DNA of 60,000 nucleotides from Bolinopsis microptera (Eukaryota; Ctenophora; Tentaculata; Lobata; Bolinopsidae): NCBI RefSeq assembly GCF_026151205.1, contig NC_087076.1, positions 1,561,692 through 1,621,691 on the forward strand, written 5' to 3'. Below the pieces are notes generated by a model. It was given only the letters and a program-made list of their open reading frames with translations, did no database searches and was not told where the DNA came from. The translations under genes were made by a program, and so were the position numbers. This document shows, piece by piece, positions 1 to 60,000 of the stretch; the stretch's first letter is position 1; each line of letters starts with the position of its first letter.

Positions 1-145
1 TTGAAGGTAGGAAGCCGGATACATAGCACTTTGTGAAAAGAATCTCCAGTGCTGGGGCTAACGTAAAGGCACATTTTTTAAGAACTTCACCATGGATTTT
101 ATCCGGTCCCATAGCTTTTCTAGTATTCAAATTCTTGAGAATATC

Positions 146-2503
146 ATACTAATTTGATAAAAATTCGATCAAATTTGAACTAATTGTTAATGTTTCATGA
201 TATTAAAATATTCTTAAAATTTTAGATATTAAATATTTGAATAGTTTTTTAGAGTATTTAAATATTAAACTTCACTTTCCTCAGGCTCCAGGTCAGCCCG
301 GTTATCCTCTTCAACAATATCCTCAGGCTCAGGCTCAAGTTCAACCACAAGTTGTTGTGGTAAATATGTATTTTTTGAAAGTTTTTTTTTATTTCTCCTG
401 TTTTAACATGTTTTAAACGCTGAATAAGTTAGATAGTGAAAATTACATAATATTGTTACAATTGCAGTAGCACAAAGGCACTCCATTTGTACATAACTGT
501 AAGATAATTTGAGGTGCCTGATGAACACAGTACAACTATAGGCGGTGTACAATGCACATATAATGTTACTGATCTCCTGAGCTATTTATGGTCTGTAACT
601 GAACTGTAAAAGTTGGATGATTATTAATCACTCTACACTCTACTGTCGCGTGACATTTTTAATACATTCTCTAGATGGCCCTGAAGGACTATTCGAAACC
701 TTAACCCTGGCATCTACATTCTACACTGACCCGAACCCTAACAGTAACCCTAACCCAATCCCTAACTGAAGCAAATGCTAAAACCCTAACACATAACAGT
801 AACGAGAAAATATACACATTATTTTTATTCCTCATTTCCTACCTTAAAAGCGATCAGAAATCACTCGCTTAAAAGATATTACCTGGCCAGAATCCCACAG
901 TAACTCTAATTCTATACGAGTCTATACCTACTTACCTACTTACTGTTATACCTTACTGTTATATAAGTATAACTGTTGCTAATCCCTCAAGAAAGTGCGA
1001 CCTTCATGTAACCGTGTAATATGAGCTCCTTGTTCGTTGTGATCACGTGATATAATATTAATATTCGTTTGAGCGTGTTTCATATATTTAGTTTCTGCTG
1101 CTGCTGGAGCTGCAACATAAACATTAAACTATGATAAACATAAGCTATAAAGCACTGAGGATTGGTATTGTTTTGTACATTCAATATTAGTTTATTCTCG
1201 GTATCATTTTGCATTTACAGACGGTCATTCAGATTAATATCATTTACTTTTGTTTGGGAAAGAAAGACACTGGAAGCGGTCCTTTCTTATCTACCCAGTA
1301 CCCAATTCTGGGTTTGGTCAAATAAGTTATAACATATTTCAATCCTTATACAATTTTAAGCTCAGATTTAAGCCTTTAGATTAAAAAGAATAAATCTAAT
1401 ATTCACCGATTAGCGGATATTAGATCTTTTTAATCTAAAAGGTGTTAAGAACAGGTTTTTCTGCGATGGACTTTGAAAAATGGCGAATGTAATTCTATAC
1501 TAAACTATTCTCTAAAACGTTTCCTATCATTTCGCTCTCTTATATTAAATCCTACCAATGTTGGTTTATCTTCACGCAATGGTCATGAAATAAAAAGTGT
1601 CTTATACCGCTACGCTAACTATAAATATAATATGGTATCAACTTCAAGATACTAATTTATTAAAAATTCGATTGAATTTGAACTAATTGTTTCACAATAT
1701 TAAAATATTCTTAAAATTTTAAATATTAAATATTTGAATAATTTATTTTAAAATATTGAAATATTAAACTTCACTTTCCTCAGGCTTCAGGTCAGCCCGG
1801 TTATCCTCTTCAACAGAATCCCCAGGCTCAGGCTCAAGTTCAACCACAAGTTGTTGTGGTAAATATATATTTTTGGAAAGTTTTTTTATTTCTCCTGTTT
1901 TAACATGTTTTAAACGCTGAATAAGTTAGATAGTGAAAATTACATAATATTGTTACAATTGCAGTAGCACAAAGGCACTCCATTTGTACATAACTGTAAG
2001 ATAATTTGAGGTGCCTGATGAACACAGTACAACTATAGGCGGTGTACAATGTACATATAATGTTACTGATCTCCTGAGCTATTTATGGTCTGTAACTGAA
2101 CTGTAAAAGTTGGATGATTATTAACCACTCTACACTCAACTGTCACGTGACTTTTTAATACGTTCTCTAGGTGGCCCTGAAGGACTATTCGAAACCTTAA
2201 CCCTGGCCCCTACAGTCTACACTGACCCGAACCCTAACCCTAACCCAATCCCTATCTGAAGCAAATGCTAAAACCCTAACACATAACAGTACGAGTTTAT
2301 ACCTACTGTTGCTAATCCCTCAAGAAAGTGAGACCTTCATGTAACCGTGTAATATGAGCTTCTTGTTCGTTGTGATCACGTGATATAATATTCGTTTGAG
2401 CGTGTTTCATATTTAGTTTCTGCTGCTGCTGGAGCTGGAGCATAAATATTAAACAGTGATAAATACATAAGCTATAAAGCACTGAGGATTGGTATTGTTT
2501 TGT
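146..2503. repeat. tandem segmental duplication (~1.5 kb period) carrying an exon
   Basis: About 146-1177 and 1653-2503 align along most of their length. Shared landmarks are the run before each exon (aatattaaacttcactttcc), the exon, the following intron text (tttaacatgttttaaacgctg) and the tcgaaaccttaaccctgg block. The first copy has about 110 extra bases near 805-915. Introns and exon alike are only lightly diverged, so the duplication is fairly recent. It also carries short CCCTAA-like runs, which are not telomeric. Confidence 0.85.
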
Positions 2504-3532
2504 ACATATCATGAAACGGATCGTTTGCTCGCCATCTTGATTGTTTCAATTTGTTCGAATTATAATGCTCCTGCTTAACTGTAGTTGAGCACTCTCTTTG
2601 GGAAACCAAGCAACAATTAATCATAAGCTATAAAGCTGTAAATATGATCACTTTTAAATTGACATGATTGATTATGTAACTTACTAAGATAGTAATAGTA
2701 TTATTACGTCAATTAGTTAATTACTACCATCATAGTAAGATGTAAGACAGGTAATACGACTGACAATATAATGAGTGTAACTGTAAGCTAAATAATAATT
2801 GTTTTAAGGGGACTTAATGATTTACAGTCTCGTTTTAATATGATATTGCACTACAGTAAATACTGCTGACTGCTGAGTGTTAGTTTTTATCTTAATAGTA
2901 TTATAAAAGTGGTGTTATTATTCTTTAATACACTAATGGTATCATCTTAAAAACACTAATTATACACTAATTTTAAAAAAATTGTATTGTAAATTGTATT
3001 GAGTACCGTGTATACTGTATAGTAGCGACTTGACAATAAACTAAATAATATCTTATTTTCTAACTTAACCGTAACATAACCTAGGTACAACAAGGAAACC
3101 AAGGAGTTGCCCCAGAAACAAACTCCATCATGGCCTATATATCGCTTCTGTTCTGCTGTCCGATTGGAATTTTTGCTGTGTTAAGAGCTAACGAGGCAAA
3201 CGCGTGTATTGGAAGAGGAGATTTTCAAGGGGGAAAAATATATGGAGAGGTGCTCACTTACCTATTTGACATTTGAATCTTAATTTAGCTCCTTCTGCTA
3301 CGATGAATTATTGCTTTCCATGAACACAAACGTATTTTACTGTAGAACGATTGGTGCGCAAACCTTCTCATAAATCACTTCCCAGGCGGCTAAGAAATGT
3401 GCTAAAGGAGCGATCATCACAGGAGTAGTTCTAGGAATTGTCTCTGTAATCGGCTCTGTTTTGAATATCTTATTCGGTACAGCTGCTCAAGTTTCATCAT
3501 CATATTCATCATCATATTCATCATATTCATAG
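285..3532 (+). CDS. CD225/dispanin-family membrane protein, 5' end off-window (4 exons visible)
   Basis: Four coding exons join in phase 0: 285-359, 1784-1858, 3085-3249 and 3386-3532 (stop TAG 3530-3532). Each is bounded by AG/GT sites such as tttcctcag and gtaaat. The first two encode near-identical 25-residue Gln/Pro-rich segments ending QPQVVV. The third begins VQQGNQG and carries a hydrophobic segment with the CC-P-IGIFAV signature, then a loop with RANEANACIGRGDFQGG. The fourth starts AAKKCAKGAIITGVV, forms a second hydrophobic helix and ends in a Ser/Tyr tail. This is the CD225 arrangement of IFITM, PRRT and TMEM91-like proteins: one intramembrane and one transmembrane helix, with the conserved G-D-x-x-G loop. 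Family members act in endosomal or plasma membranes and affect fusion or trafficking; the specific role here is unknown. The initiator exon must lie left of position 1. No close orthologue was identified. Confidence 0.88.
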
Positions 3533-3533
3533 G

Positions 3534-3648
3534 GTAAGTGCGAAATAGATATTTTTATTTTATTATTATGATATTTTAGAGTATTACTTTGATATGGTTA
3601 ATTGAATTGGTGAATGCTCCCTCTCGTGTGATTTGTTTCCGTTTTCAG
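3534..3648 (+). other. probable intron in the 3' UTR of the CD225 gene
   Basis: A strong donor (gtaagtg) begins two bases after the stop codon and a strong acceptor (ccgttttcag) ends at 3648, followed by gtgaacacccag. The intron would therefore lie just after the TAG. Inferred from splice consensus only. Confidence 0.55.
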
Positions 3649-4240
3649 GTGAACACCCAGATTATCAGATATCTTAACGTTAGCCATCCTAACTAAACTC
3701 CTTACAACCGTCAAAATCACATCTAGTCTTTGAGCGGACTTTGGATTGCTGATTCTTAGAACATAGATCGTAAAACAGATCTCTGTAGATATAGATTAGA
3801 TTATATGTGGAGTAACGTTAAAATGTTATGACCGCGTAAAGTAATTTTGGTTGATTATAAAAATGCTGTTAAAGCTATTATGTTAATGTAGAGTGTAGAT
3901 GTATGGCAACTCAAATAAGCACATCTATGATCTATCTAATATTACACTAACAGCAACATTCACCTTGAATTCATAAACTATCTATGTGCATTTTTTTCTT
4001 CTCTGAGTCTGAACTGAAAGATTGATTTTCTTTTGTAGCTATTTAGTAACGCGATAATCTGATAATTTGCCGAAACTTTGTAATTGGTAATGTCGAAACC
4101 GTAATTTGATTTAAATCCTGATCGTTGTGATGAAAACAATTTCCCGATATTCTGAGTTTCTTATTTTCACTGAAACGATTCTTTGTAATAATTCAATCTT
4201 TGTACTTGTAGCAAAATAATTATTTTTCACATTTATTTGT

Positions 4241-4246
4241 AATAAA
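4241..4246 (+). terminator. candidate poly(A) signal of the CD225 gene
   Basis: AATAAA lies about 0.7 kb after the stop codon in AT-rich sequence. It is the first canonical hexamer noticed after the predicted 3' UTR exon. Confidence 0.4.
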
Positions 4247-4249
4247 ATG

Positions 4250-5856
4250 AAATGAAGTATTTATATCCCGCTCATGTGATTTACCAACAACACCAAAAAA
4301 AAGTAAACCATGTCAGAGCGGCTGACTGTGACTGATGTGAGAAAATGTGTAAATGTGAAAAAAAACTCAAAAGTATAACTCATTATAAGGCAAAGACAAA
4401 ATTAAAACATCTTTTATTGTTTAACCATACAATATATTATGTAGGTATGACAAAGGTTAGTACAGTTACATAATCAACCAAAAAGAAACAGATCCTAGAA
4501 AGGTTGAGATCAAGACATAAAATGGAGTGCGGAAAAAATGAAAGCCCAGGTGTCTGAAGACAAATGGAAAAGAAAATATATTATTATTATGTTGAAAGGG
4601 AGAATCAGCAGATTTCTCCAAGTTTAAATTTGTTAATCAGCGCATCTTGTATTAGTCAGGTACGTGTTCTTATTTCTTTTAATTTAGCATTTATATTAGT
4701 ATTTGGTATTAGGCTAGTTAAATTTAATGATAAGGATTTCCGCGGGTAAAGTTTTATTTTAGCTTATCTCTATTTACACGCGTTTTGTTGTAAATATCGG
4801 TTTAAGCGAGCTTATCTATTATCTAGATAAGAGCTGTCCGCTCATGTTTGCACTTAACTGGCAGAGTGGCCTGTGGTTTGTTCTTGCGACTGCAGGGTGA
4901 CTGACTAGCGGAGTGTTCATTGGCGAGACTGCTAGTCACGTGGGACAAGCAGATGCGTTGTCCCGTCACGCATTATTGCGTGGCAGGTTTGTTTGAGAGT
5001 ATACCCGATGCACGGGAGAAAAGTCGGGACTTCTTGAGCTGTTTCTAAATTTTGAAAGACCAGTGATAAATCCTATCGTGATTTAGATTCACCCGTCTAC
5101 ATTCACGCCAAACTGTTTGGAGCGGACTAAGAAGTATTTCTCGTTTGTTGTTCACATTGTATTACCCTTTTATTAATTAGCTTCTCCTTTTAATATACTT
5201 GTTTCCTTTTTATCTTTTCGATACGCCCTACCGTTCGTGTTACGTGACCAGAGCTTGAATAGTATACACTAAACCCCAGAGAACTCGCTTTTCTATAATT
5301 ATATTATATAACTTTATTCTGACCACCCTAGCCCATAATTACTGCGTCTGCATGGTTTTCAAATTACAGGTGCGTGCTGTACCATTTGTTCATATCAACG
5401 TACTGTGCTAGTTTACTGTGTCTGTACTACTGTTAACTACCGTACACAATAATGCAGCAGTAGTCGGGATATAAGGCTGTCAACTAAATCAACAATTATA
5501 ACGATTACTTTCAGTTCTCAGGTAATAGTGGTCAATGTGGGGCGAAAATTCATGGAAGCTAGGCAGGTATATTTAGTCAGACAAATACACAGTATATTTA
5601 GCGTTTTACGTTTGTAATGACGATACATGGAACTTCTCATGAGGTTTCATGATATCTATATGATATTCATTCATGATCAACCTAGTATTTTGGTACTTAT
5701 CACTGCAGTAACACGTGACATTCCTCCGTATAAGTATAACCGTGAGAGATTGGGGAGATAAGATTATCTAACCAACAAGGTATTTTATAACCGTATTAGG
5801 AGATAAAAGTGCTTGGTATGATGAAACATTGCCATGAGTAGCAGTTCCTCAGCACC
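4250..5856. other. intergenic stretch before the pentraxin array; no gene recognised
   Basis: Short AT-rich frames only, with no convincing exon. Around 4800-5050 the base composition is more GC-rich, but no protein family could be seen there. The text just before 5857 differs from the text before every later array unit, so this is unique flanking DNA and probably includes the original upstream region of the pentraxin gene. Confidence 0.5.
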
Positions 5857-5960
5857 TATCCGGAATGTTTCCAATAAAGTCAAAAGTCAAAACGCGGAAA
5901 CTTATATCGTCTGACAATGTGATCGTGTTTATAAACCAGAGTATTTGTAGGAGAGCTCAC

Positions 5961-6393
5961 ATGTTGCTCACCTTATCAGTATCTCTCCTCCTCCTACTCG
6001 GAACCCTTGCCACCACCACCGCAGACTCTACCTCGCACGATGCTGGACAAAGACTGGTAGAAAGACGCTACAGAGGACTAAAGTTTGGAGCAACTGCTCA
6101 AGACTACGTTCTGTTAAAGCCAAGAATGGAACCCCTAGATGAGTCCTTCTCGGTATGTGGATGGGTGAAGAAGGTACGGCATGGTAGTAGTAAGTGGTGG
6201 TTTGCTTACGGAACCTCTAGTTATGTCGAGGAGATCTATTCAGACGATGACGGATATCTCGGGACGTTTGGCACTGTTGGGAAATAAGGTAACTGAACAA
6301 CTAGGGATATGGAGACACGTTTGCTACACGTGGAGTCCCACTACCAGAGCAGCTAGTGTGTACTTTGATGGCATCCTTCTCGGATCATCATAA
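5961..6393 (+). pseudogene. array unit 1: pentraxin N-terminal part, frame-broken
   Basis: ATG at 5961 opens a typical signal peptide (MLLTLSVSLLLLLG). The ORF could start upstream at 5865, but that stretch reads like a 5' leader. Mature sequence follows with the pentraxin pattern SFSVCGWVKK, WFAYGTSSYVEEIYSDDDG and GTFGTVGK, then TAA at 6285-6287. One base over, the frame continues with EQLGIWRHVCYTWSP and ASVYFDGILLGSS, the expected next part of a pentraxin, and stops at 6393. The HxCxTW core is the pentraxin signature, with Pro where the pattern expects Ser/Thr. The C-terminal calcium-binding part is absent. Unique to this unit are 6 extra bases in the signal peptide, Pro at the second leader codon (MFPIK instead of MFLIK) and unique DNA upstream, so it is the left edge of the array. 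Confidence 0.8.
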
Positions 6394-6598
6394 CCCCCTC
6401 TGGTAAGGGGATGACTTGTGACGAAATACCCAATTAGAGTTAGTACAAGCCAAACACAAGGATATCTCGTGTCACAGATCATATGCACCTGTTGCAGCCA
6501 GTCGCAGACCTTGGTCGCCATAATTGAGCTCTAAGTGACGTTAAGTGACCGGTGAGCCACACTTCTTGACAATTTTTTTTAGAATAACGACCCAATCA

Positions 6599-9500
6599 TA
6601 TCCGGAATGTTTCTAATAAAGTCAAAAGTCAAAACCCGGAAACTTATATCGTCTGACAATGTGATCGTGTTTATAAACCAGAGTATTTGTAGGAGAGCTC
6701 ACATGTTGCTCACCTTATCTCTCCTCCTCCTACTCGGAACCCTTGCCACCACCACCGCAGACTCTACCTCGCACGATGCTGGACAAAGACTGGTAGAAAG
6801 ACGCTACAGAGGACTAAAGTTTGGAGCAACTGCTCAAGACTACGTTCTGTTAAAGCCAAGAATGGAACCCCTAGATGAGTCCTTCTCGGTATGTGGATGG
6901 GTGAAGAAGGTACGGCATGGTAGTAGTAAGTGGTGGTTTGCTTACGGAACCTCTAGTTATGTCGAGGAGATCTATTCAGACGATGACGGATATCTCGGGA
7001 CGTTTGGCACTGTTGGGAAATAAGGTAACTGAACAACTAGGGATATGGAGACACGTTTGCTACACGTGGAGTCCCACTACCAGAGCAGCTAGTGTGTACT
7101 TTGATGGCATCCTTCTCGGATCATCATAACCCCCTCTGGTAAGGGGATGACTTGTGACGAAATACCCAATTAGAGTTAGTACAAGCCAAACACAAGGATA
7201 TCTCGTGTCACAGATCATATGCACCTGTTGCAGCCAGTCGCAGACCTTGGTCGCCATAATTGAGCTCTAAGTGACGTTAAGTGACCGGTGAGCCACACTT
7301 CTTGACAATTTTTTTTAGAATAACGACCCAATCATATCCGGAATGTTTCTAATAAAGTCAAAAGTCAAAACCCGGAAACTTATATCGTCTGACAATGTGA
7401 TCGTGTTTATAAACCAGAGTATTTGTAGGAGAGCTCACATGTTGCTCACCTTATCTCTCCTCCTCCTACTCGGAACCCTTGCCACCACCACCGCAGACTC
7501 TACCTCGCACGATGCTGGACAAAGACTGGTAGAAAGACGCTACAGAGGACTAAAGTTTGGAGCAACTGCTCAAGACTACGTTCTGTTAAAGCCAAGAATG
7601 GAACCCCTAGATGAGTCCTTCTCGGTATGTGGATGGGTGAAGAAGGTACGGCATGGTAGTAGTAAGTGGTGGTTTGCTTACGGAACCTCTAGTTATGTCG
7701 AGGAGATCTATTCAGACGATGACGGATATCTCGGGACGTTTGGCACTGTTGGGAAATAAGGTAACTGAACAACTAGGGATATGGAGACACGTTTGCTACA
7801 CGTGGAGTCCCACTACCAGAGCAGCTAGTGTGTACTTTGATGGCATCCTTCTCGGATCATCATAACCCCCTCTGGTAAGGGGATGACTTGTGACGAAATA
7901 CCCAATTAGAGTTAGTACAAGCCAAACACAAGGATATCTCGTGTCACAGATCATATGCACCTGTTGCAGCCAGTCGCAGACCTTGGTCGCCATAATTGAG
8001 CTCTAAGTGACGTTAAGTGACCGGTGAGCCACACTTCTTGACAATTTTTTTTAGAATAACGACCCAATCATATCCGGAATGTTTCTAATAAAGTCAAAAG
8101 TCAAAACCCGGAAACTTATATCGTCTGACAATGTGATCGTGTTTATAAACCAGAGTATTTGTAGGAGAGCTCACATGTTGCTCACCTTATCTCTCCTCCT
8201 CCTACTCGGAACCCTTGCCACCACCACCGCAGACTCTACCTCGCACGATGCTGGACAAAGACTGGTAGAAAGACGCTACAGAGGACTAAAGTTTGGAGCA
8301 ACTGCTCAAGACTACGTTCTGTTAAAGCCAAGAATGGAACCCCTAGATGAGTCCTTCTCGGTATGTGGATGGGTGAAGAAGGTACGGCATGGTAGTAGTA
8401 AGTGGTGGTTTGCTTACGGAACCTCTAGTTATGTCGAGGAGATCTATTCAGACGATGACGGATATCTCGGGACGTTTGGCACTGTTGGGAAATAAGGTAA
8501 CTGAACAACTAGGGATATGGAGACACGTTTGCTACACGTGGAGTCCCACTACCAGAGCAGCTAGTGTGTACTTTGATGGCATCCTTCTCGGATCATCATA
8601 ACCCCCTCTGGTAAGGGGATGACTTGTGACGAAATACCCAATTAGAGTTAGTACAAGCCAAACACAAGGATATCTCGTGTCACAGATCATATGCACCTGT
8701 TGCAGCCAGTCGCAGACCTTGGTCGCCATAATTGAGCTCTAAGTGACGTTAAGTGACCGGTGAGCCACACTTCTTGACAATTTTTTTTAGAATAACGACC
8801 CAATCATATCCGGAATGTTTCTAATAAAGTCAAAAGTCAAAACCCGGAAACTTATATCGTCTGACAATGTGATCGTGTTTATAAACCAGAGTATTTGTAG
8901 GAGAGCTCACATGTTGCTCACCTTATCTCTCCTCCTCCTACTCGGAACCCTTGCCACCACCACCGCAGACTCTACCTCGCACGATGCTGGACAAAGACTG
9001 GTAGAAAGACGCTACAGAGGACTAAAGTTTGGAGCAACTGCTCAAGACTACGTTCTGTTAAAGCCAAGAATGGAACCCCTAGATGAGTCCTTCTCGGTAT
9101 GTGGATGGGTGAAGAAGGTACGGCATGGTAGTAGTAAGTGGTGGTTTGCTTACGGAACCTCTAGTTATGTCGAGGAGATCTATTCAGACGATGACGGATA
9201 TCTCGGGACGTTTGGCACTGTTGGGAAATAAGGTAACTGAACAACTAGGGATATGGAGACACGTTTGCTACACGTGGAGTCCCACTACCAGAGCAGCTAG
9301 TGTGTACTTTGATGGCATCCTTCTCGGATCATCATAACCCCCTCTGGTAAGGGGATGACTTGTGACGAAATACCCAATTAGAGTTAGTACAAGCCAAACA
9401 CAAGGATATCTCGTGTCACAGATCATATGCACCTGTTGCAGCCAGTCGCAGACCTTGGTCGCCATAATTGAGCTCTAAGTGACGTTAAGTGACCGGTGAG

Positions 9501-11014
9501 CCACACTTCTTGACAATTTTTTTTAGAATAACGACCCAATCATATCCGGAATGTTTCTAATAAAGTCAAAAGTCAAAACCCGGAAACTTATATCGTCTGA
9601 CAATGTGATCGTGTTTATAAACCAGAGTATTTGTAGGAGAGCTCACATGTTGCTCACCTTATCTCTCCTCCTCCTACTCGGAACCCTTGCCACCACCACC
9701 GCAGACTCTACCTCGCACGATGCTGGACAAAGACTGGTAGAAAGACGCTACAGAGGACTAAAGTTTGGAGCAACTGCTCAAGACTACGTTCTGTTAAAGC
9801 CAAGAATGGAACCCCTAGATGAGTCCTTCTCGGTATGTGGATGGGTGAAGAAGGTACGGCATGGTAGTAGTAAGTGGTGGTTTGCTTACGGAACCTCTAG
9901 TTATGTCGAGGAGATCTATTCAGACGATGACGGATATCTCGGGACGTTTGGCACTGTTGGGAAATAAGGTAACTGAACAACTAGGGATATGGAGACACGT
10001 TTGCTACACGTGGAGTCCCACTACCAGAGCAGCTAGTGTGTACTTTGATGGCATCCTTCTCGGATCATCATAACCCCCTCTGGTAAGGGGATGACTTGTG
10101 ACGAAATACCCAATTAGAGTTAGTACAAGCCAAACACAAGGATATCTCGTGTCACAGATCATATGCACCTGTTGCAGCCAGTCGCAGACCTTGGTCGCCA
10201 TAATTGAGCTCTAAGTGACGTTAAGTGACCGGTGAGCCACACTTCTTGACAATTTTTTTTAGAATAACGACCCAATCATATCCGGAATGTTTCTAATAAA
10301 GTCAAAAGTCAAAACCCGGAAACTTATATCGTCTGACAATGTGATCGTGTTTATAAACCAGAGTATTTGTAGGAGAGCTCACATGTTGCTCACCTTATCT
10401 CTCCTCCTCCTACTCGGAACCCTTGCCACCACCACCGCAGACTCTACCTCGCACGATGCTGGACAAAGACTGGTAGAAAGACGCTACAGAGGACTAAAGT
10501 TTGGAGCAACTGCTCAAGACTACGTTCTGTTAAAGCCAAGAATGGAACCCCTAGATGAGTCCTTCTCGGTATGTGGATGGGTGAAGAAGGTACGGCATGG
10601 TAGTAGTAAGTGGTGGTTTGCTTACGGAACCTCTAGTTATGTCGAGGAGATCTATTCAGACGATGACGGATATCTCGGGACGTTTGGCACTGTTGGGAAA
10701 TAAGGTAACTGAACAACTAGGGATATGGAGACACGTTTGCTACACGTGGAGTCCCACTACCAGAGCAGCTAGTGTGTACTTTGATGGCATCCTTCTCGGA
10801 TCATCATAACCCCCTCTGGTAAGGGGATGACTTGTGACGAAATACCCAATTAGAGTTAGTACAAGCCAAACACAAGGATATCTCGTGTCACAGATCATAT
10901 GCACCTGTTGCAGCCAGTCGCAGACCTTGGTCGCCATAATTGAGCTCTAAGTGACGTTAAGTGACCGGTGAGCCACACTTCTTGACAATTTTTTTTAGAA
11001 TAACGACCCAATCA
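6599..11014 (+). pseudogene. array units 2-7: identical pentraxin partial copies
   Basis: Six 736-bp units appear identical to the eye. Each encodes a signal peptide and N-terminal pentraxin segment from an ATG 104 bp into the unit (6703 in unit 2), with the first frame ending after GTVGK and the second frame ending GILLGSS. A TATA-like tttataaa lies 33 bp before each ATG (6670-6677 in unit 2). If translated, a unit would give a secreted peptide of about 106 residues before signal cleavage, with one of the two pentraxin disulfide cysteines. The spacer (7139-7318 in unit 2) has donor-like gtaagg and acceptor-like tttttttag ends. Whether units are transcribed cannot be told from sequence. Confidence 0.8.
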
Positions 11015-14000
11015 TATCCGGAATGTTTCTAATAAAGTCAAAAGTCAAAACCCGGAAACTTATATCGTCTGACAATGTGATCGTGTTTATAAACCAGAGT
11101 ATTTGTAGGAGAGCTCACATGTTGCTCACCTTATCTCTCCTCCTCCTACTCGGAACCCTTGCCACCACCACCGCAGACTCTACCTCGCACGATGCTGGAC
11201 AAAGACTGGTAGAAAGACGCTACAGAGGACTAAAGTTTGGAGCAACTGCTCAAGACTACGTTCTGTTAAAGCCAAGAATGGAACCCCTAGATGAGTCCTT
11301 CTCGGTATGTGGATGGGGTGAAGAAGGTACGGCATGGTAGTAGTAAGTGGTGGTTTGCTTACGGAACCTCTAGTTATGTCGAGGAGATCTATTCAGACGA
11401 TGACGGATATCTCGGGACGTTTGGCACTGTTGGGAAATAAGGTAACTGAACAACTAGGGATATGGAGACACGTTTGCTACACGTGGAGTCCCACTACCAG
11501 AGCAGCTAGTGTGTACTTTGATGGCATCCTTCTCGGATCATCATAACCCCCTCTGGTAAGGGGATGACTTGTGACGAAATACCCAATTAGAGTTAGTACA
11601 AGCCAAACACAAGGATATCTCGTGTCACAGATCATATGCACCTGTTGCAGCCAGTCGCAGACCTTGGTCGCCATAATTGAGCTCTAAGTGACGTTAAGTG
11701 ACCGGTGAGCCACACTTCTTGACAATTTTTTTTAGAATAACGACCCAATCATATCCGGAATGTTTCTAATAAAGTCAAAAGTCAAAACCCGGAAACTTAT
11801 ATCGTCTGACAATGTGATCGTGTTTATAAACCAGAGTATTTGTAGGAGAGCTCACATGTTGCTCACCTTATCTCTCCTCCTCCTACTCGGAACCCTTGCC
11901 ACCACCACCGCAGACTCTACCTCGCACGATGCTGGACAAAGACTGGTAGAAAGACGCTACAGAGGACTAAAGTTTGGAGCAACTGCTCAAGACTACGTTC
12001 TGTTAAAGCCAAGAATGGAACCCCTAGATGAGTCCTTCTCGGTATGTGGATGGGTGAAGAAGGTACGGCATGGTAGTAGTAAAGTGGTGGTTTGCTTACG
12101 GAACCTCTAGTTATGTCGAGGAGATCTATTCAGACGATGACGGATATCTCGGGACGTTTGGCACTGTTGGGAAATAAGGTAACTGAACAACTAGGGATAT
12201 GGAGACACGTTTGCTACACGTGGAGTCCCACTACCAGAGCAGCTAGTGTGTACTTTGATGGCATCCTTCTCGGATCATCATAACCCCCTCTGGTAAGGGG
12301 ATGACTTGTGACGAAATACCCAATTAGAGTTAGTACAAGCCAAACACAAGGATATCTCGTGTCACAGATCATATGCACCTGTTGCAGCCAGTCGCAGACC
12401 TTGGTCGCCATAATTGAGCTCTAAGTGACGTTAAGTGACCGGTGAGCCACACTTCTTGACAATTTTTTTTAGAATAACGACCCAATCATATCCGGAATGT
12501 TTCTAATAAAGTCAAAAGTCAAAACCCGGAAACTTATATCGTCTGACAATGTGATCGTGTTTATAAACCAGAGTATTTGTAGGAGAGCTCACATGTTGCT
12601 CACCTTATCTCTCCTCCTCCTACTCGGAACCCTTGCCACCCACCACCGCAGACTCTACCTCGCACGATGCTGGACAAAGACTGGTAGAAAGACGCTACAG
12701 AGGACTAAAGTTTGGAGCAACTGCTCAAGACTACGTTCTGTTAAAGCCAAGAATGGAACCCCTAGATGAGTCCTTCTCGGTATGTGGATGGGTGAAGAAG
12801 GTACGGCATGGTAGTAGTAAGTGGTGGTTTGCTTACGGAACCTCTAGTTATGTCGAGGAGATCTATTCAGACGATGACGGATATCTCGGGACGTTTGGCA
12901 CTGTTGGGAAATAAGGTAACTGAACAAACTAGGGATATGGAGACACGTTTGCTACACGTGGAGTCCCACTACCAGAGCAGCTAGTGTGTACTTTGATGGC
13001 ATCCTTCTCGGATCATCATAACCCCCTCTGGTAAGGGGATGACTTGTGACGAAATACCCAATTAGAGTTAGTACAAGCCAAACACAAGGATATCTCGTGT
13101 CACAGATCATATGCACCTGTTGCAGCCAGTCGCAGACCTTGGTCGCCATAATTGAGCTCTAAGTGACGTTAAGTGACCGGTGAGCCACACTTCTTGACAA
13201 TTTTTTTTAGAATAACGACCCAATCATATCCGGAATGTTTCTAATAAAGTCAAAAGTCAAAACCCGGAAACTTATATCGTCTGACAATGTGATCGTGTTT
13301 ATAACCAGAGTATTTGTAGGAGAGCTCACATGTTGCTCACCTTATCTCTCCTCCTCCTACTCGGAACCCTTGCCACCACCACCGCAGACTCTACCTCGCA
13401 CGATGCTGGACAAAGACTGGTAGAAAGACGCTACAGAGACTAAAGTTTGGGAGCAACTGCTCAAGACTACGTTCTGTTAAAGCCAAGAATGGAACCCCTA
13501 GATGAGTCCTTCTCGGTATGTGGATGGGTGAAGAAGGTACGGCATGGTAGTAGTAAGTGGTGGTTTGCTTACGGAACCTCTAGTTATGTCGAGGAGATCT
13601 ATTCAGACGATGACGGATATCTCGGGACGTTTGGCACTGTTGGGAAATAAGGTAACTGAACAACTAGGGATATGGAGACACGTTTGCTACACGTGGAGTC
13701 CCACTACCAGAGCAGCTAGTGTGTACTTTGATGGCATCCTTCTCGGATCATCATAACCCCCTCTGGTAAGGGGATGACTTGTGACGAAATACCCAATTAG
13801 AGTTAGTACAAGCCAAACACAAGGATATCTCGTGTCACAGATCATATGCACCTGTTGCAGCCAGTCGCAGACCTTGGTCGCCATAATTGAGCTCTAAGTG
13901 ACGTTAAGTGACCGGTGAGCCACACTTCTTGACAATTTTTTTTAGAATAACGACCCAATCATATCCGGAATGTTTCTAATAAAGTCAAAAGTCAAAACCC

Positions 14001-17000
14001 GGAAACTTATATCGTCTGACAATGTGATCGTGTTTATAAACCAGAGTATTTGTAGGAGAGCTCACATGTTGCTCACCTTATCTCTCCTCCTCCTACTCGG
14101 AACCCTTGCCACCACCACCGCAGACTCTACCTCGCACGATGCTGGACAAAGACTGGTAGAAAGACGCTACAGAGGACTAAAGTTTGGAGCAACTGCTCAA
14201 GACTACGTTCTGTTAAAGCCAAGAATGGAACCCCTAGATGAGTCCTTCTCGGTATGTGGATGGGTGAAGAAGGTACGGCATGGTAGTAGTAAGTGGTGGT
14301 TTGCTTACGGAACCTCTAGTTATGTCGAGGAGATCTATTCAGACGATGACGGATATCTCGGGACGTTTGGCACTGTTGGGAAATAAGGTAACTGAACAAC
14401 TAGGGATATGGAGACACGTTTGCTACACGTGGAGTCCCACTACCAGAGCAGCTAGTGTGTACTTTGATGGCATCCTTCTCGGATCATCATAACCCCCTCT
14501 GGTAAGGGGATGACTTGTGACGAAATACCCAATTAGAGTTAGTACAAGCCAAACACAAGGATATCTCGTGTCACAGATCATATGCACCTGTTGCAGCCAG
14601 TCGCAGACCTTGGTCGCCATAATTGAGCTCTAAGTGACGTTAAGTGACCGGTGAGCCACACTTCTTGACAATTTTTTTTAGAATAACGACCCAATCATAT
14701 CCGGAATGTTTCTAATAAAGTCAAAAGTCAAAACCCGGAAACTTATATCGTCTGACAATGTGATCGTGTTTATAAACCAGAGTATTTGTAGGAGAGCTCA
14801 CATGTTGCTCACCTTATCTCTCCTCCTCCTACTCGGAACCCTTGCCACCACCACCGCAGACTCTACCTCGCACGATGCTGGACAAAGACTGGTAGAAAGA
14901 CGCTACAGAGGACTAAAGTTTGGAGCAACTGCTCAAGACTACGTTCTGTTAAAGCCAAGAATGGAACCCCTAGATGAGTCCTTCTCGGTATGTGGATGGG
15001 TGAAGAAGGTACGGCATGGTAGTAGTAAGTGGTGGTTTGCTTACGGAACCTCTAGTTATGTCGAGGAGATCTATTCAGACGATGACGGATATCTCGGGAC
15101 GTTTGGCACTGTTGGGAAATAAGGTAACTGAACAACTAGGGATATGGAGACACGTTTGCTACACGTGGAGTCCCACTACCAGAGCAGCTAGTGTGTACTT
15201 TGATGGCATCCTTCTCGGATCATCATAACCCCCTCTGGTAAGGGGATGACTTGTGACGAAATACCCAATTAGAGTTAGTACAAGCCAAACACAAGGATAT
15301 CTCGTGTCACAGATCATATGCACCTGTTGCAGCCAGTCGCAGACCTTGGTCGCCATAATTGAGCTCTAAGTGACGTTAAGTGACCGGTGAGCCACACTTC
15401 TTGACAATTTTTTTTAGAATAACGACCCAATCATATCCGGAATGTTTCTAATAAAGTCAAAAGTCAAAACCCGGAAACTTATATCGTCTGACAATGTGAT
15501 CGTGTTTATAAACCAGAGTATTTGTAGGAGAGCTCACATGTTGCTCACCTTATCTTTCCTCCTCCTACTCGGAACCCTTGCCACACCACCGCAGACTCTA
15601 CCTCGGACGATGCTGGACAAAGACTGGTAGAAAGACGCTACAGAGGACTAAAGTTTGGAGCAACTGCTCAAGACTACGTTCTGTTAAAGCCAAGAATGGA
15701 ACCCCTAGATGAGTCCTTCTCGGTATGTGGATGGGTGAAGAAGGTACGGCATGGTAGTAGTAAGTGGTGGTTTGCTTACGGAACCTCTAGTTATGTCGAG
15801 GAGATCTATTCAGACGATGACGGATATCTCGGGACGTTTGGCACTGTTGGGAAATAAGGTAACTGAACAACTAGGGATATGGAGACACGTTTGCTACACG
15901 TGGAGTCCCACTACCAGAGCAGCTAGTGTGTACTTTGATGGCATCCTTCTCGGATCATCATAACCCCCTCTGGTAAGGGGATGACTTGTGACGAAATACC
16001 CAATTAGAGTTAGTACAAGCCAAACACAAGGATATCTCGTGTCACAGATCATATGCACCTGTTGCAGCCAGTCGCAGACCTTGGTCGCCATAATTGAGCT
16101 CTAAGTGACGTTAAGTGACCGGTGAGCCACACTTCTTGACAATTTTTTTTAGAATAACGACCCAATCATATCCGGAATGTTTCTAATAAAGTCAAAAGTC
16201 AAAAACCCGGAAACTTATATCGTCTGACAATGTGATCGTGTTTATAAACCAGAGTATTTGTAGGAGAGCTCACATGTTGCTCACCTTATCTCTCCTCCTC
16301 CTACTCGGAACCCTTGCCACCACCACCGCAGACTCTACCTCGCACGATGCTGGACAAAGACTGGTAGAAAGACGCTACAGAGGACTAAAGTTTGGAGCAA
16401 CTGCTCAAGACTACGTTCTGTTAAAGCCAAGAATGGAACCCCTAGATGAGTCCTTCTCGGTATGTGGATGGGTGAAGAAGGTACGGCATGGTAGTAGTAA
16501 GTGGTGGTTTGCTTACGGAACCTCTAGTTATGTCGAGGAGATCTATTCAGACGATGACGGATATCTCGGGACGTTTGGCACTGTTGGGAAATAAGGTAAC
16601 TGAACAACTAGGGATATGGAGACACGTTTGCTACACGTGGAGTCCCACTACCAGAGCAGCTAGTGTGTACTTTGATGGCATCCTTCTCGGATCATCATAA
16701 CCCCCTCTGGTAAGGGGATGACTTGTGACGAAATACCCAATTAGAGTTAGTACAAGCCAAACACAAGGATATCTCGTGTCACAGATCATATGCACCTGTT
16801 GCAGCCAGTCGCAGACCTTGGTCGCCATAATTGAGCTCTAAGTGACGTTAAGTGACCGGTGAGCCACACTTCTTGACAATTTTTTTTAGAATAACGACCC
16901 AATCATATCCGGAATGTTTCTAATAAAGTCAAAAGTCAAAACCCGGAAACTTATATCGTCTGACAATGTGATCGTGTTTATAAACCAGAGTATTTGTAGG

Positions 17001-18376
17001 AGAGCTCACATGTTGCTCACCTTATCTCTCCTCCTCCTACTCGGAACCCTTGCCACCACCACCGCAGACTCTACCTCGCACGATGCTGGACAAAGACTGG
17101 TAGAAAGACGCTACAGAGGACTAAAGTTTGGAGCAACTGCTCAAGACTACGTTCTGTTAAAGCCAAGAATGGAACCCCTAGATGAGTCCTTCTCGGTATG
17201 TGGATGGGTGAAGAAGGTACGGCATGGTAGTAGTAAGTGGTGGTTTGCTTACGGAACCTCTAGTTATGTCGAGGAGATCTATTCAGACGATGACGGATAT
17301 CTCGGGACGTTTGGCACTGTTGGGAAATAAGGTAACTGAACAACTAGGGATATGGAGACACGTTTGCTACACGTGGAGTCCACTACCAGAGCAGCTAGTG
17401 TGTACTTTGATGGCATCCTTCTCGGATCATCATAACCCCCTCTGGTAAGGGGATGACTTGTGACGAAATACCCAATTAGAGTTAGTACAAGCCAAACACA
17501 AGGATATCTCGTGTCACAGATCATATGCACCTGTTGCAGCCAGTCGCAGACCTTGGTCGCCATAATTGAGCTCTAAGTGACGTTAAGTGACCGGTGAGCC
17601 ACACTTCTTGACAATTTTTTTTAGAATAACGACCCAATCATATCCGGAATGTTTCTAATAAAGTCAAAAGTCAAAACCCGGAAACTTATATCGTCTGACA
17701 ATGTGATCGTGTTTATAAACCAGAGTATTTGTAGGAGAGCTCACATGTTGCTCACCTTATCTCTCCTCCTCCTACTCGGAACCCTTGCCACCACCACCGC
17801 AGACTCTACCTCGCACGATGCTGGACAAAGACTGGTAGAAAGACGCTACAGAGGACTAAAGTTTGGAGCAACTGCTCAAGACTACGTTCTGTTAAAGCCA
17901 AGAATGGAACCCCTAGATGAGTCCTTCTCGGTATGTGGATGGGTGAAGAAGGTACGGCATGGTAGTAGTAAGTGGTGGTTTGCTTACGGAACCTCTAGTT
18001 ATGTCGAGGAGATCTATTCAGACGATGACGGATATCTCGGGACGTTTGGCACTGTTGGGAAATAAGGTAACTGAACAACTAGGGATATGGAGACACGTTT
18101 GCTACACGTGGAGTCCCACTACCAGAGCAGCTAGTGTGTACTTTGATGGCATCCTTCTCGGATCATCATAACCCCCTCTGGTAAGGGGATGACTTGTGAC
18201 GAAATACCCAATTAGAGTTAGTACAAGCCAAACACAAGGATATCTCGTGTCACAGATCATATGCACCTGTTGCAGCCAGTCGCAGACCTTGGTCGCCATA
18301 ATTGAGCTCTAAGTGACGTTAAGTGACCGGTGAGCCACACTTCTTGACAATTTTTTTTAGAATATACGACCCAATC
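11015..18376 (+). pseudogene. array units 8-17: pentraxin partial copies with scattered single-base indels
   Basis: Same unit as to the left, but private indels now appear. Unit 8 has an extra G near 11313 and unit 9 an extra A near 12082. Unit 10 has extra bases near 12640 and 12928. Unit 11 has losses near 13303 and 13438 and a gain near 13450. Unit 14 has a loss and substitutions near 15555-15606. Unit 15 has an extra A near 16204 and unit 16 a lost C near 17381. Units 12, 13 and 17 have intact consensus coding parts. Most changes are homopolymer-length errors, which suggests consensus error rather than decay. Confidence 0.75.
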
Positions 18377-23316
<4,940 letters not shown>

Positions 23317-26300
23317 TATCCGGAATGTTTCTAATAAAGTCAAAAGTCAAAACCCGGAAACTTATATCGTCTGACAATGTGATCGTGTTTATAAACCAGA
23401 GTATTTGTAGGAGAGCTCACATGTTGCTCACCTTATCTCTCCTCCTCCTACTCGGAACCCTTGCCACCACCACCGCAGACTCTACCTCGCACGATGCTGG
23501 ACAAAGACTGGTAGAAAGACGCTACAGAGGACTAAAGTTTGGAGCAACTGCTCAAGACTACGTTCTGTTAAAGCCAAGAATGGAACCCCTAGATGAGTCC
23601 TTCTCGGTATGTGGATGGGTGAAGAAGGTACGGCATGGTAGTAGTAAGTGGTGGTTTGCTTACGGAACCTCTAGTTATGTCGAGGAGATCTATTCAGACG
23701 ATGACGGATATCTCGGGACGTTTGGCACTGTTGGGAAATAAGGTAACTGAACAACTAGGGATATGGAGACACGTTTGCTACACGTGGAGTCCCACTACCA
23801 GAGCAGCTAGTGTGTACTTTGATGGCATCCTTCTCGGATCATCATAACCCCCTCTGGTAAGGGGATGACTTGTGACGAAATACCCAATTAGAGTTAGTAC
23901 AAGCCAAACACAAGGATATCTCGTGTCACAGATCATATGCACCTGTTGCAGCCAGTCGCAGACCTTGGTCGCCATAATTGAGCTCTAAGTGACGTTAAGT
24001 GACCGGTGAGCCACACTTCTTGACAATTTTTTTTAGAATAACGACCCAATCATATCCGGAATGTTTCTAATAAAGTCAAAAGTCAAAACCCGGAAACTTA
24101 TATCGTCTGACAATGTGATCGTGTTTATAAACCAGAGTATTTGTAGGAGAGCTCACATGTTGCTCACCTTATCTCTCCTCCTCCTACTCGGAACCCTTGC
24201 CACCACCACCGCAGACTCTACCTCGCACGATGCTGGACAAAGACTGGTAGAAAGACGCTACAGAGGACTAAAGTTTGGAGCAACTGCTCAAGACTACGTT
24301 CTGTTAAAGCCAAGAATGGAACCCCTAGATGAGTCCTTCTCGGTATGTGGATGGGTGAAGAAGGTACGGCATGGTAGTAGTAAGTGGTGGTTTGCTTACG
24401 GAACCTCTAGTTATGTCGAGGAGATCTATTCAGACGATGACGGATATCTCGGGACGTTTGGCACTGTTGGGAAATAAGGTAACTGAACAACTAGGGATAT
24501 GGAGACACGTTTGCTACACGTGGAGTCCCACTACCAGAGCAGCTAGTGTGTACTTTGATGGCATCCTTCTCGGATCATCATAACCCCCTCTGGTAAGGGG
24601 ATGACTTGTGACGAAATACCCAATTAGAGTTAGTACAAGCCAAACACAAGGATATCTCGTGTCACAGATCATATGCACCTGTTGCAGCCAGTCGCAGACC
24701 TTGGTCGCCATAATTGAGCTCTAAGTGACGTTAAGTGACCGGTGAGCCACACTTCTTGACAATTTTTTTTAGAATAACGACCCAATCATATCCGGAATGT
24801 TTCTAATAAAGTCAAAAGTCAAAACCCGGAAACTTATATCGTCTGACAATGTGATCGTGTTTATAAACCAGAGTATTTGTAGGAGAGCTCACATGTTGCT
24901 CACCTTATCTCTCCTCCTCCTACTCGGAACCCTTGCCACCACCACCGCAGACTCTACCTCGCACGATGCTGGACAAAGACTGGTAGAAAGACGCTACAGA
25001 GGACTAAAGTTTGGAGCAACTGCTCAAGACTACGTTCTGTTAAAGCCAAGAATGGAACCCCTAGATGAGTCCTTCTCGGTATGTGGATGGGTGAAGAAGG
25101 TACGGCATGGTAGTAGTAAGTGGTGGTTTGCTTACGGAACCTCTAGTTATGTCGAGGAGATCTATTCAGACGATGACGGATATCTCGGGACGTTTGGCAC
25201 TGTTGGGAAATAAGGTAACTGAACAACTAGGGATATGGAGACACGTTTGCTACACGTGGAGTCCCACTACCAGAGCAGCTAGTGTGTACTTTGATGGCAT
25301 CCTTCTCGGATCATCATAACCCCCTCTGGTAAGGGGATGACTTGTGACGAAATACCCAATTAGAGTTAGTACAAGCCAAACACAAGGATATCTCGTGTCA
25401 CAGATCATATGCACCTGTTGCAGCCAGTCGCAGACCTTGGTCGCCATAATTGAGCTCTAAGTGACGTTAAGTGACCGGTGAGCCACACTTCTTGACAATT
25501 TTTTTTAGAATAACGACCCAATCATATCCGGAATGTTTCTAATAAAGTCAAAAGTCAAAACCCGGAAACTTATATCGTCTGACAATGTGATCGTGTTTAT
25601 AAACCAGAGTATTTGTAGGAGAGCTCACATGTTGCTCACCTTATCTCTCCTCCTCCTACTCGGAACCCTTGCCACCACCACCGCAGACTCTACCTCGCAC
25701 GATGCTGGACAAAGACTGGTAGAAAGACGCTACAGAGGACTAAAGTTTGGAGCAACTGCTCAAGACTACGTTCTGTTAAAGCCAAGAATGGAACCCCTAG
25801 ATGAGTCCTTCTCGGTATGTGGATGGGTGAAGAAGGTACGGCATGGTAGTAGTAAGTGGTGGTTTGCTTACGGAACCTCTAGTTATGTCGAGGAGATCTA
25901 TTCAGACGATGACGGATATCTCGGGACGTTTGGCACTGTTGGGAAATAAGGTAACTGAACAACTAGGGATATGGAGACACGTTTGCTACACGTGGAGTCC
26001 CACTACCAGAGCAGCTAGTGTGTACTTTGATGGCATCCTTCTCGGATCATCATAACCCCCTCTGGTAAGGGGATGACTTGTGACGAAATACCCAATTAGA
26101 GTTAGTACAAGCCAAACACAAGGATATCTCGTGTCACAGATCATATGCACCTGTTGCAGCCAGTCGCAGACCTTGGTCGCCATAATTGAGCTCTAAGTGA
26201 CGTTAAGTGACCGGTGAGCCACACTTCTTGACAATTTTTTTTAGAATAACGACCCAATCATATCCGGAATGTTTCTAATAAAGTCAAAAGTCAAAACCCG

Positions 26301-28467
26301 GAAACTTATATCGTCTGACAATGTGATCGTGTTTATAAACCAGAGTATTTGTAGGAGAGCTCACATGTTGCTCACCTTATCTCTCCTCCTCCTACTCGGA
26401 ACCCTTGCCACCACCACCGCAGACTCTACCTCGCACGATGCTGGACAAAGACTGGTAGAAAGACGCTACAGAGGACTAAAGTTTGGAGCAACTGCTCAAG
26501 ACTACGTTCTGTTAAAGCCAAGAATGGAACCCCTAGATGAGTCCTTCTCGGTATGTGGATGGGTGAAGAAGGTACGGCATGGTAGTAGTAAGTGGTGGTT
26601 TGCTTACGGAACCTCTAGTTATGTCGAGGAGATCTATTCAGACGATGACGGATATCTCGGGACGTTTGGCACTGTTGGGAAATAAGGTAACTGAACAACT
26701 AGGGATATGGAGACACGTTTGCTACACGTGGAGTCCCACTACCAGAGCAGCTAGTGTGTACTTTGATGGCATCCTTCTCGGATCATCATAACCCCCTCTG
26801 GTAAGGGGATGACTTGTGACGAAATACCCAATTAGAGTTAGTACAAGCCAAACACAAGGATATCTCGTGTCACAGATCATATGCACCTGTTGCAGCCAGT
26901 CGCAGACCTTGGTCGCCATAATTGAGCTCTAAGTGACGTTAAGTGACCGGTGAGCCACACTTCTTGACAATTTTTTTTAGAATAACGACCCAATCATATC
27001 CGGAATGTTTCTAATAAAGTCAAAAGTCAAAACCCGGAAACTTATATCGTCTGACAATGTGATCGTGTTTATAAACCAGAGTATTTGTAGGAGAGCTCAC
27101 ATGTTGCTCACCTTATCTCTCCTCCTCCTACTCGGAACCCTTGCCACCACCACCGCAGACTCTACCTCGCACGATGCTGGACAAAGACTGGTAGAAAGAC
27201 GCTACAGAGGACTAAAGTTTGGAGCAACTGCTCAAGACTACGTTCTGTTAAAGCCAAGAATGGAACCCCTAGATGAGTCCTTCTCGGTATGTGGATGGGT
27301 GAAGAAGGTACGGCATGGTAGTAGTAAGTGGTGGTTTGCTTACGGAACCTCTAGTTATGTCGAGGAGATCTATTCAGACGATGACGGATATCTCGGGACG
27401 TTTGGCACTGTTGGGAAATAAGGTAACTGAACAACTAGGGATATGGAGACACGTTTGCTACACGTGGAGTCCCACTACCAGAGCAGCTAGTGTGTACTTT
27501 GATGGCATCCTTCTCGGATCATCATAACCCCCTCTGGTAAGGGGATGACTTGTGACGAAATACCCAATTAGAGTTAGTACAAGCCAAACACAAGGATATC
27601 TCGTGTCACAGATCATATGCACCTGTTGCAGCCAGTCGCAGACCTTGGTCGCCATAATTGAGCTCTAAGTGACGTTAAGTGACCGGTGAGCCACACTTCT
27701 TGACAATTTTTTTAGAATAACGACCCAATCATATCCGGAATGTTTCTAATAAAGTCAAAAGTCAAAACCCGGAAACTTATATCGTCTGACAATGTGATCG
27801 TGTTTATAAACCAGAGTATTTGTAGGAGAGCTCACATGTTGCTCACCTTATCTCTCCTCCTCCTACTCGGAACCCTTGCCACCACCACCGCAGACTCTAC
27901 CTCGCACGATGCTGGACAAAGACTGGTAGAAAGACGCTACAGAGGACTAAAGTTTGGAGCAACTGCTCAAGACTACGTTCTGTTAAAGCCAAGAATGGAA
28001 CCCCTAGATGAGTCCTTCTCGGTATGTGGATGGGTGAAGAAGGTACGGCATGGTAGTAGTAAGTGGTGGTTTGCTTACGGAACCTCTAGTTATGTCGAGG
28101 AGATCTATTCAGACGATGACGGATATCTCGGGACGTTTGGCACTGTTGGGAAATAAGGTAACTGAACAACTAGGGATATGGAGACACGTTTGCTACACGT
28201 GGAGTCCCACTACCAGAGCAGCTAGTGTGTACTTTGATGGCATCCTTCTCGGATCATCATAACCCCCTCTGGTAAGGGGATGACTTGTGACGAAATACCC
28301 AATTAGAGTTAGTACAAGCCAAACACAAGGATATCTCGTGTCACAGATCATATGCACCTGTTGCAGCCAGTCGCAGACCTTGGTCGCCATAATTGAGCTC
28401 TAAGTGACGTTAAGTGACCGGTGAGCCACACTTCTTGACAATTTTTTTTAGAATAACGACCCAATCA
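23317..28467 (+). pseudogene. array units right of the block: seven near-identical pentraxin partial copies
   Basis: Units start at 23317, 24053, 24789, 25525, 26261, 26997 and 27732. By eye they match units 2-7 exactly, except for one T fewer in the T-run near 27708. All carry the same +1 break after GTVGK and the same second-frame segment through GILLGSS. The cleanliness here contrasts with the left side of the block. Confidence 0.8.
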
Positions 28468-28571
28468 TATCCGGAATGTTTCTAATAAAGTCAAAAGTCA
28501 AAACCCGGAAACTTATATCGTCTGACAATGTGATCGTGTTTATAAACCAGAGTATTTGTAGGAGAGCTCAC

Positions 28572-29411
28572 ATGTTGCTCACCTTATCTCTCCTCCTCCT
28601 ACTCGGAACCCTTGCCACCACCACCGCAGACTCTACCTCGCACGATGCTGGACAAAGACTGGTAGAAAGACGCTACAGAGGACTAAAGTTTGGAGCAACT
28701 GCTCAAGACTACGTTCTGTTAAAGCCAAGAATGGAACCCCTAGATGAGTCCTTCTCGGTATGTGGATGGGTGAAGAAGGTACGGCATGGTAGTAGTAAGT
28801 GGTGGTTTGCTTACGGAACCTCTAGTTATGTCGAGGAGATCTATTCAGACGATGACGGATATCTCGGGACGTTTGGCACTGTTGGGAAATAAGGTAACTG
28901 AACAACTAGGGATATGGAGACACGTTTGCTACACGTGGAGTCCCACTACCAGAGCAGCTAGTGTGTACTTTGATGGCATCCTTCTCGGATCATCATAACC
29001 CCCTCTGGTAAGAAGCTTAGGTTGGACGGGTATATGGTTCTGGAGAACGAGTTCGACTCTTATGGGGGTGGGTTTGAAGATAGAAATGCTTTTGGTGGAG
29101 AGCTCTTTAAGGTAAATGTATTTGACAAAGAACTCAAAGCAGCTGAAGTTAAGAAAATGACGGACGCCGGAAAATGTTCTGACGTAGAGGAAAAGTATGG
29201 ACGAAGTAGATACCTGAAATGGGAATACTTGTTACTCGAGGAGAAGTCAGGTAACGTTAGTGAGATTGACGTAGGTTGCACCCCGGAACTAACAGAAGAA
29301 AATGGAGAAGAACCAACGGAGGAAAATGGAGGAGAAGAAACAAACAGTACAGAGAAATGTGAATGTGAGCAGGGGGACGGAACAGGGTTCAGCCGCTGGG
29401 ATCTGCTTTGA
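28572..29411 (+). CDS. secreted pentraxin, full domain in last array unit, with two frame breaks
   Basis: ATG 28572 opens the signal peptide (MLLTLSLLLLLGTLATTTA). The pentraxin fold follows in three frame segments. Frame one has SFSVCGWVKK and WFAYGTSSYVEEIYSDDDG to GTVGK (TAA 28890-28892). One base over come EQLGIWRHVCYTWSP and ASVYFDGILLGSS (stop 28998). Back in frame one come TPSGKKLRLDGYMVLENEFD, SYGGGFEDRNAFGGELF and KVNVFDKELKAAEV. The last part matches the pentraxin calcium site (CRP ~138-150): Glu, Asp and Glu are kept, but the two Gln are Phe and Asn. YLKWEYLLLEEKSGNV matches the final strands, and a Glu-rich tail with CECEQ ends at 29411. Pentraxins are secreted calcium-dependent ligand-binding oligomers. 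Either the consensus has two errors or this copy is frame-broken. There is no poly(A) signal at the usual place. Confidence 0.82.
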
Positions 29412-30330
29412 GGGGACAAGTTCTTTGACAAAACGGTCTCCGTTGAGCTGGTTGCAGCTAACAGCTCCACATTTCACTGTTGAACTACTTGAACAATAAC
29501 AAAGAGATTTTTACTTTAATTGAATTGATCTGATAACATCGTTGATATTTAGCCTTATAGTTATATCATTACAATCTTAATCAATGTATTTTAGTTATTT
29601 TTATCTTAGTAGGTACTGTACTGCGTCATCACTTTTTATCATACAGGCTAGTAACATTTCTCCATCCCTTTCGATCTGCAGCTGATCTTCAAATATTCAT
29701 ACAATCAATCCACAATCAAGAGTCCATTCAATCGTGATTACTATTAGAAAAATATGTTAAATTTTGGCTATTTTCCCCTAATAAAAATTGGTTGATTATC
29801 GCGATAATTCTTGAAAATTATCGCGATAATCGATAACGATTTTGGGTAAATTATCGGTAGGCAAGTATGGACCCGTTGCATTGGGCCAACCCTAGTGCCG
29901 AACCACAAACCACGACACACGAACGTGGGGCCGGGCCAGATCGACCGATCGACTAGACGCGACTGGCAATGCAGCGCGCGCGGGATCTTAAACAAATGAT
30001 GATCATATATGAGCCTAAGCGCGTTACAAACACAGAAATTTGAATTATGGCAAATTTGATCCAAAATATCGCAAAAGTTCCGGAATTTCATCGATAAATA
30101 ATACTGTTCGGAGAAGACTACCCAGAGAAGGCCTTGTATTGTATATTGTTTATGGTTCCTAAAACCTAGTTATCAGCTGGAATGATCACACATTGAATTG
30201 GAAATTTACCTTCAATAAACAGGTAAGTTTACCTAAACAGGTAACGAACTGTGTTTTATTGAGAGAAGGTTTACCAATACAGCCTCTGATAGAGCCTCAT
30301 CGCTCAGGATATACTGACATAGTGCATAAT
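29412..30330. other. intergenic DNA with 14-bp palindromes and a GC-rich island
   Basis: No gene seen. At about 29796-29834 the palindrome attatcgcgataat occurs twice, spaced by cttgaaa. It is followed by a ~130-bp GC-rich patch (29870-29995) in otherwise AT-rich DNA, with gatcgaccgatcg and gcgcgcgcg. This could be the end of a transposon copy, but no matching second end was found. Confidence 0.4.
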
Positions 30331-30339
30331 ATGTATCAT

Positions 30340-30760
30340 TATTAGGCTTGGGCGTCATGCCACAAGAAGAAGATGATATGGAAGTCCGGTAATGGTAGAG
30401 ATCTCAAGGTATTATTCCAGGCTACAGTCGAGTCCATCCTTCTATGTGGCTCTGAACCATGGACTATCAGCCAGACCCTCGCAAAGCGTATAAATGGTTG
30501 TTATACAAAAATGCTGAGGATGGCACTGAACATAAACTGGACAGAGCGGCCAACTAACGCCAAAGTGTATTGACACTTTAGAGCATCCGTCATCTCGCCA
30601 GACATGACGAACTTTTGACCCATCAGTGATCAGCTTCTCGTCTGGGAATCCTTTCGCAGATCACCCAATCAAGAAGTTCGGAGTCCATGAACCATCCCAC
30701 GACAATGTCTAAAACTCAGAGAACAAGCCACTTTATTACGAGTATATAGATTTGAATATT
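30340..30760 (+). mobile_element. non-LTR retrotransposon remnant (reverse-transcriptase C-terminal region)
   Basis: The frame ending at 30573 reads LKVLFQATVESILLCGSEPW, then TISQTLAKRINGCYTKMLRMALN. This is the well-known stretch after the RT domain of animal LINE-like elements (ATVESVLLYG-E-WTL...L-GCYTRMLR). The frame stops at 30571-30573. The following ~190 bp continue the same region in shifted frames, so the copy is truncated and dead. Confidence 0.75.
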
Positions 30761-30775
30761 GCTATTAGCTTATTA

Positions 30776-30838
30776 GGTCTCTCGTAGTGGTAGAGCTTAG
30801 CACTTACCCGGGATTGTGTTTGAAACCTGTCGGCGGAT
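30776..30838 (+). other. tRNA-like patch, possible SINE head or tRNA pseudogene
   Basis: gtagtggtagagc resembles a D-arm/A-box and tgtttgaaacc a T-arm/B-box at roughly tRNA spacing. A convincing anticodon arm and matching acceptor stem are not visible, so it is not called a tRNA. Confidence 0.25.
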
Positions 30839-31176
30839 GTTTTTTTTGGCAATTATAAATTACTTAACTACAGTGATCAGTAGGGCACCTTAATAATGCA
30901 CTGTTTGTTACCAGTTTATTTAAGGTAAACTTTCAATCAATATGTGTAATCATTTGATTTCATCTGTTATCCGGTTTACAGGAACCTTGTATTAATTTAA
31001 CAAAACAAACATTTCCAGATAACTCCGTTTACTATTTAACATGTCTCTGTGTGAACGAGGCCTTCTCCGGACAAGACCTTGGATTGGATCCAATTTGTTC
31101 GCGACATAATTACAATTCTGAGAATAAACCTCCCCCGACATACTTACAATTTCCTCTATGGCACGGCCAGACGAAC

Positions 31177-31523
31177 TCATTATAGGCTCATTATAGGCTC
31201 ATTATAGGCTCATTATAGGCTCATTATAGGCTCATTATAGGCTCATTATAGGCTCATTATAGACTCATTATAGGCTCATTATAGGCTCATTATAGGCTCA
31301 TTATAGGCTCATTATAGGCTCATTATAGGCTCATTATAGGCTCATTATAGGCTCATTATAGGCTCATTATAGACTCATTATAGGCTCATTATAGGCTCAT
31401 TATAGGCTCATTATAGGCTCATTATAGACTCATTATAGGCTCATTATAGGCTCATTATAGACTCATTATAGGCTCATTATAGACTCATTATAGGCTCATT
31501 ATAGACTCATTATAGACTCATTA
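31177..31523. repeat. 11-bp tandem repeat (ctcattatagg), about 31 copies
   Basis: The unit cattataggct repeats head to tail with one recurring variant (cattatagact) that becomes more frequent at the right end. The array is about 350 bp long and has no coding content. Confidence 0.95.
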
Positions 31524-34116
31524 GTCATTATAGACTTAACTCAAGTGAACCCTATACTACAGCATCTCGTGATATAAGAATGATAGTTGAGACATAATAT
31601 TTTTAAATTTTGAGCAAATCCCGTGTTTTGTAAAGAGTTCTTAAACCACTAGAGAAGTAAATATGATATCGAGAACGTTGGTAATGACGGGGTCTCTTCA
31701 ACCCACTGATCAAGAAACTGGGGTTTGACTGGTAGATTTATCTCGCTGTCGCTTTTCATTCCCAATAGGATTTAATAATAACAGGGAAACTACAAAATAA
31801 CTTATAATACCCCACTCTGACATATCAATTGTATTCAGCTTGATCCAGAAAACATTGTAGGTCAGCAATCAGGGTGCAATCAGAATTTTAACAGAATTGG
31901 TTGAACGCTAATATCTACGTCGAGAGATTATACTAACTTGTTCTTGTGGGTAACTGTTTTTCAGGGGTGGGGGTGTTTTTGCAAGAATCCATCAAGCTAT
32001 TATTCAGAGTCTATAATTGTACTATGAGACAACTTATGATCCGGTGTGTTTTAAACTTGCTGGGTAAAATTATTTTTTTAAAGTTGATTTCTTCACTCTA
32101 TTTACTGCACAAGCACCTTAATTGATAGAAGATTTATAAAAAACAGAAGCAGCTGCATAATAACGAGCTCTTACAAGCAGCAATAGGGGGGGGGGTCCAG
32201 CGAGAGGGGGGCCGGGGGGGGTCCAGCGCGAATCCAATTAAACCATTTATATTGAACAGAGTAAGAGACAGCTATTATATAACGAAAAAATATCTCATAA
32301 TCAATATTGGATAGGTTTTGTATTTAAATAGTCGGCAAGTTCATAAATTTTCTATGCAATCGTGCAGAAGCCAGAAACTCTCGTTGTGGGAAATTTGATT
32401 AATTGCAATATAACTGTTGAAAGCAATAACATATGAAATCATTTAATTTGACAGGCAAAATGTGGTGGCCGCATTTTAAACGATCAGGTTAAAATCGCTA
32501 TAACAACATTGACAGTTTTCGCTAAAGAGTTCTATTGACTTATACAGTTAAAGTATCATGATATAGCAAAAAAGATCCCAAGATATTGAAATTTATTAAA
32601 ACAGCTTATTAAAAGTCTGGCCATAAAATGTCAAATTCGAAGAACTCGTACAAAATTCCTGAAAAGTAACCAATTTTATGGTTGATAACTGAGCATTTCT
32701 GGGAAGATATTTAAACTAACTGCATGCCATTAAATGATCGTAATTCGTATGTGGCGTGTAACATTTGCTACTCGAAAGCGAGTGACAGAAAGCAAGAAGC
32801 TACAAAACCCTCTTTTCCTCGACAATCCACAGCTTCCCACCAGTCAGAATTAACCTGCTCTTTTATCAGCACCATCTGTCCTCTTTTCAAACTTAACAGA
32901 TTCTGAGGATGGAGGAGTATTGTATCGTGTCAGGTCACTACTACTACACGTGTCAGGTCACGTGTCAGGTCACGTGTCAGATCACTACTACTACTACATA
33001 ACTACACGTGTATTGTTGCATATCAGATTTATATCCCAATTATACTTCGACGCATGTAATGTGAAATGAAATTTGTCGCAATAAATTGTTGGCTAAAATA
33101 TGGCTCACTTTGCCCGGAAGAACTGTTTGGCTGAGGTTGAAGCTCCATTCAGTCTGGTACACCTGCTGGTAGCTAAACTCGCCCCAGCAACTTGGCACAT
33201 CTTCTTCAAGCACCTTCATCATATCTTCCTCCTGGCGAAGTTTAGCATTAATTTTAGCAGTCAAAATGTTACTGTTTACATTTTTTTCAAAGATAATACT
33301 AAATTGCAATCTCAGACTACTGTATGTGATTTTTTTGGTCCAACGGTAAACATTTCTGAAACTACTTTTAAACTTGACTTAGTCTCCCCGGCAACAGAAT
33401 AAAAACACAACAAATTTACCAAAAAGTGACCCTTCGCTGAAGAATATTTCCGCTCGCTAATGGGGCTGAAACTCGCGATTTTTAGCAGGGTTACAGCATT
33501 TTTAGAATTTTCATTGAAGTAAAGTTTTTAAATAACGTCGGAAGTGAGGGAAACTATACGTTAGAATAAGAGTGCAGCTTCAGGTAAGTTTTACTGCGAC
33601 GTTACTTAGCAGTTAGTATAAACAGCTTTCGACTAGCGGGTTTCTTGTACATTATAACGACACATAAGTTCTAAATTGAGGACCCTAATATGGTTATATT
33701 AGTGACAGGTCGTCACATTTAATAAAACAAGAGCTGAGCCATGGCCGCATTGTACTGTGAGATCAGAATTTGACTAAGAAAGGTATGCGACACCAGGGTT
33801 ATCCCACTAAAAATGTACTTATAGTATTTTGATCGGACAACAACAATAACTACTATTAGTTTTCAACAATAACTTCTACCACCACCTCTATTAGTTCTCA
33901 ACAATAACTACTACCACCACCTCTATTAGTTCTCAACTCAGTTTGATTAACGACATATACCACTCTCCACATATTATCCCTGTCCCAGAATCAGTACCTC
34001 TTGAGAATGTATTGTTTTTGTAAATTAGAGCTTTAAACATTACGGTTACTTATAAATCAAGAGGCTTGCATATATAATGAACATATATTATGGCAGACGA
34101 ATTAAATTGTCTACCT
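31524..34116. other. intergenic region: G-rich motifs and short tandem repeats
   Basis: No complete gene. G runs followed by tccag occur at 32186-32230. A small cacgtgtcaggt repeat lies at 32940-32990. A 36-bp imperfect duplication (ctaccaccacctctattagttctcaac...) lies at 33865-33935. One possible exon at 33040-33309 is listed separately. The rest is AT-rich with no feature seen. Confidence 0.5.
33040..33309 (-). CDS. possible exon of the PH-domain gene with SH3-like sequence
   Basis: The minus-strand frame has higher GC in its core (about 33100-33240) than the DNA around it. It reads EEDMMKVLEEDVPSCWGEF, which resembles the SH3 pattern E-x-D-x-x-x-V-L-E-E-D...W-G-E but is diverged. The beginning of an SH3 fold (ALYDF) and a strong splice acceptor are not visible. 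It lies on the same strand as, and downstream of, the PH-domain exons, where SKAP-type proteins carry an SH3 domain. An opposite-strand frame (33100-33402) covers the same DNA and cannot be fully excluded. Confidence 0.25.
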   Translation of the reverse strand: MQFSIIFEKNVNSNILTAKINAKLRQEEDMMKVLEEDVPSCWGEFSYQQVYQTEWSFNLSQTVLPGKVSHILANNLLRQISFHITCVEV

Positions 34117-36239
34117 TTATGGTAGAAGGTAAGAAGGTACCTTGATTATCTCGCTGAATTCCGGAGAAGGAGCCTCGTTCCTTTTTTCAGACACGTGACT
34201 CAGTTGACTGTCAGTCCTGTTTAGTGACAGTTGACTCTGTCTGCTGTCCGAATGTGTCACACTCCCACCCTCGCTCTGTAACAGGTCTTGACTAGCGAAC
34301 GAGACGCTTTTTGACAACTCTCCAGTACTGTGACTTGTGGCAAACGACCCTGCGCTTTGCGTAGAATCGTCGATATCTTCAAGCGCCTCATACAGCATCT
34401 CATCGTCTTCTTCTTCTTCGGCGTAAGACAAAACTAATTCGTTATCCTTCGAGACGGTAGAAAGTTGGCTTGCTTTGTAAGCTTCAAACCACTGTTGTCC
34501 TTCGTCCACCGAAGGAAATTTTACCGTAACCTGAATGTGGTCAGAACTTTATTGAACAAATCTTAGGAATGATTTTTCCTTTAAAAAAGGAGAGACAAAT
34601 GAAGTATGAACTATTATGCATAAAAGAGATCTAAAATTAAATACATATACTGTATAACATGTATACCATGTATACCATGCATACCATGTATACCATATAT
34701 ACCATGTATACCATGTATACTGTATACAATGATACATGGTAGTATACACTATACAATGCTACAATGGATTTAGGTCACACAGCTAATTATAAAGTAATTT
34801 TCCCCACTTTTTTTCAACATTATCCGATAAACTCCAGATTCTGGATCAATAAATAAAGAAAAGTAGGCATGTACCACTGGATAGGCGAGTTCAGTGATGG
34901 AGTAAAGGTTGCCATGCTTCTTCCCATCTGGAATCATTTCGACATGAGCAGCATTTGTCAGAACCATCTGAGCTTTAAGGGGCTTTTTCTTGGAACCTGA
35001 GAATATTCAAGGCTAGTCAATATTGTTATTTAATTAATAATCAATAATTAACAATATTTGAGTCATACATTTTTGGTCCAGGCTTATCGCATTTTCTCCT
35101 TTATTCTTCGTTATATAAAATATAGATAAAACTACACTGATTAGGTGACGTACATAATATTAATTATGTGTATAATAGTGGGGAGGCAACTTATAGATGT
35201 GTAGTACTGTGACTGTACAGTGTACACCATCTTCAATTCACTGTTCAATAAGCAAGCTCGGCTCCAAAGGGTGCATTCACTGTAAAACCTTATTAAATTA
35301 TAAAAGTAAAATTAAGTACGTAACTTACGAATCTAATTCAAAGAATCTAAGTTTAAATGTGTAATAAACCTGCAAATAATGACAGCCGATTGCCGTGCGC
35401 AATACAGAAGTTCTTGAGAAGCTTTTGTCCTTTGATCAGTCCTTTGACCTCAACATTCCCTGTAAAGGGACATTGTATGAGGGGATTTTGATGGAAGTGC
35501 TTTGAGCAAGATTTGGTGACAGATCGCGGTTATGAAATCATTTATGAGACAAAATTGTATAAATTTGACGAAAGCTCGTTCGAGCTTATTGAAATAAGGT
35601 AGCCAAAGTAACTTTCCTGCAGTCGTTTGTGGTCGCAATCTGACAACCTTATATGTTTCCAGATTAGTACAGGGAACCAGGTTACCAGGTTACCAGGTTG
35701 CTACTTACCAGGTTACCAGGTTACCAGGTCCGGGTAACGAAATTGAAAATAGGTTGTCCTGTAATTTAAATTTTGACTCTAAATGGGCTCTGAATTTAAT
35801 TTAGAAAAAGGTACCTCTCCATATGAAGTCAGTTATATCGTTGCTGGAGTAACAGTTGGCCGGAACCACCTCCCCATCACGCCTCGAGTCGAATTCCAAA
35901 CATCCTTCAGGAGAAGAAGCTTCTTTCTCGGCTATAACGTCTGATATATTATTTCAGGGTAACAACTACACGCAGTATAATCGAGGAGTCTCAGCCAAAA
36001 CAATTTACCCGATCGTGTCTGACAGCTTTACTCTCCATTAAAATTTTAATGACGCTCATTTAAAACAGATAAATTTGTCAAACTTATAAATTGAAGAACT
36101 CGTTATTTATTAAATTGTACGGACAGAATAGTATATAACTCACATTGGTCGAGTAGTCCAACAATTCTACTGGATATATCATCGGGAAGTTTCTTAAGTA
36201 GTTTCTTATCCCGGAGCTCTCCAAACAGCAGGGTCGCCT
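34117..36239 (-). CDS. PH-domain adaptor-like protein, partial (SKAP-like order, tentative)
   Basis: Five minus-strand exons join with matching phases: 36144-36239, 35815-35940, 35370-35459, 34833-34996 and 34530 down to 34141 (or to the stop at 34117). They encode a Leu/Lys-rich helical segment (GELRDKKLLKKLPDDISSRI), a linker, and then a PH-like domain: VKGLIKGQKLLKNFCIAHG, RLSLFAGSKKKPLKAQMVLT, and VTVKFPSVDEGQQWFEAY with the invariant C-terminal Trp. An acidic stretch with a Tyr motif (EEEEDDEMLYEALEDIDDS) and a Ser-rich tail follow. The order helix-PH-acidic Tyr motif recalls SKAP adaptors of Src-kinase signalling, but identity is low and only inferred. The last exon may splice on at gtacct after EIIK. 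The initiator exon was not found. Two donors are gtttat. Confidence 0.6.
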
Positions 36240-37196
36240 CTGAAATCGTAGTCACTCAAATAAATATTCATACCCCGGTCCATTAACCATTGTACTGTAT
36301 ACACCTCTAACTACAAGATACAATCACTATGGTTACACTTGTATATCTATAAATAGAGGGACCTGTTTGTGAACGGTGAAAATTAGTTGAGCAATTGTGA
36401 AAAAGTTACTAAAACGTGGGTAAGACAGTTCAACTGCACTATCACGCAATACTTCAGTTTGTTTGATTTTATACTTGCAAACGTTTAAATTTGTAACACA
36501 CTCAGTGAAATCTAGATATTCGGCACTTTCCTTATGTGAAACTTGCAGGAGCAATCCAGATTTATAGAAATTGGAACACTGTCACAAATGCAACGGGCTG
36601 TTGATTACAAAATTGACTGTCCAGTGCAGTGTACAGCCATTAGTTTATGGCGATCTTAATTTCTTGAAGTTTCCTGTCCTCAGTAAACTTGTGGGTCGAG
36701 AGTTGGCTGATTTGTCAGAACAGAACAGCTGTTAGGACATCAACCTGTCAGGTGAAGTGCGGAGCGTGTGCGTCTAAATTTAAAGAGCTCAGCAGTATTT
36801 TCGAGCATGAACGGTGTGGCAAAGCATATGATATTCTATCTTTAATCATAGTGGTACTGTAGTGGTTAACTTGTTTAAGAGGTCTGATCTAAATTCTAAT
36901 TGCTCTCGTGGTTTCTGGAAGCATTTGTTGGATATATCCCTAAAAATGCGATCCAAAAAATGTATGGCATGACAGGATGTCTCGCCTTATTAAATAATCA
37001 GCAGAACTCGAATTCTGATCCTTTTTATAAATTTAAGGAGAACAAAATATAATAAATATGTAAAATTTGATGACACTTCTATAAGAAAGTTTGTTTAACA
37101 ATCTGAAGAAACTACGAAACATTGAGCACCGACTACATTTTATGAGATGAAGATCGACAAAATTGTAATATTATAAAAAATAACTTGTCCATCACT
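36240..37196. other. upstream of PH-domain gene; no exon recognised
   Basis: The missing 5' exon(s) of the minus-strand PH gene should lie here or further right. Several short minus-strand frames exist (for example 36333-36554), but none joins in phase with a good donor or shows family features. Confidence 0.35.
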
Positions 37197-37325
37197 CATA
37201 CAGCTATCATACAGCTATCATACAGCTATTATACAGCTATCATACAGCTATTATACAGCTATCATATAGCTATTATACAGCTATCATATAGCTATTATAC
37301 AGCTATCATATAGCTATCATATATA
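37197..37325. repeat. 11-bp tandem repeat (catacagctat), about 11 copies
   Basis: catacagctat and tatacagctat units alternate towards the right end, then decay into catatagctat and an AT run. The period is 11 bp, the same as the unrelated array at 31177. Confidence 0.93.
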
Positions 37326-37541
37326 TAATATGTCCAGAAAGTTATGGGAGTCTCCTGTCATGTTTTAAGCAAGTTCGCTACTTCGTGTAACCGGTGACAA
37401 AACTCCAATTTCCTATATATAAGGGTTAACCTCGTCAAGTATTTAAACCCCAAATTGGAATAACGAGTACGAATACCAGAAACCACAGATTTATGTAATA
37501 CAATTATTTGATTAGGCATTATTAGGAAGGGCGGTTGGTTA

Positions 37542-37675
37542 CAATTGATGGGGGGGGGGGGTCCAACCCGATCAATTCCGATCATTCCGATCCCGATTTT
37601 GGCCTCATCAACCCTCATATCGGAAAAATCGGGAAAATTTAAATCTTCCCTCTGAGGTTTCTAGGCGATATAGGT
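37542..37675 (-). mobile_element. poly-C/G-ended repeat element, copy 1
   Basis: On the minus strand: aaattttcccgatttttccg, a 21-base core flanked by ccgat and atcgg, several atcgg repeats, gggttggac, a C run, then atcaattg. A second copy lies at 40285-40390 on the plus strand with the same order of outer parts. Confidence 0.6.
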
Positions 37676-38232
37676 AGCTATTTCTGTACTTAAATATGAC
37701 AAGAAATCGATTGGTGGTGGTCCCAGAACTCCAAAATGGTATCTTGTTCCAAACAAGAATCGTTTCGTCCGAAAAACAACACAATGTCGAATCAACTCTT
37801 GTTTGACAGTAACATCCACCCCGGTCCACAATTGAAAGAGGTACGGTTGGTAATAACAATCGTAACAAATAGCGAACGCTTTAGTAACTTTTGATTTAAA
37901 TTGTCTCCACAATTTGTCTCCACAATTTGTAACAGGCTATCTGCAGAAATGGGTAGCACGGTTAATGACTGGTCCTTTCTCAAACTTCCAATCCTCAGTT
38001 AGATACAAAGAATAGTCTACACAATTTTCAATAACATTAAAAGGGATGAAAATCACTTTATTTATCAAAATCTTTATTTATTATGTAACAACTTTTCCAT
38101 AGTACTGGAGAGTAAAACTCTATTAAACAAAAAAATTCTCGAGCACATTTTGAGTCAGTAACAGTAACATGTCAATATGTTACAGACTCAAATGCGTTTA
38201 AAAACATTTTAGTAACAATAAATTGTGTAAAC

Positions 38233-39804
38233 TGATGAGGAGGAGGAGGACTGAGGAGAAGGAGGACTGAGGAGGACAGATGAGGAAGACTGAGGAGGAC
38301 CAGGACGAGCACTAGGAGGATGAGGACGAGGACTAAGGACGAGGACTAGGAGGATGAGGACGAGGACTAAGGACGATGAGGACGAGGACTAAGGACGAGG
38401 AGGAGGACGACTGAGGAGGAGGACTGATTAGGAGGAGGACTGATTAGGAGGAGAAGGAAGAGAAGAAGGAGGAGGATGAGGAAGAGAACTGAGGAGGAGG
38501 AGGAGAAGGAGGAAGACTGAGGAGAAAGAGGAGGACCGAGAAGGACTGAGGAGGAAGAGGACTGAAGAGGAGAGGGAGGACTGAGGAAGAGGAGCAGGAT
38601 TGGTGGAGGAAGACGAGAAGGAGGAGGACGAGAGCGAGGACGAGGAGGAAGACTGTTAAAAAGGAGAAGGACGAGGACTGAGGAGGAGGACTGAGGATGA
38701 GGAGAAGGAGGACTGGGGGAGGACTAAGGACGAGGAGGACTGAGGAGGAGGACTGAGGGGATGAGGAGGAGGAGAAGGAGGACTTAGGGAGGACTGAGGA
38801 GGAGGAGGACTGAGGAGGATGATGAGGAGGAGGACTGAGGATGAGGAGGAGGAGAAGGAGGACTGGGAAGGACTGGGGGAGGACTGAGGAGCAGGAGGAT
38901 TACTTAGGAGTAGGAGGAGAAGGAGGAGAAGGAGGAAAAGGATGAGAGGGAGGAGGAGGACTGAGGAGGAGGAGGGGGAGGACTTAGGAGTAGGAGGAGA
39001 AGAAGGAGAAGGAGGACTGGCGAGGAGGAAGACTGACGAGGAGGAGAAGGACTGCGGAGGAGGAGGACTGAGGAGAAGGACTGCGGAGGAGGAGGATAAG
39101 GAGGAGAATGAGGAGGAGGATGAGGAGGACTGAAGAGGAGGAGGATAAGGAGGGGAATGAGGAGGAATACTGAAGAGGACGAGGACTAAGGACGAGGAGG
39201 AGGAGGACGACGACTGAGGAGGAGGAATGATTAGGAGAAGAAAAAGGAGAAGGAGGAGGAGGAGGAGGAGGAGGAGGAGAAGGAGGAGGATGAGGACTGG
39301 GGGAGGACTGAGGAGGAGGATAAGGAGGAGGAGGACTAAGGACGAGGACGAGGACGATTATGAGGAGGACAGAGGATGAGGACTGATGAGGAGGAGGATG
39401 AGGAGGAGAAGGAGGAGGAGGACTGGGGAGGACTCAGGAGGAAGAGGATGATGACTGAGGAGGAGGATGAGGACTCAGGAGGAGGACTCAGGAGGTGGAC
39501 TCAGGAGGTGGAGGAGGATGAGAAGGACTCAGGAGGAGGAGGACGACTATGAGGAGGACTGATGGGGAGGAGAAGGAGGATCAGGAGGAGAAATGAGGAT
39601 GAGGAGGAGGAGGAAGAGAAGAAGAAGGAGAAGGAGAAGGAGGAGGACTGGGAGTAGGACTGAGGAGGAGAAGGGGATTGAGGAGGAAGGTGAGGAGGAC
39701 TGAGGAGAAGGACGAGGACGAGGAGTCAGGAAGAGGACTGAAGAGGACTGAGGAGGAGAAGGACTCAGGAGGAGGAAGACTTATGAGGAGGAGGAGGAGG
39801 ACAT
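38233..39804. repeat. purine-rich GAG/GGA minisatellite tract, ~1.57 kb
   Basis: Imperfect tandem gaggaggag, gactgagga and gaaggag units, almost all purine on the plus strand apart from recurring act and t/c interruptions. Every long frame across it is a compositional artefact. Such mirror-like purine tracts can adopt triplex structures; that is general knowledge and not shown here. Confidence 0.95.
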
Positions 39805-41491
39805 CTAAATGTTTTGTCTGTTTTTGTCCGTTTTTGTCCGCCCTACTTTTTGTCCGTTTTGAAAATACAGGGTACCGAACGGACACAAAACATGATCCCC
39901 CAGCCAAGCATGTGTTACGATACAAATGTACTTGACTATACATTTCAGGTGCAGTGTACTAGTGATTTTATGGTATGTTTAAAGACCGGACCACAAAATA
40001 TAACCCGGTACCTAGTGTTGTATTAATACATAATAACAAGTAACAGGGATAAAATTAATGAGCAGAAACAATCGATCTCACGTCAAGAGGCCAAAGCACT
40101 CGGGTCTGGGAGTACATGACAACTCCAACTAGTAGTGAGCATACTAGCCCCTGCAGTGGAAAAACACATAAAACATACTATTGGAATGTCCAATTAGTTC
40201 GTTTTCTCATAACAATATAGCATATGTAGGGGTTCTGGTTGAATTATATCACTTCTGAGAGGTTTTAGAGATCGATTCTCTAAAATTTCTCAATTTTCCG
40301 ATTTTTCCGATTCCGATTTTGGCCTCATCAACCCTCATATCGGACATCGGGTTGGACCCCCCCCCCCCCCCCCCCCCCCCCCAATTGATACAGATTCTTG
40401 AGAACACCTATAAATATTTATTAAATTTGGTTTTAAAATGTAATCTACTGATACTAATTTATTATTGTCGGTATCACAAATCAACTTATCGTCAGAGCAC
40501 ACCTCTTATCGTCAGCTTCGTGAATCGTGAAGATATTAAATTTGCAGACACTAATATAATATCAGATATTGATATAGCTACTTCACTCGCGTACTGACTT
40601 CTTGTAACGACTGGTAACTGTCGGGTAGAGGTTTGGTGACGAACGTGACTTGTCTCGCTGATATTTATCTAATGCATTTAAGTGGTACTCTTATTATCTT
40701 GAGAGCCGATAACACTCAACATCAAATCAGAGAGCAATTACATGGTAGGCCATAATTAACTTCCCAGTTCCCATATATATATAATGCGCAACTCTTGAAT
40801 AACTCCTATTTCATGTCAGAATTGCACAACATTTTAAGCGGTTATAGACATGGGCCCATATAGGATTAGATTCCCAGAAAGTTTGCAAATCACACATCAC
40901 AGTGGGTGAGGCCTGTCACCGTGAATTGTGAAACAGGGAAAAAAGAGGGAGTGACAAACCACATCCACTAAAGTATACCCAAATCGTTACCTCCTGAAGT
41001 TTTTGTGCTATTCTGAAGAGAAATACGTTATTTAAGAGTTGTACGTTCTGGCCCACCCTGTATCAATTCTGCAGAAATCAGGAGTTTACTGCATCTTAAA
41101 CTGAGCCATGATTGTCCCTGTTTATAATTATATTCTCACGATACTAACCTCTCTTCGGCCGCACCTTCAATCATGTAACTCATATACATTAAATTTCTAA
41201 TATGTAATAACTTTGGAACGGTGATATTTATTTAAAGCACAATTACCGTTGTAAAACTGTTCAAGTTCTATGAAGCTGAAGTTTGACATTTTCCTCGAAC
41301 TTATGTATGACTGAAAAGTCATTATAGCGTTACTCGTGAAATTTAGTATTCAACGAAATGCACAAAAGTCGAAATGATACGAAATATTATCACTCGATTT
41401 AACAATGACATGGCCAGTGAACACTAATATGCGTACTATGATCAAAATATTGAAGTATCAAGTTTCATAGTACAGACCTACAGTGATTACA
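39805..41491. other. intergenic region with repeat element copy 2
   Basis: No gene recognised. Plus-strand caattttccgatttttccga, a 21-base core, atcgggttgga and a long C run (about 40357-40382) followed by aattga make up copy 2 of the element at 37542. Frames through it (for example 40319-40597) read through the C run and are not believed. Confidence 0.5.
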
Positions 41492-41945
41492 TTAAGGGAT
41501 CGTTCACATATTACGTAATCAGCCGAGGGGGAGGGGGTTTCCAAATGCTTACGGTTGATTATGGGGGGGGGGGTTGTTGATTACGTAATCAACATTTTAT
41601 TTTTTACCCTCTAAAATAATAGCAATTTGACAATATTTAAATTGAAATTTTGAAATTGATCGGATATCAGACTATTATGGAAAGTAGTTTAGAAGGTGTT
41701 TGGCCGGATATGATAACAATGATAATTTCGGCTCGCTATGATCAGAGAATTCAGAGTAGCATCAAACGTAAAGAACAGTGTTTCCAGGGAAAAAAGTCAA
41801 AATGAAGGGGGGGGGTGGTTAGGCCATGATTACGTAAGATTGCTGTCAGGAGGGGGGTTGGGTATTGATTACGGTTGATTAAGGAGGAGGAGATGGGGTG
41901 AAAATTTCTAAAATATTGATTACGTAATATGTGAACAGCCCCTAA
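41492..41945. mobile_element. MITE with ~28-bp terminal inverted repeats
   Basis: The left end ttaagggatcgttcacata and on to ttacgtaatc (41492-41520) is repeated inverted at the right end (41918-41945, gattacgtaatatgtgaac...cccctaa) with few mismatches. The interior is about 400 bp, non-coding, with G runs and several internal gattacg/cggttgatta motifs. Short inverted ends without a transposase mark a non-autonomous DNA transposon. The superfamily is not assigned because the target duplication is unclear. Confidence 0.85.
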
Positions 41946-42611
41946 CGACTTTCAACTCACGGTACTAAACAAAAACAACTGCCCTGCTTTTACTGAGCAT
42001 AAAAATATAGAGAAGATGCAACAGAAACCCCTGTTGGATTCAGAAGTCGAAAACAACTGCGGAGGGAAAAATAATGTCCAGGAATGTATGGTTTGCTGAA
42101 CTTGCTCCTTGAGTACCGAATTGAGGGTATCAGATGCGGTGCCTGTAGATGGTAATATTATACTCAATTGTTGTGTACTAATTCTACAATCTACTTCCTA
42201 AAACCACAATAAAATATACAATACCATGTACATTTTGATACCAATTCGAAGCATTATTATATCGGGTCTCTGAATAAGAGGTATCGACTGCAGCTGCCTA
42301 GGCATCAAACGTAGAGACTGTGTGTATCTACAAAAGTGGTTGTTTTTACAAGAGACAGGGCTTGCAACGTCTCTTTTTACAAGAGATAGATCTCTTGCTG
42401 ATCTATATTTAGACAATGACACAGGTAAAAGGCCGAGTTCTTAAAAGGGATCTGCATTTAGAAAACCCACTCACTATATTAGCCACCCACGTAACAGCCG
42501 TGCGTATCTTGCGTATATCATTTAACGTGATTGAAATTTAATGCAAGATAGTTTATTACGTGGAGGTTGATCATATAAAGCGAGACAATATATATATATG
42601 GAACCGTGCGA

Positions 42612-42891
42612 TTTTACTGACACCACGGCATCACTTTTAAAGCGACTTTCCGCAAAAACCACGGTAAAAGATATACAACTGAAACTTTTTTGACTGGGTC
42701 AAATGCTTTAATGGCCTTCAAATCAGCATGAAAAAATAAACAATTGGCCAAGGGATAATCATTTTAGAGCCCAAAATGTGGACTCCCAAGTGGTATCAAA
42801 AACGCGAATTAAATAGGTAATAATTATTTTAGTCTCTCGAGTCTTGACACCACTTTAGGGTTATACTGGTTCCTGCTAGTATATATAATAT
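42612..42891 (+). mobile_element. dispersed ~280-bp repeat, copy 1
   Basis: Runs from ttttactgacaccacggcat to ggttcctgctagta. The reverse complement recurs at 45301-45570 with moderate divergence, including the shared gcgaattaaataggtaataa and cttgacaccactt blocks. Confidence 0.85.
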
Positions 42892-43227
42892 ATACTAGCA
42901 GTATATATTAGTTTATTTTCACAGAGTTTAAGTAGTATGCAATCAATAGATACCGACAAAGCGAATATAATATGTAGATTGATAATCATTATTTATCAAC
43001 AATCAATAAATATCCAGTATTAAAACAATTTTTAAAACATGCAAGTCTAATTTTTATATTAAAAACTGAGTGTAAAAAACGGAGCTGTTGATTTTAATTC
43101 TTCATTAAGGAGATCTGAGGTGATATCGAGGATTCTGGATATAAAAGTCTCCGATGTTGGCCTCAGTCAAAGTCTGATCTGTCAAACTGGAAACAGTAAA
43201 CTGAACACAGTTTTCTATTTGATTATA

Positions 43228-44722
43228 TTATAGAGCTGCTTTGCGTCCGAGGAATGCGTTACAAGCGGGACAGGAATGTGACACGTCTTTACAAGCGTCA
43301 ATGCAGAACGCCAGGAAACAGAAGAAACAGCCTGAAAACAAAGGCCGTAATTATATTCATAAATTAAAATCAATATATTTTGTTGACTGGTAATTTGCGA
43401 GAATTTTCGGTGTTGTTCACAATTCAATATTGAATATTGGATTTAGGGGGGGGGGGGGAGCGGGGGATCATACACTCAGTATTGGACGTGACGTTGGGGT
43501 GGTGGGTTATATTTTCTTCCAAAACACAGTTAGTACTTTTGTACTAAGTGGTGGGTCTGCTGCTCATTGCCCAGAAAAAAGTTAGTACATGATACTAAGG
43601 GAGGGGGGGTGTCCAACCCCAAAAAAAGTTAATACATGGTACTAAGGGGGGGGGGGGGTGTCCAACCCCAAAAAACCCATTTTACCTCAAATTTCAATTT
43701 TGGGAATGGGTTTTTTTTGGGTTTTCATTTCTCATTTTGTAACTTTTTATCTAATTCGACTACATTGAAAACAAAATCCCTACTAAATAGTGGGTATAAT
43801 TTACCCATTTCCCAATGTTTAATGAGCTGTTTAAAGCAATTTCTGGGTGGGTATCTTATTTTATATACCATGACACTGTTAGTACCGTGATTTCTCAACA
43901 GTTCGTACCGCAAAAACCAGCAAAAGGGGTGCGTGAGTGTCTTTTTACCCGAAAAAACAGTTAGAACAGCGAAGGGGGTGGGTGGGTCTTTTGAAAAATT
44001 CCACAATTACCCCCCCCCCCCCCCCCCCCCCCCCCAGTCCCCACCGGATTTAGGAGGTTGGTTGTAGCATATATAATGCGACAAGAGAAACGCCATCTTA
44101 GGATATATTATTTATTATATATAAGCGTTTTAGGAACGCTCAAGGAAATCTTAAATACATTTTCTCTAGAATAATTCTTATAATTATTGCTTTACCTATA
44201 ATCCATGTCAGAAGTCCAATCTCGTATGTTAATCTTGTCTGGATTTGCTGAGCAAAATATTTCAAATTTAATGAGAAATTACATTTACAGTAGAAAACGA
44301 ACTGTTGCAAGTTTTATGACTAATTTTGTTGTGAAACACATTGAAATTAAATGGTTCGTGCAAAGAGCAAAGCATGAGAACACCGAGCAAATGTTGCAAT
44401 TAGCACATGTGGTAAATTAGACACTCACTTGCTGGCAGTGAGGACAGACCATAGCTACTGGAAACCTCCCAAACTGTACCGGTTGTATGATAACTGTTGT
44501 AGGCGCGTATCCTGCACCGTCTGCCCCTGGGTACGCTGAGACAGGCTGCGGCCCATATCCTGCACCGTTTGAGCCAGGCTGCGGCGCATATCCTGCACCG
44601 TTTAAGCCAGGCTGCGGCTCATAGCCTGGGTACCCTTGTTGCGGTACGTATTGTGCGCCGCCATATTGTGCTGTACCAGCAGGTGCGATGCCTGGGCCTC
44701 CTTGGTAGGGCGGTGGATCCAT
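43228..44722 (-). CDS. LITAF-domain protein 1
   Basis: Three exons: 44429-44722, 44196-44247 (52 nt) and 43228-43331, with phases 0 and 1, giving 149 residues. The N-terminus (MDPPPYQGGPG) has a PPxY-type motif and then Gly/Tyr/Pro/Gln repeats (GYAPQPGSNGAGYGPQP). The LITAF domain follows. CPHC ends exon 1, the 52-nt exon gives QIQTRLTYEIGLLTWIIG, and the last exon gives CFFCFLAFCIDACKD followed by HSCPAC and LGRKAAL. Two CxxC knuckles around a membrane-inserted hydrophobic segment define LITAF/CDIP1 proteins. These are zinc-binding monotopic proteins of late endosomes and lysosomes that contact ESCRT and NEDD4-type ligases through PPxY/PSAP motifs. The intron before the last exon contains a 598-bp insertion. 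Start is the only Met in frame with the PPxY tail. Confidence 0.93.
43448..44045. mobile_element. G/C-run-ended insertion with 9-bp target duplication
   Basis: ggatttagg occurs directly at both edges (43439-43447 and 44046-44054). The insert begins with a G run and gcggggg, and ends with a ~26-base C run and agtccccacc, so its ends are roughly inverted. Inside, ttagtac...gtactaa motifs recur, along with two G-run/gtccaacccc motifs. No transposase is present. It lies in an intron of LITAF gene 1. Confidence 0.65.
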
Positions 44723-45300
44723 CCTTCAACCTTCAAAACTTCATTTGAATAGAATTACTATTTCGCTATTTATCAAAGTGTGCAGAAACGGGATCGATAG
44801 AAGTTAAAGTGAAGCTCTGATAGAAAAAAGCACAAGTAAGCTTGTCTTTAAAATCCTTATATTATACAAATTGTCTTTAAAATCCTTATAGAAATTTGTT
44901 GCTTCTGTCAACTTCTCAACTAGAAACCTATAAACTACTGCATGAATTATAGACATTCTAAATCAATCCAGAATTTCGACTTTTTACTAGTCGATCGATG
45001 TGCACACGTTTGGGTAACCCAGCAACAGGCATCGATTTGGAAACTGAAACGATGTATAAAACATACAACACATAGGCTGACCTATTGCAATATTAAAGAG
45101 CATCAAAATTCGAAATGTGAGATGGTAACGGTCACATGAGTAGTAAAAAAGAACTATCTCCATTTGGTATCTCAGCATGAGGTAATATAATACCGGCGAT
45201 AACATTCCTCTGATTCATGACTTAACCGAATTTTGTTTTTACTTCTTACAATCCTATTTTTACCGGCTATTCTTTATCTAAGCGCACCTCTATTTATACA
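44723..45300. other. upstream of LITAF gene 1; no other gene seen
   Basis: AT-rich with a small duplicated phrase (ttgtctttaaaatccttata, at about 44842 and 44870). Any promoter of LITAF gene 1 should be here, but no clear TATA box or other element can be supported. Confidence 0.4.
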
Positions 45301-45570
45301 TACTAGCAGGAACCCGTCTAACCCTAAAATGGTGTCAAGACTCAAGAGACTAAAACAATTATTACCTATTTAATTCGCGTTTTTGACACCACTTGGGGTA
45401 CCAAATTTTGGGCTCTAAAACTCCTATTTCTTGGCCAATTTTTTAATTTTTTCATGCTGATTTGGAGGCCATTAAAGCATTTGACCCAGTCAAAAAAGAT
45501 TCAGTTGTATATCTTTGACGGTTTTTGCAGAAATTCGCGTTAAAGTTGATGCCGTGGTGTCAGTAAAATG
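45301..45570 (-). mobile_element. dispersed ~280-bp repeat, copy 2 (inverted)
   Basis: Reverse complement of 42612-42891, from tactagcaggaaccc to ccgtggtgtcagtaaaa. The two copies bracket LITAF gene 1 in opposite orientations. Confidence 0.85.
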
Positions 45571-45815
45571 GCACAGATAAATATATATTATTAGTCAGCC
45601 ACAACTATCAGTAAAACAACGCCTTGACTTCAAATGTCGGTAAAATGTACCTTTACAGTCATCCTGATATAAAGACATGTTAGTAAATTTATTCAAAATA
45701 TCAATCAATCAAATAAAAGAAATTTAAAATTTAGAAATTTATGTAACTCAGCAATTCAAGTTATGGTTGGTGGAAATCCCAAATGAGTGGTAGAGGTGAG
45801 AAAATAAAATATGCA

Positions 45816-45824
45816 AGAAAAAAA

Positions 45825-45857
<33 letters not shown>

Positions 45858-45860
45858 TTT
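45816..45860. repeat. poly(A) followed by (AT)n
   Basis: About 28 A followed by an AT run. This could be the tail of a retroposed element, but no body was recognised upstream. Confidence 0.7.
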
Positions 45861-45937
45861 GTAGCTGTACTCCTACACCATTAAAAGTCGGTGTTGATTA
45901 GATCTTCGAAATAAGTCTTTGCATCATATATATATAT

Positions 45938-46202
45938 AATTCGAACAATTGAAACAAATCAAATTGGCGGGCAAACGATCCGTTTCATGATATGCATAAA
46001 AACAATACCAATCATCAGTGCCAAATAGAATAATGAATTGTAGCGCTATGACATGTTGCTCCTTTATAAAATAATTTTTATCGATCATGAAACATTTTCA
46101 AAATTATCAAAATTTCCAAAATTTCCAAAAAAACAGTTTATTGTGTCCGTCCCAATTTTAAAATTGTCTATGAAGTAAGGTAGTAAGATATCCTTGGCTT
46201 TT
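45938..46202 (+). mobile_element. foldback family A, single-arm copy
   Basis: About 265 bp (aattcgaacaattgaaacaa ... aagatatccttggctt), repeated almost identically at 46428-46689. A diverged fragment in the opposite orientation lies at about 2478-2615. Confidence 0.85.
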
Positions 46203-46363
46203 AAAGTTGTAAACTGCGTTGGCCTTCGTGTAGTGGTAGAGGAAAATTCTTTACTGAGTTCCGTGAAGCTGGTAGAATTAGGATCCGTATTTGAGAGTTA
46301 ATTGTTGATTCTGGTTATCAAACGAGAGTGCTCAACAACGACGAGTCGAAGGAGCATAACTAA

Positions 46364-46950
46364 TAAATAGTTGTTGTTTGGTTTCCCAAAGAGAGTGCTC
46401 GACTGCAGTTAAGCAGGAGCATTATAATTCGAACAATTGAAACAAATCAAATTGGCGGGCAAACGATCCGTTTCATGATATGTATAAAAACAATACCAAT
46501 CATCAGTGCCAAATAGAATAATGAATTGTAGCGCTATGACATGTTGCTCCTTTATAAAATAATTTTTATCGATCATGAAACATTTTCAAAATTATCAAAA
46601 TTTCCAAAATTTCCAAAAAAACAGTTTATTGTGTCCGTCCCAATTTTAAAATTGTCTATGAAGTAAGGTAGTAAGATATCTTTGGCTTTGTGTTTTTTTG
46701 GAAATTTTGGAAATTTTGATAATTTTGAAAATGTTTCATGATCGATAAAAATTATTTTATAAAGGAGCAACATGTCATAGCGCTACAATTCATTATTCTA
46801 TTTGGCACTGATGATTGGTATTGTTTTTATACATATCATGAAACGGATCGTTTGCCCGCCAATTTGATTTGTTTCAATTGTTCGAATTATAATGCTCCTG
46901 CTTAACTGCAGTCGAGCACTCTCTTTGGGAAACCAAACAACAACTATTTA
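46364..46950. mobile_element. foldback family A, large hairpin element
   Basis: 46364-46622 and 46692-46950 are near-perfect reverse complements (arms ~259 bp) with a ~69-bp spacer. The right arm ends in a TA microsatellite. No coding sequence; the minus frame 46573-46773 lies on the arms and is not a gene. Long arms with a short loop are typical of foldback/MITE transposons. Confidence 0.88.
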
Positions 46951-47032
46951 TATATATATATATATATATATATGATGTTTCTTTTGGAGAAATCCAGTTT
47001 CAAGAGTGCTCTACCCGGGAGGGGAGCATTGT

Positions 47033-47150
47033 ACAATGAAAACAACGATTCTACAAACTCAGAGTTTCATGCAAATGCAATCATCAGTGTCAGCACTGAT
47101 GATTGCATTTGCATGAAACTCTGAGTTTGTAGAATCGTTGTTTTCATTGT
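47033..47150. repeat. perfect 57-bp-arm hairpin with 4-base loop
   Basis: 47033-47089 (acaatgaaaacaacgattct ... atcatcagtg) is the exact reverse complement of 47094-47150, with loop tcag. TA microsatellites lie close on both sides. It resembles the foldback family A tips (catcagtgc / gcactgatg shared words) but is otherwise a different sequence. Confidence 0.92.
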
Positions 47151-47272
47151 ATATATATATATATATATATATATCGTCTCGCTTTATATATAGTAAGATA
47201 ACCGATGATCTTCAGAACCGATTTATTTTATTAAAAACTAGTCATTAATTAAGTGTTTACGTGTGTAAAATA

Positions 47273-47362
47273 CAGTCAAACCCCGATTATTCGTACAGTT
47301 TGGAGAAAAGGGGAATCGGAGTAAATTAGGGTGTCTGGTAAATCGGGTTTCGGGTTTTGACT
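47273..47362. mobile_element. pogo-like MITE, short copy
   Basis: The left end cagtcaaaccccgatta and right end gggttttgac are inverted partners, and the interior contains ggtaaatcggg. It belongs to the same family as 49100-49255. Confidence 0.55.
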
Positions 47363-47392
47363 TTTGATTCCCAGTTGGATCACATCCTCTAA

Positions 47393-47716
<324 letters not shown>

Positions 47717-48691
47717 CTTGATATCAGGGTCTCGTTTATGAAAGAATTATTAATTAGACTTTTTAGGTTCGTATCGATTTTATTTATACTCATTTCCGCA
47801 GAGTTTGAGTAGCTGTTAACCAGAAAACCTGACCGATCAGTTAAACCAATAGTTATAACTCTGTGTAAACAAATAATAATCTTTTATAATAGGGAAACTA
47901 GAATATTATCTATGTAATATATGCAGAAATTAAAAAACGTACACTGTAACAGATTCAATCAAAACGGTAATATAAAAGCTTTCACCAGAAAAACCAACAA
48001 GAAATGCATCAGCTGACTTGAAAAACTGCAATTAACTTCCAAATATTAATTTAAAAACTTTGTATAATTTGCTTTTAGGTAAACCACTGATATTGATAGC
48101 ATTTGCATTGTAAAGGTTTAAAACTTTACTGATTTTTTAACTGTAAATTTTCCCTTTGAAAAGGGGGAAATAAGAAATATTTTAAAATATTCTAATTAGC
48201 CACAGGGTAAGAGGATTTTCGTAAAATGTCGGTTTTCGTTAAGATCCACTTTATGTTGACTTCAAAAATTGCCAAAATAAAACTCTTAAAATGTAATCTG
48301 CACATATCTAGAGGATAACCGATCCAATCTTTTAATAGTGCGATATTTTCTTGAAATTCAATAATTGTTGTTATAATACAAACTTTCATTTTAAATAAGG
48401 ACAAGAAACATTCTCCGTCAAGTATCTTTCGATTTAAACCAATTTGCAAACCAGCATGTAACATATTTAAAGATTATGATATCTGCTTATTTCACTTGAC
48501 TAATATTTATAAAATCCTTTTCTACAAGATTATTTGATTTAAATGCAACTCACCATAACAACGAGCTAATTAAGCAAAGCTATAGCTGATTAATTTAACT
48601 AAGAATGTGCATCATTTTGTAAGTCTAGATACTATCACTGTTCATCGTTCATTAAAAAGGAACTCCGACAGAAAATTAGTCATTTGCTGAT
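47717..48691. other. downstream of LITAF gene 2; no gene recognised
   Basis: AT-rich non-coding DNA. The minus-strand frame at 48192-48464 has no family features and no splice context. No poly(A) signal for LITAF gene 2 could be chosen with confidence. Confidence 0.4.
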
Positions 48692-51600
48692 TTAGATAAG
48701 GTTTTTTCTTCCGAGAATGTGAGCGCAGCTTGGGCACACATGGACAGCATCTTTACAAGCGTCAATACAAAACGCACATATACAGATGAAGCACCCTGAA
48801 AATATCATTATTATTGTTTGATAAAATATCTGATTAAATTTATTGATAACGGACATTTCAGAACTCGAACTTTAACCCCGTGCCAACAAAATAAATGTAT
48901 TTAGGTGGGTTTTGAAAAAAGAGTGCCGGAAGAGTGACTGATTGACTAAAATCGTAAAAATTACTGAATTGTGTAATGCTCACCTATTAGCCAGGTTCCA
49001 GTGCCAGTCTCGTAATCGACCCTTGATTGAACTAACTGAGAAATAATTAATCAAGTTGTTAAAATAATTTACCATTTCAAATACATAATACAATTATTAC
49101 AGTAAAACCTCGATAAACCGTGGATTAACAGCCGCGGTAAATCGAGGTTTGCGGTAAATCGAGGTTTGCAGTAAATCGGGGTTTGCAGTAAATCGAGGTT
49201 TGCGGTAAATCGAGGTTTGCGGTAAATCGGGGCGCGGTAAATCGGGGTTTTACTGTACCTCGTAATTTAACCATCAGACTTTTTATAAACTCAGAAATGC
49301 AGCCCAATAAACCTAATCTTCGTACGTCAAATACCAGTTCAATCACATAACTTTTCAGTCTTTAAACGTTCTGGAGAATTACAAGGCACGCCCAGATATT
49401 TCAATTTGAACCAGAAAAAAAGGGATCAAATGGGAGAATTCGTAAGTCAAAATTTATCGGCTTTACCGAACGACAAAAAACGATTTTATAGTCTCCAATG
49501 GGCAATACACCATTTTTTTTTCAGGCATATAATATGTCATATTAAATTATTAAACACATTTAGAGTAACCAGACTAATTATGACTCTTGGTTGTGGAATT
49601 CAGTTCTGGATTGAAGGTGTTTCTTGAAGGTGCCGTGCGAATATTAAATGAATTTGCCACACCATTTATAAAAATGCAATTTATTGACGTGAAATAAAAC
49701 ATGTTTCTGGTAGAATTAACTTTAAGTAACCTGTCAGTATAATAAGCCAGACACTTTATACGATGTGCATTTCTTTTTATAGTAAACAATAACAGCAACG
49801 TGAGAAAGCCTTTCAACGTTTTAGAATTGCAGTTATTGTTTAATTTTATGTGAACAGGCTTTATCGATTCAGAAAGTCATTTATGTATGTAATAATTATC
49901 GTAAGTATTTCAAGATACGTCAAGCACATTGAAAAACATACAATATAATATAATAATATTAAGAAATACCTGTCGGCAGTTTGGACAATTCACTTGAACT
50001 GGGTACCGATCATAGTGAATGTTCTGGACGACCACAACTCCTGGTGCCTGGGACACAGAATCTTGGTTAAAAGCTTGAACAACAATTTATTTATATAATA
50101 TGTGAATTATAATGGCATGCATACTGCATAGGTGCTTCGCTACGCAAAGTTATTCTAGACGTTTGTGTATAAAGGAATGCAGTGCATTGTACCCATGTAC
50201 ATGGTGGCGAGACAAGTTATAAAATAACCTTAGCGCTGACATCTCTTTATGTTATAGTGATTATTTTTCGCTGTTGATAATTTTCACAGAACAAGAATTC
50301 AAAGTGGCGGGGGGAGAGTAAATGGGCATCATTTTGATTGTTTTTGGTCAAAATCGAAAGTCATAGATCAGACCTATGTTTTTAATAAATGAGCGGGATT
50401 CGCGCATGGTAACAAGAAATGCGGCCGCTTTTCTTTTGTGGATGGCCGCTCAATTTCCCGATCTGTGATGGCGTATTTATCATATTCCATACAACCTGGG
50501 GACGGCCCAGTCTTTACTGTTTATATAAACATGCAAATATGGCGAAGTGACATGCCGACTGCCGAGCGCCGCCCAGTTAATATAATTCTATATTGAATTT
50601 GAAAATCGTGTATACTTCTATGTAACCATATGTTTATTGTTTATGCAACCTGACACGGATCTGTGCAAAATAGTAATACTAACTCAAAATAATAATAATA
50701 TGCTATTAATTAGTGCCTAGTGGGATACGTACATGATGAAATTAATAATGTACTTGGTTGGTTCAGCGCCGCGCGCCAACAATTATATAATTCAGATTGT
50801 CACGCAAAATAACTTTGCGCAGGTAGTCACGTGGGCGATAACAGTGCTCGCAGGCACGTACGGTCGCACACTCGCACACACGGTCGCAAAGCTACCATAT
50901 AAAAAAAAACCTCGATCGCTAACCCTTGTCCTTGACTCTTTTGTGCCTTCGGCACTTTGAGTCATGGATCGGGAAAAAATTGAAGATTTATTTGACCAAT
51001 GTAAATGAATCCAAATAACTTTGCGAAAGAGGAACTTCACTGTTATTAATTAACACATGGCGAACGTCGTCCGCAGCATAGGACACTTCCTATACACATA
51101 ATTATATGGGAGTGGTCTATATTGCGAAGGAGCAGACTTTTGTCATCAACGTAGGGCCGTCGGGCCACCTCATATATCCAAACCCAATTACTTATTCCCG
51201 ACGATCTTTTTGCCTTCGGCAAGAGTAGGGAAAAAATTATAATTCAATGTCAAAGATGACAGGAATAAGAAATAGTAATGTGGAGGTTTTTAAGAAATTT
51301 GCGCAAAATACACGCCAGCACTGTTATACGAAATTCGGTAAAAAACCCAAAATCGCCATATTCACTGTTCAGGTTCCTTAAAAACCATGTTAAAATTGAG
51401 TTATTGAGATCAATATTGGATCTGCATGCAACGTCCGCTCAAAGTTTGCACGTGCGAGAAGGTGAGCATTTTGCTCATTCGTGATTTCGATTAGATTCTG
51501 CATATTCAGTCAGTGATCGACAGGTATGCTTACCTAAACACAAGGCAAAATTTCTAAATCGTTGAAATTACCTCCTTTTTATAAATGAAGTTTAACATTT

Positions 51601-52838
51601 CGACTTTGTAGACCCTCACTTTGTAGACCCTGACATTAAATGTTAATCAAAAAGAGATGATATTTGATCAAAACCCATAATTGGGTGGAGTGGACCGCTG
51701 CCAGTGTCTCTCTTTCCCAATCAAAAGGAAATGATATTAATTTGAATGACCGTCCGTAAATGCAAAATGATATCGAGAATAAATCAGTCGCTCGCTTTTC
51801 CCATTCATTTACAATTGTAATAGATTAAGAAGAACTACCCGAAAGCAGCTGTACTCGGGGGAAAAGCGAGCCCGATTTCATTTTGCATTTACGGACGATC
51901 ATTCAAATTAATACCATTTACTTTTGATTTGGAAAGAGAGACACTGGCAGCGGTCCACTCTACCCAATTATGGGTTTTGGTCAAATTTGTAAATTACAAA
52001 GCATCGAATAACCCTTCCTACAAAGTTGGCATCACGCATTGCAAAATGCATCTTGCAAAAACATGCTTTCTGGTAGAAATTGCTAAATTTAACAAATTAA
52101 TGATTAATTAAAATGGGGTGGTCAGTGTTGCCAAAATAATTTTAAATATACAGAGTATTATAGTAAAAGGTGGTTTTCCCGAAGAAATGGATTTATAGCG
52201 ATACTCCTACAAAACGTTTAATCAAGTTTTCACAAACGTTCGTTTTTAAAGAAGTATATTTTAAAGAATTATTTGCTGTGGCCTGTGTGGTATAAGCAGA
52301 GAGAGTATCAGCGTACATAAAACCACAAATATGAGACAGAACACGCCGTGATATTATACTCGAGCTTGGCTCATTGAACACAGATCACTAATAAGAAACC
52401 AATAAGTAATTATAGCAGAGGGGGCGGTCATCGCCATAATCACCATTTCACCATCCATTTTTTGATATTTTTGGTATCGATGGTAAAAATCAAAAGTTTT
52501 GAATTTCTGGGATGAGTGGTAAAAATGGCGATGATTATTCCAAAACTTGGATATATAATAAAGCTAGGATCACACAAAATACCTGTTGCGGCGGATATTG
52601 CGGAGGATACGCCTGATTGTGTGAAATGTTATCAGATAATTGATTACTAAGCTAATACTAAATAAATCGGATGAAAACGAATGAATGGTTGAAAACGAAT
52701 GTGGCAATGAAAAAGGTTATTAAATTAGTTTATAACCTGTTGAGGAGGAGGGTAAGCAGGTTGTCCTTGGGGAGGATAATCACCCGGGGGAGGGGGTGGT
52801 CCCCCTTTCTCAGCGTATGGTGGTGGTGGTGCAGCCAT
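48692..52838 (-). CDS. LITAF-domain protein 2
   Basis: Five exons: 52737-52838, 52583-52612, 49970-50047, 48984-49035 (52 nt) and 48692-48795, with all phases matching, 121 residues. The N-terminus is MAAPPPPYAEKGG, with a PPPY motif, then PPQGQPAYPPPQQ and AYPPQYPPQQ. The LITAF domain runs from APGVVVVQNIHYDRYPVQVN through CPNCRQ, LVQSRVDYETGTGTWLIG and the membrane segment CFICICAFCIDACKDA to HVCPSC and a short tail LGRKNLI. This is the clearest of the three LITAF genes, with YETGTGTWLI as in known family members. Expected role: zinc-binding endosomal membrane adaptor (family knowledge). An acceptor-like aaatctag lies 6 bases before the ATG, so a 5' UTR intron is possible. Introns contain the pogo-like MITE (49100-49255) and foldback element B (51666-51986). 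Confidence 0.94.
49100..49255. mobile_element. pogo-like MITE with internal tandem repeats, TA target site
   Basis: Begins cagtaaaacctcgataaacc and ends inverted ...atcggggttttactg, with TA on each side (49098-49099 and 49256-49257). Inside, a ~19-bp unit (gcggtaaatcgaggttt) repeats about six times. TA duplication and CAGT ends fit Tc1/mariner-pogo non-autonomous elements. Confidence 0.8.
50048..51665. other. intron of LITAF gene 2, part; no further feature
   Basis: A long intron. The words tgccttcggca and gggaaaaaatt recur at about 50940 and 51210, suggesting two diverged copies of a small repeat. Frames at 50733-50960 and 51278-51484 have no recognisable content. Confidence 0.4.
51666..51986. 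mobile_element. foldback family B hairpin element
   Basis: Arms 51666-51775 and 51872-51986 are inverted, with a few mismatches (tgaccgtccgtaaatgcaaa and its reverse complement). A single arm of the same family lies at 1198-1321. The loop is ~96 bp. Confidence 0.85.
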
Positions 52839-55800
52839 TATTTCCTAGATTTTCAAATATACGGTTAAGTCATTATATTATATTTATATGGTTAAGTCAT
52901 GATATACGGTTAATTCTGTCACAATATCATTATGCATATATAATACATAATACATAATATGTAATACATAATATGTAATACATAATACATAGTACACAAT
53001 ACATAATACATAATAAATAATAAATTATACATAATAATTGTACATTACACATTACACATAATACATTACAAATTATACATTACACATTATACATTACACA
53101 TTATACATTATAATATGTGAACTGTATAGAACCAGCCTCATAAAAGGGTATTTTTAAAACATATTTTATATTTAGAATGACAACAAGTATGGACTGTGTC
53201 AGTTTTAATCACAGCCTACAGGCCAAGTTTTATAATTTAATTACAGGGTGGACCAAATATTGTAAGAAACATTTAGACAAATATCTCCTCTTGAAGCCAT
53301 TTAATCTTTAATTTGGCCTTAATAATGCAAGAATAAATTGTTCGACAATTCGTGGACGACTGATATGCTTGGTTAATAGCAAACAGGAAACAGGAAACCT
53401 GCACACTTGGATTAGAAGCAGATTAACAGCGAAGGAGTTTTGAATATAGATTTAAAACTGCTTAATTATTTATTAAATAGCGATCCCAGTACTCAACAGT
53501 TTGAATCAACGATGTTTATAGTTAGAAGATTTAATTAAACTTCAATAATTGAACCAGTTTAAGGTCGAACATATCGAAATTCGAAAATTTTCCAAGCTCG
53601 ACTGTTTATGTTTAGCAGACTTCGTGGACAACTGCTCAACACCGAAATTGGCAGATTGACAGAAGTTTCTCTTGTCACAAAAATGAATCCTTATTTCTCC
53701 GGATGTCAAGGGGTAACGTTTCAGAGAACAAGCTTTGTTATTTGTCTCAAGCTCCAGAATTCTTGACATTCTTGACATACCAAATACCTAGAATATAGAA
53801 GATGGCTCTCGCATCGGAGTCATTTTGAAATGTGTGTTTAAAAATCAATGGAAATCGATCATTTATAAGAAGCACAAAATTTGTTTAACTATCCAAACTT
53901 CCTATCCTAAAGGAATTAAAAGGCAGCAGCTGTAAGTTGCTTTAACGAACAAAGGATAAGAAAGCCAAGATAAGACAAGATAAGCTTAATAAGAATAGTG
54001 AGTACATTATACATAATACGTTGATACAAACATGACCTGATAACAATAACATAGACTGAAGTAAGCGGATAATTACTCATCCCACAGGTAGACTAACACA
54101 GTATAACAAACAACAGCAGAGTGTATACATCCTGTAATAACATGGGGCTTGTGTTACAAAGTAAGACAAATTGAATTGTCCAATATACTTGTGTACATTC
54201 GCAAACAAATTCTCAAAATCGGTCTGGAATTGGAAGAATTTGGCAATCCTACAAGTCCGTAATAAAATCACCGTCTACAAGTTAAAGCGCTACGTATGGA
54301 CAGAATACGGCAGTGCAACAAATAAATAAATAATTTGACTGTAGTTCCAAGAATAGAAGAATGCAGCCAGGTGTGATGGTAATTACACCATGGCTCAGGT
54401 GTTCTTGCTTCTGTGACTGGTACAGCCGTACAGGTCCAACACACTGCAGCACTAAATGTAAGAGCCAGGTAAGAGCCAGGTAAGAGCCAGGTAAGATCCA
54501 TAATTGCCGTGTTGCTGTGTAATTCTATACTCGTCCTCAAATCTTCACATAACGTTTCACAGATAAAGTAAACGAATCGTTCAAGAAAGCCACAATACTA
54601 CATATTATAGCGAGCAACAAATATTATGTTTGGTCACCATGGCAACAGTGGACTGTGCAACACATAAGTCATAAGTGAACAGGAGGCACACGATAAGTGG
54701 CTTATTTGAGGTTCGGAATGTACAGCTAGTGCCTCAACTTTAATATTAAATATTGATATTTGATAGTGTAACACGATTTAATCATATTACTGAATAATGT
54801 AACCAAGGAATCAAATCCAATCACTTCGATCAGGTAGAGTTTAGAGTATTGACCAACACTGACAGTAAAGAGATCTAGCAAGATGCAAGCAAAAGCTACT
54901 AGTTTGTTTGTCATATCACAACACTGTGATAATACATGTATAATTATATTGTGGTTAATTATATTCCTATACAACCGGTTATAAATGCTCAATTATCGTT
55001 ACCATGGCCACAGTTACCACAATGCACTGGAGGTCTTTAATCTTGTCGTAACTCCATATAAAATCTGTTATGATTAACTCGACTGAAAGAAATTGTACAT
55101 AGTTTTATAGATCTTCCTCAATTAGCGTTAAAAGCGATAATACAAAAACAAGAGTAATAGTTCAAGCATACGAAATGATACAGAAAAAAAACATGCTTTC
55201 CACAGCCATGTTGTGGACTTGTCTACAATGTACACAAATACATTGCTTGATTACTGATAGAATTTGTTTGCAAGCATCTCTCGTATAAAAACAGACCTTT
55301 CTGCTTATACAAACAGTTTTAGTATAACTTGAGCAAAACTTACAAAATACAGAATAAGCTATGTATATTGTATATTTTATATATTGTACAATAAAACACA
55401 ATTTCAACAATCAACATCTTTTAAAAACGAGTCCTTCAAGAAGCGTCTATCGCATTACTTCATCTACATTCTACAATCTACAGGTTGTTACTTGTTATAA
55501 ACACATAATACTATATATATCTCAGCTAAATGGAACATGGTCTCACATAAACGCTAAAGAAGCTATACTGTTTTGTTACGCCCTAAAAGCAAACACAAAA
55601 GCCAACCTTACAACACACCTAACAAATAGAGCATGAGAAACAAATAGAGCATGAGAAACTGGACCGAACCGGAGTGAGCTTATTCTCACATTCCAACGAT
55701 TTACATCCTATTCTTAATAGTTGGTATGACGTATTTACCTCTCGTACAGACATAGGTAATTACTCATTTGTTTAACTTTTAAAAAGTAAACGAACGGATA

Positions 55801-58120
55801 AAATATTTGTAGAGTCTGAGATATCATGTAGATAATAATTGGATCTCTGGGGGTTATACCGGTACTAGTTTTTGTCAGGGGACAATGAAAATTAATTAAA
55901 TACAATAAAATGTGGCTAGATATAATATTGTCATTATATTGAACTGATATACAAGAACACTGCACACATACAGCCCCAAGCTACAGGTACAAGGAAATGG
56001 GTATAACGCTAACATTGCTGAACAATAAAATGTACTCTAATGACCTGTCATTGATCCGTTACTTCCTTAGTCCTTCCATTTACCTGTACATTTGTAGTGA
56101 ACCCCCAATTTAACAAATTAACGTGCCCAATCCACCTGGTGGCACGGTAAATCGGGGATCAACCGTGATCCTCGATCATTTGGAAGGTTCTTTCTTCCCT
56201 CAATATAAAATCGATTTACATACATGTGTTTAGTATGTGTTTAGTATTAAATCAACAGTCCAGATCCTAATTTCCTTCCACCAAGAGTTATACCGGTGCA
56301 TCAGAACATGTACAGTCTACATGCAATAAATTCGTAACTCAAGACTGAGTTACTATGTATATTGTATACGGGCAATGGCCCATGCCATGCCATGTCATAA
56401 ACTTATCAACACGACTGCGAATTTGGTAAGTCAATTTAGAAGATTTTTGTAAGCATGAAGCTAAGCATGCTGAAAAGATTCAAGACAATATTTATCTGGC
56501 TTCAAGGTTTCATAATGCCAGAATTTCGAAAAGATTTTATAAAAGGTAACCGGAACGGTCAATAAAAAAGAAACTGGGATTGATGTTCGAATATAACCAA
56601 ATGAGTGATGAGCAGCACAGAGCACAACTGCAATCAATTATACTTTATATGAAGATCCAAATTGTCAGTTTGTTTTCCGAACTCTCAACTTTGAAAACTA
56701 AAACAAAAGAACCTACGATACTTGACGTCACATTAACAACAACACAAAGTTTAATAAGCTATACAGATCTGTAGTCTCACTGTACATTACAAGCTCGGCG
56801 CTGGTTAACTACATTGTACACTGGGTCATTACCACACAGCAGCTAAAGTTAAACGATTAACAATAAAACTGGAGCTAGCACATCAGAATTACATCAGATA
56901 TAATACTAGAGTAAGATTTAATGAATTTCGTACACGGAATGTAAGGCTGGGAATGTGTGACCTCAACTAATTAAGTCACCCAAATACAATCTGAATCCTG
57001 GAAAAAATTGCAATGCTTAGATCACTATTTGTAAAACAGGAAGCAAAAGTAATTCTCCTCGCCTTGTCGAGATTTCGTAGACCAATGAAAACGTTTACAA
57101 TACACGCACATGTAAATTGTGACGTAAATATAGAGGCATCAATCTGGTGAAATGTAAGAAGAGAAGCGCAAAATGGTATGCTCATCGTTCAAGGTCACAT
57201 AGCAACGGGACAAAACAACGAATAATTTACATCTATGAAGCCTAACAAGAAACCCCTGGAGTGCCAGAATGCAGAAACTCGATATGAAGTCTGAAGCTGA
57301 GCTGAAGGTCACCTGTGCTCCCTGGAATGCTAGTGACATTCAGCTGAGCTTCATATCAGGTTTCAAAACGTCTCAGTGAGAATATTGCAGCAGAAGTAGT
57401 AACCAGGTGTATCGGGCGTATTAGATCATCATTTTATGAACCACAATATTTACAGTCCATCTTACTAAACGGTAGTAATTCGAGGACGATCCTTGTCCTA
57501 AATGTTGTGTATACAGTAAATGTAGTGGAGAGTCGGAGACAGTAAGGGTGAGGGGTATTAGCAATTAGAGTTGTAGGGCCTTATTCATGAGGGGCCGGGG
57601 ATTGGGGAGACTTTTTATTTTAATTCCTTGAAATTTAATCTTCTAACTTTCTACCAACTGAACTTTTTAACTCGATACATGACGAATGACGAGATAAGGT
57701 AGAATCTGGATCACACGATGGTGTGATGTGTTCTTAGCAATACAAATTAATTCTGGTTCCTCGGTGAAACAAATTAAAACAAAATACATGCATTTTATAC
57801 ACAGACAATAATCTCTTATCAGGTATCAAGAACTCGAATCTGTGTAATAAAAAACACGGTCAATTATCAGACAAATAAAAGACCCTTGAAACATAGGATT
57901 GTGAGAACTACATATTACATAATAGACAAAGAACACAAACATTGCGTAATGTGATAAACTCTCAACTCAAATCCTTTAGTCAGTGCAGAGTGAACACACA
58001 GCGTCATGTAAGCAGTATAATACATTCATAATATGTAGTATACGATTCCACCTGCTGCGGCCTCAACACATTAATTTCCACATCGTGCTTATCAAAATAT
58101 TCAGTGTGATAGAGGGTCTT
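52839..58120. other. intergenic region between LITAF genes 2 and 3; no gene recognised
   Basis: Contains an AT-rich tandem patch at 52925-53115 (acataatac / acattacac variants), a four-copy gtaagagccag repeat at 54458-54495, and a decayed pogo-like MITE fragment near 56090-56180 (ggtaaatcggggatcaaccg). Many minus- and plus-strand frames of 60-90 codons were examined. None showed a domain, a signal sequence in good context, or phase-matched splice sites. Confidence 0.45.
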
Positions 58121-59344
58121 TTACATGAGTCGTTTAGTAGCAATGGTATGCTGACACTTAGGGCAGGTATGGACATGATCCTGCATAGAGGAGATACAGA
58201 AGGGGAGAAAGCAGCACATCCCTGAGAGTAGAGTAAAGTAAACATTATCATCACAATATTTTGAAAAATATATAAAGTTGTTTCCCCACAAACATTTATC
58301 AACCATTTTATCAAATATTATCAAAAACATTAAATTTTAAAAACCTATTCATACTTCCCAGCGGAATAAAAATTTATAGAGCGCTTCTTTGCAACATAAG
58401 GATGAACCCAAACAAAATTTGTATGTATCCTCTATATAAAGATACATCTTTAAATATGTAAAGAGGGTGGAGAAAACAGTCACAGTTATCTATCTCGAGG
58501 TATATTCAAATCAAGACTCCTTGCCTTATTTCTAACACGTTTGGTCGATGAAACCGGTATATCCAGTGACTTCTCACTGTTATTTGTAAACTTTCTTAGA
58601 GCATGATTATTTTACCAGTAAATAGAAAGAGAACTAAACAGAGTAGCCAAGATCCACTGCCAATTTCGTGGGTCACAACCGTGGTTACGTTCTGGTATAG
58701 AGTATCATTAAACAATAAGCTGTTGTACAGTAGTTGTACTGTTGACCTTATAACGCTTTGTTATAATACATTGTCTAACCATTATAATTTATAATGGTGC
58801 GCAATATTATGTGAAGAAGTCCTGCATGTTCTAAACCAACAATTTAGGGTGTGTATTTCGTATATTTTATAATTCAAGTGAAACTCGAGCTAGTTACCTC
58901 GTGACAATTGTTACAAACTGTTGTAATTGGGAAGGAGCCATAGAAGACTGGAGCCGTCACCACTACGGTCTAAAATATATATTTTGACAGAGTTAACAAT
59001 GGTTATAATAGCACGAATTAACACCTTTACGCTTAACACAATTAACAATAACAGTTCTACGAAAACTAAACTACCATTTTCTTAAGATTATGGAAAATTT
59101 TAGTTCAAAAATATAGAGTTGAATTTCTACTAGTACTATGAACGTTTAGACTCACAGTATTTCCAGCATGGTAAGGAGGAGTGGGAGCTGGCTGAGCGTT
59201 ATAATCAGGGGCAGGGGGGTAATCTTGCTGTTGTTGAGGAGGGTAAGCTTGCTGTTGAGGCTGTGGTTGAGGTTGGTAAGTTGGTTGGTAGGATTGTGCC
59301 TCAGGGTAAGGTGGCTGATCTGGGTACACCGGAGAGGCAGACAT
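58121..59344 (-). CDS. LITAF-domain protein 3
   Basis: Four exons: 59156-59344, 58898-58969, 58640-58691 (52 nt) and 58121-58221, with phases 0, 0 and 1, 137 residues. Start at MSASPVYPDQPPYPEA is preferred over an upstream in-frame Met (59464) because the preceding sequence is not Pro/Gln-rich and an acceptor-like actcag lies just upstream. The tail is Pro/Gln/Tyr-rich (QPQPQPQQQAYPPQQQQDYP). It has PPY but no clear PPxY, unlike genes 1 and 2. Domain: TVVVTAPVFYGSFPITTVCN with first knuckle CNNC (no Pro), NVTTVVTHEIGSGSWLLW, membrane segment MCCFLPFCISSMQD, then HTCPKC. The donor after the 52-nt exon is gtttag, non-consensus but of the same kind as in the PH gene. The role is inferred from the family: endosomal/lysosomal membrane protein. 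Confidence 0.9.
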
Positions 59345-60000
59345 TAGCTCGATAGTTTCCTGAGTATCGCATTTTATCACTGCTCGACTGACTATATCTA
59401 GTACACAGAGGTAAAGGAATAGTTTAAACTTGATCTGCGTATCCACTCTTGTACTAGTACTCAAGCACTTTACTTTGAACTGTACAATTCTCTCAACGAA
59501 TACTATACAATTAAAACAAGGTATTTATTTTCGAAACAGTATGCGTCTGCGTATACTGAATAACTATAATCGAGCAAGCGGACCTCGAACATGGTTGTTA
59601 TAAAACATGATTTACAGGAAAATCTTATCGTAGGAATCACTATGACCTCAACAATAAACATGGCTTAATTACAGAAAGTTCCACAATAAATAGGAAACAA
59701 TGAAATGTTAATATCTCAGATTAAAACCCACCTACTTAATAGTTGATAAGATGTAACGACTGAGAAAAATCAGCAACTGCCATTGATACGTGTATATACC
59801 GGATGTTGATCACTAACTAAACAAACAATGAGGTGTACAAATTAAAAAGTTCAGCAATTTAACAATCGTATGTTTAAAATTTGTATACTAAAAAACCACG
59901 ATCATTGATTATCAGACAAAAGAAAAGTTTTGACCTTGAAAAACAGTAATAAATAAATATAATATATAGGATTGTAGGATTGTGATCACTATATATAAGA
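59345..60000. other. upstream of LITAF gene 3 to window end; no gene seen
   Basis: AT-rich DNA that probably holds the promoter or 5' UTR of LITAF gene 3. No individual element can be supported. Confidence 0.4.

Follow-up and report, generated by a model that had tools for sequence, protein, structure and literature searches.

A tandem array of a 736-base unit containing the 5' part of a pentraxin pseudogene in Bolinopsis microptera

Gene- or repeat-derived satellite-type arrays are composed of near-identical units set head to tail and are thought to be expanded by unequal exchange. The array dealt with here lies in the window, a 60,000-base stretch of Bolinopsis microptera DNA (C5:1561692-1621691 of a genome of 264,652,675 bases in 232 contigs, over which the genome-wide searches were run), and is likewise made up of near-identical head-to-tail units of several hundred bases, derived in part from a dispersed repeat; in contrast to such arrays it is found at one locus, holds tens of units and is placed inside its parent pseudogene, with both flanks of the gene retained. 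Its origin belongs to a known kind of event. Among titles and abstract openings of papers on satellites derived from genes, on partial duplication and on artefacts of gap filling, none describing this array was found, which cannot show that it is undescribed; in the main text of the ctenophore paper PMC11797021, the words "pentraxin" and "pentaxin" had 0 occurrences.

Architecture of the array and its composite unit

A start-codon anchor was found 27 times in the window scan (5945 to 28556), 19 times to the left and 8 times to the right of a T/C block, with an anchor-to-anchor spacing of 735–742 bases within each side. About 27 nearly identical units of 736 bases had been reported between 5857 and 29012 in the preliminary description, and this count agrees with the start-bearing units obtained (27; 19 left and 8 right). 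Six units at 6687 to 10367 are identical across 736 bases; on the right side seven full unit lengths were compared, of which six are without difference and one carries a single deletion. The self-match at period 736 was 1.00 over 6600-11000; controls gave 0.24 (period 737), 0.26 (one shuffle) and 0.27 (flank 30000-45000), and chance as the source of the periodicity is therefore excluded. Head-to-tail order and near-identity far above chance place the locus among satellite-type arrays.

The unit was found to be composite: approximately 545 bases of pentraxin sequence (A) are followed by 190 bases (B) from a dispersed repeat. The period of the 736-bp unit described earlier stands, with the correction that 190 of the 736 bases (B) are not pentraxin. 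Exact junctions were counted as follows: A|B, 26; B|A, 25; the plain gene junction from A into the C-terminal part (C), 1. The architecture is (A-B)n-A-C, and the join to the C-terminal part was rightly ascribed to the last unit alone.

All features are given on the + strand. The array is preceded by a unique 5' flank (5666..5856), collinear with the upstream region of the pentraxin paralogue L059 (C11:5577000-5582500); over 5666-6387 the match to L059 is 85%. The first A unit (5857..6407) differs from the others by a 6-base insertion and two substitutions close to its left edge. It is followed by GGG (6408..6410), a filler between A and B that is absent from the paralogues L059-L061 and from the displayed flanks of B elsewhere, and by the first B piece (6411..6600), 190 bases from inside the dispersed repeat, the final TA of which can also be read as the first two bases of the next A. 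The left part of the array (6601..19895) holds units 2-19, after which one more A copy is present as a short stub that ends at the left edge of the block; differences are present from about 11.1 kb on and are densest beside the block. The right part (22742..28469) begins at the right edge of the block with one truncated copy (663 bases to the next anchor, with 6 differences in these 663 bases) and continues with seven full A-B units to the last B. The last A unit (28470..29012) runs without B into C (29013..29411), the frame of which is closed by TGA where L059, L060 and L061 have CGA.

The source of B was traced by genome searches with the unit and with a phase-shifted 321-base junction piece; the repeat counts from these searches refer to the best candidates listed and are not totals. 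B is a sharply bounded 190-base match at many unrelated genome sites (about 83–98%). Among the best 40 of 240 candidates for the junction piece, 27 were full or near-full matches, all in this array, and 13 were matches elsewhere to B only. The B loci read numbered 22 (L039-L058, L068, L069), with 35 B copies and flanks displayed for up to three copies per locus. To the right of B, AGGT and A-rich sequence were found in 20 of the 22 loci (in L045 after 7 bases), the exceptions being L053, which has a variant, and L041, which matches the first 113 bases of B only; to the left, CGC was found in 19 of the 22, L042, L043 and L069 being different. Since the flanks of B recur at most of the other loci, B in the array is a cut-out from inside a longer repeat; its joins to pentraxin sequence are the GGG filler on one side and the 2-base overlap (TA) on the other. 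Direct repeats of 266–1385 bases stand on both sides of the dispersed repeat in 11 of the 22 loci; five pairs with displayed ends measure about 360–570 bases, and those of L051 are 99.7% alike over 366 bases.

More than one B copy in a row, as in the pentraxin array, was found in the tandem arrays of L039 (4 copies), L040 (7), L041 (2, partial) and L044 (2). In L039, L040 and L044, unlike in the pentraxin array, B retains the flanks of its own longer repeat; L041 carries no more than the first 113 bases. From the n+1 pattern in L039, B had been suggested to be a mobile element that duplicates its target, giving A-B-A everywhere; this candidate was dropped, the flanks at the 22 loci showing an inner piece of a longer repeat.

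The homopolymer block and the reality of the array

The block (19896..22741) had been mentioned earlier as a sequence block between the halves of the array; its content was found to be 1770 T followed by 1076 C. The pattern T40C40 occurs at five genome sites on two strands, the one in the window included, and the reversed pattern used as control at two; such blocks therefore occur in either order. Three of the four other T40C40 sites were read (the remaining one is on C85): two, L071 and L073, lie inside tandem arrays of 434 and about 280–330 bases, and L070 lies inside a purine-rich simple stretch. Left of the block, differences from the clean unit increase on approach to it: of the 18 units from 6687 on, the six outermost have none, the ten that follow between 0 and 4 each, and the two nearest the block 9 and 29. 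Over these 18 units the number of differences correlates at −0.67 (P 0.002) with the distance from the block. Insertions and deletions account for 39 of the 52 differences. The whole pattern is as expected from thinly covered noisy long reads. The block is an assembly artefact, since such blocks recur at four other sites, two of the three read in arrays, and since the differences rise towards it.

The published Bolinopsis assembly is reported (PMC10232365) to have been built from PacBio reads by wtdbg, with HiRise used for scaffolding, TGS-GapCloser for gap filling and Pilon for polishing. If the present assembly is the same one, a poorly filled gap within the array would be the simplest reading of the block, and polishing with short reads may make the units more alike than they truly are. 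The copy number is not to be trusted, because the array is interrupted by the homopolymer block. The presence of long homopolymer blocks inside tandem arrays means that copy counts and gene predictions from this assembly could mislead.

The array is known from the sequence of one assembly, and the question arises of whether it is mostly an assembly artefact, that is, whether one or a few A-B units at the true locus were multiplied by the assembler or the gap filler. A homopolymer block of 2846 bases at the centre, the increase of differences towards it and the tools behind the probable source assembly (PMC10232365) speak for such multiplication; it is nevertheless considered unlikely, given that the two halves are tied to different unique flanks in the order predicted by the paralogues, that the A|B and B|A junctions stand beside clean sequence, whereby at least A-B-A must exist, that no more than 4 differences are found in 16 of the 18 units between 6687 and the block, and that all 27 full or near-full matches to the junction piece among its best 40 candidates fall in this array. 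Since both halves are anchored in unique DNA, the existence of the array is very likely.

Pentraxin identity and loss of the reading frame

Pentraxin identity, proposed earlier from the letters of the window, was borne out by profile search: the paralogue L060 matches Pfam PF00354 with E 4.4e-18, and window 29022-29411 matches it with 25.8 bits (cut-off 25); in the genome profile search a match was obtained for window 28701-29174 (33.2 bits). The 138-residue open reading frame of a single unit gave no match in Pfam at E 0.01. In L059, L060 and L061 the match to A and C is 83–93%; over the last unit and the C part the DNA identity is 87–89%, in the same order. Collinearity with L059 extends over the left flank plus A at the first unit, and over A plus C at the last. 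The array copy differs from these paralogues in its broken frame and in the repetition of the 5' part alone, and none of the paralogues read showed an A-B unit. In L060 a single open frame covers A and C; it is 322 codons long between stops and 307 counted from the start codon. An intron and a second exon are apparently present in L060 and L061; downstream of the C part of the array these, together with the end of the long exon, are missing.

The family is large: among the best candidates genome-wide, 144 Pentaxin matches were listed, all above the cut-off and many with open frames, a figure that is not a gene count, exon pieces and double domains being counted separately. Some of the matches are clustered, e.g., at C8:12468866-12479961. 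On the reverse complement of L062, from about 3651, a 705-codon open frame resembling a non-LTR reverse transcriptase (by eye) lies between two pentraxin copies.

Compared with L060, the array copy has lost 8 bases in A, shows another deletion of a single base, and reads TGA at codon 280. Exact copies of the frameshift motif number 27 (28 in shorter form); since the units share the 8-base frameshift deletion, the gene was broken before amplification. Four stops lie inside the Pentaxin match of the array copy, the most among the 144 matches listed, and no open frame spans its whole domain. L059 has one frameshift and L061 two. The single-base frameshifts in the array, L059 and L061 could be assembly errors; the unit-wide 8-base deletion is less easily explained in this way.

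Private changes were counted over 290 codons, the counts being small: array lineage, 39 N and 11 S (N/S ratio 1.01); L061 (frame broken), 20 N and 6 S (0.95); L059 (one frameshift), 11 N and 5 S (0.63); intact L060, 11 N and 12 S (0.26). The ratio in the C part of the array lineage is 0.74. In the 93 codons ahead of the frameshift, the changes private to this lineage are 10 N and 1 S, without sign of constraint. Purifying selection on the coding sequence of the array is not seen in these small counts (1.01 vs 0.26 in L060).

These data bear on the proposal that the units are working mini-genes whose number was raised for dosage, each one encoding a secreted pentraxin fragment of 106 residues. 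In the clean units a TATA-like word stands 31 bases before the start codon, the frame opens with what looks by eye like a signal peptide and closes with a stop, and AATAAA lies shortly after the next unit begins; a frame of exactly 106 residues is present in 19 of the 27 start-bearing units (108 in the first), which agrees with the short secreted fragments of the preliminary description as far as the frame itself is concerned. The stop, however, arises from a frameshift within the pentraxin domain, the 138-residue frame of the unit finds no Pfam family at E 0.01, the changes over the 93 codons ahead of the frameshift (10 N, 1 S) give no hint of constraint, and seven frames at 11.1–19.9 kb are shorter (30–84 residues), amid scattered and probably erroneous differences; dosage amplification of working mini-genes is thus very improbable. 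A functional reading is weakened because the shared frameshift predates the array, because C has a premature stop and because the private N/S ratio is neutral. It would, with scarcely any probability, be a frame-broken pentraxin put to new use, its tens of identical mini-genes, with TATA-like word, start, signal peptide, stop and polyadenylation-type signal, giving a short secreted peptide. As judged from the sequence, no function appears to be indicated for the array, and it has no demonstrated product.

The units had also been proposed to serve as identical alternative first exons, chosen before the common 3' end and spliced onto it. Many 5' parts do stand ahead of one 3' part, and the unit contains GTAAG words, including one where A ends; in L060, however, the sequence at the end of A is coding and the open frame spans A and C with no intron at that site, so the repeated part does not meet the common part at an exon boundary. 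Since nothing interrupts the frame of L060 between A and C, the last unit is the old gene continuing and there is no choice of exons; the clean units, moreover, have their own start and stop. Alternative exon use was accordingly rejected, its probability being close to nil.

Origin of the array and further repeats in the window

The array is most probably a single pentraxin pseudogene, the 5' part of which was amplified in place by tandem duplication with insertion of filler, followed by unequal recombination. Comparison with the paralogues shows that one copy of a small pentraxin subfamily first lost its frame (8-base deletion in A; premature stop and lost end in C). From the junctions, an error of replication or break repair may then have copied the gene to 29012, taken in GGG and 190 bases of the dispersed repeat, and returned upstream at the 2-base TA overlap, giving A-B-A; unequal recombination among the A copies would have enlarged this to (A-B)n-A while keeping the units similar. 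With its two bases the TA overlap is too short to serve as proof of the mechanism; the GGG filler, absent from L059-L061 and from the displayed flanks of B elsewhere, is a further weak point.

Recent expansion or homogenisation, as suggested earlier, is supported by the high identity of the units, which on these data may stem from recent expansion, ongoing homogenisation or flattening by polishing. With amplification of the pseudogene in place as the preferred reading, the array would be a clear and probably young example of the birth of a satellite-like array, in which a piece of pseudogene and a scrap of repeat were joined at a duplication junction and multiplied where they stood.

Three further repeat features were recorded in the window. 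An 11-base minisatellite (CTCATTATAGG; about 32 copies, 96%) lies at 31176-31523. A strongly purine-rich run of 1.5 kb with imperfect GAG-type repeats occupies 38237-39801; GC skew 0.645 and AT skew 0.457 were obtained for 38001-40000. Within 45935-46951, a perfectly complementary inverted repeat of 261 bases (46363-46623/46691-46951) is overlapped by a direct repeat of 267 bases (45935-46201/46423-46689; 99%), and the whole looks like a foldback or mobile-element remnant.
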